In this document: piece by piece, positions 1 to 64,000 of the stretch
Layout: each line of letters opens with the position of its first letter
Numbering within the stretch: position 1 is the stretch's first letter
Origin: Cloacibacillus evryensis DSM 19522
GTDB lineage: Bacteria > Synergistota > Synergistia > Synergistales > Synergistaceae
Length of the DNA stretch: 64,000 nt
NCBI RefSeq assembly: GCF_000585335.1
Contig: NZ_KK073872.1
Span: 1,975,283 to 2,039,282, forward strand
Direction: 5' to 3'
Made by a program: the position numbers and the translations under genes
The notes under the pieces: generated by a model
Told to the model about the DNA's origin: nothing
Databases searched by the model: none
The model's input: the letters and a program-made list of their open reading frames with translations, nothing else

Positions 1-19
1 TAAAATATTACGGACGGCG

Positions 20-57
20 GGCAAAGGGAGGGAACGGAGACGCCCCCGCCCTTTGCC
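20..57 (-). terminator. Hairpin after the lyase operon
   Basis: GC-rich stem (GGCAAAGGG with one internal mismatch, then GGG) located 29 bases past the stop of the last operon gene. Its 3' side on the minus strand is AT-rich but lacks a clean T run, so it may be a weak or Rho-assisted end. Confidence 0.45.
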
Positions 58-85
58 GTCATTGTTGTTTATCTGCCGTGAAAAG

Positions 86-1603
86 TTACAGTACCTCTTT
101 GACGCTCTTTAAAATCGCCGCGCTTTTGACAAACTCGTAGGCCTTCTTGACGTCCGGCGCCAGCGGCCTGTCGTTGGTATAGAGCGGGATCACTCGGCGG
201 AACGCCTCGTATGCCGCGGCGGTCCCTTTGCCGAGGGCAAAGCCGTCGCGCTGTTTGCGCAGCTCGATGGCCTGGCAGGCGTGTATCAGCTCCATGCCGT
301 AGATATACTGGAGATCCTTCACTATCTGGCGCAGATGCTGCACGACGAGCGGCGTGTTGTTGGAGTGGTCCTCTATCGAGCCTGAGAGCGAGAGGTAATC
401 GACTGAACAGGGATTCGATAGGTGGCGTATCTCCGTATCAAGCGAGCCAAAACACTTCTGTATCGTACCGAAGCAGTGCGACTCGCCGCCGTCGTGGCTC
501 AGGAAGCGCGGCAGCTTCGTCAGCTCGGGGTTGGCGAGGCGCAGCATACGGTAGCAGGACATGCGCGAGACGTGGCTGAGGACGATCGAAAGCATCTCCA
601 CCGCCGTCGCGAGCGTCGTCGTCTCGAAGTTGGAATTGGAGATGATCCGCTTCTCGTCAAGCAGCAGGCAGGGGTTGTCGTCAGTGCTGTTCATCTGGAT
701 GACGAGATATTTCTCCGCGTATGCGAGCGCGTCGCGCAGCGAGCCATTGATATAGGCCGCGCCTCTGAAGCAGAGCGGGTCCTGCACCGGCTTGCCGGGG
801 TATCTTTTGTAGACGTCGCTGCCCGCGAGATAGGCGCGCATCCGTTCCGCGCTCTTCGCCTGCCCTTCCAGCTTCCGCGCCGCCATCACCTCCGGTTCGA
901 GGGGCGAGGTGTTGCCGTGGAGCCCTTCGAGCGAAAGGCTGGATATGACGTCCCCCATTTCGACGAGCTCTTCAAGCTCCTTTACCGCCAGCGCGGCCTC
1001 TCCCGCGGAGAAAGCGCTCGAACTGACGATCGCGAGGCCATCCTTCGGGCCGAGCACGACCGGCTCGAGGCCGGCGAGCTTGTGCGCCTCGGCAGAGCTC
1101 ATGCGGCGGCCCTGGTAATAGGCCTCGCCCTCGCCGATCATCACGAGGCCGATGTGCGCGAGCGGCGTGAGGTCGGCTTCTCCGACGGAACCCTTCTCGG
1201 GAACGACGGGATGGATGCCCGCGTTGAGCAACTCGGCGTAGCGACGCGCGACGGCGGGCTGGATGCCCGTGTAGCCGAGCAGCAGGCAGTTGAGCCTGAT
1301 CGCCATGATCGCGCGCACCTCGGCCTCGGAGGCCTCCGGCTCCACGCCGAAGGAGTGCGAATAGATAAGCTTGCGGTTGAAATCCTCGAAAAATTCTTTC
1401 GCTATCGTGTGGTCCTTGTTCCAGCCGACGCCGGTATTGAAGCCGTAGACGGGCACGTCGGCGTCCACCAGCTCGTAGACGAGTTTACGCGAAGCCTCAA
1501 GCCTCTCGTTCGCCTCGGGGCTGATCTCAACTTCCGCGCCGTTTACCGCGATCTCCCATACCTTGGCGACGGTCAGATCATTTCCTGTCAGTACGATCTT
1601 CAT
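86..1603 (-). CDS. MIO-less aromatic amino acid lyase homologue (ergothionase-like)
   Basis: 505-residue full-length member of the histidine/phenylalanine ammonia-lyase fold. Fold landmarks are present: the Tyr loop (YGFNTGVG, Tyr53), QDPLCFRGAA, NSTDDNP and a late IEDH carrying the equivalent of the HAL catalytic glutamate. The loop that in ammonia-lyases supplies Ala-Ser-Gly for the MIO cofactor (GSVGASGDL) reads GSVGEADLTPLAH here (residues 138-150), one residue shorter and without the triad, so MIO cannot form. The known MIO-free enzyme of this fold is ergothionase, which eliminates trimethylamine from ergothioneine to give thiourocanate. The start overlaps the stop of the BCCT transporter gene as ATGA, so transport and lyase are translationally coupled. 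Ergothionase is my best guess; a lyase for another trimethylated or N-substituted histidine is possible. Automatic annotation as HutH would be misleading. Confidence 0.75.
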   Translation of the reverse strand: MKIVLTGNDLTVAKVWEIAVNGAEVEISPEANERLEASRKLVYELVDADVPVYGFNTGVGWNKDHTIAKEFFEDFNRKLIYSHSFGVEPEASEAEVRAIMAIRLNCLLLGYTGIQPAVARRYAELLNAGIHPVVPEKGSVGEADLTPLAHIGLVMIGEGEAYYQGRRMSSAEAHKLAGLEPVVLGPKDGLAIVSSSAFSAGEAALAVKELEELVEMGDVISSLSLEGLHGNTSPLEPEVMAARKLEGQAKSAERMRAYLAGSDVYKRYPGKPVQDPLCFRGAAYINGSLRDALAYAEKYLVIQMNSTDDNPCLLLDEKRIISNSNFETTTLATAVEMLSIVLSHVSRMSCYRMLRLANPELTKLPRFLSHDGGESHCFGTIQKCFGSLDTEIRHLSNPCSVDYLSLSGSIEDHSNNTPLVVQHLRQIVKDLQYIYGMELIHACQAIELRKQRDGFALGKGTAAAYEAFRRVIPLYTNDRPLAPDVKKAYEFVKSAAILKSVKEVL

Positions 1604-3192
1604 TTCTGATGATCCTCCGCTGCCGGTTCCTCCTGGAACTTATCGATAAAGAATACCTTGACAAAAGCTACCACCTGTATCGCAAAGATGAAAAGCACCA
1701 CGAAGCCGGCCGCGGAGGAGAGCGCCTTGACGCCGTCCACTCCCTGAGCGCCGCCGCCGAAGGCCGCCATGATGATCGAGACGATACCGACCGAGATACC
1801 CCAGACTATCTTGATCTTCGCCGGAGGCTCGGTGCCGATGGGAACGTTGCGCATACACATCGAGCCGATGTTCGTCAGTGTCGCGTCGGCGCAGGTGATG
1901 AAGGAGGCGAGGATGACGAGGATGTTGACAGGCAGCACGACATAGCCGATGCCGAAGGGCAGGTTCTTAAGGAATTCCCAGAGCGCCATCACCGCGCCGC
2001 CGCTGTTGAGCGCGCCGACGAGGTCGGCTCCGCCGGACATCTGCATGTGCATCGCGCTGGAGCCCCAGACGGCGAACCAGACAATGCCGAATAGCGAGGG
2101 AAGCACCCAGTTGACGATCATATATTCGCGTATGGTCCTGCCGTATGAGAGCATGGCGAGGAAGATGCCCGTAACAGGCGCGTATCCGACCCAGAAGGCC
2201 CAGTCGAAGAGCGTCCATGAGCGCGTGAGCGGAGCGCCGCCGATATCGATCGGGTCGAGGCCCCAGAGCCAGAAGTTGTGCATCCAGGTGGCAAGCCCCG
2301 CGGTGCCGATCCTGAGGATGAAGAGCGTCGGTCCGGCGACGAAGAGGAGCACGATCAGCCCATAATAGAACCAGGCGTTGAGGTTGCCGACGATTTTAAG
2401 CCCCTTGTCGAGGCCGACGTATGTCGAGAAGGTGAAAGCGCAGACGATCGCCACGCCGATCGCGATGAAGACAGGCAGATTCACGTCGATGCCATAGCCC
2501 GCCTTGAGGCCGGTGACCGTGAGCGTGATGGCCATCGTGAGCCCCGTCGTGAGCCCGATCGTCAGCGCGAGCATCGAGAGGGTGTCGATGACCGCCGATG
2601 CCGCGGGCGTCGCGATCTTGTCGCCGAAGAGCGGCTTCAGCGTCGCGGTGACCGTGAGGCTGTCCCTCTTATGGTAGTAGATGTAGGCGACGAGCAGTCC
2701 GCACAGCGCGTAGATCGCGTAAGGCACGAAGGTCCAGTTATAGTAGGTGCGCGCCATCGCGAAGATAGCGGCGTCGGTCGTTCCGGGAGTGATGCCCAGT
2801 TTGTCAAGTTCTCCCCAGACGTTGCCAAGATAAATTACCGGTTCGTTGACGCCCCAGGTGACGATGCCGGTGGCGATGCCGCCCGTGAGCGCCATCGCGA
2901 ACCATGTAGCGAATGAATACTTGGGCTTGGCGTCCTTGCCGCCGATCCTGATTTTGCCGATCTTCGAGAAGGTCACGACCGCCACCAGCACAAAACAGGC
3001 CATGATCGAGATCTGATAGAGCCATCCAAAGGTGTCAAGCGACCAGGTAAAGATCATGTTGCAGGCCTGAGTCAGCATGTCCTTGTTGACGATGCCTACA
3101 ATAGCCGCCGCCGCGATGACGATGTAGGCGGGAATAAATACTTCCCAACGCACCGCTTTCTTCATGTCCATCGGAGTTTTTCCGGAATCCAT
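1600..3192 (-). CDS. BCCT-family betaine/carnitine/choline-type transporter
   Basis: 530-residue inner-membrane carrier with about twelve hydrophobic segments. It carries the BCCT signature region: a glycine-rich stretch followed by TWGVNEP in the third to fourth segment, and WTLFDWAFWVGYAPVTGIF followed by SYGRTIREY, matching the family's tryptophan-rich helix 8 and the RGRTIRE-type motif. BCCT carriers move compounds with a quaternary trimethylammonium group. A strong ribosome site (GGGAGG, eight bases before ATG) supports the start. The stop overlaps the start of the MIO-less lyase by four bases. Because ergothioneine is itself a betaine, the pairing suggests this is the uptake (or substrate/product exchange) system for the lyase substrate. 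Carnitine, choline or glycine betaine cannot be excluded from sequence alone. Confidence 0.88.
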   Translation of the reverse strand: MDSGKTPMDMKKAVRWEVFIPAYIVIAAAAIVGIVNKDMLTQACNMIFTWSLDTFGWLYQISIMACFVLVAVVTFSKIGKIRIGGKDAKPKYSFATWFAMALTGGIATGIVTWGVNEPVIYLGNVWGELDKLGITPGTTDAAIFAMARTYYNWTFVPYAIYALCGLLVAYIYYHKRDSLTVTATLKPLFGDKIATPAASAVIDTLSMLALTIGLTTGLTMAITLTVTGLKAGYGIDVNLPVFIAIGVAIVCAFTFSTYVGLDKGLKIVGNLNAWFYYGLIVLLFVAGPTLFILRIGTAGLATWMHNFWLWGLDPIDIGGAPLTRSWTLFDWAFWVGYAPVTGIFLAMLSYGRTIREYMIVNWVLPSLFGIVWFAVWGSSAMHMQMSGGADLVGALNSGGAVMALWEFLKNLPFGIGYVVLPVNILVILASFITCADATLTNIGSMCMRNVPIGTEPPAKIKIVWGISVGIVSIIMAAFGGGAQGVDGVKALSSAAGFVVLFIFAIQVVAFVKVFFIDKFQEEPAAEDHQK

Positions 3193-3223
3193 AAAAACAA
3201 CCTCCCAATCTGTTTTTATAATG

Positions 3224-3243
3224 AGGGGCCCGAAGGACCCCTT
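3224..3243 (-). other. Intra-operon stem-loop
   Basis: Short GGGGnCC / GGnCCCC hairpin in the 52-base gap between the hydroxylase large subunit and the BCCT gene. No T tail follows on the minus strand, so it may be an mRNA processing or stability element rather than a terminator. Confidence 0.4.
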
Positions 3244-3244
3244 A

Positions 3245-5482
3245 TTACCTTTTTTCAGCCGCCGCCGCGATCTTCGCCGGCGTCAGCGGCAGTTCCGTGA
3301 GCGAGGTCCCCAGCGCCCTGTTGACGGCGTTGACTATCGCCGCCGATACGGGGACGGTGCAGACCTCGCCTATGCTCTTGGCCCCGAACGGGCCGCCCGG
3401 CTCTCCGTCCTCTATGAGCAGGATATCGACCTCGGGCATATCGGGCGCGTTGACCATGTGGTACTTGTCGAAGTTTTGAGCCTTCGGCCTGCCGTCGGCT
3501 CCGTAATCAAGTTCTTCGCAGAGCGCCATGCCGATGCCCATCTGCACGCCGCCGTATATCTGCCCGTCGACGAAGCTGCGGTTTATGCTCTGCCCCACGT
3601 CATGGACGGCAAGGTATTTCTCTACCTTGACCAGGCCCGTAAGTTTATCCACCCTCACCTGCGCGAAGTGAACGCCGAATGAGGCGGGGTTGGCGTCAGG
3701 CGCGTGCTCATAGTGAGCTTCGACCGAACAGCGCTTCTTCATCATTATGCTGCGCACGGCCTCGCCGAGATCTATCTTCTTGCCGCCGGCGACGACAAAA
3801 CCGTCGCGAAGCTCGGCGGGGGCGTCGTATATTTCCGAGGCTTTGGCGCATAACAGCTTGACGGCCTCCTCGGAGACGAGGCGCGCGCATTCGCCGCAGA
3901 CGTAGATGACGCGGCTCGCCTGACAGCCGGCGTCGTAAGAGCTGAAATTCGTGTCGCCCTCCGTGACTGTCACCTTTGAAATGTCTATTCCGGTGGCCTC
4001 GGCGACGATCTGCGCGAGCGCCGTCGTCGTGCCGTTGCCAAGTTCGTGGATCGCCGTGCGCAGTATCGCCGAACCGTCCTCAAGGATGCGCAGCGACATC
4101 TGCGTCATGTCGTGATAAATGGTTTTGTAATAGCCGTTGCCATGCGTACAGCAAGCAAAGCCGGACGCCGTGACGAAACGTCCGTCGGGACTTTCCGAAG
4201 GTCCGCGAAGCCATTCCCAGCCGAAACGTTCCGCGCCCCGCGTGAGGCACTCTATGACGCGCGCTTTGCCGATATTGGAAGCGCCGCTCGGGTCGGCGTC
4301 GCCGTCGTGGACGAGGTTGTCGAGGCGAAAACGCACGGGGTCGAGGCCGAGACGTTTGCACATGAGATCCGTATGTATCTCGGTGATCGTGTGTATCTGC
4401 GGCGAGCCGTAGCCGCGGCAGGCACCCGCCGGCGTCGTCGAGGTGCGCACGACGCGCCCCTCGTAAACCATCGCGGGGATACGGTAGAGGCGCGAAGCTT
4501 TTTTGCCCATCGCCATCATCACCTTTTTCGTCCCCGTCAGATAAGCGCCGGCGTCGGCGGTAATGTCGAACTTGCGCGCGAGAATGCGGCCTTCGGCGTC
4601 GAGCGCCGTCGTCACGCGGCCGCGAACCGCGGCGCGCGTGCGCGTGGCGGCCATCGTCTCGCCGCGGTTCGTGTTGATGAATACGGGGCGGCGCAGCTTC
4701 CAGGCGGCCCAGGCACAGAGCGGCTCAAAGACCGACTCCTGCTTGCCGCCGAAGGTGCCGCCCATGTTGGCCTTGATGACGCGGATCTTTGAGAGCGGCA
4801 GCGGCAGCACCTGCGCCACCGCGTGCTGAACGCCGAATATTATCTGGCACGGAGTATGCACCTCGATGACGTTCTCCGGGCGCGGCAGCGCGAGGACGCA
4901 GTGCGTCTCCATCGCCGCGTGGTGTATCTTGGGCGTGTATATCTCGTCGCTTTCGACGTAGGCGGCCGCGGCGAAAGCAGCGTCGGCGTCTCCGTAGCCG
5001 AGGCGGCCCGTGAACGAACTTTCGCCGTCCTCGTGGAGCAGCGCCGCCTTTTCCTGCGCTTCGCGCATATCGACCACCGGCGGCAGCGCCTCATATTCGA
5101 CCTTTATCATGCGCAACGCGGCGCGGGCCCTGTCCTCGTCATCCGCGAGCACGAGGCCGATGCGGTCGCCGACATGGCGCGCGTGGCCGGTGAGGATCGT
5201 TTCATCAGGAAAGTCGTTCTGCCCGGGGAACCATTCGCCGCTGTTGTATTTATTGTCAGGCGCGTCGCGGAATGTGAGCACAATGACGCCCTCCATCCGC
5301 TCCGCTTCGGAAATATCGATATTTTTAATAATAGCGTTGGGCTGTTCGCTGAGCAGCGGCACTCCAACGAGCGTGTCCTGCGGCAGCGAGTCCGCGAGAT
5401 AGTCGTACGCGCCGCGCACCTTGTCCGCGGAATCCTCGCGAATGACCCTTTTGCCTATATATTTAAAATCTTTATTAGTCAT
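3245..5482 (-). CDS. Xanthine dehydrogenase-family molybdenum-binding subunit
   Basis: 745-residue large subunit of a molybdenum hydroxylase, binding molybdopterin cytosine dinucleotide and hydroxylating C-H bonds next to ring nitrogens. Visible motifs: MGGTFGGKQES near residue 246, GACRGYGSPQ near 357 and GPFGAKSIGE near 702, the last holding the catalytic glutamate of the family. Purine oxidases have Glu after FGGK (bovine Glu802); here it is Gln, which argues against xanthine as substrate. I start at ATG 5482 rather than the in-frame GTG at 5491: the ATG has an AAGGGG site upstream and overlaps the preceding stop as ATGACTAA. Together with the next two genes it forms a separate-subunit Mo/FAD/2Fe-2S enzyme. 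Its substrate is likely the imidazole acid made by, or feeding, the lyases (inference). Confidence 0.9.
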   Translation of the reverse strand: MTNKDFKYIGKRVIREDSADKVRGAYDYLADSLPQDTLVGVPLLSEQPNAIIKNIDISEAERMEGVIVLTFRDAPDNKYNSGEWFPGQNDFPDETILTGHARHVGDRIGLVLADDEDRARAALRMIKVEYEALPPVVDMREAQEKAALLHEDGESSFTGRLGYGDADAAFAAAAYVESDEIYTPKIHHAAMETHCVLALPRPENVIEVHTPCQIIFGVQHAVAQVLPLPLSKIRVIKANMGGTFGGKQESVFEPLCAWAAWKLRRPVFINTNRGETMAATRTRAAVRGRVTTALDAEGRILARKFDITADAGAYLTGTKKVMMAMGKKASRLYRIPAMVYEGRVVRTSTTPAGACRGYGSPQIHTITEIHTDLMCKRLGLDPVRFRLDNLVHDGDADPSGASNIGKARVIECLTRGAERFGWEWLRGPSESPDGRFVTASGFACCTHGNGYYKTIYHDMTQMSLRILEDGSAILRTAIHELGNGTTTALAQIVAEATGIDISKVTVTEGDTNFSSYDAGCQASRVIYVCGECARLVSEEAVKLLCAKASEIYDAPAELRDGFVVAGGKKIDLGEAVRSIMMKKRCSVEAHYEHAPDANPASFGVHFAQVRVDKLTGLVKVEKYLAVHDVGQSINRSFVDGQIYGGVQMGIGMALCEELDYGADGRPKAQNFDKYHMVNAPDMPEVDILLIEDGEPGGPFGAKSIGEVCTVPVSAAIVNAVNRALGTSLTELPLTPAKIAAAAEKR

Positions 5483-6320
5483 CCGCCCCACCCCTTCCCG
5501 TTCTCTTCATAAGAAGGGCAGTCACATCCTGCGCGAGCGCGCGCAGCGCCGACTGCTTATAGGGCAGCGTCGGACGTCCCGGGATAGCCGAAGCGGCAAA
5601 GGCGCAAAGCTCCTCTGGGAACCCCTCTTCAAATCCCGGCGCGCCGAGCGCGGCTTCCGCGCCGGCGCATCTTTGGGCCGCGGAGCCGAGCGTGCCCACA
5701 TAGACGCGGGCTTCTTTATAAAGCCCGTCCTCGTATCGCGCGGAAACGGCGATGTTTATGCGTGAGATGCTGACCTGGCTCCGGCTGCCGATCTTCAAGA
5801 ACGCTGAGACGCGGCTCTCGTCGGCAGGTATGACAAATCCTTTTATGATCTCGCCCGCGGCGAGTCTATTTTTATTGCGGCCGAGGACCTCTTCGATGGT
5901 AAGGGCGCGTTCGCCAGCCGCCGATGCGGTCACGGCCCGCGCGCCGAGCGCGGCGAGCGGAGCCGGGGTATCCGCCGCGGGAGAGGAGTTGGCGACGTTG
6001 CCGCCGACTGTGGCGCGGTTGCGTATCTGTTCCGAGCCCATGACGTAGGCGGCGTCCGCCAACGCGGAGGCGTATTTTCGCACCAGCCGGCTGCGGTGAA
6101 GGTCCGTCATCGTCTCCATCGCGCCGATCCGCAGTAAGCCTTCCTCAAAAGATATCCCTTTGAGCTCTTCCATCAGCGAAAGATCGGCCACCGAGGTTCC
6201 CCCGGCGAGCCTGCCGTGATTTTTTATCACCCAGTCGCTGCCCCCGGCTACAAATTCCATACCGGGGCGGTAGATCGAAAAGAGTTCGTCCAGCGTGCGC
6301 GGGCGTTCGAGGACGTTCAT
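5475..6320 (-). CDS. Xanthine dehydrogenase-family FAD-binding subunit
   Basis: 281-residue medium subunit (CoxM/XdhB type). It shows the N-terminal FAD-binding region with FVAGGSDW (residues about 19-26) and the pyrophosphate-binding TVGGNVANSSPAAD segment near 107-120, followed by the C-terminal CO-dehydrogenase flavoprotein domain. It passes electrons from the 2Fe-2S subunit to an acceptor, probably NAD or a quinone. Its ATG overlaps the stop of the iron-sulfur gene by four bases, and its stop overlaps the start of the large subunit by eight, so the three subunits are made in a coupled fashion. Confidence 0.9.
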   Translation of the reverse strand: MNVLERPRTLDELFSIYRPGMEFVAGGSDWVIKNHGRLAGGTSVADLSLMEELKGISFEEGLLRIGAMETMTDLHRSRLVRKYASALADAAYVMGSEQIRNRATVGGNVANSSPAADTPAPLAALGARAVTASAAGERALTIEEVLGRNKNRLAAGEIIKGFVIPADESRVSAFLKIGSRSQVSISRINIAVSARYEDGLYKEARVYVGTLGSAAQRCAGAEAALGAPGFEEGFPEELCAFAASAIPGRPTLPYKQSALRALAQDVTALLMKRTGRGGADD

Positions 6321-6790
6321 CTTCCGTTCCCCCCGAGCCTTTCGGCGGCCTCAGAGACGGCGTTGACGATCGGGATGTATCCCGTACAGCGGCAGACGTT
6401 CCCCGCGAGCGCGCGCTTGATCTCGTCGCGGTTCGGATGGGGATTTTTCAGCAGCAGCGCCTTCGCGGACATTATCATGCCGGGAGTGCAGAAGCCGCAC
6501 TGTACCGCGTCGCAGTCGATGAAGGCCTGCTGGAGCGCGTCAAGTTCGCCGTTTTCCTCAAGCCCCTCGATCGTCGTCACCGAATGGCCGTCGGACTGAA
6601 CGGCTGGGACGACGCAGGAACATACGGCCTCGTCGTCAAGCAGCACCGTGCAGGCGCCGCATTCTCCCGCGCCGCAGCCCTCCTTCACACCGGTAAGCCG
6701 GAAACTGTTCCGCAGCATGTCGATGAGCCGCGTATCGGCCTCGACCTCCGCCGTCCTTGTCTTTCCATTAAGCGTCAATGAAATCCTCAT
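6317..6790 (-). CDS. Xanthine dehydrogenase-family 2Fe-2S subunit
   Basis: 157-residue small subunit (CoxS/XdhC type) with two [2Fe-2S] clusters. The plant-ferredoxin-like cluster uses Cys39, Cys44, Cys47 and Cys59 (GCGAGECGAC...CSC). The second uses CGFC and CRC in the C-terminal helical domain. The start at 6790 is chosen over the longer frame to 6817 because AAGGAGAG lies six bases upstream and the family begins at this MRISLTLNG-like sequence. A perfect 18-base GC palindrome (6825-6842) lies in the 73-base gap to the upstream lyase gene. It carries electrons from the molybdenum centre to FAD. Confidence 0.92.
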   Translation of the reverse strand: MRISLTLNGKTRTAEVEADTRLIDMLRNSFRLTGVKEGCGAGECGACTVLLDDEAVCSCVVPAVQSDGHSVTTIEGLEENGELDALQQAFIDCDAVQCGFCTPGMIMSAKALLLKNPHPNRDEIKRALAGNVCRCTGYIPIVNAVSEAAERLGGNGR

Positions 6791-6863
6791 TTTCTCTCCT
6801 TGTAATGACCAACACAACGGGAGCCGCCGCGCGCGGCGGCCCCGCTTCCGCGCGACGCGCCGA

Positions 6864-7970
6864 TCAGAGCGTCAAAAACTTCCCCGCCAGCTCCACGGCG
6901 TAGTAAAATTTACGGGCGGCGGTAAAGCTGAATTCCACGTGGTCCTCCTGCCCGCCCTTTGTCGGTATCGAATCGGCGCTGACCTGCATCGCGCAGGTCT
7001 TTATCTTGTTCAGCAGGTGGCGGCCCTCGTTCTTCGCGATCTTGCCGGATATCTTTTCAAAGACGCCGTTCGCGAGCTCGACGATGACGGTGTTCATCAT
7101 ATCCGCCGCGTAGCCGACCTGCGTATTGCTGCAGTTGCAGCCCATCACCGCCTCATAGCCGCCCTCGGGCAGCTCGAAGAGCAGGGGGTTGTCGCAGGAG
7201 ATGTTGTTCTCCCTGTTAAGTATTCCTTTTGTGAATTCGACGACCCCGCTGCAGCCGGCGAAAAATTCCGGCAGTTCTGCGCCGCCGGCCAGACGCGCCT
7301 CGACACGCGGCAGCAGCTCCTCAAAACGCAGGAAGGCCAGCACGGCGATCGCCTGCGTCATCGTGGAGCCGTTCATCTGCGCAAGCACCTCTTTGCATTC
7401 GAGCGTGAAGCTCTCGGCTAGTCCGGCTTTGCGCAGCGCCTCGCGCGACGGCATCAGTCCGCCTTCGTAATAGGCCTTCGCCTCGTCGAGCCCGGCCACC
7501 GTCATCACGTTCTGCGCGAGCGGGCCGAGGTCGGAAAGCCCCGTCGAACCCTCGCTGTGGACGGCCGGCGCCACCTTCGCGTTATAGATGGCAAGTATCC
7601 TCTCTATAAGCTCGGGGCGCACGCCGCTGTATCCTCTCGCGAGCACGTTGGCGCGCAGCAGCAGCGAGGTCAGCGTCACCTCGGGCGGCAGATAGTCGCC
7701 CATGCCGGCCGCGTGCGGATAGGGCAGCGTCTTGTTCCATTCGATATGCTTCTCCGGCGGCACGACGACATCCTTGAGGTTGCCGAGCCCCGTGTTCACT
7801 CCGTAGACGACGGGAGCGTCCTTTTCCATCCAGCGGTCGATCTGCGAACGCGTGGCGCGGCAGCGCGCGGCCGCCTCGTCGGAAAGGGCGACGCGCGCCT
7901 CTTTGTCCGCCATTATCGTGCGGATCGTTTCAAGGGTAAGGCTGTTTCCGTCTATGTAATAAATGCTCAT
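6864..7970 (-). CDS. Partial aromatic amino acid lyase-fold protein, subunit A
   Basis: 368 residues, against roughly 500 for complete family members. It keeps the N-terminal active-site half: the Tyr loop VVYGVNTGLG (Tyr56), the MIO-loop region GSTGLSDLGPLAQ (141-153), EVLAQMNGS, CDNPLLF, and near the end SADSIPTKGGQEDH with Glu342 matching the HAL catalytic Glu. The middle of the fold, including the QDPYSLRC segment that supplies the substrate-binding Arg in HAL, is missing. The MIO loop lacks Ala-Ser-Gly, so the cofactor cannot form. It lies 15 bases after a gene for a protein that holds the missing part (7986-9272), and GGGAGG precedes its ATG. I infer a heteromeric lyase or a lyase-like binding complex; substrate unknown. 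Confidence 0.7.
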   Translation of the reverse strand: MSIYYIDGNSLTLETIRTIMADKEARVALSDEAAARCRATRSQIDRWMEKDAPVVYGVNTGLGNLKDVVVPPEKHIEWNKTLPYPHAAGMGDYLPPEVTLTSLLLRANVLARGYSGVRPELIERILAIYNAKVAPAVHSEGSTGLSDLGPLAQNVMTVAGLDEAKAYYEGGLMPSREALRKAGLAESFTLECKEVLAQMNGSTMTQAIAVLAFLRFEELLPRVEARLAGGAELPEFFAGCSGVVEFTKGILNRENNISCDNPLLFELPEGGYEAVMGCNCSNTQVGYAADMMNTVIVELANGVFEKISGKIAKNEGRHLLNKIKTCAMQVSADSIPTKGGQEDHVEFSFTAARKFYYAVELAGKFLTL

Positions 7971-7985
7971 CCTCGTCGTTCCTCC

Positions 7986-9272
7986 CTACCTAAGTCCGCC
8001 GACTGCTTCTTCGGCGGCGTTCAGCACTTCTCCGCTGGTTATAAGGCGATCGGCCTCGTTCATATCGGGCGAAACGAAACGGTTTTCCGTCATCATCGCG
8101 ATGCTCCCGCGGACCTTGTCTTTTACAGCCGACGTTCCCCTGCCGAAGGAAAATGCGGGGACCTTTTCTTTTACGATATCCATGCCCTGGCAGGCCATCA
8201 GCAGTTCTATCGCCATCACCTTCGCGAAGAGCGGCAGCGCCCGCAGCATCTTCGTGCCGGCGTAGTAGGCCGCGCACTCGCCCGGCTCCTTCACTACGGC
8301 GCTCGGCAGCGCGAGCAGCTTCAGTTCGGCGACGAGCGCGGCCTGATTGGACTGCACCACGGGAAAGCCGTGATTGAGCCCGGTCGCTCCGTGTGTGAGA
8401 TTCATCGGCAGTCCGTATGAGAGGCGGCTGTCGTTGAGGCGGAAAGTACGGCGCTCGCAGATATGCGCCATGTCGGAGACTGCCGTCTCCAGGCCGTCGA
8501 GCGCGTATTCGACGCCGTAGCGGCTGCCGCCGTCAAAGACGGTCTTCTCCACCGACTCCTCGGCGAAATAGCAGACGTCGCGCGCTCCGCCGTGAGTCTG
8601 CGGCGTGGCGCGGACGCAGATCGCGTCCTGCACACGCGGATGAGTGTCGTAGCCGAAGGCGTAGCGCCCCTCGTCCGTCGTCATCCGGCTGCCGGAAACG
8701 AGGGCGCGCACGTTCGCCGCGCAGTCTATCTGTCCCCGGAAGGGACGGGCGATCGAGGAAAGGCGGTCGTCGAAAGCGCCCAACTCGCCGCGGATCGCCT
8801 CAAGGTTGAGAGCGGTCACGACGTCCGCGACCTTCATATATTCATGCGCCTTTTTCACACAATACCAGGCGATGCCGTTCGCGACACAGCCGCTGGCGGA
8901 GACGAAGGGCCAATCCTCGCGCCGGGCGCCGGCGGACAAAAGCGCGTCAAAGAGCTCAGCGAGCAACACTGCTTCGGAGTTTGTCTCGTAATGCAGTTCC
9001 GGAGCGTTTTTGCCGTCGAGCATTTTTTCCAGCACGCCGGCCAGTTCATTTTTTTCGTAAAGCAGGGATTCGAGATAGAGAAGAGAGGCCGCGCACACAG
9101 CCGCCTCGCGCGGCAGCGCCGAACAGGAAAGGTCAAGCTGTTTTTTCGCGTCGTCAAATGAGATATCTTCCGCCGACGCACGCGCCGGGCGGGATTTCAC
9201 CGCGGCCGCCGCCTCCCTTACGGATCGCGGCGTAAAGCCGGAAGCGGAGATCGTTTCAAGATGTTGGAGCAT
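7986..9272 (-). CDS. Partial aromatic amino acid lyase-fold protein, subunit B
   Basis: 428 residues carrying the central helical core of the ammonia-lyase fold. Present are TALNLEAIRG (about 153-162), PRVQDAICVRATPQTHGG (212-229, the counterpart of HAL VQDPYSLRCxPQ) and the helix-rich C-terminal core ending in ELLMACQGMDI. It has no Tyr loop, no MIO loop and no QEDH segment. These are exactly the parts kept by the neighbouring 6864-7970 protein. In family tetramers each active site is built from three chains, so two chains that have lost different parts could rebuild one site. Two ASG tripeptides occur (10-12 and 126-128) but not in the MIO-loop context. First gene of the operon; AGGGGGA lies seven bases before ATG. 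Confidence 0.68.
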   Translation of the reverse strand: MLQHLETISASGFTPRSVREAAAAVKSRPARASAEDISFDDAKKQLDLSCSALPREAAVCAASLLYLESLLYEKNELAGVLEKMLDGKNAPELHYETNSEAVLLAELFDALLSAGARREDWPFVSASGCVANGIAWYCVKKAHEYMKVADVVTALNLEAIRGELGAFDDRLSSIARPFRGQIDCAANVRALVSGSRMTTDEGRYAFGYDTHPRVQDAICVRATPQTHGGARDVCYFAEESVEKTVFDGGSRYGVEYALDGLETAVSDMAHICERRTFRLNDSRLSYGLPMNLTHGATGLNHGFPVVQSNQAALVAELKLLALPSAVVKEPGECAAYYAGTKMLRALPLFAKVMAIELLMACQGMDIVKEKVPAFSFGRGTSAVKDKVRGSIAMMTENRFVSPDMNEADRLITSGEVLNAAEEAVGGLR

Positions 9273-9360
9273 ATCAGTGTCCCCCTTTTTATTATCATGC
9301 GCCTTTTTAGTTCCACCGGATTCCCGCTGTGTGGTTATTCATGTAAAACTCCAACGGCGC

Positions 9361-9394
9361 AATTAAATTCTTATATTTAATTAACTGAATTATA
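9361..9394. promoter_or_regulatory. Inverted repeat and -10 element upstream of the lyase operon
   Basis: A perfect 8-base inverted repeat, AATTAAAT - six bases - ATTTAATT (9361-9382), lies beside a minus-strand TATAAT (9389-9394) in the divergent spacer. No convincing -35 is visible, as expected for an activator-dependent promoter. It could be the binding site of the divergently encoded SARP-type regulator. AT-richness makes chance repeats more likely. Confidence 0.4.
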
Positions 9395-9509
9395 CATAGA
9401 TTCTTTACTATTATTTTACATACGACCCGTCAATCAAACGTCAAAGTTTTTCCGCAAAAATAGTCTGCAAAGCGCTTCTCTTTTTTACGTTCCTCAATTA
9501 TCCTGATGA

Positions 9510-9515
9510 TATAAT
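9510..9515 (+). promoter_or_regulatory. Possible -10 box of the SARP-type regulator gene
   Basis: TATAAT within GATATAATC. The expected transcript start would be near 9522, leaving ATG 9524 almost leaderless. That favours the downstream ATG at 9551, which would have a 29-base leader holding GGAAGAGGG. No good -35 is seen. Confidence 0.35.
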
Positions 9516-9550
9516 CTGGAGATATGACGACAACGGAAGAGGGCGAAGGA

Positions 9551-12520
9551 ATGAAATTAAAGATATCGCTGCTTGGGAACAGCCTGATAGAGTACGAAGG
9601 AGAAAAGGTAACATTCAAACTCCATAAGGCGGAGGCTCTTCTGTACTATATCGCGCTGAACGGCGGAGCCTCCCGCGACGAACTGAAAGCACTCTTCTGG
9701 TATGACAAAAACGAGGCCCAGGCTTCGGCAAACCTCAGAAACGCCCTTTACCTCATAAACAGCATGATGCCCGGCGTCCTCACCGCCGACCGTCGAACGG
9801 TGACGCTCGCCCCCTTCGACAGCGATATGAAACATTTAAGCTCCGCCGCCGACCCGAACGCCGCGATCCCCGCCGCCATCTACCAAACGCCGCTCAAGGG
9901 ACTATCCTCCCTGAACTACCCCGCCTTCAACGAATGGCTTGATTCCGCAAGGGAGAAGATCCGGGGCGACGTCATCGACCTGATCAAACAACGCGTCGAG
10001 GCGGCATACGACAGGCAGGACAACGAGGCGCTCGGCGAATCCCTAGCCGCCGCCATCAGGCTGGACCCGTTTGACGAAGACTCGGTGCTCGAACTGATGG
10101 AGCTCTACTCAAACACCGGACAGAACAGCCGCGCGGTCGAACTCTTTCAAAACTATTCATCTATGCTCAACACTAAGCTTTCCATCGCCCCCTCGGAGAG
10201 AGCCAAGAAATACTACGCGAAGATATTCAGACACAATGACCTTAAAAAAGGACAGCCTAAGTTCTGGTGCCGCGAGCGGGAGATGGCGGCACTCTCCGAA
10301 AAACTGGCGGAAGAGGCCCGCTGCCTCTTTTTTATCCACGGCGAGGCCGGAATAGGGAAGACATCGCTCATAAACGAACTTCTGGCGGCAATGCCGGAGG
10401 GAAGCGCGTCCGTGCTCTCCGCAAAGGCGACGATGATCGGCGGGAGCTACGCCTATTCCTCCTGGAACAACATCCTGCGGGAGTTGGGAGCCCTCCTTGA
10501 GAGGACGGGCAACGCTCCCGACAAAAAGACCGCTTCGATACTGGCCTCTATATCTCCCGGCTTTACAAAAAACGAGGGGCTCTCCTTCAACGCGGACCTC
10601 TCGAGCGTTACGGAGATAAACCCGGTGGCGCTCGCCTCGATGATCGCCGAGCTGATCGCCGTCCTCGCAAAGCGCCGCCGCGTCGTGATGGTCTTCGAGG
10701 ACATCCACTGGTTCGACTCGCGTTCCATCGAGCTGCTCTGCGCCTTCCTCTCCTGCGCCCCGCAGGCGGACATAATCATATCAGGACGCCCCGAAGCGGC
10801 GCGGATGACGATGGCGATGCTCAGACAGGCAAAGTGCGGCCGCGCGATCACCGAAGTCGAACTGAACCCCTTCCGCGACGATGAAATAATATATATCTGC
10901 CGCAGCCTGCTCCCCGAAAGCACGATAAAAGAGCGGGGCCTTTCATACTTCGTGCGCGAAAGCGAAGGCGTGCCGCTCATGCTCTTTGAAATATTGCGCG
11001 CGCTCAAAGAAAACCCCGATTCCGACTGCGCGAACGGTCTCGGCGCGCTCATAATCGAACGCATGGGCGAATTGAGCGAACGCGAGCGCGACGTCTCGAA
11101 CGCGATCGCTGTCTGCTCGGGCGGCCCCGCCGAGATAATTTCCGAAATAACGGAGATCCCCATCGGCGACACGCTGGCCTCCGCGGAGCGGCTCATCGCC
11201 ATGGGGCTTGTCCGCGAACGCGAGGAGGCGGGCAACGCCTTCTGGGAATTTACGCATCTAAAACTGCGCGAATGCGTTTACGACGCCATTCCCGCGGCGC
11301 GGCGCAAGGAGCTCCACCGCCGCGCCGCCGCCGCGCTCGACAAAAGATACCTGCCCCAGCATTGGGACCCCGCGCTCAGCGCGATGCTGAGCCACCATTA
11401 CGCGAAAGCGGGAGAGAGGGTGCTTGAACTCAAGCAGTATCTGCGGGAACTCATCTTCGACATCACGCTGAACCACGACCTTTTCCCCACGCTCTCGGAC
11501 CGCCTCTTCCTCTCCTGCTCGATGCCGTTCAGCAGCCGCGAGGAGACCGATAAAAAAGTGGAACACGCGGTCTCGATCCTTGACGAACTGCGCGGCTCGC
11601 CGGCGCTGTCAAAACGCGAATACGCGCAGCTGGAGGCATCGTGCTTCGAGCTGGCGGGCGGCTACCGTATAAGCTGGGGGGAATACACGGGCGCAAAGCT
11701 CTATACGGACGAAGCGATACACATCTCAAAGATGCACGGCTTCACAGAGACGCACATTCACTGTTTGAAACATTACGCCTATATGTACCTGCAGACGGAA
11801 GAGCCGGAAAAATTGATAAGCGTCGCCCGCGAGCTGCTGCGCCTGGCAAAGGCGGCTCCCGCGCCGCATTATTTCGCCACGGCGGTGCGTTTTATCGGGA
11901 TGGGCTATATGATGAAACAGGATTACGCGCGCGCTGAAAAAATATTCCTCTACGCGGTCAGGCTGTTTGAACGGATGACTCTGACGGGCCGAAGATATAC
12001 CTTGGGCATGCTCGTCGCCAAATGCTATCTGGGAGAAATATACGAACGGACTGGCGATCTGGAGAGAGCGGCGGAACAGCTCTCCGAGTGCACCGGCAAA
12101 TGCGAAGAGATGAACCTCTACTGGGGAAGAAGCTACTTTCACACCGGCGCGGCAAACGTCGCGCTGGACGCGGGCGACATGAAAGGACTATTTTCGCATA
12201 TCGACCGCGCCGCCGCGCTCTTTGAAAGCTGCCGCGGCGGTCGCTGCGGATCGATACTGTACAGCACGAAAGCCATCGCCGACGCGGAACGCGGCGACCT
12301 GGAGGGCGCGCGCAAGGCGCTTGAAAACTCGGAACTCCTGCTGCGCCTGATCGCCAAACACGACTGGGTCGCCGCCCACCATCTGGCAAAGGCATGGCTC
12401 GCGCGGCTGAGCGGAGAAGATTTCCGCGCCGACGCGGAACGGGCGGCGAGTGAATATGAGGAAAACGGATTCCCTCTGCGCGCGGCCTGGATAAGGGAAA
12501 AGTTCGGGATCGAAAGATAA
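9551..12520 (+). CDS. SARP/BTAD-type transcriptional regulator with AAA ATPase and TPR domains
   Basis: About 989 residues. Residues 1-90 form a winged helix of the OmpR/SARP type. Residues about 95-230 are a bacterial transcriptional activation (BTAD) helical repeat domain. A P-loop ATPase follows, with Walker A GEAGIGKTS near 264-272 and Walker B VVMVFEDIHW near 378-387. The C-terminal third is helical repeats of TPR character. Such STAND-type proteins couple signal binding to ATP-dependent oligomerisation and activate nearby operons. It is divergent from the lyase/hydroxylase/transporter operon, with a 250-base spacer, and is the obvious candidate activator, perhaps sensing the substrate. 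An in-frame ATG at 9524 would add nine residues. Terminator follows. Confidence 0.85.
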   Translation: MKLKISLLGNSLIEYEGEKVTFKLHKAEALLYYIALNGGASRDELKALFWYDKNEAQASANLRNALYLINSMMPGVLTADRRTVTLAPFDSDMKHLSSAADPNAAIPAAIYQTPLKGLSSLNYPAFNEWLDSAREKIRGDVIDLIKQRVEAAYDRQDNEALGESLAAAIRLDPFDEDSVLELMELYSNTGQNSRAVELFQNYSSMLNTKLSIAPSERAKKYYAKIFRHNDLKKGQPKFWCREREMAALSEKLAEEARCLFFIHGEAGIGKTSLINELLAAMPEGSASVLSAKATMIGGSYAYSSWNNILRELGALLERTGNAPDKKTASILASISPGFTKNEGLSFNADLSSVTEINPVALASMIAELIAVLAKRRRVVMVFEDIHWFDSRSIELLCAFLSCAPQADIIISGRPEAARMTMAMLRQAKCGRAITEVELNPFRDDEIIYICRSLLPESTIKERGLSYFVRESEGVPLMLFEILRALKENPDSDCANGLGALIIERMGELSERERDVSNAIAVCSGGPAEIISEITEIPIGDTLASAERLIAMGLVREREEAGNAFWEFTHLKLRECVYDAIPAARRKELHRRAAAALDKRYLPQHWDPALSAMLSHHYAKAGERVLELKQYLRELIFDITLNHDLFPTLSDRLFLSCSMPFSSREETDKKVEHAVSILDELRGSPALSKREYAQLEASCFELAGGYRISWGEYTGAKLYTDEAIHISKMHGFTETHIHCLKHYAYMYLQTEEPEKLISVARELLRLAKAAPAPHYFATAVRFIGMGYMMKQDYARAEKIFLYAVRLFERMTLTGRRYTLGMLVAKCYLGEIYERTGDLERAAEQLSECTGKCEEMNLYWGRSYFHTGAANVALDAGDMKGLFSHIDRAAALFESCRGGRCGSILYSTKAIADAERGDLEGARKALENSELLLRLIAKHDWVAAHHLAKAWLARLSGEDFRADAERAASEYEENGFPLRAAWIREKFGIER

Positions 12521-12553
12521 GAACGGCCTGGACAATATAAAACGATAAAAAAG

Positions 12554-12590
12554 AACTCCCGGCTCTGTACACTTAGCCGGGAGTTTTCTT
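12554..12590 (+). terminator. Rho-independent terminator
   Basis: Perfect 11-base stem AACTCCCGGCT / AGCCGGGAGTT around a 10-base loop, followed by TTTT and preceded by AAAAAAG, so it can act in both directions. It lies 30 bases past the regulator stop, between convergent genes. Confidence 0.9.
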
Positions 12591-12633
12591 CAGACAACAA
12601 GGCTTCGATCCATACGGCGGACGCAACGAGCAA

Positions 12634-12813
12634 CTAGCCTGACTCCTTGGGCGTCTTATCAAGCATCTTCAAATAAGAGCGGAAACCCACACTAACATTC
12701 ACTCCGTAGTGCGAAATACGCTCCATCTCTTCGCGCGCCCCGCCGCCGCAACGAGCGCGCAAAATAGAAATACCGTAAACGCAACCGGACGCCTCCGCAT
12801 CTTTTAAGACCTT
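12634..12813 (-). pseudogene. Unrecognised gene fragment (C-terminal end)
   Basis: A 59-codon open frame ending in TAG at 12634 and running back to an in-frame TGA, with no credible start or ribosome site. Its composition (mixed charged and hydrophobic residues, ending AREEMERISHYG...MLDKTPKESG) looks coding. I read it as the surviving 3' end of a lost gene. Family not recognised. Confidence 0.3.
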
Positions 12814-12951
12814 TCAAGCCATATTTTTGAGATTTTTCCATACAGCAATATTATAGGCGATAAAATTATCAATGAAGATCAAACGAAGCAGCTGCCCTCA
12901 CTAGAGAGCGGCTGCGTTAGCAAATTCAAATTATCAACGTTCTATAGCTTT

Positions 12952-13590
12952 TTACCGCTTTTTCTTTTCAGAATACCAAAACAACCCAAACGCCAGCAGA
13001 GCCGCAGCGGGGATACCGGAATTACATCCGCCACCGCCGCTGCCCTCACCTCCAGGATCGGTAGGGTCGGTCGGATCGGTCGGATCGGTAGGCGGCTTGC
13101 CAGTGTCGGTTACCGTTACTGTACACGAATCGCGCTTGGTTGAATCGGCGCGAGCATAGACGCTTATGACGGCCGTCCCTGCAGAAACGCCGGTTATAGT
13201 TTTATCCCATATATTATTACCGCTGACAGCCGCGACCTTAGGGTTGCTTGATGTCCACACGACGACCCTGTCAGGCGCCGTATTAGGGCTTACAGTCGCC
13301 TTCAACGTTATACTGCTTCCGACTTTTATTGCGGAAGTGGGCTTGCCGGACATGACAACGCTCGTTATTTGACTCTCCATACATTGCTGATACTTTAAGT
13401 AAGCAAAATACGTCCTCTGTTGTGCCTGCTGACAACTGATAACCGTACCGGTCCGGCAAATTGTCAATTCCGCCTGTTTAGCCGCAAGATACGCATTGTA
13501 AAAGCTATCGCACTTCCCCGCTTCCGCCGTGTTAATAAATCCGACAACAGCTGCCGTTATGCCAATTACCAGTACGCAAAATTTTTTCAT
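12952..13590 (-). CDS. Secreted Big2-domain protein with Synerg-CTERM-like tail
   Basis: 212 residues from ATG 13590, chosen because GGAGG lies eight bases upstream and a signal peptide follows at once (MKKFCVLVIGITAAVVGF...AEA). The mature N-terminus is cysteine-containing and helical. Residues about 90-175 form a bacterial Ig-like (Big2) domain with the typical WTSSNPKVAAVSG and GVSAGTAVISV strands. Then comes a (PTD)n linker and a C-terminal GSGGGGCN plus hydrophobic stretch plus EKKKR. That tripartite tail matches the Synerg-CTERM sorting signal known from Synergistetes, so the protein is probably processed and anchored at the cell surface. Binding partner unknown. It is downstream of a DsbA-like gene that could form its disulfides. 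Confidence 0.75.
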   Translation of the reverse strand: MKKFCVLVIGITAAVVGFINTAEAGKCDSFYNAYLAAKQAELTICRTGTVISCQQAQQRTYFAYLKYQQCMESQITSVVMSGKPTSAIKVGSSITLKATVSPNTAPDRVVVWTSSNPKVAAVSGNNIWDKTITGVSAGTAVISVYARADSTKRDSCTVTVTDTGKPPTDPTDPTDPTDPGGEGSGGGGCNSGIPAAALLAFGLFWYSEKKKR

Positions 13591-13665
13591 TTCCTTTACC
13601 TCCACAATTCTATTTCGCCGCAATGCATGAAACGCTATCTTAGCCCTTACTATCAGCGTCGGTTA

Positions 13666-13921
13666 TCATTCCCATCGCATCATGCAGAGAAGGCTATACC
13701 ATTTATAGTACGCATGACTGCCATTCATATGTCCGCATCTTATACATACGCTTGAAGAACTGTTTGGGTCCTGCACGTATGCAGGGCATTTGCATTACAG
13801 AATGTTACACGCGCCCCATGCACGTTTTATGGGTTCCGAAAAAGCAAAAGCGTTTGAATAGACCGCAGCACCTGTAAGAACAGAAAACAGAACAGCTATT
13901 ATCCACTCTTTTCGTCATCAT
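13666..13921 (-). pseudogene. Frameshifted small secreted zinc-ribbon-like protein
   Basis: GGAGG and two ATG codons (13916-13921) start a frame that, after shifting by one base in an AAAA run a few codons in, reads as a clean signal peptide (EWIIAVLFSVLTGAAVYSNA) and then SEPIKRAWGACNIL. After one in-frame TAA the same frame continues as a cysteine-rich segment with CKC and CIRCGH, resembling a zinc ribbon, and ends at TGA 13666. One frameshift plus one nonsense codon indicates a decayed gene. A programmed frameshift is less likely because of the stop. Product family not named. Confidence 0.5.
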
Positions 13922-13934
13922 ACGACCTCCTAGG

Positions 13935-14732
13935 TTAGTTTGTGGTTTCAGTCTGCGAAAGCGCCATTTCCACAGCCTCGCACAGGAGCTCGTAGCGAAT
14001 CTTGCCCGGTATCATCAAATTACCGATGATTATGCATGGCCTGAATTGTATTCCCAATACATCCGCTTCTTTTACATTCCTCTCCACCAGCTCTTTTACA
14101 CGATTTGAGCGAATTGCAGCAAGCGTTGCATTCATGTTGAACCCATATTTCCTCAATACTTCCACGAAATATTTATCTCCGTCCTTAACAATGCGCTGCG
14201 GATTTTGAAAAAAATCGTCATGTACTTTCCACGCTTTCTCCGGTGATATTGAAAAAGCCCCCACAAAATATTGAGCGGCCAGATCGGTATTAGGTATCTG
14301 ATCAAGCGGAAGCGTCTTATAAACGTAGCCAATATCATATTCCGTTGAAAGTTTTTCGAGATCAGGCGCTAGTTCCCGGCAGTAACGACAGAAAAAATCA
14401 GAATATACGACAATTTTAACAGTGGAGTTCCTGTTTCCTTTAATTGGGCTGCCAGCGAATGATATTTTTTCGAGGCGGTCGTTGTTTCTCACATCCACAC
14501 GCCAGGTTTCCCGCAATCCGTTCTCATATATTTGATTTTCACCGCGCTGTGATATTTGATAGAGTTTTTCACAATCCACGCTCAACACGTCAATTATCAC
14601 TTCCGGGTTCTTTTGAATATAGTTTTTGATTTCTTCGTCTATCACCCTTCCTCCGACACGACAAACAAAAACTCCCATGCACAGCAACAACGACGCACCC
14701 ACAACACATAAACAAATTACTTTTTTATTCAT
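13935..14732 (-). CDS. DsbA-like thiol:disulfide oxidoreductase
   Basis: 265-residue exported or membrane-anchored protein with an N-terminal hydrophobic segment (about 4-25). A thioredoxin-fold domain starts near residue 100. Its active site is FCRYC, and the cis-proline region reads QFRPCIIIG, as in the DsbA/Com1 (thioredoxin_4) group, which swaps or introduces disulfide bonds in extracytoplasmic proteins. GGAGG lies five bases before ATG. The neighbouring cysteine-containing secreted genes on the same strand (13666-13921 and 12952-13590) are plausible clients. Transcription probably starts at the consensus promoter at 14939-14968, leaving an unusually long leader of about 200 bases. Confidence 0.8.
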   Translation of the reverse strand: MNKKVICLCVVGASLLLCMGVFVCRVGGRVIDEEIKNYIQKNPEVIIDVLSVDCEKLYQISQRGENQIYENGLRETWRVDVRNNDRLEKISFAGSPIKGNRNSTVKIVVYSDFFCRYCRELAPDLEKLSTEYDIGYVYKTLPLDQIPNTDLAAQYFVGAFSISPEKAWKVHDDFFQNPQRIVKDGDKYFVEVLRKYGFNMNATLAAIRSNRVKELVERNVKEADVLGIQFRPCIIIGNLMIPGKIRYELLCEAVEMALSQTETTN

Positions 14733-14926
14733 GTGCGCCTCCTTTCAGTATTATTAAATTTTCCAAGACGGCAAACAAGTTCATAAAGTGGAAATATTTT
14801 CGATACAGAACAAAAAAACGTTACACATTAGTACGCCCTCATACAAGGCGTAGCCCCTATCTCATAAAATTTAACAACTTAATGTGTTTCTTCATTTAAA
14901 TAAAAAATAATAGATAATATGCGCTT

Positions 14927-14955
14927 TTGTTGAGAGTGATTATAAACCGTTTATT
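14927..14955 (+). promoter_or_regulatory. Probable promoter of the XRE-S24 regulator
   Basis: TTGTTG (14927-14932), 17-base spacer, TTTATT (14950-14955). It overlaps the opposed minus-strand promoter, so one bound repressor could control both directions. Confidence 0.45.
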
Positions 14956-14968
14956 GTACGTTTGTCAA
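14939..14968 (-). promoter_or_regulatory. Consensus sigma-70-type promoter toward the DsbA-like gene
   Basis: On the minus strand TTGACA (14968-14963), 18-base spacer, TATAAT (14944-14939). Both hexamers are perfect. It lies just ahead of the divergent XRE-S24 gene, whose product is the likely repressor. Confidence 0.7.
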
Positions 14969-15007
14969 CTTAATATTGATATTTATCTGCTTGATAATAG
15001 AGCTGTT

Positions 15008-15637
15008 ATGTTTAAGAATGGACGAATGTACAACTCTATAGGAAAAAGAATACGCAGAAAAAGAATAGAAGCCGAGCTCACTCAAGAAAAGCTCGCTGAA
15101 TTGACGAGAGTATCCAAATGGACCGTCATTAACTGGGAGTCCGACAAACGCGTTCCGCTTGCGACCTCGCTCAGGGATATTGCTTTCGTGCTCAAAACTC
15201 CAGCGGCATATTTTCTTTACGGAGATGAAAATGACATTGGAGATAGCGTTATTCACGGCGAAGCTAACAACAAGGATATTGGCTTTGACAAGCTACTTTC
15301 AATACCCGTCTATAAAGTAAATGATATTTCTGCGCGGCCGCTCACAAAATTCGCCGTTATCGCAGAGGACAACTCGATGGAAGGAGTGGGAATCCCATTG
15401 GGTTCCAAAGTTATAGTAGACCCTTGCGAACCAGTGAAAAACATGGACATAGCGCTTATTAAATATCAGGATATGACAGCTTTTAGAAAAGTTGGTTTCA
15501 TGAAAAATGGAAGCATTCAAATTCTATCAGCGGACAAAATTAGATTTTTCATACCCAAAGAAGAAAACACACCTGATTCTTTTTTTATTTACGGTAAAGC
15601 CTGTTGGATACTTTCCAAACCACGGCACGGCGCGTAG
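15008..15637 (+). CDS. XRE-family repressor with S24 peptidase-like domain
   Basis: 209 residues from ATG 15008 (an in-frame ATG at 15026 is also possible; upstream codons to 14927 would overlap the promoter). Residues about 12-70 form a helix-turn-helix of the lambda repressor type (LTQEKLAELTRVSKWTVINWES). The C-terminal half is an S24/LexA-like dimerisation domain with EDNSMEGVGIPLGSKVIVDP, in which Ser of DNSM is the usual nucleophile. Such proteins are phage-type or stress repressors. It faces the DsbA-like gene across overlapping promoters. Its codon use is more AT-rich than the core genes, consistent with a mobile or accessory origin. Confidence 0.85.
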   Translation: MFKNGRMYNSIGKRIRRKRIEAELTQEKLAELTRVSKWTVINWESDKRVPLATSLRDIAFVLKTPAAYFLYGDENDIGDSVIHGEANNKDIGFDKLLSIPVYKVNDISARPLTKFAVIAEDNSMEGVGIPLGSKVIVDPCEPVKNMDIALIKYQDMTAFRKVGFMKNGSIQILSADKIRFFIPKEENTPDSFFIYGKACWILSKPRHGA

Positions 15638-15891
15638 CGCAACACGCTCTAAATCTTTGCATAATCATAACGGCACACTTTATAAAACATTTGGACACAT
15701 TTTAAACACCAGCGTTTAGCGCCCTTATTTCATCTAATATATAAACGGCATGATGTCACACATATCAACAAGGCAACCGCCGCCTGCCAAATCAGAATCA
15801 AGCATAGCGGACGGCAGTAAGCTCTATTAAATTTTTATCTTTTTCCATGCACTCTACGGCCTAGTCGTCAGCCATTGCTGAACACGTTCGT
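15638..15891. other. Gene-poor AT-rich spacer
   Basis: No supported gene, RNA or clear terminator seen. The stretch separates the repressor gene from a broken secreted-protein gene. Confidence 0.4.
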
Positions 15892-16190
15892 TCACGGGCA
15901 GATATGCCGGAACCCTTCCATGTGCGTGCCATAGCCGACGATCACACGCCAGCGGCCGACACAGTGCATGTTTCCGCCATCACTGTGGCTCCCCGCCTTG
16001 AGGTTTTTCAGCTCGAAGTCACGGAATTGTGAGGGATCGTTAAAGCTCAGGTCATGTTTCTTCGGAAGGTCGATGCACGACCGAGCATTTCAATCGTCGG
16101 CGGAAATGGAACTGTGAGGTCCGCGAAGGCCGCAGAATAACACGCTATCAGCAGCGCGAGAACAACGGCACATATTCGGCTTTTTTTCAT
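15892..16190 (-). pseudogene. Frameshifted small secreted protein
   Basis: From ATG 16190 the minus strand reads a typical signal peptide (MKKSRICAVVLALLIACYSAAFA) and about 14 more residues. After a one-base shift near 16085 the frame continues for about 60 codons of well-formed protein (SCIDLPKKHDLSFNDPSQF... then VGRWRVIVGYGTHMEGF) to TGA at 15892. The total length (299 bases) is not a multiple of three, as expected for an indel. It resembles the other broken secreted gene nearby in architecture. Family not recognised; a sequencing error is an alternative. Confidence 0.5.
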
Positions 16191-16400
16191 GGCTAAACTG
16201 AGTCTTTCAGATATACATAATACGGGAAGCGTATTAGAACAAAACAGTGATCCCGACTTTTATGATTACACGGAGCTCACGGTATACTCGTTGGCAAAGG
16301 GCGAAAAAATGGCGGATTGGAGTTGGCGTTCAGCCATCCCTGCTATCATAGCTCTGTGGCTTCGTATTTTGCCATGACGCGGGGCACGCGGCTTAACGCA

Positions 16401-16441
16401 CGAAGCGGGCCCCGCCAGATACAGGAAGGGGGCCCGCTTCG
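16401..16441 (-). terminator. Terminator hairpin after guaB
   Basis: Perfect 13-base stem CGAAGCGGGCCCC / GGGGCCCGCTTCG with a 15-base loop, 20 bases past the guaB stop. No strong T run on the minus side. Confidence 0.65.
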
Positions 16442-16460
16442 CTTATATTTATGCCGTCAA

Positions 16461-19150
<2,690 letters not shown>

Positions 19151-19153
19151 CGG

Positions 19154-20305
19154 CTACGGATGTATGCGGCCGAAGACCATTCTGCCGGCCGAGGTCTGAA
19201 GCATGGAGGTCACGGTGACTTTGACGCGTTCGCCGACATGGCGGTAACCGTCTTCAACGACGAGCATAGTGCCGTCGTCGAGATAACCGATGCCCTGATG
19301 ATTCTCCTTGCCAAGGCGTATGATGTCTATTTCGACCTTCTCGCCCGGCAGCAGCATCGGTTTGAGCGAGTTCGCGAGGTCGTTGACGTTGAGCACGTCG
19401 ACGCCCTCTATCTGAGCCACCTGGTTAAGGTTGTAGTCGGTGGTGATGACCTTGCCGCTAAGCTGGCGGGCAAGCACGACGAGCGCCTCGTCGACTTTGT
19501 CGCGCCCAAGCTCGCGCAGAGACATCTCAGGGATCTCGATCGTCAGCCCCTTGATCTTCTGCAGCTCGGTGACGACGGAGAGCCCGCGGCGTCCGCGCGT
19601 GCGGCGCAGCGAATCGGTCGAATCGGCGACCCCCTGTAGCTCGGCGAGAATGAAGCGCGGCAGCACGATCGTCCCTTCGAGGAAGCCCGTCTGCGCGACG
19701 TCGAGGATACGCCCGTCGATTATCGCGCTCGTGTCGAGCACCTTGGGGTACGAGACCACGACCTGCGTTCCGACGATATCTTCAATAACAGCCCCGTCGG
19801 CGCCCTTTTTCTTTGAGCGTGTAAGCTTGGACTTGAGGTCGATATTGGTCAGCATGTTCCAGAAATCGTCGCCGCGTTTGGCGAAAAAGCGCAGCCCCCA
19901 GTATCCGAGAGCCACGTTAAGCAGCACGGCGATATAGACGCCGACACCTCCGGGGATCTTCGCGAGCGGTATCGCGATCAGGTTTGCAAGAAGCAGCCCC
20001 AGTATGAGCCCTACCATACTTACTATCAGATCCGGCACGCTTACATTCTGTATTTTGGATTCGAAAAACTGTCCGAATTTTATTAATGCCCACCAAAACA
20101 AAGGTGCAAGAATAAAGCCGCAAGCTGCTGACAGCAGTACGATAAAAACGCTGGTCCCTATCGGGTGGATAAGGGACATCGAGGGCCACCAGTTTTCCTT
20201 GAGTATCAGCAGCGAAAACTGATAGCCGGCCGCGCCGCAGATGAATACCATTACCGCGGTGACCAGTCTTTTCATCACTTTTGAAAGTTCCATATCATGA
20301 CGCAT
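19154..20305 (-). CDS. PIN-TRAM domain membrane protein (YacL-like)
   Basis: 383 residues. Four hydrophobic helices (about 10-150) are followed by a PIN nuclease domain starting VVSYPKVLDTSAIIDGRILDV with the metal-binding aspartates. A C-terminal TRAM RNA-binding domain (from about 320) ends the protein. This architecture is that of Bacillus YacL-type proteins, commonly next to ispD/ispF as here. It is presumed to be a membrane-tethered RNase; function is not well established. GAGGAGG lies eight bases before ATG 20305. Confidence 0.9.
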   Translation of the reverse strand: MRHDMELSKVMKRLVTAVMVFICGAAGYQFSLLILKENWWPSMSLIHPIGTSVFIVLLSAACGFILAPLFWWALIKFGQFFESKIQNVSVPDLIVSMVGLILGLLLANLIAIPLAKIPGGVGVYIAVLLNVALGYWGLRFFAKRGDDFWNMLTNIDLKSKLTRSKKKGADGAVIEDIVGTQVVVSYPKVLDTSAIIDGRILDVAQTGFLEGTIVLPRFILAELQGVADSTDSLRRTRGRRGLSVVTELQKIKGLTIEIPEMSLRELGRDKVDEALVVLARQLSGKVITTDYNLNQVAQIEGVDVLNVNDLANSLKPMLLPGEKVEIDIIRLGKENHQGIGYLDDGTMLVVEDGYRHVGERVKVTVTSMLQTSAGRMVFGRIHP

Positions 20306-20394
20306 TTCTTTTTCCTCCTCTCTAAAAATTTCCTATGAACCTTATTACATTGCGCGAAAATCATCCGATTCTGCTGATGCAGACTTTTGCGAAA

Positions 20395-20994
20395 TCAGCT
20401 CATCTCCTTTCTTGACTCCATCGCCATATGCAGCGTCACACGGTCGGCAAAGCCGATGCTGCCCCCGACTGGGAGGCCGTAGGAGAGGCGCGAGATCTTC
20501 ACGGGCAGTTCCGCGAGCGCCTCCTGTATCGCGTAGGCGGTGAGATCGCCCTCTATGCGCGGAGAGGTGGCGAGTATTATCTCCTCGATGCCGCCCTCTT
20601 CAACGCGCTTTCGCAGGCGTTCGATGCTCTCTTCCGGTATCTCTTCGTCGTCAAGCGGCGAAAGCCTGCCGCCGAGGACGTGATAGATGCCGTTGAATAT
20701 CCCCGCCTGTTCCATCGCCACGCAGTCCTCTTCGCTTTCAACTATACACAGCAACTTCCCGTTCCGCAGCGGATCGGTGCAGATGGGACAGGGGTCGATA
20801 TCAGTTATCGCGCCGCATATACTGCAGCGGCGGATGTTCTCCGTCAGAGCGATGATCGCCCGGCCAAATTCCTCTATCTGCCCCGGCTCCTGCCTGAGCA
20901 GATAAAAAACCATCCGCCGGGCCGTCTTTTCACCGACGCCCGGAAGTTTGCTCCACTGTTTTATCAGCTTATGGACCGGCCCCGGCAGAGACAA
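20395..20994 (-). CDS. recR: Recombination mediator protein RecR
   Basis: 199 residues. It has an N-terminal helix-hairpin-helix (LPGVGEKTARRMVFYLL), a C4 zinc finger (CSICGAITDIDPCPIC), a Toprim domain (LCIVESEEDCVAMEQ, HVLGGRLSPLDD) and the C-terminal SYGLPVGG motif. It helps load RecA at gaps with RecF/RecO. The start is TTG at 20994, preceded by AGAGG at seven bases. It follows ybaB by ten bases, the standard pairing; dnaX, often upstream, is absent here. Confidence 0.98.
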   Translation of the reverse strand: MSLPGPVHKLIKQWSKLPGVGEKTARRMVFYLLRQEPGQIEEFGRAIIALTENIRRCSICGAITDIDPCPICTDPLRNGKLLCIVESEEDCVAMEQAGIFNGIYHVLGGRLSPLDDEEIPEESIERLRKRVEEGGIEEIILATSPRIEGDLTAYAIQEALAELPVKISRLSYGLPVGGSIGFADRVTLHMAMESRKEMS

Positions 20995-21004
20995 CGAAGC
21001 GCCT

Positions 21005-21316
21005 CTACATAAGCCCCGGTAAGCCGCCCATGCCGCCGGTGACGGAGTTCATCTTATCGTTTGAGAGCTCCTTGGACTTGGAGATCGCCTCTTTTACGGC
21101 GGAGAGCACAAGGTCTTCGAGCATCTCCACATCGTCAGGATTTACTACCTCTTTATCGATCGTTACGGAGAGGATGTCGCCATGTCCGTTGGCCGTCGCC
21201 TTAACGGCGCCGCCGCCCGCCGCGCCCTCGAGGACCGTGTTCTGCAGTTCCTCCTGCGCGAGCGCCATCTGCGCCTGCATCCTCTGAGCCTGTTTGATTA
21301 TCTTATCCATCTTCAT
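21005..21316 (-). CDS. ybaB: YbaB/EbfC family nucleoid-associated protein
   Basis: 103 residues, typical size. Small DNA-binding dimer with the family core (QAQRMQAQMALAQEEL, GGGAVKATANGHGDILSVTID) and a Gly/Met-rich tail (GGMGGLPGLM). Usually co-transcribed with recR, as here. A perfect minus-strand TATAAT at 21346-21341 gives a short leader containing AAAGGA. Confidence 0.95.
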   Translation of the reverse strand: MKMDKIIKQAQRMQAQMALAQEELQNTVLEGAAGGGAVKATANGHGDILSVTIDKEVVNPDDVEMLEDLVLSAVKEAISKSKELSNDKMNSVTGGMGGLPGLM

Positions 21317-21340
21317 CGCGGATCAATCCTTTCAATTTCT

Positions 21341-21369
21341 ATTATAAAATAGCATATTTTATCGCTAAA
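21341..21369 (-). promoter_or_regulatory. Probable ybaB-recR promoter
   Basis: TATAAT (21346-21341) with a weak TTTAGC 17 bases upstream on the minus strand. The predicted start lies about 18 bases before the ybaB ATG. Confidence 0.5.
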
Positions 21370-21381
21370 ATCATGGACAAA

Positions 21382-23133
21382 TTACTTATCGACCTTTATA
21401 TCGTCATTTTTATAGCTGTCGATATGCAAATATGTCAGCGCTAGATACCAGACGAACAGCGGCAGCTTTGTAAGCCTCCGCCAGCGCCACGGCTCCTGTA
21501 TCACGCGGTAAAGCCATTCCATCCCGACCTTCTGCCACATCTTCGGCGCGCGCGTGAGTCTTCCGGAGATGACGTCCATACTGCCGCCGATCCCCATGCC
21601 GATCACCGCGCCGGTCCTGCCGAGATACTCCTCAAGCCAATATTCCTGCTTCGGCACGCCCAGGCCGACGAAGAGGATATCCGTCTCCGCGCCGCGTATC
21701 GCGGCACAGATGTCGCCGGTCTCCTCCGTTTTGAAGAAGCCGTCGCAGGTCCCGACCACCGTGAGGCCGGGGAACTTTTCCTCGAGCCTGTCCGCAGCCG
21801 CCTCCGCAACGCCGGGAGCTCCGCCCAGCATCCAAACGCGCCAGCCCTCATAGGCGGCGCGGCGGCAGAGATGTTCGGTGAATTCTACACCCGGTATGCG
21901 CTCCTGTATAGGGGTGCCGATAAGTTTAAGCGCCCCGATAAGCCCAGCGCCGTCCGGCAGGACAAGCCCCGCGCCGCGCACGATGCGGCGGTAGTCCTCG
22001 TCGGTGCGGCTTCGCAGCGCCGCGAGCGCGTCGGGAGTCACTATTATGTGAGGCGTCCGTTCCGTCTTTATCCAGTGCTGCACCTTCGTGAGGGCATAGT
22101 TAAGCGAGATGTTGTCGACGGTGACGCCCCATAATACAGGTTTCCGGCACTCGCCGTTCATCTTCGCCCGCTTGTATTTAAACGTGTAAACCATCCAAAT
22201 CACTCCGAATACGCCGCCGACGGCGGCGAGAAGATATAGGAAGTCCGGCATTCCGATCTGGATCGCGGAGACGAGACAGCCAAGAACGGCGCAGACCGTG
22301 ACGACAAGGTAAATCGCGACCGGATGCGTGTGGCCGCGTGTGATGAGCTTCCGGTAAAGTATGAGGTTGCCCGTCGTCCGCGGGGAAAAGGCGGCGCTGA
22401 TGACGCCCATCGAGGTCTCGGTTATCGGCAGCGCGAAGAAACCGAGCGGCAGCAGAGCGAGAGTGTAGAAGGTTATCCCCTTGCTCACGCCGAGGATGGA
22501 GAGCCCCGCGAAGAGCGTGCCCCATAGCCCGGTAAGCGGCTCGGTGAGCCGGCGGTAGGCGTAGATGTGGCGGCTCCAGAAGACGAGCAGCAGCACGAGG
22601 CCGATCATGCAGATCTGCGAGGCGTCGTGCAGGCTCTGCGACGACGAGAGGATGACGACGGATATCATCGTCCAACTGACGGTGAGCAGCAGTCCGCAGA
22701 GTCCCGGTATCTCGTCGATCTCCTGGAAGAAGATGGGGAATATGCCCACCCAAAGAGTGCTGATGGCGACCGAGGCGAAGTACGAGAGATAATAGTATTC
22801 ACCGTTGGTAAATTCAATAAAGGCGATGCGCGGCCCGAAAAGAGAGAATACGAGGCCGATCAGAAAATAAAGGAAACGCAGATTTTTCCCCTTCGTCGCC
22901 CGCTGGCAGAAGCCGATACAGGCCGAGGCGACGCCCGCGGCGACCGTGATGCGCAGCGGCCCGTCCGGCATCCAGATGCCGCAGAGGGCCCACGCCCCCA
23001 CGAGCGTGATGTCTTTCAGATAATAATATTGGTCGCTTTCAAGGTATTTTTTAAAAAACTTCTGTATCGATATACAGATCAAAGCAACCATCGCGACCAT
23101 GATCACAGTCGTTCCATATGAACTGTTAAACAT
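21382..23133 (-). CDS. WecG/TagA-family glycosyltransferase fused to a degenerate WecA/MraY-like membrane domain
   Basis: 583 residues. The C-terminal 245 residues are a complete WecG/TagA/CpsF (GT26) transferase (TPDALAALRSRT, LPDGAGLIGALKL, RIPGVEF, VGLGVPKQEYWLEE, MGIGGSMDVISG), which adds an N-acetylhexosaminuronate or ManNAc-type sugar to a lipid-linked acceptor. The first 320 residues are about ten membrane helices whose order and spacing follow the polyprenyl-phosphate HexNAc-phosphate transferases. The catalytic motifs are lost: the NxxDGxDGL position reads FQEIDEIPGL and GDTGS reads RRLTEP. The membrane half is therefore probably a dead enzyme used as anchor or lipid-binding partner. 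The distant polysaccharide cluster lacks this GT26 type. Confidence 0.85.
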   Translation of the reverse strand: MFNSSYGTTVIMVAMVALICISIQKFFKKYLESDQYYYLKDITLVGAWALCGIWMPDGPLRITVAAGVASACIGFCQRATKGKNLRFLYFLIGLVFSLFGPRIAFIEFTNGEYYYLSYFASVAISTLWVGIFPIFFQEIDEIPGLCGLLLTVSWTMISVVILSSSQSLHDASQICMIGLVLLLVFWSRHIYAYRRLTEPLTGLWGTLFAGLSILGVSKGITFYTLALLPLGFFALPITETSMGVISAAFSPRTTGNLILYRKLITRGHTHPVAIYLVVTVCAVLGCLVSAIQIGMPDFLYLLAAVGGVFGVIWMVYTFKYKRAKMNGECRKPVLWGVTVDNISLNYALTKVQHWIKTERTPHIIVTPDALAALRSRTDEDYRRIVRGAGLVLPDGAGLIGALKLIGTPIQERIPGVEFTEHLCRRAAYEGWRVWMLGGAPGVAEAAADRLEEKFPGLTVVGTCDGFFKTEETGDICAAIRGAETDILFVGLGVPKQEYWLEEYLGRTGAVIGMGIGGSMDVISGRLTRAPKMWQKVGMEWLYRVIQEPWRWRRLTKLPLFVWYLALTYLHIDSYKNDDIKVDK

Positions 23134-23189
23134 AATAAAGCCCGGCTCCCGTCAAATAAAAATAAAGCCAACATCCCCATATATCGTAT

Positions 23190-23233
23190 CATAAAAAAGA
23201 GAAGCCGCAAGATAGATTTTATCATGCGGCTTC
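23190..23233 (-). terminator. Rho-independent terminator after serS
   Basis: Stem GAAGCCGCA / TGCGGCTTC (9 bases), followed on the minus strand by TCTTTTTTAT. It ends the uvrC-rib-serS run. Confidence 0.92.
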
Positions 23234-23253
23234 CGATCGCCTGTTATTTTATC

Positions 23254-25019
<1,766 letters not shown>

Positions 25020-25103
25020 TAAAAATTCCTCCCGTAACGTAAAATATTTTTATAAAAAACTTCCGCCTTGATCTGTCGACCTGACGGCGGGTATGTCCGG
25101 CGG

Positions 25104-26348
25104 TTATTTATGGAAACCGCAGTCTTGACAGCCGTATTCCCTCTCGTTGTTGAGCATGTGCCCCATCTTGCAGATCTTCGTATTCATGTAGCGCTCGTTG
25201 TAGGGATTCGGCGCGACCTCTATCGGCACGCGCTCCGAGATCTCGAGGCCATAGCCCGCGAGCCCCGTTATCTTGACGGGATTGTTCGTCATCAGGCGCA
25301 GCTTCTTGAGGCCGAGGTCGGCCAGGATCTGCGCGCCCACGCCGTAGTCGCGCTGGTCCGGGGCGAAGCCGAGGGCGATGTTCGCCTCGACGGTGTCAAG
25401 CCCCTTATCCTGAAGGTCATAGGCCTTGAGCTTCGCGAGCAGGCCGATGCCGCGCCCCTCCTGGCGCAGATAGAGCAGCACGCCGCGCCCCTCCTTTTCG
25501 ATCATCGACATCGCGGTGTGCAGCTGCTGGCCGCAGTCGCAGCGCAGCGAACCGAGCAGGTCCCCCGTGAAGCATTCCGAATGGACGCGGGTGAGGACCG
25601 GTTCGTCGCCCGAGAGATCCCCTTTGACGAGCGCGAGATGGACGGCTCCGGGGTTGTCCCCGTAGGGGCTCGTGTAAACGTGGCAGATGAAGTCTCCCCA
25701 CTGCGTCGGCATGTGGACCGCGACCTCTTTTTTGACGAACTTCTCGCGGATGACGCGGTAGCGGATGAGATTCTCCACCGAGATTATCTTCAGTCCCTCT
25801 TTATTCGCGAAATCCAGAAGCTGCGGCAGGCGCGCCATGCTTCCGTCGCCGTTCATTATTTCGCAGATGACCCCCGCGGGATGAAGCCCGGCGAGGCGGG
25901 TGAGGTCAACGGCAGCCTCCGTGTGTCCGGCGCGCTGCAGGACGCCTCCGGGGCGCGCGATGAGAGGAAATATGTGTCCTGGTCTGTGAAAATCCTCTGC
26001 AACAGCTTCGGGCTGGGCGAGCGCGCGCGCCGTGAAGGCGCGTTCCTCCGCCGAGATGCCGGTGGTGGTCCCGCGCATGTGGTCGACGGAGACGGTAAAG
26101 GCCGTGCCGTGCGCGTCCGTGTTATGTTCGACCATCGGCGCGAGGTCGAGCCGCTGCGCCTGCTGGCACGAGAGCGGCACGCAGACTAGTCCGCGCGCCT
26201 TGGTTATCATGTAGTTTATATCTTCCGTGCGGCAGTGGTCCGCCGCCATCACAAGGTCGCCCTCGTTTTCCCGGTTTTCGTCGTCTACGACGACCACCAT
26301 CTTTCCTGCCTGAATATCGGCTATCGCCTCTTCGATTGTGTTGAACAT
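25104..26348 (-). CDS. ribBA: Bifunctional DHBP synthase / GTP cyclohydrolase II
   Basis: 414 residues from ATG 26348; GGAGGGG lies just upstream, and the longer frame to 26381 would overlap ribE. The N-terminal half is 3,4-dihydroxy-2-butanone-4-phosphate synthase ([29 protein letters not shown]). The C-terminal half is GTP cyclohydrolase II with zinc cysteines in [16 protein letters not shown] and RQEGRGIGL. Together they make both riboflavin precursors from ribulose 5-phosphate and GTP. Confidence 0.97.
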
Positions 26349-26367
26349 CTTTTCCCCTCCAACTTTA

Positions 26368-27033
26368 TCAGTTCCAGCCATACTCAGTAAGTTTATCCCA
26401 AGTGAGCGGATTTTTCATCTTTCCGCTGCCATTTTTTTCGCCGAATGCGGCTTCCATGAACTTTTTTATATACTTGCCGATCATATCGGTCTCAATGTTG
26501 ACGGCATCCCCGGCCTTCAGCTCCCTCAGCGTCGTCTCCGCGAGGGTGGTCGGTATCACGCCGACGGAGAAAAAATCCATCTCGGCGTCGATCACGGTGA
26601 GGCTCACGCCGTCTATCGTGACCGAGCCCTTCTCCACGATCCCCGCGAGCAGCTCTTCCGGCGCGGTGAAGTATATTTTTTCCGTCTTGTCGAGCGACTC
26701 TATCCGGGAGACGTTCGCCATGCCGTCGACGTGTCCCGCGACAAGATGGCCGTCAAGGCGGGAATCCAGCCGCATCGCGCGCTCAAGGTTGACGGGAGAA
26801 CCGACCTTCAGGCCGCCCAGCTTCGTGCGCGCCTGCGTCTCCGGCATCATCTGCACCTTGAACGAGTTGGCGTCGAAAAAGGTAACGGTATTGCAGGCTC
26901 CCGAGAGTGCCACGGAATCGCCCAGGCGCAGCTCCGAGGCTATCGCCGGGGCCTGGATCGTCAGTTCCACCACGTCGCCCGCCGGCATTACGGCGGCAAC
27001 GGTGCCTATCGTCTCTATAAGTCCGGTGAACAT
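26368..27033 (-). CDS. ribE: Riboflavin synthase, alpha chain
   Basis: 221 residues with the two tandem lumazine-binding barrels ([10 protein letters not shown] at the start and [12 protein letters not shown] in the second repeat). It dismutates two lumazines into riboflavin and the ribityl pyrimidine. The start lies inside the last 19 bases of ribD, a coupled overlap. Confidence 0.96.
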
Positions 27034-28109
27034 TCAAAAACACCCCTTATCAGCAGATCTTCTCCGCATTTTGTATATTCCGCGTCTCTCAGGCACGGGA
27101 CCGCCGCCATATTTGAAAATGCCAGCCCGTCCGCAAACGAGGGACCGCGCCCGATGATCTTCGGCGCGACAAAGAGCGCAAGCTCGTCACAGAGCCCCTC
27201 TCCTATGAAAGCCGACGTCACGCCCGCTCCCGCCTCTACCATCAAATAGTTCACGTCCATCGCGCAGAGCCTTTTCAGCACAGCGCCGAGAAAGGAGGCT
27301 CCCGACGCGACGGTCTCTATCCTCGCTCCCGCCTCCGCAAGCGCGGAAGCTTTGGCCGCGGGGGCGGCCTCCGTCGTGAAGATCACGACGCCGCCGGCCA
27401 GTATCTTGGCGCGGGGAGGCGTCCGCAGGCTGCGGTCGAGTATCACGCGCAGCGGCATCTCTCCCGGCGCGTCGCGCACCGTGAGCAGAGGGTCGTCGGC
27501 GATGACCGTACCCACTCCCGTAAGCACGGCGTCGCTTTCGGCCCTCATCGCATGCACGCGCGCGCGGGACTCGACGCCGGTGATCCATTTGCTCTCGCCG
27601 CCCGCGAGCGCGGTTTTGCCGTCAAGCGAGGCGGCGCACTTGACCGTCACCCACGGACGGCCCATGGACATGCGCCTGATAAAGCCGCGGTTCATCCACC
27701 GGCACTCGTCCTCAAGCAGGCCGCACTTCACCTCAACGCCGGCAGCCCGGAGTTTCTCAAGGCCGCGCCCAGCGACCCGGGGGTTGGGGTCGGCCATCCC
27801 CGCGACGACACGGCGCGGCCGGTGAGCCGCGAGCATATCGGCGCAGGGTGGCGTCCTGCCGTAATGCGAACAGGGTTCCAGAGTCACATAGACGTCCGCC
27901 TCCGCGATATCGCCGCCCGCGTCGCGCACCGCCTCGACCTCCGCGTGCGGCCCGCCGCATATCTTATGCCAGCCGCGCCCGATTATCACGCCGTCGCGCA
28001 CGACGACACAGCCGACGCGCGGGTTGGGGCTGCACCGGCGCCCGTTGCGCGCCAACTCCAGCGCGCAGTTCATGTAATATTCGTCAATCTTGCCCTTCGG
28101 CAGCTCCAT
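27015..28109 (-). CDS. ribD: Bifunctional riboflavin deaminase/reductase RibD
   Basis: 364 residues from ATG 28109 (AAGGAG ten bases upstream; GTG 28118 is the alternative). The N-terminal deaminase has zinc motif HAEVEAV and PCSHYGRTPPC. The C-terminal reductase has KCAASLDGKTA and MVEAGAGVTSAF. It carries out the second and third steps of the pyrimidine branch. It overlaps the end of uvrC by 26 bases, so the riboflavin genes appear to share the uvrC transcript. I see no FMN riboswitch before ribD. Confidence 0.96.
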   Translation of the reverse strand: MELPKGKIDEYYMNCALELARNGRRCSPNPRVGCVVVRDGVIIGRGWHKICGGPHAEVEAVRDAGGDIAEADVYVTLEPCSHYGRTPPCADMLAAHRPRRVVAGMADPNPRVAGRGLEKLRAAGVEVKCGLLEDECRWMNRGFIRRMSMGRPWVTVKCAASLDGKTALAGGESKWITGVESRARVHAMRAESDAVLTGVGTVIADDPLLTVRDAPGEMPLRVILDRSLRTPPRAKILAGGVVIFTTEAAPAAKASALAEAGARIETVASGASFLGAVLKRLCAMDVNYLMVEAGAGVTSAFIGEGLCDELALFVAPKIIGRGPSFADGLAFSNMAAVPCLRDAEYTKCGEDLLIRGVFECSPDL

Positions 28110-29601
28110 CGGCGACACTCTCCTTCGAGATACTGTTTATATCATCAGAGCTCTCTTCATTCAGCTTGGCCAATATCCTCTTCGCAAGCGCCGGCCCGAT
28201 CCCCGGCGCGGCGGCGAGCTCCCCGGCGGGCAGATCCTTTATCGCCTTAACGCTCCCGAACCTCGTGATGAGCATCGCGGCCTTGGCCTTGCCGATGCCG
28301 GGGACCTCCTCTATCTTGCTCCGCTTGAAGCTCTGGGCGCGCCGCGTCCGGTGCGAAGTTATCGCGAAACGGTGCGACTCGTCGCGCACATGCTGAAGAA
28401 GGCGAAGCACCGGATCGGTATGATCGAGGCGTATCGGCTCCTTGCGGTTCGGAAGGTAGACCTCCTCAAATTCCTTCGCCAGCGAAACTATCGGAATGTT
28501 GTGAATGCCGAGATCGTCAAGGGCCTGCATCGCGAAGTCCAGCTGTATCGGGCCGCCGTCGATCAGGATCAACTGCGGCAGCGGCTCCTGCCCCTCAAGA
28601 CAGCGGCCGTAGCGCCGCGTCAGCGTCTCCTTCATCGAGCGGAAGTCGTCGATCCCCTCCACCGTCCTGATGTTGAACTTCCTGTACAGGGAGGGATTCG
28701 GATAGCCCTGTTCAAAGACCACGGCGACGCCGACTGTATACTCCCCCGCGCTGTGCGAGATGTCAAAGCCGTCGATGCGCCACGGCAGGATGGGAAGATC
28801 GAAGGCCCGCTGCATGGCGTTCAGCACCTCGAAGAAATTATCCTGCCCCGAAGGGATGTCGGGGGTCGTATGCTGCTGGCGGCTGACGCGCCAGATCGCG
28901 CGTATCGTATCGCGCAGATGCGCCGCCTCCTCAAAGCGCGTCTCACGCGCGGCCCTGTCCATCCGCCGGCGCAGCCGCTCGATGAGTTCCGCCCCCTGCC
29001 CCTGCAAAAGCAGCGCGACGTCCGCGACACGGTCGCGGTACTCGTGCTCCGTACAGAGTTCGCAGCAGGGCGCGAGGCAGCGTCCGAGCGAATACTTCAT
29101 GCAGGGCCTGCCGCCCGTCGGCTTCGCGAGTTCGCTCTTGCAGGAGCGCAGCGGCAGATAACGCTCCACAAGCCGCAGGAGCGCGCGCACCTCCTGCACA
29201 CGCACATAGGGGCCGATGTAGACGGCCCCGTCGTCGAGCTTGATGCGCGTCACGACGATACGCGGGTACTTTTCGGCGGTGATCTTTATATAGGCGTAGC
29301 GTTCGTTCATCTTGAGATCCACATTGAAAAAGGGCTGGTAAAGCTTTATAAGCCTGTTCTCCAGGATCAGCGCCTCTATCTCGCTCTCCGTGCGCATCGT
29401 AGAGATATCGCGTATCGTCGCTACGAGCTTGCGCAGGCGCGGCGAGGCGAAATTGCTGTGGCGAAAATAGGAGGAGACCCTTTTTTTGAGGGATTTCGCC
29501 TTCCCGATATATATTATGTCCCCATGCTCGTCGCGCATGAGGTAGACTCCCGGCTTATCAGGGAAGCCCTTTACAAATTTTATCAATTCTTCCTTATTCA
29601 A
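28084..29601 (-). CDS. uvrC: Excinuclease ABC subunit C
   Basis: 505 residues from a TTG start at 29601, which has AAAGGA eight bases upstream; the longer frame to 29655 has no such site. Domains: GIY-YIG nuclease (PGVYLMRDEHGDIIYIGKAK) at the N-terminus, the Cys-rich region (PCMKYSLGRCLAPC), a UVR helix pair that binds UvrB, an RNase H-like nuclease (GFDISHSAG, LILIDGGPIQL) and C-terminal helix-hairpin-helices. It makes both incisions in nucleotide excision repair. It is shorter than the usual roughly 600 residues, mainly between domains. Confidence 0.95.
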   Translation of the reverse strand: MNKEELIKFVKGFPDKPGVYLMRDEHGDIIYIGKAKSLKKRVSSYFRHSNFASPRLRKLVATIRDISTMRTESEIEALILENRLIKLYQPFFNVDLKMNERYAYIKITAEKYPRIVVTRIKLDDGAVYIGPYVRVQEVRALLRLVERYLPLRSCKSELAKPTGGRPCMKYSLGRCLAPCCELCTEHEYRDRVADVALLLQGQGAELIERLRRRMDRAARETRFEEAAHLRDTIRAIWRVSRQQHTTPDIPSGQDNFFEVLNAMQRAFDLPILPWRIDGFDISHSAGEYTVGVAVVFEQGYPNPSLYRKFNIRTVEGIDDFRSMKETLTRRYGRCLEGQEPLPQLILIDGGPIQLDFAMQALDDLGIHNIPIVSLAKEFEEVYLPNRKEPIRLDHTDPVLRLLQHVRDESHRFAITSHRTRRAQSFKRSKIEEVPGIGKAKAAMLITRFGSVKAIKDLPAGELAAAPGIGPALAKRILAKLNEESSDDINSISKESVADGAAEGQD

Positions 29602-29691
29602 AAAATTAATCCTTTCTGTGATTGCAGTCCGCCACCACATGGTATAGGATATCACAATAACGTGTAAGAAGTAACGCGGAGGTGCTTATTG

Positions 29692-31098
29692 ATGGCATTG
29701 GCAGTATATAACGACTTGACGAGAACAAAGGAAAAATTTATCCCCCTTGAAGAGGGAAAGGTCCGCTTTTACGTCTGCGGCCCCACGGTCTACAATTTCT
29801 TCCATATAGGAAACGCGAGGCCCTTCGTGCTCTTCGACGTTTTCAGGCGTTATCTTGAAAGCCTCGGCTACGAGGTGAAATACGTCCAGAACTTCACCGA
29901 TATCGACGACAAGATGATAAAACGCGCGAACGAGGACGGCATCACCGTCGCCGAACTCGCGGAGCGCTTCATCGCCGAATACTACAAGGACGCCGACGCC
30001 CTCGGCATCCGCCGCGCGACCGTCAACCCGCGCGCCACGCACGAGATCGCGGCGATAATCGAAATAATAGAGGCGCTCATCGAGAAGGGACACGCCTACG
30101 AGGTCGACGGCGACGTATATTTCAGCGTCGCCAGCTTCAGCGAATACGGCAAGCTCTCCAAGCAGAGCGTAGACGAACTGCTCTCGGGCGCGCGCATCGA
30201 CGTCGACGAACGCAAACAGCAGCCTCTGGATTTCGCGCTCTGGAAGTCCGCAAAGCCCGGAGAACCCGCGTGGGACAGCCCCTGGGGTCCAGGACGCCCC
30301 GGCTGGCACATAGAATGCAGCGCGATGTCGACCAAGTACCTCGGCAAGACGATCGACATCCACGGCGGCGGCAGCGACCTGATTTTCCCGCACCACGAAA
30401 ACGAGATCGCCCAGTCCGAATGCGCGAACAACGCGCAGTTTGTCAAATACTGGCTCCACAACGCCTATCTGCTCATCGACAAGGAAAAGATGTCAAAGTC
30501 GCTCGGCAACTTCCTTACCGTGCGCGACGTCAGCCAAAAGGTGAACCCGCTCGTCCTGCGCTTCTTCCTCGCGAGCGTCCACTACCGCTCGCCGCTCAAC
30601 TTCTCACCGGAGGGGCTCGAACAGGCGAAGGCGGCGCTCGAACGGCTCAACAACTGCTACGCCGACATGCTCTTCGCGCTGGAAAACAGGGCCGCTGGCG
30701 AAGCGGACGAGGCTCTGCGCGCCGCCGTAAAGGGCTCCGAGGAGGGCTTCACGGCGGCGATGGACGACGACTTCAACACCGCGGGGGCGGTGGGCTGCAT
30801 CTTCGAGATGGTGCGGGCGGTAAACGTCCACCTGACCGAACATCAGGAGATAGACAAAGAGGCGCTTACGGAGGCGAAAGCCTTCTTTGAGAAAACCGAC
30901 AATATCCTGGGCTACCTCTACGAAGAAAAAGAGGCCGGAGACGAAGAATCCGAAATAGACGCGCTCGTCGCCGAACGTACCGAGGCGAGAAAGGCGAAGA
31001 ACTTCAAGCGCTCCGACGAGATCCGCGACCTGCTCGCGGCAAAGGGCGTCGTAATAGAAGACACCCCGCAGGGTCCGCGCTGGAAGAGGACGCTGTAG
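29692..31098 (+). CDS. cysS: Cysteinyl-tRNA synthetase
   Basis: 468 residues from ATG 29692 (GGAGG nine bases upstream; the TTG before it is not needed). Class I synthetase with the zinc Cys in FYVCGPTVYN, HIGN (HIGH variant), the zinc-binding WHIECSAMS segment and KMSKS (KEKMSKSLGNFL). The C-terminal DALR domain follows. It charges tRNA-Cys. Divergent from uvrC across a spacer of about 90 bases. Confidence 0.98.
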   Translation: MALAVYNDLTRTKEKFIPLEEGKVRFYVCGPTVYNFFHIGNARPFVLFDVFRRYLESLGYEVKYVQNFTDIDDKMIKRANEDGITVAELAERFIAEYYKDADALGIRRATVNPRATHEIAAIIEIIEALIEKGHAYEVDGDVYFSVASFSEYGKLSKQSVDELLSGARIDVDERKQQPLDFALWKSAKPGEPAWDSPWGPGRPGWHIECSAMSTKYLGKTIDIHGGGSDLIFPHHENEIAQSECANNAQFVKYWLHNAYLLIDKEKMSKSLGNFLTVRDVSQKVNPLVLRFFLASVHYRSPLNFSPEGLEQAKAALERLNNCYADMLFALENRAAGEADEALRAAVKGSEEGFTAAMDDDFNTAGAVGCIFEMVRAVNVHLTEHQEIDKEALTEAKAFFEKTDNILGYLYEEKEAGDEESEIDALVAERTEARKAKNFKRSDEIRDLLAAKGVVIEDTPQGPRWKRTL

Positions 31099-31107
31099 GC
31101 AAAAAAT

Positions 31108-31162
31108 AAAAAACGCCGGGCCGCGGAGGTGAAATTATCTCCGCGTGTCCGGCGTTTTTTTC
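31108..31162 (+). terminator. Rho-independent terminator after cysS
   Basis: Long stem AAAACGCCGG...CCGCGGAG / CTCCGCG...CCGGCGTTTTTTT, nine bases after the cysS stop. The A run and T run make it bidirectional. Confidence 0.93.
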
Positions 31163-31195
31163 GTCAAGCTCGGTAAATTGCGGTTTATCTTGTCA

Positions 31196-31340
31196 TGCCG
31201 GCACTGGTACTCCGTCGCCCCGGGCTTGACCCGGGGCCTAGTGACTCTATGTTTTTGTTCCACCGGCGCATGTAAAACCCACGACTCTAGGCTCCGGCTC
31301 GGAGGCCGGAGCGACGGAAGGGCAAAACGACAAATCGCTG
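31196..31340. repeat. Cruciform palindromic intergenic element
   Basis: Two hairpins (GCCCCGGG-cttga-CCCGGGGC at 31217-31237 and GCTCCGGC-6-GCCGGAGC at 31291-31312) sit inside an outer inverted repeat (CCGTCGC 31212-31218 / GCGACGG 31311-31317), with CCTAG/CTAGG inner arms. This nested symmetry is like dispersed miniature palindromic repeats. Whether it recurs in the genome cannot be seen here. Confidence 0.6.
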
Positions 31341-31480
31341 TTTATCTTTTACCCACAATCGCGTAAATCCCAGTTTCTCATTCTCCCGCGATCGAGTAAA
31401 TCGCCATCCATCCCCTCTGCCGGCCTATTGACGCGTTTACCGCGTACGGCGAGAGCGGAAGCGAATGATCTTCATATTTT
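31341..31480. other. Spacer without a recognised gene
   Basis: Between the palindromic element and the end of the large signalling gene. It contains a degenerate repeated motif around 'gcgtaaat/gagtaaat' but nothing I can name. Confidence 0.3.
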
Positions 31481-34400
31481 TCAACGATCCGGCTCCTGTC
31501 CGCTTCCGCTCTTGTCCTCTATGTTGTTCACCACTCCGACCATGCGGCAGACGCGGCCCTCTTCGTTCGCCATGCTCACGTAGTGCGCGCGGTTCCAATG
31601 CCAGCCGCTTCCCTTGTCGTCGGCGGCGTAATCGAAGATCCCGCGCACAGGCGCCCTTGCCGCCTCGGCGTAGAGGGCGCGCATCGGCTCGACGCAGTCC
31701 TGCCGGATGATCTTCCTTTCCGCCAGCCCCGCCAGGTAACGCTCCCTGCGGACCGTCGTAAAACCGCTGTCATGCCGTCTAAGCTTGTAGATCATCGTAT
31801 CGGTATCGTAATCATAATCGAATACCATTGCGTCCATAAAATCTATCAGCAGGCGGTTTTTCTCATTCTCGGCGCGCAGGACCGCTTCCATCTCTTTGCG
31901 CCGCGTGACGTTCTCGATCGTTGCGTATATTATGCAGCGGTCGACGGCGTGCGCGATCACCCTCATTCGTATCCCGAACCAGAGGATGCCGCTCTGTTTT
32001 GCACGCCGCTCCCAGCGCGTTTCGCAGTATGCCTCCCTGTCCGTCTTTGCGGCGTCGTCTATCGCCCCGGCCATCAGAGCGCGGTCCTCCGGACGCATGA
32101 ATTTCATAACGTCCAGCCGCGCCAGCCTGAATTCGTCGCCGGTAAGGCCCGTCTCCTCAAAGAACCTGTCGTTCGCGCGCAGTATCTCCCCGCAGCCCTC
32201 CTTGTATTCTACGATACAGGCGGCTCCCACGAAGCTGTTGAAGATGACCGTGGCCTGCGATTCCGCGTCCCAGAATTCGCTGTTGTTGAAGAAGCTCGCG
32301 ACGCGCGCCTCCGCGTTAAGCGGAGTGGTACCTCCCGCACTCAGGCATTCTTCAAATTCCGCCACGGGCATCGGCTTCGCGTAAAGGTAGCCCTGCGCGA
32401 GAGAACAGCCGATCGTCTTGAGGAAGTCGGCCTGGCGCGGCGTTTCCACACCCTCCGCGATGACCGGCACGTTGAGCCAGTGCGCCATTCGCACCATGGC
32501 GTTGAGGATCATGCCGCTGCGTCCGTCGCCGGCGGACGCCGAGAGAAATTTCATATCCAGCTTTATCATGTCCACCACGACGTCTTTGAGCATGTTGAGC
32601 GAGGAATAGCCGCTGCCGAAGTCGTCCATCTCGACGAAGAAGCCGTCTTCGCGAAGCCGCTTCACGACGCCGATAAGCTGCCCGGGGTTCTGCGTATAGG
32701 CCGTCTCCGTTATTTCCAGCCGCAACATCTCTGTCGAAAGCCGGTATTTTTCAACGAGGCCGTTAAGGATTTTTCTCAATTTTGGATTGTAGATATCGAT
32801 CCGCGAGATGTTGACTGAGATCGGCACCACGGGACGCCCCTCGTCGAGCCATCTTCTCATCAGAGCGCATACCTGTTCCCATATATATTCGTCAAGCTGC
32901 ATGATGAAGCCGTTTTGCTCAAAAACTTCTATAAATTTAGCGGGGGACAATATCTCGCCCTTGTGGAACCAGCGTGCGAGCGCCTCGGCGCCGACTATTT
33001 TCCCGTTGGCCTGGTCGTACTGGGGCTGCAGATAGACACGGAATTCCCCGCCGGAAAGCGCCTGCTTCATCGCCGAAGCCAGCTCCTGTTTTTCAAAGAC
33101 CTCCGCCCTCATCGATTCGTCATAATAGGCGAAGTCGGCGTCGTATCTGCCCTTGGTGGAGCGCAGCGCCATCAGTGCCCGGTCCCCCATGATGCCGACG
33201 TCTAGCCCGCTGTCGTCGATGTTGTATATGCCGCAGCGCACGACAAAGCTGAAATCCGGCTGTATGGCGCGCAGCTTTTTCGCGACGTCGTCGATGCTCC
33301 GCCTGACGTCCAGTCCCTTTACCGGCACGCAGGCAATAAAATGGTCTCCCTGCAGGTGTCCGTAAACGCGCAGCGACGCGGAATGTGAACGGCCCACGGC
33401 GCCTATCGCCGCGAGCAGTTCGTCGCCCGCCCTGATACCGTAGAGGTCGTTGTAGACTTTGAAATGATCAAGGTCCATTCTGATCATGCAAAAATCTATC
33501 TCGGGGTTATCCGCGATCATCCGGCGCACCGCGCGGCGGAAACCGGAGTAGTTGTATATCCCCGTGACGGCGTCGGTCTCCGACGCGTAGACGTCGGTCA
33601 CGTCCCTGCGCATACAGGCGATGACGCTGCGGCTGGAGTCAAGATACGTGTAGCTCCATCTTTTGCGTTCCATGTGCCCGTCTTCCGCCCGCAGCGAAAT
33701 ATAACATTTGTAGGCGCCGCGTTTTTCCAGCTCTTCCGTTATCCTCTCCAGACTCAGAAAGTCGAGCGCCTGCTCCTGCGCGCCAGCGGGCACGCATTTC
33801 ATGAGCCTGTTCATGATCACGTCGGAATAGTCCGACAGGCCCAGCGGAGGCAAAAAGGCGGCCCCTTCCCTTCTTTTGACGACGGAAAAAGTCTCATTCT
33901 TCACGTCGATGAGCGCGGCGAATTCATATTCGATGTCAATAAATTTATCGACGAGCATCCTCGTCGTTTTTTCCGCTTCGATGTTTTTCGCGCAGGTGTA
34001 GCCCTCCACGTCTCCGGTCTCCGGGTTTTTCACCATGACGATATTCGTCCGTATCCATGAGGGGCGGCCGGGCTCGATCATAAACTTATGCTCAAACGAC
34101 AGAGAGGTCTCTCCGCGCTCGTGCGCGCGAAGCAGCGCGGCGCGGTTAAATATGGCGCGGAATTCCTTACGCTGGTCCGGGTCGGTATTGCGGGCGTAAG
34201 CGTTTTCAAAGAAGCCGTCGACGGTCCCCGACTCCTGGAGGCTGCGGATGGATTCGCTGGCGGCGTGCCCGTCTCCGCATGTGTTCCGCGTAAGGTTGAA
34301 GCTGAAGGAGCCGATGGCGTCCTTATCCGAGCCGTCGCGCATCTCCATGATGCGCCGGTAGCGGTCCGTGAGCGCCTGCCTTTGCCGGCGCAGCTCCTCC

Positions 34401-37297
34401 TCCGCCACCTTCTGCGCCGTGATATCGACGATGACGACGTAGAACCAACGCCACCCGTCGCCGTCCACAACGAGGTGGCCGACGTCGTGGACCCATTTGA
34501 GTTCCCCGTTTCCCGTCTCTATCCTGTATTCGCATTTGTCGAAATCAGAGCCTTCTATCTGCTCGTTTATCTCCGCAAGGACCCTTTCGCGGTCCTCATG
34601 CCAGACCATCGGCGAGAACCTGTTGTCAAATTTGCGGATAAATTCATCACGCGTGTAGCCGAGCATCTTGAGCATGTTTTCGCTGACGAAGGTAAATTGC
34701 TCGTCCTCCTCCGCCGAATAGCTGAAAATGCCTCCGGGCGTGGACTGTATGATAGAGTCGAGCTCCAACGCCTTTTGCCGCAGCGTCAGTTCCGTAAGCT
34801 TCTGTTCCGTTACGTCCATTACGACGCCGTTCATGACGGTGTGGCCGTTTTCGCGTTTTTCAAATTCGCCGCTGACCCTTATGTACCTCGTATCCCCTCC
34901 GCTGGTTATGATCCGCATGATGAAGGAGGTCTCGCTTCCGCCCGACGTGATCACGCCGCTCACAGCCTCATGCGCCAATTCACGGTCGCGCGGATGTATG
35001 AAGCGCCGGCATTTATTGTCCAGAAGCTCCGCCATGCTTTCGCGCGTGTAGCCGTGGATCGCGTAATAACGGTCATTGCCGTAAAGCAGCGTGAAGTCGT
35101 CGTCAACATCGATGGAGAAGACGCCGCCGTAGGTCATCGTGCGGTATAACGACAGCTCCTGCGAGACGATGCGCGGCTCTCTGACGCCGATCACGTAATA
35201 GGGTCCGCCGCCTTCATCGCGCAGCAGCCTGAAGCTGGCCCTGACCGGCACGTATTCGCCGCCCGCGTCTTTGGACATCAGGTAATATTCGCCGCCGTCG
35301 CGGCCGGCGTAGATATCGGCGAACATCCGCCGGAATTCGTCTTTATAGTCGTCGCGGATATGCCCTTCGGCAAGCAGAGACTCCGGCACGTCTTTGAAAA
35401 CGCGTCCCGAATAACCTATCTCATCCGCGCCGAAACCGGAAAACTTCATTTCCCTCGTGCGCAGGTCTACCTCCCAGAGCATCGCCGGACTTTGCCCAAG
35501 GGCCGTGCGCGCGCGCAGCTCGGCAAAGCGCAGCTGCTCTTCCCGCTCCTTTATTTCAGTAATGTCGGTAATGACGCAGATGACGCGGCGGCCTCCCTCG
35601 CTTCCGGGCAGTCCGGAGCCGCGCGCGTGGCGCCACTCCACGCCACCGTCCGGAGAGGCGGTGCGGTACGTATGGTCGAGCTGCCCGTCCGTTTCGGCAG
35701 CCGTCCTGATCGCGGATATAAGCCCGGGAGCGTCCTCGGGAAGAGCCACGGAGAAGATGCCGCGCCCCGCGTCGCCTATCTGCTCTTTGGTACGCTTAAA
35801 GGTCTTAAAGGCGCTCGGGCTTGTGTAGGCTACTTTTACCTCGCCGCCGGCGTCGACGTCGCAGACGATCACCGCGCCCTCAAGATTTTCGAGGAGCGCG
35901 CGCAGATGGACGGCGCTTGACGGCTCGTTGTCGAGAGGAGAGAGGCCCTCCGCGTCCTTGTCGTCGCTTTCGGCGAAGGCGTAACGGTTCTTACCCTCGG
36001 ATTTGGCTCTGTAAAGGGCGGCGTCGGCTTCGGCGTAAAGCTTGTCCAGCGTTGCGCCGCCGCCTTTGTAAAGGCTGACGCCGACGCTGCCGGAAAGTTC
36101 GAGCGTGCCGCTTCCCGTATGACAGTCATACTGCAGCGCGTCGATCAGGTCGCGGGCTTTTTTAGCGATCACACGCTTTCCGACCGCGTTTTTCATAAGG
36201 ACCATGAATTCGTCGCCGCCGATGCGCCCGACGATATCCGTATCGCGGAAGGTCTTTTTTATGGCGGCGGCGATATCAGTTATCACATCGTCGCCCGTCT
36301 GATGTCCGAAGATGTCGTTCACGCTCTTGAAATTGTCTATATCTATCATCATCAGCGCGTGGACGCCGGCGCGCCCATCCGTCTGAAGGTAACGGCCGAT
36401 GTGCTTAAGCGTCGCGTCGTGGTTGAAGAGCCCCGTCATGGAATCTTCTTCCGCGGCGCGGGCAAGTTTGTCCTCTTCGCGCTTTTTCTCGTCGATGTCG
36501 TGCAGACTGACGAAGGCCATAAGATGCCCGGTCGCGGGATCGGCGATGAAACGCACGTCGTTGCGCATCCAGCGCGGCGCGGCGTCCGGCATCGCGCGCA
36601 GATATTCTATCTCCAGCTTCCGTCTGCCGCTGTCGTAAACGGCGCGAAGCGATTCTTTCGTCATCGTTCTGAAAAAGTCCCGCGCCGTTTCGCCCTCCAC
36701 GACCGATTTTACGGCGTAGTCTTTAAACTCGTCTATCGAGGCGAAGGCCTTCCCGTGCGGCGCGGCGCGGCCGCTGATGTGCGTTTCTTCCAGACGCCAT
36801 TCGGTGACGTCCAGTATGGTCGAGGCATAAGCTCCCTCATGGAGCTCCGCGATATAGCCGAACTCTCGTTCATAACTCATGCGCGCCTCGTACTCGATCG
36901 TCACGTCGCGCCCGACGGCGTAAATGCCGGCGACCGCTCCGCTCTCATCGCGGAAGGCGTATTTCGACGTTGAGGAATAGCGCGGAGTACCGTCCTCTTT
37001 GGGAGGCAGCGGCTCGATAAAATTCAAAAGCGGCTCTCCGCTCTCAAGAATTTTTCTGTCGTCGCCCCGGTAACGCTCCGCAAGGGCGCGGTCTTTGAAA
37101 ATGTCAAAATCCGTGAGCCCCGCGATCCCGTCGGGCGAAGACAGCCCGACCAATCCGGCGAAAGCCGCCGAACAGTTTATATACGCCAGATCAGTATTTT
37201 TTACAAACATGAAGTCTTGCGTGTTCGCCAGAAAATCGCGCCACGCGGAAGAAAGCAGCTTATCCGACACATCGCGGTCAGATATGTTATTAGACAA
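31481..37297 (-). CDS. Giant multi-PAS diguanylate cyclase/phosphodiesterase
   Basis: About 1938 residues. I start at TTG 37297 because GGGAGG lies six bases upstream, inside the codons of the longer frame (ATG 37315). No transmembrane helix is visible, so it is cytosolic. Order: two or three PAS sensor domains; a GGDEF domain with intact GGDEF (near 360) that should make cyclic di-GMP; a long series of PAS/PAC modules; a second GGDEF-like domain whose motif is degenerate (QGDHF near 1316); an EAL phosphodiesterase with EAL (near 1441), DDFGSGYS (near 1560) and EGVET intact; then two more PAS-like domains after the EAL. Both synthesis and breakdown of cyclic di-GMP are therefore possible. Stands alone with its own promoter. 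Confidence 0.93.
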   Translation of the reverse strand: MSNNISDRDVSDKLLSSAWRDFLANTQDFMFVKNTDLAYINCSAAFAGLVGLSSPDGIAGLTDFDIFKDRALAERYRGDDRKILESGEPLLNFIEPLPPKEDGTPRYSSTSKYAFRDESGAVAGIYAVGRDVTIEYEARMSYEREFGYIAELHEGAYASTILDVTEWRLEETHISGRAAPHGKAFASIDEFKDYAVKSVVEGETARDFFRTMTKESLRAVYDSGRRKLEIEYLRAMPDAAPRWMRNDVRFIADPATGHLMAFVSLHDIDEKKREEDKLARAAEEDSMTGLFNHDATLKHIGRYLQTDGRAGVHALMMIDIDNFKSVNDIFGHQTGDDVITDIAAAIKKTFRDTDIVGRIGGDEFMVLMKNAVGKRVIAKKARDLIDALQYDCHTGSGTLELSGSVGVSLYKGGGATLDKLYAEADAALYRAKSEGKNRYAFAESDDKDAEGLSPLDNEPSSAVHLRALLENLEGAVIVCDVDAGGEVKVAYTSPSAFKTFKRTKEQIGDAGRGIFSVALPEDAPGLISAIRTAAETDGQLDHTYRTASPDGGVEWRHARGSGLPGSEGGRRVICVITDITEIKEREEQLRFAELRARTALGQSPAMLWEVDLRTREMKFSGFGADEIGYSGRVFKDVPESLLAEGHIRDDYKDEFRRMFADIYAGRDGGEYYLMSKDAGGEYVPVRASFRLLRDEGGGPYYVIGVREPRIVSQELSLYRTMTYGGVFSIDVDDDFTLLYGNDRYYAIHGYTRESMAELLDNKCRRFIHPRDRELAHEAVSGVITSGGSETSFIMRIITSGGDTRYIRVSGEFEKRENGHTVMNGVVMDVTEQKLTELTLRQKALELDSIIQSTPGGIFSYSAEEDEQFTFVSENMLKMLGYTRDEFIRKFDNRFSPMVWHEDRERVLAEINEQIEGSDFDKCEYRIETGNGELKWVHDVGHLVVDGDGWRWFYVVIVDITAQKVAEEELRRQRQALTDRYRRIMEMRDGSDKDAIGSFSFNLTRNTCGDGHAASESIRSLQESGTVDGFFENAYARNTDPDQRKEFRAIFNRAALLRAHERGETSLSFEHKFMIEPGRPSWIRTNIVMVKNPETGDVEGYTCAKNIEAEKTTRMLVDKFIDIEYEFAALIDVKNETFSVVKRREGAAFLPPLGLSDYSDVIMNRLMKCVPAGAQEQALDFLSLERITEELEKRGAYKCYISLRAEDGHMERKRWSYTYLDSSRSVIACMRRDVTDVYASETDAVTGIYNYSGFRRAVRRMIADNPEIDFCMIRMDLDHFKVYNDLYGIRAGDELLAAIGAVGRSHSASLRVYGHLQGDHFIACVPVKGLDVRRSIDDVAKKLRAIQPDFSFVVRCGIYNIDDSGLDVGIMGDRALMALRSTKGRYDADFAYYDESMRAEVFEKQELASAMKQALSGGEFRVYLQPQYDQANGKIVGAEALARWFHKGEILSPAKFIEVFEQNGFIMQLDEYIWEQVCALMRRWLDEGRPVVPISVNISRIDIYNPKLRKILNGLVEKYRLSTEMLRLEITETAYTQNPGQLIGVVKRLREDGFFVEMDDFGSGYSSLNMLKDVVVDMIKLDMKFLSASAGDGRSGMILNAMVRMAHWLNVPVIAEGVETPRQADFLKTIGCSLAQGYLYAKPMPVAEFEECLSAGGTTPLNAEARVASFFNNSEFWDAESQATVIFNSFVGAACIVEYKEGCGEILRANDRFFEETGLTGDEFRLARLDVMKFMRPEDRALMAGAIDDAAKTDREAYCETRWERRAKQSGILWFGIRMRVIAHAVDRCIIYATIENVTRRKEMEAVLRAENEKNRLLIDFMDAMVFDYDYDTDTMIYKLRRHDSGFTTVRRERYLAGLAERKIIRQDCVEPMRALYAEAARAPVRGIFDYAADDKGSGWHWNRAHYVSMANEEGRVCRMVGVVNNIEDKSGSGQEPDR

Positions 37298-37348
37298 AAA
37301 TATCCTCCCAATCATAATAAAACTGTATATGAATAATTTATCCTATAT

Positions 37349-37377
37349 ATACTACACGTTTATTTGGGGTTTTGCAA
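37349..37377 (-). promoter_or_regulatory. Candidate promoter of the multi-PAS gene
   Basis: Minus strand TTGCAA, 17-base spacer, TAGTAT, about 50 bases before the TTG start. Confidence 0.4.
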
Positions 37378-37429
37378 TTATGTGCAGAATAGTTTAAGGC
37401 ATTGGCGGCCAACGCCGGCGCAAAACGAC

Positions 37430-37486
37430 CTTTAACAAAAAAACATCCAAGAACGTACTTAACTTTCCGTACTTGGATGTTTTAGG
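37430..37486 (-). terminator. Rho-independent terminator after the deacylase operon
   Basis: Stem ACATCCAAG / CTTGGATGT extended by a TAC/GTA inner pair, followed on the minus strand by TTTTTTTG. About 57 bases past the stop of the 37543 gene. Confidence 0.85.
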
Positions 37487-37542
37487 CAACTTTTTCTCCT
37501 TAGGAGTTTTTACAATAAGAACCTCAAAAAATCTGTTCTGCT

Positions 37543-38487
37543 TTATGCTTTTGAAACACCGATTCCCGCGACAAGACCATGCTCCTTCATCGCTGGGTTT
37601 CCGGTTAGGAAGAGAACCTTTCCTTCTACTGGAGAGGCTACAGTCTCCAGCGTCTTGCCGAAGTAATCTTCGAGAACGCCGATAGTGTCTCCCATTTTCA
37701 CATAATCGCCGACTTTGACGTTCATGTAGAAGATACCCTTCTGTCCCGTATATACCCACGACATATTGTCAAATATCTCTGGCGGCGTAACCGGCGTAAC
37801 TTCACCCTTCAGTGTCCCGAACCTCCGCAATACGTTTCTTAATCCGAAGAGGTGCTTCTGCACCGAAGGTTCATCCAGCACTCCCATCGCACCGACTTCA
37901 ACTATCGCCGAGGGGATCCGCAGCTTTTCCGAGACATTCGCATAGGTGGTACCGTCGTCAGGCCACAGGCCGCCCTTCTCGGTGACGACTACATTGGGCA
38001 ATCCGTAATAATGGACGATATCATACGAAAGATCGTCAATCTCCAGGACACCGCTTTTATGGTATATCGAGAATGGGTCTAAGTCCTCCACCATATCACC
38101 GCCGTGAAGATCCATGTGGTAATCGGCGCCGGCAATCAGCTCCATCGTCCTATAGGTAAGGACTTCGCTGTACGTACCGTCAATCCTGCCAGGAAAGACC
38201 CGGTTGGGGTTCACCTTGTCATAGGGCGTGACAAACATGCTTCTTTCTTCAAAAGCCGCAGTGCTCGTTATCGTTATTATTTTGACGCTGCCGTTGACAT
38301 CCTCCGGCGACAGCTCTTTGAAGAGCCTGATCGCAGAGACTATGCCCGGATACTCACAGCCATGTACGCCGGCCGTAATGACGGCCGCCGGCCCTGGATT
38401 GTTTCCCGTAACGGTAGCAACGGGGAAAAACAACTCTTTTCCGCACGGCGTATCAAAATGTATAATCTCAGTCTTTTTTTCTCCCAT
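37543..38487 (-). CDS. Succinylglutamate desuccinylase/aspartoacylase-family zinc deacylase
   Basis: 314 residues. A carboxypeptidase-like zinc fold with HGCEYPG (HxxE metal ligands, about 44-50) and the third ligand in HMDLHGGD (about 128-135), then a C-terminal beta domain (VKVGDYVKMGD). Members remove acyl groups from N-acyl amino acids. It is the last gene of a unit with a sodium:solute symporter, an ATC-hydrolase-like protein and an XRE-cupin regulator, which suggests uptake then deacylation of an acylated amino acid or ectoine-like compound. Exact substrate cannot be read. Confidence 0.85.
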   Translation of the reverse strand: MGEKKTEIIHFDTPCGKELFFPVATVTGNNPGPAAVITAGVHGCEYPGIVSAIRLFKELSPEDVNGSVKIITITSTAAFEERSMFVTPYDKVNPNRVFPGRIDGTYSEVLTYRTMELIAGADYHMDLHGGDMVEDLDPFSIYHKSGVLEIDDLSYDIVHYYGLPNVVVTEKGGLWPDDGTTYANVSEKLRIPSAIVEVGAMGVLDEPSVQKHLFGLRNVLRRFGTLKGEVTPVTPPEIFDNMSWVYTGQKGIFYMNVKVGDYVKMGDTIGVLEDYFGKTLETVASPVEGKVLFLTGNPAMKEHGLVAGIGVSKA

Positions 38488-38518
38488 TATTGGTACCCTC
38501 TTTCGACAAATTATTTAT

Positions 38519-39898
38519 CTATTTAAAGTTGCTTAGCTGCTGCTCTGTCGGCGCGGGCGTTACATAGCTGACGACGATTAGCAGCGCCGTCGAAACCAGG
38601 ATCGTCATAAACGACGTGTCGATACCAAAAGGCATACCCATCGCCTCCCAAGTGACAGTCGTCACGCCCGCGGAGAGTACGCAGAGCAGTCCGGCCATCG
38701 GCGTCGCCCGTTTCCAGTAGAAGGCCGCGATCAGAGCCGGCGCCAGTCCGCCCTCCATCGTGTAGGCATAGATGACCATAGCCAGTATCGATGGGAAGTA
38801 CTGTATCTGTATCAGCGCGAGAATGCCCAAGCAGAGCACCACGAGGCGCGTATAAAGGAGTATGCGTTTCTCTTCCGCCTTGGGGTTGACATAGCGGAGA
38901 TAGATATCGTTGATGATGTTGGAGGAGGCTGAGAGCAGCATCGAGTCTCCCGTTGAGACGATCACCGCCACGGCGGCACAGAGCATTATCACGCCGATCG
39001 CCGGAGGCAGAGTGTGGGCGGCCAAGGCAATGATCACCGTGCCGCCGTCCTCCAGGTTGGGAAGCACCACCGCGCCGAGCGTCGCCGTAAAGGCGAGTAT
39101 CGCCACGAGGAATATCAGCGCGGGGACGCTGGCCGAGACGGCGATGCGGCACGTCTTCTCATCCCTGCAGGAAAAGATGCGCTGCCATATCGGCTGCATG
39201 ACGAAGACAAGGCAGAATGTCGGGAAGAGCACCTTCATGGCGTCCCGGAATGAACCGCCGAGGAGGCTGAACCTTTCGGCAGGCAGTGCGGCCGCCGCTG
39301 CGGACATTCCGCCGGCGGCTTCGATCACAAACGGCGCGCCGATCAGAAGCGCGAAGATGATCGTCAGTCCCTGAATAAGGTCCGTATAGGCGACGGAGAG
39401 CATCCCGGCAAACATCGTATAACCGATTATAAAGGCCGCCGTGATGATCATCCCAGTCCCACTCTCGACTCCGGCAACAAGTTTAAGGACATACGCGCCC
39501 GCGCGGATCTGATAACCGACGATCGCCGTCTCCGCCGCGATTATGATCAGCGCGGCGACCAGGCGCGTCGGCTCATTGAAACGCACGCCGAGTATTTCAG
39601 GCGTGGTCAGCCCTTCAAAACGGCGAATGCGCCCGGCGATAAAGGCCAGCGCCACGATGGCGAGGATGCCGCCAATATCCATCCACATGGCGGAGAGGCC
39701 AACCTTATAGGCCAGTCCGGCCGCGCCGATAAGCGAACCAGCACCCATAAAGGTAGCGACGATTGTTCCAGTGCTGACATACCACGGAAGCGCCCTGTCC
39801 GCGACCAGAAAACTCTTGGAATCCTTAACCCGCCTGGCGAGCCAGGCTCCGACGGCAAGAAGCGCAAAAAGATAAATAAGGATAGCTACCAAATACAT
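38519..39898 (-). CDS. Sodium:solute symporter (SSS family)
   Basis: 459 residues with about twelve to thirteen hydrophobic helices. Family marks include the N-terminal GRRxKDSKSFLVADR-like loop, GAGSLIGAAGLAYKVGLSA in helix 2-3, and the conserved VSTGDSMLLSASSNIINDIY sodium-site helix. It takes up an organic solute with sodium. It lies between the ATC-hydrolase-like gene and the deacylase gene with short gaps on both sides, so it probably imports the deacylase substrate. Confidence 0.9.
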   Translation of the reverse strand: MYLVAILIYLFALLAVGAWLARRVKDSKSFLVADRALPWYVSTGTIVATFMGAGSLIGAAGLAYKVGLSAMWMDIGGILAIVALAFIAGRIRRFEGLTTPEILGVRFNEPTRLVAALIIIAAETAIVGYQIRAGAYVLKLVAGVESGTGMIITAAFIIGYTMFAGMLSVAYTDLIQGLTIIFALLIGAPFVIEAAGGMSAAAAALPAERFSLLGGSFRDAMKVLFPTFCLVFVMQPIWQRIFSCRDEKTCRIAVSASVPALIFLVAILAFTATLGAVVLPNLEDGGTVIIALAAHTLPPAIGVIMLCAAVAVIVSTGDSMLLSASSNIINDIYLRYVNPKAEEKRILLYTRLVVLCLGILALIQIQYFPSILAMVIYAYTMEGGLAPALIAAFYWKRATPMAGLLCVLSAGVTTVTWEAMGMPFGIDTSFMTILVSTALLIVVSYVTPAPTEQQLSNFK

Positions 39899-39925
39899 AA
39901 CAAGACAACCTCCACTTGGTAATCG

Positions 39926-40453
39926 TTACTTAGCGATCTTGGTACACATTACGCAGACATCGTCCGCCGCAAGATTTTTCGAGAATTCAAGGCGGACCTT
40001 TTCGTAAGGGGCAAGCAGCGCGAAATCAAGAGGCATCAACAGCTCCGTGCACAGTTTGATCCGCTCCTCCTTGGAACAGCCCAGCTCTTCGAAGGCTTCA
40101 ATATGGGGACAGCGGCGTATCACCTTTACCGATTCCTCCGGCGAAAGCATGGTTATCTCCTGATCAAAGGCGAGCATCCCCGCCTTCGAGGTCTGGTTCA
40201 GGATCGCCGTCTCCGCGTCGCAAACATTTCCCAGATTCGGCGCCTTATATTCTCCGAGCCGGCGCGAAGCCTCCGCCATCACGGCATCCGCGTCTATTTC
40301 GGGATGCATCTCCTGAAGAGTCTTCCAAGTAAAATAGAAGAGCAAAGCCCTGTCTTTGATCGCTCCGGCGACCGCGTTCGCCAGATATTCCGGTGAGACC
40401 GGGGCATCCAGCGCGATTTTTTCCATAAATTCGTTGATCCTGTCTGCACACAT
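39926..40453 (-). CDS. ATC hydrolase-like protein (L-2-amino-thiazoline-4-carboxylate hydrolase family)
   Basis: 175 residues, mostly helical. The C-terminal half has the spaced Cys pattern RRCPHIEAFEELGCSKEE...LC...DDVCVMC, seen in proteins related to L-2-amino-delta2-thiazoline-4-carboxylate hydrolase. That enzyme opens a thiazoline ring on the way to cysteine. Family assignment is by pattern and moderate. Encoded between the regulator and the symporter, so part of the same catabolic unit; its thiazoline role here is unproven. Confidence 0.55.
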   Translation of the reverse strand: MCADRINEFMEKIALDAPVSPEYLANAVAGAIKDRALLFYFTWKTLQEMHPEIDADAVMAEASRRLGEYKAPNLGNVCDAETAILNQTSKAGMLAFDQEITMLSPEESVKVIRRCPHIEAFEELGCSKEERIKLCTELLMPLDFALLAPYEKVRLEFSKNLAADDVCVMCTKIAK

Positions 40454-40485
40454 AAGACTGATCGCGTCCTTTCTCAGATTTTTTC

Positions 40486-41034
40486 TTACATTACAGGGGG
40501 AGTGTTACAGGTCAAAATGCGTGCCTCCGTCTCTGACATATTCTGCCAGTGATGCTGAAAAAGGCCATCATAATAGAGAAAATCTCCTTTTTTCATATCA
40601 AAGGCTTCATCGTCGTAAAAGAAACGCACCTTGCCGTCCAGTACATAAAAAAATTCGTCTCCCGGATGGGACTTCGAGGCTCCGGTATCCATTCCGGCCG
40701 GAATCGTAATAACTATCGGCTGCATTTTTGCCGCTCTACTCAGCGTTAAATATCTTACTGTGACATTATCATCCCCCCTTCTGCACCACCTTACGACAAA
40801 CCCTTCTCCATCCAGCACCGGGCTCAGCTTTTGCGCCGATTCAGTCAACGTAATAGCCGAAAGAGGAATTCGAAATGCATTAGCCAGCTTTCGCAGACTC
40901 TCGATGCTCGTACTGGATTTTTCATTTTCCAGTTTGGAAAGCTGCGCCACTGATAGCCCACATCTTTCGGAGAGCTCTTTAAGAGTCCAGCCATTCTCTT
41001 TTCTGTAATTTTTTACTGTTTCTCCAAAGCGCAT
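40486..41034 (-). CDS. XRE-family regulator with cupin sensor domain
   Basis: 182 residues from ATG 41034 (AGGGGG seven bases upstream; the longer frame would run over the operator). N-terminal helix-turn-helix (WTLKELSERCGLSVAQLSKLE, about 18-38), then a cupin_2 barrel (SHPGDEFFYVLDGKVRFF, GDFLYYDG) that usually binds a small ligand. First gene of the operon and likely its local, ligand-responsive regulator. A dyad at 41051-41082 at its transcript start is a good autoregulatory operator. Confidence 0.9.
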   Translation of the reverse strand: MRFGETVKNYRKENGWTLKELSERCGLSVAQLSKLENEKSSTSIESLRKLANAFRIPLSAITLTESAQKLSPVLDGEGFVVRWCRRGDDNVTVRYLTLSRAAKMQPIVITIPAGMDTGASKSHPGDEFFYVLDGKVRFFYDDEAFDMKKGDFLYYDGLFQHHWQNMSETEARILTCNTPPVM

Positions 41035-41050
41035 AAAATCGCCCCCTAAT

Positions 41051-41082
41051 TTTCTTACCACGAAAATTTTCATAGCAAGAAA
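41051..41082. promoter_or_regulatory. Symmetrical operator candidate
   Basis: TTTCTT - 5 - GAAAATTTTC - 5 - AAGAAA: an inner 10-base palindrome and outer 6-base arms on the same centre. It lies between the transcript start and the XRE-cupin ATG. Confidence 0.55.
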
Positions 41083-41089
41083 TAAAATT

Positions 41090-41117
41090 AATATAGCATT
41101 TTACCTCCTTATGTCAA
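41090..41117 (-). promoter_or_regulatory. Promoter of the XRE-cupin operon
   Basis: Minus strand TTGACA (41117-41112), 16-base spacer ending TGC, then TATATT (41095-41090), i.e. consensus -35 plus extended -10. The start would be near 41083. Confidence 0.75.
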
Positions 41118-41446
41118 GGCCAAAAATTTCAAATATTCCTTAGAAATACCACGTTTAATATCATATATTCACACCATTTATCCCTCATCGGCACATGCGC
41201 TTAAACAGCCGCGTTTTTCCTATATTTTTTAAGTTAGAAATAATACCAAAGCGGCCATAAAAACTTTTACCAATCTAACTTTGATTCAATCAACAGAAAA
41301 ATCCCCCTTTTAAAAACATTCGATCGTTGGTAGAAGCATACTTCAGAAAAGCAAACACAAAGTAATGCTGGCATGATAGTGTGTGAAAGACTTTTCGTTC
41401 CTAGGAGACAAAAATAACGCGGAGCTATTTATGGGAGGAATGACAG
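41118..41446. other. AT-rich spacer before the recombinase
   Basis: About 330 bases without a supported gene. It holds a spaced inverted repeat AAGTTAG (41231-41237) / CTAACTT (41275-41281). No tRNA seen. Confidence 0.4.
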
Positions 41447-42037
41447 ATGGGTAAACAATATGCCTATATACGGGTGTCCTCAAAAGAACAAAACGAGGAG
41501 AGGCAGCGAAGCGCGATGCGGGAATACGGCGTTCCCGCGGAAAACATCATCCTGGACAAGCAGTCCGGCAAAGATTTCGAGCGGCAGGGCTACAAAAAGC
41601 TGCTGAAAAAATTAAGACCGGGCGATACGCTGATAATCAAAAGCATCGACAGGCTCGGGCGGAATTATCATGAAATTTTAGAACAATGGCGGATATTGAC
41701 GAAAGAGAAGCGGGCGGCCATCGTCGTCCTGGACATGCCGCTTCTGGACACGCGGCAAAACCGCGACCTCACCGGCGTTTTGATCGCGGACATCGTGCTG
41801 CAGCTGCTTAGCTACGTCGCGGAAACCGAGCGCAAATTCATACGGCAGCGGCAGGCAGAGGGCATCGCCGCCGCGCGGGCGCGGGGCGGCAATTTGGGAC
41901 GCAGGCCGAAAGAGCGTCCGCAGGAATTTGAAGCGGTCAAAGCAGCATGGAAAAACGGCGAGATATCCGCCAGATGCGCCGCGCGGTATCTTAAAATCAA
42001 CCATATGACATTCAAACGATGGGCATCAGTCGGGTAA
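41447..42037 (+). CDS. Serine recombinase (resolvase/invertase family)
   Basis: 196 residues, normal for small serine recombinases. The catalytic N-terminal domain starts YAYIRVSSKEQNEERQ with the nucleophile Ser (about residue 12). It also has SIDRLGRNY and the long E-helix (TERKFIRQRQAEGIAAARARG) before the GRRPKE linker. A C-terminal helix-turn-helix (EISARCAARYLKINHMTFKRW) follows. GGAGG lies eight bases before ATG. Such enzymes resolve cointegrates or invert segments at paired palindromic sites. Two related palindromes lie just downstream (42048 and 42166). Its position at the head of a polysaccharide locus suggests phase variation or module exchange (inference). Confidence 0.92.
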   Translation: MGKQYAYIRVSSKEQNEERQRSAMREYGVPAENIILDKQSGKDFERQGYKKLLKKLRPGDTLIIKSIDRLGRNYHEILEQWRILTKEKRAAIVVLDMPLLDTRQNRDLTGVLIADIVLQLLSYVAETERKFIRQRQAEGIAAARARGGNLGRRPKERPQEFEAVKAAWKNGEISARCAARYLKINHMTFKRWASVG

Positions 42038-42047
42038 AAGATGAAAA

Positions 42048-42077
42048 GCGGCGAAAAAGGCGTACCTTTTTCGCCGC
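42048..42077. repeat. Palindrome 1 downstream of recombinase
   Basis: GCGGCGAAAAAGG - CGTA - CCTTTTTCGCCGC, perfect 13-base arms. Shares the half-site GGCGAAAAAGG with palindrome 2. May be a recombinase site or a terminator; the T run is about 11 bases away. Confidence 0.7.
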
Positions 42078-42165
42078 GTGGTCATTGACTTTTTTGTGAT
42101 TCGTTGTATCAATATAGAAGGTGGTAAAGAGTACGGAATAGGTTTTTAGAGGATAATGCTGTTTA

Positions 42166-42209
42166 TTTCATTCCGGCGAAAAAGGTACACCTTTCTCGCC
42201 GGAATGAAA
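42166..42209. repeat. Palindrome 2 downstream of recombinase
   Basis: 20-base arms (TTTCATTCCGGCGAAAAAGG and its complement with one mismatch) around TACA. The inner half-site matches palindrome 1, 118 bases upstream. Confidence 0.7.
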
Positions 42210-42340
42210 AATTATTGATCGATCCGGCAGGCACGCATCATAAACGAAAACTGCCGTACGCCTGAGTGCAGAAAGCAAAAAACGGTATCCGCGAAGAGCT
42301 GGAGAAACAGAGCGCAGCGGCATGAGGAGGGAAAGCCAGG

Positions 42341-44899
42341 ATGATAGACTTATTTGAACATAACAGAATAGCCTACGAATCCGCCCTTTCCATGTTGACG
42401 GAAAGCGGCAGAGCCGCGGTCGTCCATCCCACCGGCACGGGAAAATCCTTTATCGGTTTCAAACTGGCGGAGGACAACCCCGACGCCTCCGTATGCTGGC
42501 TTTCGCCCAGCGAGTACATCTTTAAGACACAGATAGAAAACCTAAAAGCCACTGGCGTCCCAGAACAAAAAAATGTCCGCTTTTTTACCTACGCCAAACT
42601 CATGATGATGGACGCCGCCGGGCTAGAAGAGATCCGTCCGGATTATATCGTACTCGACGAGTTCCACCGCTGCGGCGCACAGATGTGGGGCGGCGGCGTG
42701 CAGAAGCTGCTCGCGATGTATCCGCAAGCGGCGGTGCTCGGCCTCTCGGCGACAAATATACGCTATCTGGACAATCAGCGCGATATGGCAGACGAACTTT
42801 TCGACGGCAATATCGCCTCGGAGATGACGCTTGGAGAGGCGGTAGTTCGCGGGATACTTGCCCCGCCTACCTACGTCATCTCGATCTACTCCTGTCAAAA
42901 TGACCTGGAACGCTATCAGTCCCGTATAAGCGGCGCAAAAAACAAGGCCGTCCGTGACGCGGCGCAGAAACGCCTCGACGCGCTGCGCCGTTCGCTGGAA
43001 AACGCGGAAGGGCTTGACGCCGTCTTTCGGAAGCACATAACCGACAGGCGGGGCAAGTACATCCTCTTCTGCTCAAATGTCGAACACTTGAAAGAGGTGG
43101 CCGGACATATAGGCGAGTGGTTTGGCGGCATAGACGGCAGCCCTCACCTCTACCGCGCCTATGCCGACGATCCCGCGGCCTCCCTGGCCTTTGCCGGCTT
43201 CAAGGCCGACGACAGCGAACATCTGAAGCTCCTGCTCTGCATCGATATGCTCAACGAGGGCGTCCACATCGACGACATCGCGGGCGTCATCCTCTTCCGC
43301 CCCACCGTCTCGCCCATCATATACAAGCAGCAGATCGGCCGGGCCCTCTCCGCCGGTAGCAAAAAAAGTACCGTCATCATCGACGTGGTAAATAATATCG
43401 AAAACCTTTACAGCATATCCGCCCTTCAGGATGAGATGCGCTTTGCCGTCGATTATTACCGCGGCACGGGAGATATCTCGAAGGTGGTCAACAGCTCATT
43501 CACCGTAATCGACGAGGTACGCGACAGCCGCCGCCTCTTCAACGAACTGGAAGAGAGCCTCTCCGCCTCTTGGAAGACGATGTACGGATGCGCGAAAGCC
43601 TATTACAAAAAGCATGGAAATCTCGAAGTCTCCAAACGTTACCAGACGGAGGACGGCTATTCCCTCGGCTCGTGGATCAATACCCAAAGACTCGTCTACG
43701 CCGGCAAGATCCCCGGCGTCTTAGGGCAGGAGAGAATAACCCAACTTGAAAGCATCGGCATGCGTTGGCAAAACCGCTACGACCTCTCGTGGGAGAGATA
43801 TTACCGTGCCCTCTGCGAATATAAATTAAAAAACGGCAACATCGACATCCGCGCCAACTACGTGACCGATAACGGACTGGAACTGGGCAAATGGATCTGC
43901 AACCTGCGTCAGGCGAAAAACAGCGGCAGAGGCGGCTACTACCTTACAGACGAACGCATCGCGGCCCTCGGCAGGCTCGGCATGATCTGGGACAAGCTCG
44001 ACTACCTCTGGGAGCAAAACTACCTTGCCTGCGCCGAGTACTACATGAGGCACCACGACCTTGAAATACCGGCCGGCTACGTCTCGCCCAACGGGCTGCG
44101 CATCGGGGCTTGGCTGAGAAGAATGCGCAAAATAAGAAGCGGCAGACTGAACGGCTCCGCGCATCTGACGAAAGAACAGATCGCGCGCCTTGACGCGATA
44201 CATATGAACTGGATCGACACCCACACGCGGCAATGGGAATACGGCTACCAACAGGCCGTCGCCCACCATAAAGAATTCGGCACACTTGACGTGCCCGCCG
44301 GATACGTGAACAAAAACGGCTTCCCGCTCGGCGAGTGGCTGCGAAACCACATCGACGCGAGCGCGAAAACGGGACGCACATCGATAAAAGTCACGCCCGA
44401 ACGCAGAGCGAAGCTGGACAAACTCGGCTTCAAATGGACAGTTGAAGACTCCTGGCAGAAGCGCATCGCCGCCTGCGAAGAATACCTCAAAGAACACGGC
44501 GACCTCGACGTCCCCGCCAACTACGTTACCGACGGCATCTGGCTCGGCAAATGGCTCTACGAATGCCGGCGCGCCTACCGCGGAGAAACAGAGGGCAAGA
44601 GGCTGACCAAAGAACAGATACAACAGTTGGAAAAACTGGGCATGGACTGGCGTACCGCCTCCGAACGCGCCTGGGCCGACAAATACCAGGCCGCCTCGCT
44701 CCTGCTCAAGACAAATGGCGACACCGGCGCCGGCAGCAACGACAAAACAGAAGAGGCCCTCCGCATCAGCCAGTGGATCGCGCGTCAGAGAACATTGCAC
44801 CGTCAGGGCAAACTCTCACGCGAACAGATAGAGATGCTCAATACGCTGAATGTGACTAAGGCTATGACGCATAGAAACGCAGAGAGAGGTACGGCCTGA
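42341..44899 (+). CDS. Superfamily 2 helicase with repeated helicase-associated domains
   Basis: 852 residues. The N-terminal helicase core has Walker A HPTGTGKSFIG (about 29-39), the DEFH box (LDEFHRCG), LSAT motif III and, in the second RecA lobe, DMLNEGVHIDDI and QQIGRALS. From about residue 400 come six similar units of about 65 residues (SWxxxYxxxxxYYxxxGxLxVPxxYVxxNGxxLGxWLxxxR...L), the helicase-associated (HA) domain, expected to bind nucleic acid. The role of such proteins is not established; they occur at variable loci. It follows the recombinase and two palindromes and precedes the polysaccharide genes by only a few bases, hinting at a regulatory or defence function. Confidence 0.88.
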   Translation: MIDLFEHNRIAYESALSMLTESGRAAVVHPTGTGKSFIGFKLAEDNPDASVCWLSPSEYIFKTQIENLKATGVPEQKNVRFFTYAKLMMMDAAGLEEIRPDYIVLDEFHRCGAQMWGGGVQKLLAMYPQAAVLGLSATNIRYLDNQRDMADELFDGNIASEMTLGEAVVRGILAPPTYVISIYSCQNDLERYQSRISGAKNKAVRDAAQKRLDALRRSLENAEGLDAVFRKHITDRRGKYILFCSNVEHLKEVAGHIGEWFGGIDGSPHLYRAYADDPAASLAFAGFKADDSEHLKLLLCIDMLNEGVHIDDIAGVILFRPTVSPIIYKQQIGRALSAGSKKSTVIIDVVNNIENLYSISALQDEMRFAVDYYRGTGDISKVVNSSFTVIDEVRDSRRLFNELEESLSASWKTMYGCAKAYYKKHGNLEVSKRYQTEDGYSLGSWINTQRLVYAGKIPGVLGQERITQLESIGMRWQNRYDLSWERYYRALCEYKLKNGNIDIRANYVTDNGLELGKWICNLRQAKNSGRGGYYLTDERIAALGRLGMIWDKLDYLWEQNYLACAEYYMRHHDLEIPAGYVSPNGLRIGAWLRRMRKIRSGRLNGSAHLTKEQIARLDAIHMNWIDTHTRQWEYGYQQAVAHHKEFGTLDVPAGYVNKNGFPLGEWLRNHIDASAKTGRTSIKVTPERRAKLDKLGFKWTVEDSWQKRIAACEEYLKEHGDLDVPANYVTDGIWLGKWLYECRRAYRGETEGKRLTKEQIQQLEKLGMDWRTASERAWADKYQAASLLLKTNGDTGAGSNDKTEEALRISQWIARQRTLHRQGKLSREQIEMLNTLNVTKAMTHRNAERGTA

Positions 44900-44901
44900 A
44901 A

Positions 44902-44964
44902 ATGGACGATAACATAGAAGCAATCAGACCTATGCAAATAGAGACAGCAGGTGAGCTGGCATGA
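44902..44964 (+). CDS. 20-residue coupling or leader ORF
   Basis: An ATG two bases after the helicase stop opens 20 codons (MDDNIEAIRPMQIETAGELA) ending in a TGA that overlaps the aminotransferase ATG by four bases. It could pass ribosomes from the helicase to the sugar genes, or be the relic of a lost gene. No homology claimed. Confidence 0.3.
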   Translation: MDDNIEAIRPMQIETAGELA

Positions 44965-46157
44965 GAAAAATCCCCTTCAGTCCCCCCGACATCACGGAAG
45001 CGGAAATCAGCGAAGTCATAGAGACCTTAAAATCCGGCTGGATCACTACCGGACCGAAAACCAAGGCACTGGAACACGCCGCCGCAGAGATATGCCATAC
45101 CTCCAAGGCCGTCTGCCTCAACTCCAATACTGCCTGTGCCGAGATGACCCTGCGGATTCTGGGCGTCGGCCCCGGAGACGAGGTGATCGTTCCCGCGTAC
45201 ACCTATACGGCGACGGCAAGTGTCATTGCGCATGTCGGCGCGAAGATCGTCATGGTCGACTGCGAACCGGGCAAATTCACCATGGACTGCGACCGGCTGG
45301 AAGCCTTCATCACGGAGAAGACCAAAGTCATCATACCTGTGGACCTCTTCGGCATACCAGCCGACTACGACCGTATCTTGGAGATAGCCGAAAAGAAACG
45401 CTCTCTTTTCCACCCTTCCGATAACGCCGTACAGCAGGCCATCGGCAGAGCCATTGTTATGGGTGACGCGGCGCATTCTTTCGGCGCTTCCTATAAGGGG
45501 AAGCCCATCGGTTACGTCGCCGATTTTACAAATTTCTCCTTCCACGCCGTCAAAAACCTAACCACCGCCGAGGGCGGCGCTGCGACCTGGAGAGATATCG
45601 AGGGCATAGATAATGAAGAGCTCTACCACCGCTATATGCTGCTGAGCCTCCACGGACAGAGCAAAGACGCCCTCGCGAAAACAAAACTCGGCACATGGGA
45701 ATACGACATCGCTGGGCTTTGGTACAAATGCAATATGACCGACATCCACGCCGCGGTCGGGCTTGCTCAGATAAAAAGGTACGACGATATCCTGGCACGC
45801 CGCCGGAAGATCATCGAATATCTGGACTCCGCGTTCGCTAACTTGCCTGTCGAAACAGTTAAACACTATACGGATGGTTACCTATCCTCCGGTCATCTTT
45901 ATATCATGAGGTTAAAAGGTAAGAACAGCCAAGAGAGAGATAACTTTATCTCAAAAATGGCCGAACTGGGAGTGGCGACAAACGTACACTACAAACCGCT
46001 GCCGCTCCATAGCGGTTATAAAAAATTGGGATTTAACATCGCGGACTATCCTAACGCGTATGAACAGTTCAGTAACGAAGTCACACTGCCTTTGCACACG
46101 CGGCTGACCGATGACGATGTTGACTACGTAATTAAATGCGTAAGGAAATGTCTATGA
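44961..46157 (+). CDS. DegT/DnrJ/EryC1-family PLP sugar aminotransferase
   Basis: 398 residues. Fold type I aminotransferase for nucleotide-activated keto-sugars. It has TxPKTKALEHA near the start, the PLP phosphate loop, DAAHSFGASYKG with the conserved Asp, and the Schiff-base Lys in SFHAVKNLTTAEGG (about residue 197). It would put an amino group on a 4- or 3-keto sugar for the surface glycan. First biosynthetic gene of the cluster; stop overlaps the next start as ATGA. Base composition is still GC-rich here, unlike the genes from 46864. Confidence 0.92.
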   Translation: MRKIPFSPPDITEAEISEVIETLKSGWITTGPKTKALEHAAAEICHTSKAVCLNSNTACAEMTLRILGVGPGDEVIVPAYTYTATASVIAHVGAKIVMVDCEPGKFTMDCDRLEAFITEKTKVIIPVDLFGIPADYDRILEIAEKKRSLFHPSDNAVQQAIGRAIVMGDAAHSFGASYKGKPIGYVADFTNFSFHAVKNLTTAEGGAATWRDIEGIDNEELYHRYMLLSLHGQSKDALAKTKLGTWEYDIAGLWYKCNMTDIHAAVGLAQIKRYDDILARRRKIIEYLDSAFANLPVETVKHYTDGYLSSGHLYIMRLKGKNSQERDNFISKMAELGVATNVHYKPLPLHSGYKKLGFNIADYPNAYEQFSNEVTLPLHTRLTDDDVDYVIKCVRKCL

Positions 46158-46852
46158 AGATATTGAAAGAGTGGGAGGAATTGCCTGACTGCATGAGAAC
46201 GGAAGCCGTTCGTCCCTATTACGAGACGCTAAAAAAGAAAAGAGCGTCCCTGCTGTTGAAGCGCACCTTCGACATCGTGACGGCAAGCCTGATGCTGATC
46301 TTCCTCTCTCCGGTGATCCTCGTCATCGCCCTTGCGATAACCCTTGACAGCAAAGGAGGCGTATTCTTCCGTCAGGAGCGCGTCACGCAGTACGGTCGGA
46401 AATTCAGGATCTACAAATTCCGCACCATGGTGGCGAATGCCGACAAGCTGGGCGCGCAGGTAACAGTGAAAGACGATAAGCGCGTAACAGCCATAGGCAA
46501 AATCCTCAGAAAATACCGCCTAGACGAACTCCCCCAGCTGATAAACATCATCGCCGGAGATATGAGCTTCGTAGGTACGAGACCGGAAGTAGAGAAATAC
46601 GTCAGGAGTTACAACGATGAAATGTATGCGACGCTGCTGCTGCCGGCAGGAGTCACGTCAGAGACTAGCATCATGTACAAAGACGAAGAAAAGCTGCTGT
46701 CTAAGGCGGAGTCTGCCGACGAGGTCTACACAAGCAAAGTCCTGCCGGGGAAGATGGAATATAACCTGAGAAGTTTGAAGAATTTCAGCCTTGGTAAAGA
46801 GATATCTACGATGGCAAGGACTATTTTGGCCATTGTCGATGTGCAACTGTGA
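46154..46852 (+). CDS. Initiating sugar-phosphate transferase (bacterial sugar transferase family)
   Basis: 232 residues from ATG 46154 (AAGGA seven bases upstream). One N-terminal membrane segment (ASLMLIFLSPVILVIALAI) is followed by the Bac_transf domain: GGVFFRQERVTQYGRKFRIYKFRTM, LRKYRLDELPQLINIIAGDMSFVGTRPE. These monotopic enzymes transfer a sugar-1-phosphate to undecaprenyl phosphate and so begin repeat-unit synthesis (PglC/WcaJ small-core type). With the preceding aminotransferase it forms a common pair for an amino-deoxy sugar. Confidence 0.93.
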   Translation: MKILKEWEELPDCMRTEAVRPYYETLKKKRASLLLKRTFDIVTASLMLIFLSPVILVIALAITLDSKGGVFFRQERVTQYGRKFRIYKFRTMVANADKLGAQVTVKDDKRVTAIGKILRKYRLDELPQLINIIAGDMSFVGTRPEVEKYVRSYNDEMYATLLLPAGVTSETSIMYKDEEKLLSKAESADEVYTSKVLPGKMEYNLRSLKNFSLGKEISTMARTILAIVDVQL

Positions 46853-46863
46853 GGTAATTTATT

Positions 46864-47844
46864 ATGCAGGAAAAGATAATCGTGTCTGTGATAATGCCTC
46901 TATACAATGAGGAAAAATATATTGCGAAATGCCTTGATTCTCTTCTTCTACAAGATTATCCGAATGAATTAATGGAATGGATCTTTGTAGATGGGCAGTC
47001 AAATGATAGAACTGTGTCAATTTTAGAACGCTATAAAAGTAAGTATCCATATTTAATAAATATATACAATAACCCGAATAAAACAGTCCCTTATGCGATG
47101 AATATAGGTATAAAAAAAGCAAATGGGAAATATATTATCCGGCTTGACGCTCATGCAGATTATGCGAGAGATTATATCTCTAAATGTGTTTATTATTTGG
47201 ATACATTGGATGCTGACAACGTAGGCGGCGTAGTGACAACAAAAGCATGTACACCTTTCGGAAATACAATAGCAAAAATGCTTTCAACCAAATTTGGCGT
47301 AGGTAATTCACAATTTCGTATAAATGGGAAGAGCGGCTACGTGGATACAGTTCCATTTGGGGCATTCCGAAGGGAAATTTTTGACAGACTAGGCGGTTAT
47401 GACGAACGTTTAACCAGAAATCAAGATAATGAAATGAATCATCGCATAAGAAAAAGCGGTGGAAACATATATATGGCAAACGATATACATCTTACCTATT
47501 ATTGCCGTGACACGGTAAAAGGTATTTGTGACATGGCGTTTAAAAATGGTAAATGGAATGTAATCACAATGCGATTTGTACCTGGTTCCATGGGTATTCG
47601 GCATTTTGTACCATTAGCCTTTTTATTGTCATTGATAGCGTTGGGAGTTGGCTCTATCTTTTATCACCAGATGATAATCATATTGCTATTCGAATTGCTA
47701 TTGTATTTTATATGCAATTCATATTTCTCAGTCAAAGTTGCAGATAGTACAAAAGAATTCTTTCAACTTGAATATTTATATTTCCTGTTTCACATATCTT
47801 ACGGAACTGGATCATTAGTTGGCTTGTGTACAAGAACAAGATAG
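46864..47844 (+). CDS. Family 2 glycosyltransferase with C-terminal membrane helices
   Basis: 326 residues. GT-A fold with VSVIMPLYNEEKYIAKCLDSLL at the N-terminus, DGQSNDRT, IIRLDAHADYA (DxD-type) and an acceptor region TRNQDNEMNHRIRKSGG. Two or three hydrophobic helices follow (about 240-310), as in succinoglycan ExoA-like enzymes. It adds a sugar to the lipid-linked repeat at the inner membrane. From this gene onward the DNA is strikingly AT-rich, marking the edge of an acquired block. Confidence 0.9.
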   Translation: MQEKIIVSVIMPLYNEEKYIAKCLDSLLLQDYPNELMEWIFVDGQSNDRTVSILERYKSKYPYLINIYNNPNKTVPYAMNIGIKKANGKYIIRLDAHADYARDYISKCVYYLDTLDADNVGGVVTTKACTPFGNTIAKMLSTKFGVGNSQFRINGKSGYVDTVPFGAFRREIFDRLGGYDERLTRNQDNEMNHRIRKSGGNIYMANDIHLTYYCRDTVKGICDMAFKNGKWNVITMRFVPGSMGIRHFVPLAFLLSLIALGVGSIFYHQMIIILLFELLLYFICNSYFSVKVADSTKEFFQLEYLYFLFHISYGTGSLVGLCTRTR

Positions 47845-47859
47845 GCAGGAGTGGAGAAA

Positions 47860-49182
47860 ATGAGTTTATATGAAAAGTTAAAATTAAAAAAAGAAAAACT
47901 ATCACTAACAGGCCTGGGCTATGTAGGCCTGCCAATTGCGATTGCTTTTGCAAAAGAAGGAATTTGTGTCGTCGGATTTGATTTGAACAAGAGCAAAATT
48001 GCAACGTACAAATCAGGGTTTGACCCCACATATGAAGTTGGCAACGAAGCCATAAAAAATACGACGGTACAGTTTACTTCCGATGCAAAGAAGCTACGCG
48101 AGGCAAAATTTCATATAGTAGCAGTCCCGACACCGGTGAATATGGATCATACACCAGACCTGTCACCAGTTATTTGTGCGAGCGAAATACTTGGAAGAAA
48201 CCTAACAGCAGGCTCAATTGTTGTGTTTGAATCCACAGTCTACCCTGGCGTTACTGAAGATGTCTGCTTACCAATTCTTGAAAAGGAATCCGGACTGAAA
48301 TGCGGCGTAGACTTTAAAGTAGGCTACTCCCCTGAAAGAATCAACCCAGGAGATAAAATTCACAGGCTTGAAAATATAAAGAAAATTGTCGCGGGTATGG
48401 ACGAGGAGTCCTTGGAAGAAATCAAAAATGTCTATGATTTGGTTATTAAAGTGGGCACATACCCAGTTTCTACAATTAAGACAGCGGAAGCAATTAAAAT
48501 TGCGGAGAATAGCCAACGAGACATCAACATCGCCTTCATGAATGAGCTAGCAATGGTATTTGATCGCATGGAAATCGATACTAACGAAGTCATTGATGGA
48601 ATGAATACGAAATGGAACGCCCTTAGGTTTCGACCAGGTTTAGTTGGTGGTCATTGTATCGGTGTTGATCCATATTATTTCACTTACGAGGCAGAGAGAC
48701 TAGGTTATCACAGCCAAATTATTCTTGCTGGCAGAAAAGTCAATGATGGCATGGGAGATTTTATAGCAAATGCAGCTATAAAACAGTTAATCCTTGTAGG
48801 TAAAGCTCCCAAGAAGGCAAATGTTGTCATCCTTGGATTGACATTTAAGGAGAACTGTCCTGACATTAGGAACAGCAAAGTCGAAGATATTATTAAGTGT
48901 CTAAGAGAATACGATATAAATCCAATTGTAGTAGACCCTCTGGCAAATAAAAGAGAAGCAATGCGCGAATATGGCATAACACTAACAGATCTTTCAGAGG
49001 TTCACGATGCCGATTGCATAATTGTGGCAGTTGCACATGAGGAGTTTAAAAATATGAATTTACATGAACTGGATAAATTATATAAAGTTGGAAACAATTA
49101 TGAAAAGGTGCTAATCGATGTAAAAAATATCTTCAATAAGAGCGTTTTTTCTAAAAATGAGTACAGATACTGGAATCTATAA
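47860..49182 (+). CDS. UDP-N-acetylhexosamine 6-dehydrogenase (nucleotide-sugar dehydrogenase)
   Basis: 440 residues from ATG 47860 (AGGAG eight bases upstream; GTG 47851 is less likely). Three-domain UDP-sugar dehydrogenase: Rossmann GLGYVGLPIAIAFA, VPTPVN, ESTVYPGVTE, and the catalytic Cys in GGHCIGVDPYY. A C-terminal domain with LGLTFKENCPDIRNSK completes it. The sequence is of the WbpO/TviB type, oxidising UDP-GlcNAc or UDP-GalNAc to the uronic acid. It supplies an acidic sugar for the polysaccharide. Confidence 0.92.
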   Translation: MSLYEKLKLKKEKLSLTGLGYVGLPIAIAFAKEGICVVGFDLNKSKIATYKSGFDPTYEVGNEAIKNTTVQFTSDAKKLREAKFHIVAVPTPVNMDHTPDLSPVICASEILGRNLTAGSIVVFESTVYPGVTEDVCLPILEKESGLKCGVDFKVGYSPERINPGDKIHRLENIKKIVAGMDEESLEEIKNVYDLVIKVGTYPVSTIKTAEAIKIAENSQRDINIAFMNELAMVFDRMEIDTNEVIDGMNTKWNALRFRPGLVGGHCIGVDPYYFTYEAERLGYHSQIILAGRKVNDGMGDFIANAAIKQLILVGKAPKKANVVILGLTFKENCPDIRNSKVEDIIKCLREYDINPIVVDPLANKREAMREYGITLTDLSEVHDADCIIVAVAHEEFKNMNLHELDKLYKVGNNYEKVLIDVKNIFNKSVFSKNEYRYWNL

Positions 49183-49254
49183 CACTAATATAGGCGAATT
49201 AATACAGCATAGTTTTCACAAGTGCATGAATATTTTAGAAAGGTGGCGATTATT

Positions 49255-50277
49255 GTGATAATTACCAAAACACCATTCAGAATATCGTTCTTCGGCGGTG
49301 GCACTGATATTGAAAGTTACTTTAAAAAATATGAAGGTGCCGTATTATCAACTACTTTTGATAAGTATTGCTATGTTACTGTTCGCCACCTTCCTAGATT
49401 TTTTAGTTATTCTACCGAATTAACATACTCAGACATAGAACGTATTAATTCAATAGACCAAATTCAGCATCCTGCTATACGAAATGCTATGAAGATGCTT
49501 GATATGCATGAAATCCGCCTTACATATGAAGCCGACCTTCCGGCTAAATCAGGTCTAGGTACAAGTTCATCATTTGCCGTTGGGATGCTTAATGCATTTT
49601 ATGCACTAAAAGGAAAATACATAGATAAGAAAGAACTAGCTAATAAGGCTATTTATCTTGAACGTGTTCTATGTAATGAAGCTGGAGGTTGGCAAGATCA
49701 GATAGCAGCGGCATTTGGGGGATTGAATAAAATTCAGTTTAGCCCAGATGGATACGAAGTAAGGCCCATTATCATTCCTACAGACAGAAAGGAATTATTG
49801 AATAAAAATTTAATGATGTTTTTTACTGGGTTCACACGTTTTTCTAATGCTATACAACAAAAGAATAATTTAACGGCAAAAGACAAAGTAAAGCAATTAC
49901 AGGAAATGTATTCACTTGTAGATATAGCAGAGAAAATATTAACTGATGAGACTGCAGAGCTTGATGAGTTTGGCTGTTTACTAGACTATACATGGAAGTT
50001 AAAAAGGCAAACAGGCTCCGCTATTTCAACAAATTACATCGATAGCCTATACACAAAAGGTATCGCTGCGGGTGCACTTGGAGGTAAACTTCTGGGGGCA
50101 GGCGGTGGTGGTTTTATCATTTTTTATGTACAGCCAGAAAAGCAAAATTTTGTAAAAAAAGCAATGAAAGACCTCCTTTATATTCCATTCAAATTTGAAA
50201 ATAACGGAACACAGGTGATTCATTACACGCCGGAAACATATGAGCCGGCAGAAAATTGTAAGGAGGATTGGAACTAA
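49255..50277 (+). CDS. hddA: D-glycero-D-manno-heptose 7-phosphate kinase
   Basis: 340 residues from GTG 49255, which has AAAGGTGG eight bases upstream; the longer frame to 49222 lacks one. GHMP kinase with TPFRISFFGGGTD, the ATP loop LPAKSGLGTSSSFAVG and GGKLLGAGGGGFIIF. It makes the 1,7-bisphosphate in the GDP-heptose route. The next three genes supply the remaining enzymes, which supports this over other GHMP kinases such as fucokinase. Confidence 0.93.
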   Translation: MIITKTPFRISFFGGGTDIESYFKKYEGAVLSTTFDKYCYVTVRHLPRFFSYSTELTYSDIERINSIDQIQHPAIRNAMKMLDMHEIRLTYEADLPAKSGLGTSSSFAVGMLNAFYALKGKYIDKKELANKAIYLERVLCNEAGGWQDQIAAAFGGLNKIQFSPDGYEVRPIIIPTDRKELLNKNLMMFFTGFTRFSNAIQQKNNLTAKDKVKQLQEMYSLVDIAEKILTDETAELDEFGCLLDYTWKLKRQTGSAISTNYIDSLYTKGIAAGALGGKLLGAGGGGFIIFYVQPEKQNFVKKAMKDLLYIPFKFENNGTQVIHYTPETYEPAENCKEDWN

Positions 50278-50280
50278 CTA

Positions 50281-51528
50281 ATGAAAACCGTAATCATGGC
50301 CGGAGGCAAAGGTACAAGAATTTCTTCCATTGCTTCTGATATACCTAAACCAATGATAGATATTGAAGGCAAGCCTGTTCTTGAACGAGAAATTGAATGT
50401 TTAAGAAAACAGGGGTTTGTTGACCTTTTAATTACAATTAACCATTTTGGTCAAATAATTATGGATTACTTCGGTAATGGCAACAAGTTTGGAGTAAAAA
50501 TTGAATATTTCAATGAAGAAGTCCCTTTGGGAAATGCCGGAGCGCTGTTTAAACTCAAGGATAAATTAACCAAAGACTTTCTTCTTTTAAATGCTGACCA
50601 TCTTTTTAATGTAGATTTTAGTAGGTTTATATCTTTTCACAATAAGCACCAGGGGTTAGTTACACTGTTCACACATCCAAATAATCACCCTTATGACAGC
50701 GGTTTAATAATTGCGGACAAGAATCATAATGTCATTAAATGGCTTACGAAGGAAGAAAAACGACCAATTTGGTATCGAAACAGAATAAATGCAGGACTGC
50801 ATATTATCTCCCCAAAACTTCTGATGCAAGAAATCAACACGCCAGAAGTTGACCTTGACCGACAACTACTCAAACCATTGGCTGGTTCAGGGCGTATGTT
50901 TTGTTATGATAGTCCGGAATATATCAAAGACATGGGGACACCAGAAAGATATGTAGCTGTGTGTCGCGATTATAGAAGTAATATTATTGAAACAAAAAAC
51001 CTAAAGCAAAAGCAAAAAGCTATTTTTCTAGATCGGGATGGAACAATTAATAAATATGTTGGATTCCTCCGAAATATTGATGATTTTGAGCTTATACACA
51101 GCGTTCCAGAGGCAATAAAGAGAATTAACGCATCGGGATATCTTGCCATTGTGGTTACAAATCAACCGGTAATAGCTAGAGGCGAAGTAAATTACAAACA
51201 ACTTGAAAATATACACAACAAAATGGAAACTTTACTTGGTTTAGAAGGAGCCTATATTGATGCAATCTACTATTGCCCACATCATCCACATCATGGGTTC
51301 GAGGGAGAAATCAAAGAGTTAAAATTCTCTTGTGATTGCAGAAAACCAAAACCAGGAATGCTTTTAAAAGCAGCAGAAGATTACAATATAGATTTACACC
51401 AATCATGGATGGTTGGTGACAAAGAAAGCGATTTACTTGCCGGTAAAGCAGCTGGATGCAAATGTGTTCAAGTTAATGAGACCTATCTTCTTTTGGATGC
51501 CGTGAACAATATATTAGGAGACAAATGA
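50281..51528 (+). CDS. Fused heptose-1-phosphate guanylyltransferase / heptose bisphosphate phosphatase
   Basis: 415 residues holding two activities. Residues 1-230 are a sugar-nucleotidyltransferase (MKTVIMAGGKGTRISS, KPMIDIEGKPVLE), HddC-like. Residues about 243-415 are a HAD phosphatase of the GmhB type (AIFLDRDGTIN, TNQPVIARGEV, and a zinc loop CPHHPHHG...CDC before RKPKPGMLL). The two act in sequence: phosphatase removes the 7-phosphate, then GTP activates carbon 1 to GDP-D-glycero-alpha-D-manno-heptose. They are usually separate genes. It starts four bases after hddA. Confidence 0.9.
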   Translation: MKTVIMAGGKGTRISSIASDIPKPMIDIEGKPVLEREIECLRKQGFVDLLITINHFGQIIMDYFGNGNKFGVKIEYFNEEVPLGNAGALFKLKDKLTKDFLLLNADHLFNVDFSRFISFHNKHQGLVTLFTHPNNHPYDSGLIIADKNHNVIKWLTKEEKRPIWYRNRINAGLHIISPKLLMQEINTPEVDLDRQLLKPLAGSGRMFCYDSPEYIKDMGTPERYVAVCRDYRSNIIETKNLKQKQKAIFLDRDGTINKYVGFLRNIDDFELIHSVPEAIKRINASGYLAIVVTNQPVIARGEVNYKQLENIHNKMETLLGLEGAYIDAIYYCPHHPHHGFEGEIKELKFSCDCRKPKPGMLLKAAEDYNIDLHQSWMVGDKESDLLAGKAAGCKCVQVNETYLLLDAVNNILGDK

Positions 51529-51529
51529 C

Positions 51530-52174
51530 ATGAAAAAAACGGTTGAAACTCATTTAAATTTTCTCATTAAACGGTATCCTAAATTAAAATGCTGTAAAAA
51601 TAGCATAGCTACTGCATTTGAAATAATAAATGAAAGTTATTCTAATGGTGGAAAATTACTTGTAGCTGGAAATGGTGGTAGTGCCGCAGATGCAGAACAT
51701 ATTGTTGGCGAACTCATGAAAGGTTTCAAAAAACTTAGAAAACTAAAAATAGAATATGTAAATGAGCTTATCAAAATAGATGCTGAACATGGAAGCATTC
51801 TTGCAAAAAATCTACAAGGAGCCATGCCAGCAATCGCATTGGATGGACATCCCGGGTTGTCAACTGCTTATATGAATGATTGTGAACCACTTCTATGTTT
51901 TGCGCAGCAAGTAAATGGCTACGGAAAAACCGAAGATGTTTTTTTCGGTATTAGTACTAGTGGTAATAGTAGCAATATCATTTTTGCTGCAGTTGTCGCG
52001 CGTGCAAAAGGTATGAAGGTAATTGGGCTAACCGGAGCAAAAGACAGTGAACTCTCCCGCAGAAGCGATATCTGTATCAAGGTACCAGGCACGGAGACAT
52101 ATATCATTCAGGAATATCATTTACCGGTATATCATTGTTTGTGTTCAATGTTGGAAGAAGAGTTTTTTGAATAA
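51530..52174 (+). CDS. gmhA: Sedoheptulose 7-phosphate isomerase
   Basis: 214 residues. SIS-fold isomerase with GNGGSAADAEHIVGELMKGF, GISTSGNSSN and EYHLPVYHCLCSMLEEEF. It converts sedoheptulose 7-phosphate to D-glycero-D-manno-heptose 7-phosphate, the first step. It is one base after the preceding stop. The insertion around HGSILAKNLQGAMPAIALDGHPG is normal in the family. Confidence 0.96.
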   Translation: MKKTVETHLNFLIKRYPKLKCCKNSIATAFEIINESYSNGGKLLVAGNGGSAADAEHIVGELMKGFKKLRKLKIEYVNELIKIDAEHGSILAKNLQGAMPAIALDGHPGLSTAYMNDCEPLLCFAQQVNGYGKTEDVFFGISTSGNSSNIIFAAVVARAKGMKVIGLTGAKDSELSRRSDICIKVPGTETYIIQEYHLPVYHCLCSMLEEEFFE

Positions 52175-52200
52175 AACAAAAATAAAGGAGATTTGTTAGG

Positions 52201-53169
52201 ATGAAAGTATTAGTGACAGGTGCTGGTGGTATGATTGGCTCTCATTTAGTAGAACAGCTATACAATCGTGGAGATGAAGTAATCGGTTTGTTCCATAAGA
52301 ATAAAAAAAACATTGAGCAGATACCTTTTCCCATTAATTTTGTTCAGTGTGATATTCGATATGGTCAAGGGATAGATAATCTTATTATGGATAGTCTCCC
52401 TAGGCAAATTTACCATCTTGCTGCACAAAGTTATCCAACGGTATCTTGGGTAAATCCATCCGAGACCATAGATGTTAATGTTAATGGTACTATTGCAGTC
52501 TATGAAGCCATTAAAAAAGCCCGTAAATACGTTGATAGTAATTATGATCCTATGGTAGTTGTTGCATGTTCCAGTGCTGAATATGGGGAAACATTTAACA
52601 AATTAAAAGGCGACTCCATTTACGTAAGAGAAGATGCAAAATTACTTCCGTTACATCCATACGGAGTCAGTAAAGTTGGACAAGACTTACTGTCTTTCCA
52701 GTATTACATGAATGACCACATTCGTTGTATTAGAGCAAGAATTTTCAATTCGACAGGGACAAGAAAAGTTAATGACGTAACATCTGATTTCACCAAAAGA
52801 GCTGTCGAAGCCGAGCGAACAGGCAATTATATGTTGCGTGCCGGAAATTTAGATACATTTCGTGCAATTATGGATCAAAGGGACCTTATTGTTGCTTTAA
52901 TGTTACTCGCCGAAAAAGGGAGGGATGGCGATGTATACAATATATCATCGGAGCATATATACCAGATAAAAGATATAGTAACGTACATTGAAGCAGAAAT
53001 CGGCCACAAATTCAAAATAGAAATGACTCCTAAATTACTCAGACCAACAGATGAGAAAATTATAGTTGGCAATATTGACAAACTAAAAAATGATACAGGA
53101 TGGGAACAAAAAATTTCAATGAAAGAAACGGTGGCAGATATGTTAAATTACTGGAGGGGAGTTTTATGA
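52201..53169 (+). CDS. GDP-sugar 4,6-dehydratase/epimerase (GMD-like)
   Basis: 322 residues. Extended short-chain dehydrogenase with NAD(P) loop TGAGGMIGSHLVEQL, SSAEYGE, and the YGVSK catalytic pair. Sequence style (NSTGTRK, RDLIVALMLLAEKG) follows GDP-mannose 4,6-dehydratases. Next to a GDP-heptose pathway it most likely makes GDP-6-deoxy-4-keto-heptose, as in 6-deoxy-heptose glycans of Campylobacter and Yersinia. A separate reductase is not obvious in the cluster. Confidence 0.85.
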   Translation: MKVLVTGAGGMIGSHLVEQLYNRGDEVIGLFHKNKKNIEQIPFPINFVQCDIRYGQGIDNLIMDSLPRQIYHLAAQSYPTVSWVNPSETIDVNVNGTIAVYEAIKKARKYVDSNYDPMVVVACSSAEYGETFNKLKGDSIYVREDAKLLPLHPYGVSKVGQDLLSFQYYMNDHIRCIRARIFNSTGTRKVNDVTSDFTKRAVEAERTGNYMLRAGNLDTFRAIMDQRDLIVALMLLAEKGRDGDVYNISSEHIYQIKDIVTYIEAEIGHKFKIEMTPKLLRPTDEKIIVGNIDKLKNDTGWEQKISMKETVADMLNYWRGVL

Positions 53170-54311
53170 AAGTATTAATTATCGACCCATGGTGTTCTGA
53201 TAACTATGAAGTATACACTATAGGTTTATGCGAAGGCTTATGTGATAAAGTTGATTTAACTATATGTTCAAGTTATTATGAGAGTAGATACACTGAAAAG
53301 TACAATATTAAGCCCATTTTTTTTAAAATATCAGACAAGATGTGTAGAGGCATGCTCCGGAGTGCCATTAGGGGTATTGAGTACGCTGTAGCTTACATAA
53401 AGATTCTTATCATAGTAAGAAGAGAAAAATACGACGTTGTACATGTTGAATGGGCGCTTTTATATAGAATGGATGAATTTTTCCTAAAGCAAATAAGAAA
53501 ATATGTTAAGCGTCTAGTATACACTTCTCATAATGTCCTGCCACATATAAATGGAGAGAAATATGTTACAAAATTAAAAAGGCTTCACAATAATTTTGAT
53601 GTAATTCTAGTTCACGGAGAAGGAATAAAAAAAGAATACCTAAAGTATTTTCCTGAAGATAAAAACAAACTCAAGATTCAATATCACGGCATACATTTAA
53701 CGCAGAAAAAGGAGTATGTAATATCAAAAGTAGATAAACATATTGTCGATTTTATCTCATCCGCAAAAAAGAAAATTATTTCTTTTGTTGGAAATATTTT
53801 CTATAATAAAGGTGCTGATAGAGTGATTAATTATTGGGTTAATAATCTCAATGACACAGAACAAAAGTTAGTTGTAGCTGGTAGCTTAAATGTACCTTAT
53901 TCAGAATTAGAACAATATATGCAAACCATTTCCAATTCTGGGAATATATTATTTGTGCCTAGATTTTTAAATGATGATGAATACGCATACGTATTAGCAA
54001 ATTCTTCCGCAGTAGTAATTCCATATAGACACGCAAGCATGAGTGGCATTGTATACTCTGCTGCTGCATTTAGAAAGCCTGTTATTTATACAAATACCGG
54101 ATCTATTGCCGAATATATAGGAGATGAGTGTGGCATACAGGCAACTAATACAGACGAATCACTGTTTCAAGCTTTAGACAAATCTATTAATATGGATGAA
54201 GCTACTTTACAAAAATTAGGAAGTAATCTTAATAAGTGGATTTATAACAATTATAGCTGGAATATTATATCTGCAAAACTAGTCAATGAAGTTTACGCAT
54301 TAGGTAATTAG
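53166..54311 (+). CDS. Family 4-type glycosyltransferase
   Basis: 381 residues from ATG 53166, overlapping the dehydratase stop as ATGA. GT-B fold: VHVEWALLYRM and YTSHNVLPHI in the acceptor half; FVGNIFYNKGADRVI and a C-terminal PYRHASMSGIVYSAAAFRKPVIYTNTGSIAEYI with the donor-binding Ser/Glu. It transfers one sugar to the repeat unit. Linkage unknown. Confidence 0.88.
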   Translation: MKVLIIDPWCSDNYEVYTIGLCEGLCDKVDLTICSSYYESRYTEKYNIKPIFFKISDKMCRGMLRSAIRGIEYAVAYIKILIIVRREKYDVVHVEWALLYRMDEFFLKQIRKYVKRLVYTSHNVLPHINGEKYVTKLKRLHNNFDVILVHGEGIKKEYLKYFPEDKNKLKIQYHGIHLTQKKEYVISKVDKHIVDFISSAKKKIISFVGNIFYNKGADRVINYWVNNLNDTEQKLVVAGSLNVPYSELEQYMQTISNSGNILFVPRFLNDDEYAYVLANSSAVVIPYRHASMSGIVYSAAAFRKPVIYTNTGSIAEYIGDECGIQATNTDESLFQALDKSINMDEATLQKLGSNLNKWIYNNYSWNIISAKLVNEVYALGN

Positions 54312-54314
54312 CAT

Positions 54315-55454
54315 ATGAAAAAAATCATCGTCATAAATGTAGGTTCGATTTATAGCATTCCCCCAATAAAAAGCCTTCTAGAAGGACTCTATAAACAAAA
54401 TGTGGAAGTGACGTTAGTGACAACAAGAGATGGTATATCAGAAGAAGATAGTCTGTACAAAAAAATACGCATATGTAAAATGGATGAAGACTACAACTCA
54501 GACATTTCTCTGATATTAAAATTCATCAGAATGATACAACTGAGAAAAAAAATTTGGAAATACGTAGACAATTTATATGATGAAAATACGTTGCTCTGGA
54601 TAATATCTGATGCTACAGTGAAAAGCCTCGGCCCTAAGTTATTCAGCTATAATTATGTTTTGCATATGTACGAGCTTATTGGCACTAAATATATGGTACC
54701 TAAGTACAAACTTGGTAATATGCATTTAGGAACGTATGGTAAAAATGCAAAAAGAGTGATAGTTCCTGAATATAACAGAGCTCATATAACAAAAGCATGG
54801 TGGGACCTTGACAAACTTCCTTTCATTCTTGAGAACAAACCATTTTATCCAGAAATTATAGAAAAGAGAAATTTACCAATTAATCATTCAATTCAAGCAA
54901 GAAAACTATTAGAGAAAATAGGTAACAAAAAAATTATCTTATATCAGGGAATATTACACAAGGAAAGGCCGTTAGAACATTTTATATCTGCAGTTGATCG
55001 TTTGGGAGATGACTATGCCTTTGTAGTGATGTCAAATGTTGCAAATTTATATGCAAATTGTGGGAGTAAAAATTACTATTTTATTCCTTTTATTTGTGCA
55101 CCATACCACTTAGAAGTCACTAGCCATGCCTATATAGGAGTTCTTTCGTATATTCCTACCAAAACTAGTAATTCAATATTGAATACAGTATATTGCGCAC
55201 CTAATAAAACATTTGAGTATGCATGTTTTTCTATCCCAATGATAAGCAATGATGTTCCTGCGTTGAACTACATGTTTGAAAAACAAAAATGTGGTATCTG
55301 TATTAAAAATTACAATATTGATTCAATTTGTCAAACCATAAAAACAATATCAAACAATTACTCTGAGTACTCGAAAAATTCAAGATATTTTTATGATAGT
55401 GTTGATTATGAAAAAAAAATAACCTTCCTTCTCAATGAGGTTTACAATGGCTAG
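54315..55454 (+). CDS. Probable GT-B glycosyltransferase
   Basis: 379 residues with a GT-B-like outline: an N-terminal MKKIIVINVGSIYSIPPIKSLL, then YELIGTKYM, linker, ILYQGILHKERPLEHFI (start of the nucleotide-binding lobe) and NKTFEYACFSIPMISNDVPAL near the C-terminus. Less conserved than its neighbours; assigned mainly by fold pattern and position. Confidence 0.75.
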   Translation: MKKIIVINVGSIYSIPPIKSLLEGLYKQNVEVTLVTTRDGISEEDSLYKKIRICKMDEDYNSDISLILKFIRMIQLRKKIWKYVDNLYDENTLLWIISDATVKSLGPKLFSYNYVLHMYELIGTKYMVPKYKLGNMHLGTYGKNAKRVIVPEYNRAHITKAWWDLDKLPFILENKPFYPEIIEKRNLPINHSIQARKLLEKIGNKKIILYQGILHKERPLEHFISAVDRLGDDYAFVVMSNVANLYANCGSKNYYFIPFICAPYHLEVTSHAYIGVLSYIPTKTSNSILNTVYCAPNKTFEYACFSIPMISNDVPALNYMFEKQKCGICIKNYNIDSICQTIKTISNNYSEYSKNSRYFYDSVDYEKKITFLLNEVYNG

Positions 55455-56958
55455 AAACCCATTATTAAGAAAAAAATATATACTCTGTTGGAAAAATGTC
55501 CTAATTTTATTTGCTGTTTTTATTCTCAATTGTATTGCTTGCCAAAATACAACTGTAGGAATAGCGGTTGCTTTAGCAGAAGCCACTATTGTAATTATAT
55601 TAAGTTTACTTGGAAAAACTGACCGTGCCATACTTGCTAATAATATATTTCTTGGAGTATCAATCGAGGCTTCACTATTTGTATTTGGTGAATATACATA
55701 TATATATAGTTATGCATATATGCCATTTATACATAGATGGGGCTGTCTTTGCTGCGAGCTGTTTATTTTACTTTGCGTTATTTTTAAGCAAAATGGAAGA
55801 ACAAAGATAAGCCTAAAAAACGATATTAAAAATTTATGGAGTGGTCAATTTGTCTTTGGCTTCGTATTACTCGTATTTACTGGTATTTTTAGCTCTCTAG
55901 TGACAATTATAACTAATGATAACCATGTAAATAATACATCATGGTTTTATGGGGCGTATGCCACAGAAATTTGTTATTGGATAATCCTGATAATCAATTT
56001 AGTATTAGTGTATTTTGCTCTACGCCATAACTGTAAATTCTATGTTCAGTTTAAAGAAGTGTTAATTAACTTTTTCATTGTTTTAGTAATAGCATCATGG
56101 GCATCTGTTATCTTGGGTTGGCACGGAACTTATTCTTATCATAAGTCGATTTTGCTAATGCCTTTGGTTGCTTTTTTCTCCATTACTACTATTATATGTA
56201 CAAATTTTAAAGAATACCAAAAAACCCCCATGTTCATTTTTGCAATAATAGGGTTCATTTGTATGTGTATTAAAACATCTCCACTACTTGGCAAATGGAT
56301 ACTCGTTATTGGAGTAACGATTGCAACATATTTTTGGATAAATATTGCCCATAAAAAATTTTTTAAAATGCTGATGGTAATTATTCTGGTATGTATTAGT
56401 ATTGCAGTCTTTGGAGAGTACTTCACCCGTAGTAATGAATTACTGCTGTATAAGATAGGACAAACTACAGAAAGTTTAAAAATTGGAAGAGGTTCATGGT
56501 TAGATAATGTGCCAAATTCTCCAAAGGTACGAATTGAAGAATTCGTCAACGTATTCCTTGAATACCTCGATAAACCTTGGTACGTCTTCTTTGGGAAAGG
56601 AATAGGAGGAACAATTACACAGCAAACAAACTGGGTTGATTGGGCATCAAGTAGCGGTGCATTCTCTGTAAATCAAAGACAAAGTGGTATTTATAACGAG
56701 TTACATGAATCTATTAATATAATGTTCCTTAAATTTGGCCTTCTTGGCTTAATATTTTTTATTTATAACTTTATGAAAGGACTAAAAGGTATAAAAAAAT
56801 CCCCTTGGATCTTAATGGGTTTACTATGGTTTTCATTCTACGTTAACGCTTATATTTCAATGTATATAGTAGCATCTGCTTTTCTACTTGGGATGTATGA
56901 ATGTGATATATCAAGTGGCTTGATCAAAAAAATGAAAAACAGACATAAGGAGTTTTAG
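55447..56958 (+). CDS. O-antigen polymerase-like (Wzy) membrane protein
   Basis: 503 residues from ATG 55447 (GAGG six bases upstream; eight-base overlap ATGGCTAG with the previous gene). About eleven to twelve hydrophobic helices and a large hydrophilic loop (about 310-410, with GRGSWLDN and FGKGIGGT) are typical of O-antigen ligase/polymerase proteins. It would join repeat units on the periplasmic side. Confidence 0.78.
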   Translation: MARNPLLRKKYILCWKNVLILFAVFILNCIACQNTTVGIAVALAEATIVIILSLLGKTDRAILANNIFLGVSIEASLFVFGEYTYIYSYAYMPFIHRWGCLCCELFILLCVIFKQNGRTKISLKNDIKNLWSGQFVFGFVLLVFTGIFSSLVTIITNDNHVNNTSWFYGAYATEICYWIILIINLVLVYFALRHNCKFYVQFKEVLINFFIVLVIASWASVILGWHGTYSYHKSILLMPLVAFFSITTIICTNFKEYQKTPMFIFAIIGFICMCIKTSPLLGKWILVIGVTIATYFWINIAHKKFFKMLMVIILVCISIAVFGEYFTRSNELLLYKIGQTTESLKIGRGSWLDNVPNSPKVRIEEFVNVFLEYLDKPWYVFFGKGIGGTITQQTNWVDWASSSGAFSVNQRQSGIYNELHESINIMFLKFGLLGLIFFIYNFMKGLKGIKKSPWILMGLLWFSFYVNAYISMYIVASAFLLGMYECDISSGLIKKMKNRHKEF

Positions 56959-56961
56959 AGC

Positions 56962-58020
56962 ATGAATAATCTACCCAATATACTTTACATGGAATTGTTA
57001 GAAAACAATTATGGTAATAAAAGATTAGATTATCAAATTATAAAAAACTTAAAGGCTATTTCTAATTTGACTGTTGCCCAACTTGAAAACTGGTTTGATT
57101 TACTTCCAAAGGATATTAATGTACATTCATATAAATATAAACGAACCAGTAATAATCGTAAAATTTCGTACTATCAACGCAACCTTGAAAATTTACTTGT
57201 TGCTGTTAAGCTAGATAAAATCTATCACTTTGATTATCTATTTTTTGCTTCTTATGATACATATGTTTTTACTTTGGCTTTATTTAAAATTAAGGATTTT
57301 AATCGTCGAGTGTTTATATTACATCACAATAATATTGACTTAATCGATAAATCCATAAAATTACAATTATTTTTCACCATATATGCTAAAAAAGTAAACC
57401 ATATTGTCTTTGAAAATTTTATAGCCAACCATTTAAAAAATAAATACGGTGTTGAAGAAAAAAAAATATTCCATATGCCACATCCTCTAAATATAGTACA
57501 AGGAATTTTCTCAAAATATTATGATTGTGTAGGCATAAGCAATAGCAATAAAGAGGAATGGATAAAAGAAATTATCGATTTTGAAATTTATAGTAATATC
57601 TTTAAAATAAACAATGTTAAGGTAGTTTTACGTTCAAAAACAATGACGTTTAACGATGGCTTTCTTAAAGTTATTAGTGGCTACTTAAGCGATGAAGAGT
57701 ATTATTATTATGTTAAATCTACAAAGACAATTTTCTTACCGTTTCCAGAAAGCTTTAAGTATCGCACTAGCGGCTCTATTATAGATGCATTCTCTAATGA
57801 AACTTCTGTTATAGGAAGTAAGATATTATTATTTGAAAATGTGGAGAAAGAATATCCTAGTATTTGTAAGGTTATAAATTCGGCCAACGAATTTATAAAC
57901 TACCTCTTGACCGCAGAGACAAGTTGGAAGAATGAGCAAAAAGAGTTTAAATTGTTTAAATCACGCCATTCTGATAGTGAATTAAAAAAAATATTTGAAA
58001 GAATGTTCATCATAAAATGA
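56962..58020 (+). CDS. Probable glycosyltransferase
   Basis: 352 residues, very AT-rich codons. Weak GT-B character: FILHHNNIDLID, HIVFENFIANHLKNKYGV, and a C-terminal FLPFPESFKYRTSGSIIDAFSNETSVIGS in the place of the donor-site glutamate region. It could be a degenerate family 4 enzyme. Assigned by pattern and by position between polymerase and flippase. Confidence 0.6.
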   Translation: MNNLPNILYMELLENNYGNKRLDYQIIKNLKAISNLTVAQLENWFDLLPKDINVHSYKYKRTSNNRKISYYQRNLENLLVAVKLDKIYHFDYLFFASYDTYVFTLALFKIKDFNRRVFILHHNNIDLIDKSIKLQLFFTIYAKKVNHIVFENFIANHLKNKYGVEEKKIFHMPHPLNIVQGIFSKYYDCVGISNSNKEEWIKEIIDFEIYSNIFKINNVKVVLRSKTMTFNDGFLKVISGYLSDEEYYYYVKSTKTIFLPFPESFKYRTSGSIIDAFSNETSVIGSKILLFENVEKEYPSICKVINSANEFINYLLTAETSWKNEQKEFKLFKSRHSDSELKKIFERMFIIK

Positions 58021-59573
58021 TTAATATGCGTAAAAAAAAGCTATATCTTAATACAGTGTCCTCTTTAGCAAATCAAATCGTTGTTTTGTTTTGTGGTTTC
58101 ATATTGCCAAGGTTTATCTTACAAACGTTTGGATCAGACATAAACGGATTAGTTTCTTCGATTATGCAATATCTAGGGTTTATTACACTGCTAGATGCTG
58201 GCGTAGGTGCCGTTATCCAATCAGCATATTACCAACCTTTAGCAAATGATGACTATAAAACCATAAGTCTACTGTTTAATTATTCAAAAAAATTTTATCG
58301 TGTATTAGCAAGTATCTTAATTTGTTATGTTGTATTTTTATGCAACATATTTCCGTATTTAATTAATTATAAATTCAATACATCGTTTATTATTTCATTA
58401 ATTATTATTATTTCTTTTAGTTTATTCTCACAGTTTTTTTTTGCAGCGCCTCAACAGTTATTATTGAATGCAGACCAAAAGCTTTATATACAAACAAATA
58501 TTCAGACGATAACATTGATATTAAATACAGTGATTAGTGTCATATTAATTACTACAGGACATTCAATTCAGATAGTAAAACTAGTACCTTCAATCATTTT
58601 TTTTTCGACACCATTATTCTTATCTTTCTATATAAAAAGACATTATGAATTAAACTATACATTAAAAGATAGGTGTTTTAAAATTGAACAAAAATGGAAC
58701 GGTTTCGCACAACATTGCGCAACTGTAGTGATGAATAATACCGATATTATGGTATTGACTATATTGGCACCATTAAGTGATGTTTCAATATATGCGGTTT
58801 ATAATTTGGTTGTATACGGAATTCGTCAACTTATGAGCTCAATATCTAGCGGATTCAATTCACTTTTAGGTAACATCCTTGCTTGCAACGAAAAAAAACT
58901 ACTATATAAAATTTTTGGATTATTTGAGTGGTTTATGCATTCAATTGTCGTTTTGTTTTTTTCTATGACTGGAATCCTAATTGTGCCATTTATTGAAAAC
59001 TATACCTCCGGCATTTCTGACGCCCGCTATTATCAACCAACATTTGCGGCTTTATTAACATTGGCACAAGCAATTTACTGCATTAGAATACCATATAATG
59101 CAATAATATGCGCAGCAGGTCACTATAAACAAACACAAAAAAGTGCTATAATTGAAATGATTTTGAACCTTTCTATTTCAGTAATACTTGTACATAAAGT
59201 TAGCCTTATTGGGGTAGCAATTGGGACTCTTATTGCAATGATGTACAGAACTGGATATTTCATTTTTTACTTACACAAAAATATTCTAGAAATTAGCTAT
59301 AAAACTGTGTTCAAGCAAATAATATCAGATTTTATACAATCATTTGCAATTATATTCGCTAATAATTTTTTATTAAAAAACTTATCTTCCGGAAATAGTT
59401 ATTTGAGGTGGATAATGCACGCTACAATACTTGGAGGTCTATCCGTGATAATTGTATTTATTTACAACATAGTATTTTATAAGAATAACATTAAATCAAT
59501 AAGCCATGTTTTTATTAAAAATAACAATGTAGGTAAAATGGATGGTGCTAAAGACCAGGACAACCTATCATAA
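58017..59573 (+). CDS. Wzx-like polysaccharide flippase
   Basis: 518 residues with about fourteen membrane helices of the MOP/MATE exporter superfamily (RFILQTFGSDINGLVSSIMQYLGFITLLDAGVGAV at the N-terminus; GFNSLLGNILA mid-protein). It moves the lipid-linked repeat across the inner membrane for polymerisation. Start overlaps the preceding stop as ATGA. Last gene of the polysaccharide run; no clear terminator follows. Confidence 0.88.
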   Translation: MINMRKKKLYLNTVSSLANQIVVLFCGFILPRFILQTFGSDINGLVSSIMQYLGFITLLDAGVGAVIQSAYYQPLANDDYKTISLLFNYSKKFYRVLASILICYVVFLCNIFPYLINYKFNTSFIISLIIIISFSLFSQFFFAAPQQLLLNADQKLYIQTNIQTITLILNTVISVILITTGHSIQIVKLVPSIIFFSTPLFLSFYIKRHYELNYTLKDRCFKIEQKWNGFAQHCATVVMNNTDIMVLTILAPLSDVSIYAVYNLVVYGIRQLMSSISSGFNSLLGNILACNEKKLLYKIFGLFEWFMHSIVVLFFSMTGILIVPFIENYTSGISDARYYQPTFAALLTLAQAIYCIRIPYNAIICAAGHYKQTQKSAIIEMILNLSISVILVHKVSLIGVAIGTLIAMMYRTGYFIFYLHKNILEISYKTVFKQIISDFIQSFAIIFANNFLLKNLSSGNSYLRWIMHATILGGLSVIIVFIYNIVFYKNNIKSISHVFIKNNNVGKMDGAKDQDNLS

Positions 59574-59574
59574 G

Positions 59575-59772
59575 CTAAATTTTTTCTAAGAATTTTAAAA
59601 TTAAGGCCACATGCATAGCCAGTACAGTGCCACTTCTAAAGAGGCTTCTGGGATTTTTCGTGCCTGCGTCTACCTGCTTCCACGTAAACAGGCCCGTTGG
59701 CTCAAATAGGATAAATTGATCTGATTGGTAATCTTCATAAAGCTGATTCCTTATATACGATGCTACTTTCTT
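59575..59772 (-). pseudogene. C-terminal fragment of an unrecognised gene
   Basis: 65 well-formed codons (VASYIRNQLYEDYQSDQF, FEPTGLFTWKQVDAGTK, SGTVLAMHVALILKFLE) end at TAG 59575. The frame continues upstream past one TAA as YVDKIGPN. No start. A decayed gene running toward the flippase; family not recognised. Confidence 0.4.
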
Positions 59773-59956
59773 TTAGTTAGGACCTATCTTATCCACATAG
59801 TATCCTTGACACTAAAGCCTCAATGATTTCTATCTTTTTCTTCCACAGAAGTTTTTTTAGATTTTGATAATTTCAACTTTTATCTTACTATATATAAATT
59901 GCTATCTGAACTTTAATACAAATACTATATAATTTACAATTTTCAGTTAGTGTCAA

Positions 59957-60256
59957 GAATTTTTCGCACATTCCCAGATGCGGTTCCAAGTGCTCTATCG
60001 GCATGCTTCGACGTCTGACACAAGCTCGCCAGTTTCTGCGTTGAGCAGGACATTGAGGGACTCCTTGATGCTTCCTTCGACCACCTACCTTGTCCAAATA
60101 GCTTCTGACCTCGTCATCGTTGATCTTGAGAAGTTTGCCTTCCGCTTCTGGATAATATGCGCCGTTTGTGCTAATGTTAATGAAACAGTCCTCCTTTTTC
60201 TCTGTATGTCTTAGTTTTCGTATACCTAACATACCAGAGCGGAGGGCTGTTTGCAA
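59957..60256 (-). pseudogene. IS256-family transposase remnant (N-terminal part)
   Basis: KINDDEVRSYLDKV, then after a one-base shift EGSIKESLNVLLNAETGELVSD, resembles the start of IS256-type transposases (D..VRxxLxxxVxGSVxETLNALLDAEA). It is followed by a nonsense codon and a short end. The rest of the element is gone. Confidence 0.5.
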
Positions 60257-60519
60257 TCCCGGAGTTTATGTCCCTCGCCGCAGCACTGCACTGCAATGCC
60301 CGTGTCGTTCACTTTAAGGTCTCATCAATGGTTCTTCTATGTCCGACCTCTCTGTGGTTGAACTCAATTGTACGAAAAATATTGTACGTTATCAATTCCA
60401 TCTTATATGTGTTGAGGAGATTCTGCGCATAACTGCTAAATAACCCACAGGTTATGCCAGAGGTTGAGAGGTTCAAGAAACAAAGAAATAGGCAGCATAA
60501 ATAAGGCTCCATGCCACCT

Positions 60520-60782
60520 GGAAAGATCTTATGTGTTACAGGAACAAGCAGGCCGACGAGGCCGCTCCCTGCGCCGTATTTGATGCCGCTGATCTCGTCT
60601 AATTTCTGGACGTTGTGTACCGCGTTGAAGCAGCGCGGCGTGCCGCTCTTTGCGCGCATGACCAGCGATGAGGTCTCGATGCCCTCACCGGAGCAGCGTA
60701 CGCCTTTGAGCCAGTCGCAGTCGGTGACGCCGGTCGCCGCGAAGAAGACGTTTTCGCTTTTCACGAGGTCATTAGAGGGCAA
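60520..60782 (-). pseudogene. glpX 3' fragment, copy A
   Basis: About 75 codons match the C-terminal part of class II fructose-1,6-bisphosphatase GlpX (DLVKSENVFFAATGVTD, then DWLKGVR, SSLVMRAKSGT, NVQKLDEI). The reading then runs into unrelated sequence. No N-terminal part, so not functional. It stops 14 bases from the fic stop. Confidence 0.7.
60619..60663. repeat. 45-base glpX-derived repeat, copy A
   Basis: Same orientation as copies at 61522-61566 (42 of 45 identical) and 61924-61968. With the second copy it brackets the fic gene. Confidence 0.75.
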
Positions 60783-60796
60783 GCTTGTCCCAAATT

Positions 60797-61516
60797 TTAA
60801 TTTTCTTCGTAGTAATATGAATAATCTATACCTTTCATAAAGGTCTCACGGTCGTTCGTTTTATCTGTAAGCGCGGTTTTAAGCAGCTTATTAATATCCG
60901 TGCCGTTAACAACGCTTCGCCTCATAGCCTCAAGATATTTTTTCTTATCAACCTTGCTCCAATCTATGCACGGGATGAGGCGCTTTTTCAAAAGCATATC
61001 CAACCATATACGTGCCGACCGGCCGTTGCCCTCCATAAATGGATGCGCCGCGTTCATTTCGATATATTTGCTTATGATCTGATCAATGTTTTCGTCCTGC
61101 ATCTTCTCAATATTCAGCAGGGTTTGCTCCAGATACCGCGCCACTGCAAATTGGAAGCCTCCCTTTGCTATATCCTTAGAGCAGATCTGTCCGGCAAAAT
61201 CATATAAGCCGCCAAACAGATATGCATGTATCTGCTTAAGGCCTTTCACAGTACCAACTTCTATATTGCTCATAAATGAACTATTCCACAGGGCATAGGC
61301 CTTGATTTTGCTTTTGCCGTCAACCATTTCATCACTGTAGGTAAACCATTCTATAAATCTATTCGCATTTTTTGAAGGAAACTCTTTTGCAAGAGCAATA
61401 ATCTGCCCATAGTTCATTACGTTGGACATTCGCCATTTCCCGTCAGGGGCAAGCAATTTCATCTGGTTAGAGACACTACCCAGTTCATTTCCCTGTTTCC
61501 TTAATTTTGCTTTCAA
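60797..61516 (-). CDS. Fic-family protein with antirepressor-like N-terminal segment
   Basis: 239 residues from TTG 61516. Residues about 95-225 form a Fic domain with the complete active-site motif HPFMEGNGRSAR (about 153-164), which transfers AMP or a related group to target proteins. The target-dock flap LFGGLYDFAGQI precedes it. Residues about 8-60 (SNQMKLLAPDGKWRMSNVMNYGQIIALAKEFPS) look like the end of a BRO/DinD-type phage antirepressor domain, cut at its N-terminus. No ribosome site is visible, and a glpX scrap abuts the start, so the gene may be truncated. No antitoxin with an inhibitory helix is seen beside it. Confidence 0.78.
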   Translation of the reverse strand: MKAKLRKQGNELGSVSNQMKLLAPDGKWRMSNVMNYGQIIALAKEFPSKNANRFIEWFTYSDEMVDGKSKIKAYALWNSSFMSNIEVGTVKGLKQIHAYLFGGLYDFAGQICSKDIAKGGFQFAVARYLEQTLLNIEKMQDENIDQIISKYIEMNAAHPFMEGNGRSARIWLDMLLKKRLIPCIDWSKVDKKKYLEAMRRSVVNGTDINKLLKTALTDKTNDRETFMKGIDYSYYYEEN

Positions 61517-61521
61517 GTTTT

Positions 61522-61566
61522 ACCGCGTTGATGCAGAGCAGCGTGCCGCTCTTTGCGCGCATGACC
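61522..61566. repeat. 45-base glpX-derived repeat, copy C
   Basis: Encodes VMRAKSGTLLCINAV on the minus strand, six bases from the fic start. Smallest of the three glpX scraps. Confidence 0.7.
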
Positions 61567-61779
61567 TATCCATCCTATTGTAGCTGCGTCAGGTTCATTC
61601 TAGTATTGTGGCCGACGCATGGAGATGACGGCTTTCGCCGGCTTATGGTTTCACGTATAGCAACTCTGTCGGAGGGGGCACGGCCGTTGACGAAGCGCAC
61701 GCGCGGCGGCCGATGAAATCAAGGATAAAACCGAGAGGTTGTTAAAGGACAGGGATTGAGCGTAATTGCATAATAATGC
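61567..61779. other. Scrambled spacer
   Basis: No intact gene. Plus-strand bases about 61690-61760 end in a short coding-like tail (ADEIKDKTERLLKDRD), probably another gene remnant. Confidence 0.3.
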
Positions 61780-61810
61780 TGCCTGAACGCATTTATACCG
61801 CGTTCAGGCA
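61780..61810 (-). terminator. Hairpin downstream of glpX copy B
   Basis: TGCCTGAACGC / GCGTTCAGGCA, perfect 11-base stem with a 9-base loop. Possibly the original glpX terminator, though the T tail is poor. Confidence 0.5.
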
Positions 61811-61844
61811 ACATATATGTTATGGTACGTAATCCGATGTTTCG

Positions 61845-62070
61845 TTTACAGGAACGAGCAGGCTGACGACGGAGCGCCGTATTTGATGCCGCGCTGATCT
61901 CGTCCAGCTTTTGGACGTTGTGCGCCGCGTTGATGTAGCGCAGCGTGCCGCTCTTCGCGCGCATGACCAGCGATGAGGTCTCGATTCCTTCACCGGAGTA
62001 GCGTACACCTTTGAGCCAGTCGCTTACGGTGGCGCCTGTCACGTTTTCGCTTTTTACGAGATATATTTTA
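61845..62070 (-). pseudogene. glpX 3' fragment, copy B
   Basis: Reads DWLKGVRYSGEGIETSSLVMRAKSGTLRYINAAHNVQKLDEI in pieces, with a deletion in the AATG region and a two-base insertion after DEIS relative to copy A. It is the copy closest to normal GlpX wording (LRYI). Not functional. Confidence 0.7.
61924..61968. repeat. 45-base glpX-derived repeat, copy B
   Basis: Third direct copy of the segment covering LVMRAKSGTLRYINA, differing from copies A and C at a few positions. Confidence 0.7.
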
Positions 62071-62085
62071 TACAGCTAAAATACT

Positions 62086-63382
62086 CAGGGCAAACGCATC
62101 AACATTCTGAGATTAACTTGATCATATAATCATTATCCCATCCAGCCTTAAGGCGTTTTCCCCTAAGGCTGGTTTTGCCGGATTTGTCTTGTTTCAGTAA
62201 ATTAATTGCACAATGCCTGATGATTGCCATATTTGCGGCACTGTTTTTTTGTCTGTTGCGCATCGCGTCTTCATTGAATATCACATCAAGAACCCAATGG
62301 AGACTGTTTTCGATACCCCAGTGTGAACGTACTGACCGTCCTATTTCTGCCGCGTCAGCCGGCAGACTGCTTATGTAGTATCTTCGTTCCACAGAACTCT
62401 GAGTGCCGGATTCTCTTGTGGATTCCACCATGATTATGCTCTTGAGCCCCTTCCATTTATCAAATTCCGCAATGTCTATTTTCTCATTGTTTTCTATTGC
62501 AGCGACGTTCCTTTTTTCTATACGACCGTGGCTTTTTTCAATCGTCGCATATGATGTGTGAGTTACTCCGGCGTAATCTGTTTTCTCTTCGCATTTGAAA
62601 AGATGTTCCGCCATTTCCAGCGTGCCGCCCTGATTGCCTTTCAAGGCCAGCAGGTAATTCCCTTTCATAGAGACAATCTTATCTGCTATTGCTTTCTGGC
62701 ATCCCATGGCGTCTATTGTTATAGTGCAGTTTTTGATATCAAGCATATCCAGAAGGGTCGGAATTGCTGTAATTTCGTTTGACTTAGCTTCCGTTGCTGT
62801 TTGGGCTAAAACAATTCCATTATCTGAGGACCACGCACTTACCATATGCAGGCAATCGCGGTGCTCTGTGTTTTTGAAGGACCTTCTGGATGTCTTGCCG
62901 TCGATGGCAATGACGCCTTTTAAACGTTCGGACAATGACCTGGCCCAGTTCGCAAAACACTCCGAAAACTGCTTCGGGTCCAAGGCTGACATTACCCTGT
63001 TCATTGTGTCGTGGGAAGGGATTCCATTTGGTAAATCAAGAAACGATTCAAAGAAATCCTGTTTGCACTTTGCAAAAAGTTCAATGTCGTTAAAGCCTTC
63101 CGCACCGCAGATGACCCCGCACAGCACAATAGTAAGAATGTCGGTCAGGTTGTGCCTGATGTGGTTCTCCGCACGATTGTCAGTGAGAATAGCGAAATGT
63201 TGGCTGATGCTTGTTTGCATGTTCATTAAAACACTCCATAAATTATTTATTGTAGTTTAGCATATTAATGATTTATTTGATTAGGGATAATACATTTTCA
63301 TATGATACGTTTCGGTTTATGGTTGCTGGTGATATCGTTTTTTTGTACAAAGTTTTTGACCTTTATTGATGCGTTTGCCCTG
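62086..63382 (-). mobile_element. Intact ISAs1-family insertion sequence
   Basis: 1297 bases bounded by perfect 17-base terminal inverted repeats (CAGGGCAAACGCATCAA at 62086-62102 and its complement at 63366-63382). Flanks CTAAAATACT (62076-62085) and CAAAAATACT (63383-63392) match at 9 of 10 bases, a near-perfect target duplication of the length usual for this family. The insertion splits an operator of the downstream hip genes. Confidence 0.95.
62099..63226 (-). CDS. ISAs1-family transposase
   Basis: 375 residues, full length. DDE transposase with IAIDGKTSRRSF holding the first Asp, TIDAMGCQKAIADKI the second, and HWGIENSLHWVLDVIFNED with the catalytic Glu. N-terminal segment HNLTDILTIVLCGVICGAEGF is typical of the family. 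GGAG lies seven bases before ATG. No frameshift, so the element may still be active. Confidence 0.96.
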   Translation of the reverse strand: MNMQTSISQHFAILTDNRAENHIRHNLTDILTIVLCGVICGAEGFNDIELFAKCKQDFFESFLDLPNGIPSHDTMNRVMSALDPKQFSECFANWARSLSERLKGVIAIDGKTSRRSFKNTEHRDCLHMVSAWSSDNGIVLAQTATEAKSNEITAIPTLLDMLDIKNCTITIDAMGCQKAIADKIVSMKGNYLLALKGNQGGTLEMAEHLFKCEEKTDYAGVTHTSYATIEKSHGRIEKRNVAAIENNEKIDIAEFDKWKGLKSIIMVESTRESGTQSSVERRYYISSLPADAAEIGRSVRSHWGIENSLHWVLDVIFNEDAMRNRQKNSAANMAIIRHCAINLLKQDKSGKTSLRGKRLKAGWDNDYMIKLISEC

Positions 63383-63400
63383 CAAAAATACTAGCTATAA

Positions 63401-63429
63401 TTGACATAAATAACTTTTATAGCTAAAAT
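63401..63429 (+). promoter_or_regulatory. Promoter of hipBA
   Basis: TTGACA (63401-63406), 17-base spacer, TAAAAT (63424-63429). The -10 lies inside the operator palindrome. The predicted start is at or next to the hipB ATG, implying a leaderless or nearly leaderless message. Confidence 0.8.
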
Positions 63430-63438
63430 ATTAGCTAT
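63419..63438. promoter_or_regulatory. hip operator 2 (intact)
   Basis: ATAGCTAA - AATA - TTAGCTAT, perfect 8-base arms covering the -10 box and the start codon. Joining the two IS flanks rebuilds a second copy (AGCTAAAATACTAGCTAT) upstream. Confidence 0.75.
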
Positions 63439-63694
63439 GAATATATCATTTTTTCAGCATCATACTCCGCCTGAAATCGCCCTTGCTCTTGCCGCTAATG
63501 TGCGTGCGCGCAGGAAGGAGAGGAAGCTCACGCAGAGCGGGCTGGCAAAGTTGTCGGGGGTAAGTTTGGGCTCCATCAAAAGATTTGAAAGCAGCGGGGA
63601 GATTTCTCTGAAATCTCTGCTGAATATTGCCGTGGTGCTTGACTGTGAAGAGGATTTTTTTCTCTTTTTACAAAAAAGCATTATGCCTCTATAG
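63437..63694 (+). CDS. hipB: HipB-type antitoxin (XRE helix-turn-helix)
   Basis: 85 residues. A short N-terminal arm precedes a helix-turn-helix domain (LAANVRARRKERKLTQSGLAKLSGVSLGSIKRFE, about 18-51) and a small tail. It lies 12 bases before a hipA gene, the standard antitoxin-first order. It should bind and neutralise HipA and repress the pair at the palindromic operator. ATG is within the operator and has no ribosome site, consistent with a leaderless transcript. Confidence 0.88.
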   Translation: MNISFFQHHTPPEIALALAANVRARRKERKLTQSGLAKLSGVSLGSIKRFESSGEISLKSLLNIAVVLDCEEDFFLFLQKSIMPL

Positions 63695-63706
63695 AGGATG
63701 TCATAA

Positions 63707-64000
63707 ATGAAAAAAGTTAGGGCGTTGTCTGTCGGCTATAACGGCCGTCCTGTCGGGAGGCTTGCGCTGACTCCCGATGGCTTTTCCGCCTTTGAGTATA
63801 ACAGAGACTGGCTGGCAGCCGGTTTTTCGATCAGCCCTTTCAGCCTACCGTTAAAAGGTGGCGTTTTCGTACAAAAGAGGCGTGAACCATTCGAGGGCGG
63901 CTTTGGTATTTTCGCCGACAGTCTGCCGGATGGCTGGGGACATTTGCTCTTAGATCGTATAATGCTGAAAAATTATCTTGATCCATACGGTATAGATATT
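63707..64000 (+). CDS. hipA: HipA-type kinase toxin (5' part, cut by window end)
   Basis: 98 codons visible. The N-terminal HipA domain reads KKVRALSVGYNGRPVGRLALTPDG, FEYNRDWLAAGFSISPFSLPL and FGIFADSLPDGWGHLLLDR, the last a family hallmark. HipA toxins are Ser/Thr kinases that phosphorylate glutamyl-tRNA synthetase or other targets and slow growth. GAGGATG lies upstream of ATG 63707. The kinase domain is beyond the window. Confidence 0.9.
   Translation, partial: MKKVRALSVGYNGRPVGRLALTPDGFSAFEYNRDWLAAGFSISPFSLPLKGGVFVQKRREPFEGGFGIFADSLPDGWGHLLLDRIMLKNYLDPYGIDI

Follow-up and report, generated by a model that had tools for sequence, protein, structure and literature searches.

Two adjacent genes on the minus strand of a 64,000-nucleotide stretch of the Cloacibacillus evryensis DSM 19522 genome (here called the window; the genome is one contig of 3.49 Mb) probably encode an obligate heteromeric, MIO-free enzyme of the HAL/PAL fold, assembled as A2B2 and eliminating an amine as ergothionase does. 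Gene A (6864–7970, 368 aa) specifies the subunit with the Tyr loop, the former MIO loop and the QEDH segment, and gene B (7986–9272, 428 aa) the core/C-terminal subunit with the equivalents of Gln277 and Arg283. Association of A with B is very likely, although assembly is inferred and direct evidence of a complex is lacking; independence of the rebuilt site from MIO is inferred with the same high confidence, in the absence of activity data for the chemistry. For elimination of an amine from a betaine-type substrate, likewise inferred without activity data, the case stops a little short of even. The composite proposal of an obligate, MIO-free A2B2 enzyme in which neither product alone forms a site, two of the four ancestral sites are given up, an amine is eliminated from a betaine-like substrate and the pair moved between phyla as a unit is somewhat more doubtful still, and an imidazole substrate such as hercynine, inferred from the retained His83 and Glu414, is improbable. 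If the heteromer is real, A/B would show cleanly, in a natural system, how a homo-oligomer whose sites are shared between chains turns into an obligate hetero-oligomer.

Membership of both proteins in the aromatic amino acid lyase fold is certain. A and B are paralogs in Lyase_aromatic (PF00221; curated cut-off 27.3 bits), which matches A with E 1.1e-70 and 239.1 bits (best stretch 11–223 against model positions 1–209) and B with E 4e-48 and 164.7 bits (254–388 against 327–465). Both fall below the cut-off of 539 for the HutH equivalog TIGR01225 (A, 209.5 bits; B, 143.9 bits), so annotation pipelines may leave them unnamed (NCBIfam). Their sequence relatives in the PDB are HAL, TAM and PAL; among solved structures A matches 7TQR at 1.2e-39 vs. 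ergothionase 6S7J at 9e-16, and 6S7J is absent from the solved-structure sequence matches of B. The two genes are separated by 15 bases (7971–7985, minus strand) that contain a Shine-Dalgarno-like GGAGG, and the stop codon of B, read from the sequence, is TAG.

Members of the HAL/PAL family are described as homotetramers that depend on MIO, and the known exception without MIO is ergothionase. In published HAL structures one chain (i) contributes Tyr53, His83 and Asn195 to a site, a second (j) Gln277 and Arg283, and a third (k) Glu414. Active sites of the family are built from three interlocking monomers (PMC9002059). Mutagenesis of GkHAL at Tyr52, His82, Asn194, Gln274, Tyr277, Arg280, Phe325 and Glu411 yielded dead or crippled enzymes, with Y52F, H82L, N194D and E411D inactive (PMC11432326), and these are the same positions as in the site table compiled here, for which A and B were aligned with 22 full-length lyases, including P. 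putida HAL and T. denticola ergothionase (both sequences taken from printed search alignments).

Equivalents of HAL Tyr53, His83, Asn195 and Glu414 are retained in all 13 copies of A that were found, and the Gln277–Arg283 segment is deleted from every one. All 13 copies of B retain Gln277 and Arg283, carry Ile for Tyr280, and do not retain Tyr53, His83, the MIO loop, Asn195, Phe329 or Glu414. On the minus strand of the window, A presents the Tyr loop VYGVNTGLG at 7782–7808 (Tyr invariant, 13/13), the former MIO loop GSTGLSDLGPLA at 7515–7550, in which Ala-Ser-Gly has given way to Leu-Ser with one residue deleted (13/13), Asn200, the counterpart of HAL Asn195, at 7371–7373 (13/13), CDNPLLFE (HAL about 311–318) at 7173–7196, GCNCSN at 7125–7142, with an invariant Cys for HAL Phe329 (13/13), and QEDH with the Glu414 equivalent at 6939–6950 (13/13). 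The corresponding motif of B, VQDAICVRATPQ, lies at 8598–8633 (minus strand) and holds Q277, I for Y280 and R283, all three invariant in 13/13. In P. putida HAL numbering, about 228–279 and 359–381 are missing from A, and the Tyr loop (45–65), the MIO loop and 314–330 from B; the kept blocks interleave along the chain (A 53–191, B 227–290, A 308–329, B 355–401, A 405–415, B 441–469). With such reciprocal loss, neither A nor B is a single polypeptide holding all active-site residues. An earlier note on this DNA, made from the letters alone, had described at 6864–9272 one subunit that keeps the Tyr loop, former MIO loop and QEDH without the middle and another that keeps the middle core with VQDAICVRATPQ without those three elements; its coordinates and content are correct, and the description holds for all 13 pairs.

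The reciprocity that the earlier note pointed out is also statistically strong, invariant over the 13 pairs and absent when other family members are compared. Among 62 family-conserved columns, A alone keeps 27 and B alone 19, while 1 is kept by both and 15 are kept by neither (Fisher p 5.8e-6); with HAL-like references only, the counts are 45, 37, 1 and 54 (p 2e-7), and when the count is restricted to columns aligned in A as well as in B, they are 27, 15, 1 and 33 (p 0.003). These p values are indicative only, as columns are not independent and some losses are of whole segments. None of five other family pairs tested had a deficit of columns kept in both, and the control comparison of ergothionase with the GSVxY type, another MIO-less group, gave 34 columns in both and the opposite trend (p 3e-6). 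Kept columns of A coincide with those of the ergothionase or the GSVxY group, and B is neutral toward either. That A and B are separate homomers, merely co-transcribed, whose matching losses reflect separate new functions, remains compatible with the recognisable lyase fold retained by each and with the lack of assembly data; it is nonetheless very unlikely in the face of perfectly reciprocal loss in 13 pairs, a complementarity that reaches such p values when other family pairs show no deficit, and the want of a single orphan in 188 Synergistota genomes.

Given the residues kept in A and B, a complete site needs A as chain i, B as chain j and A as chain k. By D2 book-keeping, only one of the three A2B2 arrangements works, in which two sites are complete and two empty, whereas A4, B4 and AB3 provide no complete site and A3B provides one. 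Since B and A share one reading frame (TAG plus 15 bases between them), the read-through chain was folded as a tethered heterodimer. AlphaFold2 returned pLDDT 74.3 and pTM 0.70 for the window chain (802 aa) and pLDDT 76.0 and pTM 0.83 for a Paenibacillus chain (967 aa); against a pTM of about 0.5 for randomly placed halves (our own estimate), the relative placement of A and B appears to be predicted with some confidence. Foldseek searches with the B-A models gave HAL, TAM and ergothionase as top matches (PAL also matched). The models are biased by the tether and by homology and provide only global confidence, without site distances, and AlphaFold2 may dock any two tethered subunits of the HAL/PAL fold.

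The proposal of the earlier note that a heteromer of A and B could rebuild a shared site is supported by reciprocal loss and co-occurrence, but the rebuilt site cannot equal the old MIO site. Judged from the alignment, it is incompletely rebuilt, with Tyr280 and Phe329 lost from both subunits. The absence of Ala-Ser-Gly and the replacement of Tyr280 by Ile and of Phe329 by Cys imply a chemistry unlike that of ammonia-lyases, and with the triad not kept, A/B do not qualify as a MIO-dependent ammonia-lyase or aminomutase. The same lost triad and replaced residues could be taken to mean that the A-B heteromer serves another function, for example ligand sensing, an aminomutase or hydratase reaction, or the deamination of a free amino acid by way of an unusual cofactor derived from the Leu-Ser-Asp loop, a reading also favored by the Ser of the old triad, retained in 13/13 A, and by the XDH-type hydroxylase that accompanies pair 1 (the pair in the window) and the Cuneatibacter pair, where betaine transport is thus not the only neighboring function. 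This reading is unlikely: the acid/base and carboxylate residues stay invariant across all 13 pairs, and a pure sensor would have no need of this exact set; nor is a shortened loop in which Asp follows Ser known to cyclise.

The 13 A/B pairs are distributed over Synergistota, Lachnospiraceae (Cuneatibacter) and Paenibacillaceae, which represent two phyla, and B lies directly before and adjacent to A in every one. Over 188 Synergistota genomes, the A profile gave six strong matches in three genomes (587–666 bits; next, 190 bits) and the B profile six strong matches in three genomes (561–693 bits; next, 220 bits); the two profiles pick the identical three genomes, with two copies of each gene, and neither detected an orphan A or B in these 188 genomes. 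In Bacillota, each A locus found adjoins a B (the search was anchored on A, and an orphan B was outside its scope); carriers were 1 of 348 genomes of the family of Cuneatibacter and 6 of 396 of Paenibacillaceae, and wider draws from the phylum contained zero further pairs, so the gene pair is rare. A collection-wide scan with A, limited by its need for exact peptide patterns, recovered only Cuneatibacter and two Paenibacillus. A-like genes in plasmid records were all below 60% identity; among the matches listed, identity was 31–33% and most were annotated as histidine ammonia-lyase, the best match being from Embleya. The co-occurrence check suggested in the earlier note turned out positive, with pairs in three bacterial families.

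The second of the source genome's two pairs lies 31 kb from the window pair and has diverged from it (pair 2; G000:C1:1950601–1952974, L014:10599–13023, minus strand). Pair 2 has its own divergent BTAD/AAA_16 regulator and adjoins acyl-CoA genes (thiolase, CaiB-type CoA-transferase, OYE, enoyl-CoA hydratase, acyl-CoA dehydrogenase). In Cuneatibacter, a second A-like frame of 290 aa without the Tyr loop (L011:11381–12253) directly follows the intact pair and may be a degrading duplicate.

In trees, A and B each form one clade (100/100 for each), and their subtrees branch alike, with Paenibacillus set against pair 1 and against Cuneatibacter plus pair 2, the matching order expected if both genes travel together. 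The Cuneatibacter pair groups with the Synergistota pair-2 branch, so the A/B pair has probably been transferred between phyla as a unit. In the joint tree, A and B group together (95/87), with a program warning that two long branches meet there, and their nearest full-length relatives are Ala-Cys-Gly lyases such as L002 (88/74, not starred). Descent from ergothionase is unsupported by the best tree, in which ergothionase is not the sister clade of A/B, yet it is not rejected (AU p 0.21). Comparison of the window with the congeneric genome G137 gives dN/dS values of 0.105 and 0.072 for A and 0.140 and 0.120 for B, as against 0.064–0.107 for the neighboring ergothionase, XDH and BCCT genes; by these values, both A and B are under purifying selection.

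The earlier note had favored subfunctionalisation after duplication over decay, and duplication is what the grouping of A with B (subject to the long-branch warning), the matching subtree order and dN/dS of 0.07–0.14 uphold. A decaying split pseudogene of one lyase, for which the shortness of A and B relative to a normal lyase might speak, is refuted by conservation and can be set aside almost entirely: the frames are intact with dN/dS near 0.1 for both genes, 13 pairs with strongly invariant motif residues are conserved over two phyla, and the longer Paenibacillus versions (444 and 518 aa) show identical losses.

For the MIO-free heteromer, the following course can be proposed. One full-length lyase gene would have been duplicated, after which A would have lost the segment with the carboxylate-binding Gln/Arg, and B the parts with the Tyr loop, MIO loop, Asn195, Phe329 and Glu414. 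In the A2B2 tetramer, two of the sites would be rebuilt as A-B-A and the other two would be empty; at a rebuilt site, the Tyr-loop base of A would abstract the beta proton, the Arg of B would bind the substrate carboxylate, and the amine would depart without electrophilic help. With no MIO in the rebuilt site, a good leaving group is favored, e.g., trimethylamine from a quaternary-ammonium amino acid, which would be imported by the betaine-class transporters adjoining the pair. Amine elimination of the betaine type is favored by the ergothionase-like deletion in the triad together with the quaternary-ammonium transport genes beside many pairs; a weak hint of an imidazole ring comes from His83 and the QEDH segment, which occur in HAL but not in the aligned tyrosine aminomutase (nqdvv). 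The heteromer predicts that A and B are active only in combination, that each tetramer has two sites and that a single A-A two-fold axis is allowed. Were the substrate a quaternary-ammonium amino acid, the pair would also give gut bacteria a route to trimethylamine that has gone unrecognised; a recent survey of gut microbial ergothionase states that it would miss divergent homologues (PMC13405746).

Among known systems, HutH (P. putida 1B8F/1GKM, T. acidophilum 7TQR, T. cruzi 6V6H) has the same fold and includes the nearest solved structures to A, with Tyr53, His83, Asn195 and Glu414 matched in A and Gln277 and Arg283 in B; it differs in that A/B are two genes with reciprocal site loss, no Ala-Ser-Gly, Ile for Tyr280 and Cys for Phe329. 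Identification of A/B as HAL was rejected on the missed equivalog score and the absent MIO triad. Ergothionase, which releases trimethylamine without MIO (PMC13405746), resembles A/B in the loss of the MIO triad by a one-residue deletion, at the identical position in A, in a residue other than Tyr at 280 and in the retention of Glu414 and Arg283. In contrast to A/B, a single chain of ergothionase (T. denticola 6S7J) holds all residues, and the position of Asn195 is occupied by Ser or Cys, where A keeps Asn. On sequence grounds, A/B, which are neither nearest relatives of ergothionase nor, in the best tree, members of its clade, have not been shown to be an ergothionase. The Ala-Cys-Gly lyases (L002, L019, L023) have the motifs NTGLG, DLGPL, ADSIPTK.QEDHV and PRVQD in common with A/B, but each is encoded at full length by a single gene, with the triad intact and no catalytic residue missing. 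Tobacco PAL heterotetramers are mixed tetramers of near-identical lyases (Reichert 2009, known through its citation in PMC9262799), and intragenic complementation is known from the literature on argininosuccinate lyase/delta-crystallin. In both, multi-chain sites let differently impaired subunits complement each other, as is proposed for A/B; there, however, whole-enzyme subunits or mutants are involved, whereas in A/B the labor is divided between two conserved genes. Mixed tetramers are thus already known, but no heteromeric or split member of the HAL/PAL family, and no fixed two-gene division of the site, was found in the open-access literature searched.

The minus strand from 86 to 9272 reads as one gene run, in which neighboring genes overlap or are separated by 15 to about 50 bases. 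Together with A and B it includes the 2Fe-2S (6317–6817), FAD (5475–6320) and molybdopterin (3245–5491) subunits of an XDH-type molybdenum hydroxylase, a BCCT (betaine/carnitine/choline-type) transporter (1600–3192) and a full-length, MIO-less, ergothionase-like lyase (86–1603; closest structure 6S7J, E 1e-144). The lyase gene overlaps the BCCT gene by 4 bases and has XDH sets on both sides, the second lying downstream of it and outside the window; the ergothionase-like, BCCT and XDH genes are likely an ergothioneine-use cluster. It could be supposed that A and B lack activity of their own and modulate a full-length relative in the same cell, whether ergothionase or another HAL-like protein, by mixing with it, since the gene run encodes an ergothionase-like one and the source genome has six full-length lyases besides its two A/B pairs. 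Such a role is highly improbable: A and B are distant from ergothionase in sequence and complementary to each other, neither of them to ergothionase, and the Cuneatibacter and Paenibacillus pairs have no adjoining full-length ergothionase-like gene. Among the six (L001–L006), the MIO triad occurs only in L001 (ASG) and L002 (ACG); L005 and L006 are MIO-less and ergothionase-like, and L003 and L004 are of the MIO-less 'GSVxY' type with three residues deleted.

As to the substrate of the A/B enzyme, a BCCT gene is part of the A/B gene run in the source genome and in G137, and an EgtU/OsmF/OpuCC-class binding protein or ABC operon adjoins 6/6 Paenibacillus pairs. Next to the Cuneatibacter pair, however, lie an SSS symporter and XDH in place of a betaine-type carrier, and no betaine-type transporter was detected near pair 2 of the source genome within the 20 kb read around it; the guess of a betaine substrate is weak for these two reasons. 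Divergent from the gene run, a BTAD/AAA_16 transcriptional regulator is encoded at 9524–12520 (plus strand), and its homologues adjoin both pairs in the source genome and in G137, pair 2 of G169 and the Cuneatibacter pair. Comparison of the region upstream of B at five loci revealed no convincing shared operator.

Further genes near the pairs were observed. A secreted BIg2-type protein, a DsbA-like thioredoxin and an XRE-type regulator are encoded near pair 1 (window 12952–15637), and the set recurs in another genus (G169; L065:10702–12977) despite an otherwise different neighborhood; directly upstream of that G169 pair is an encapsulin-shell (Linocin_M18) gene (L065:7130–7930). Luciferase-like flavin monooxygenases lie near Paenibacillus pairs (L069:3748–6559 and L013:4173–6540), and at L069 they separate the A/B pair from the betaine-type ABC transporter. 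Elsewhere in the window, 31481–37315 is an unusually long open frame of 1944 aa with a PAS-like stretch at its start.
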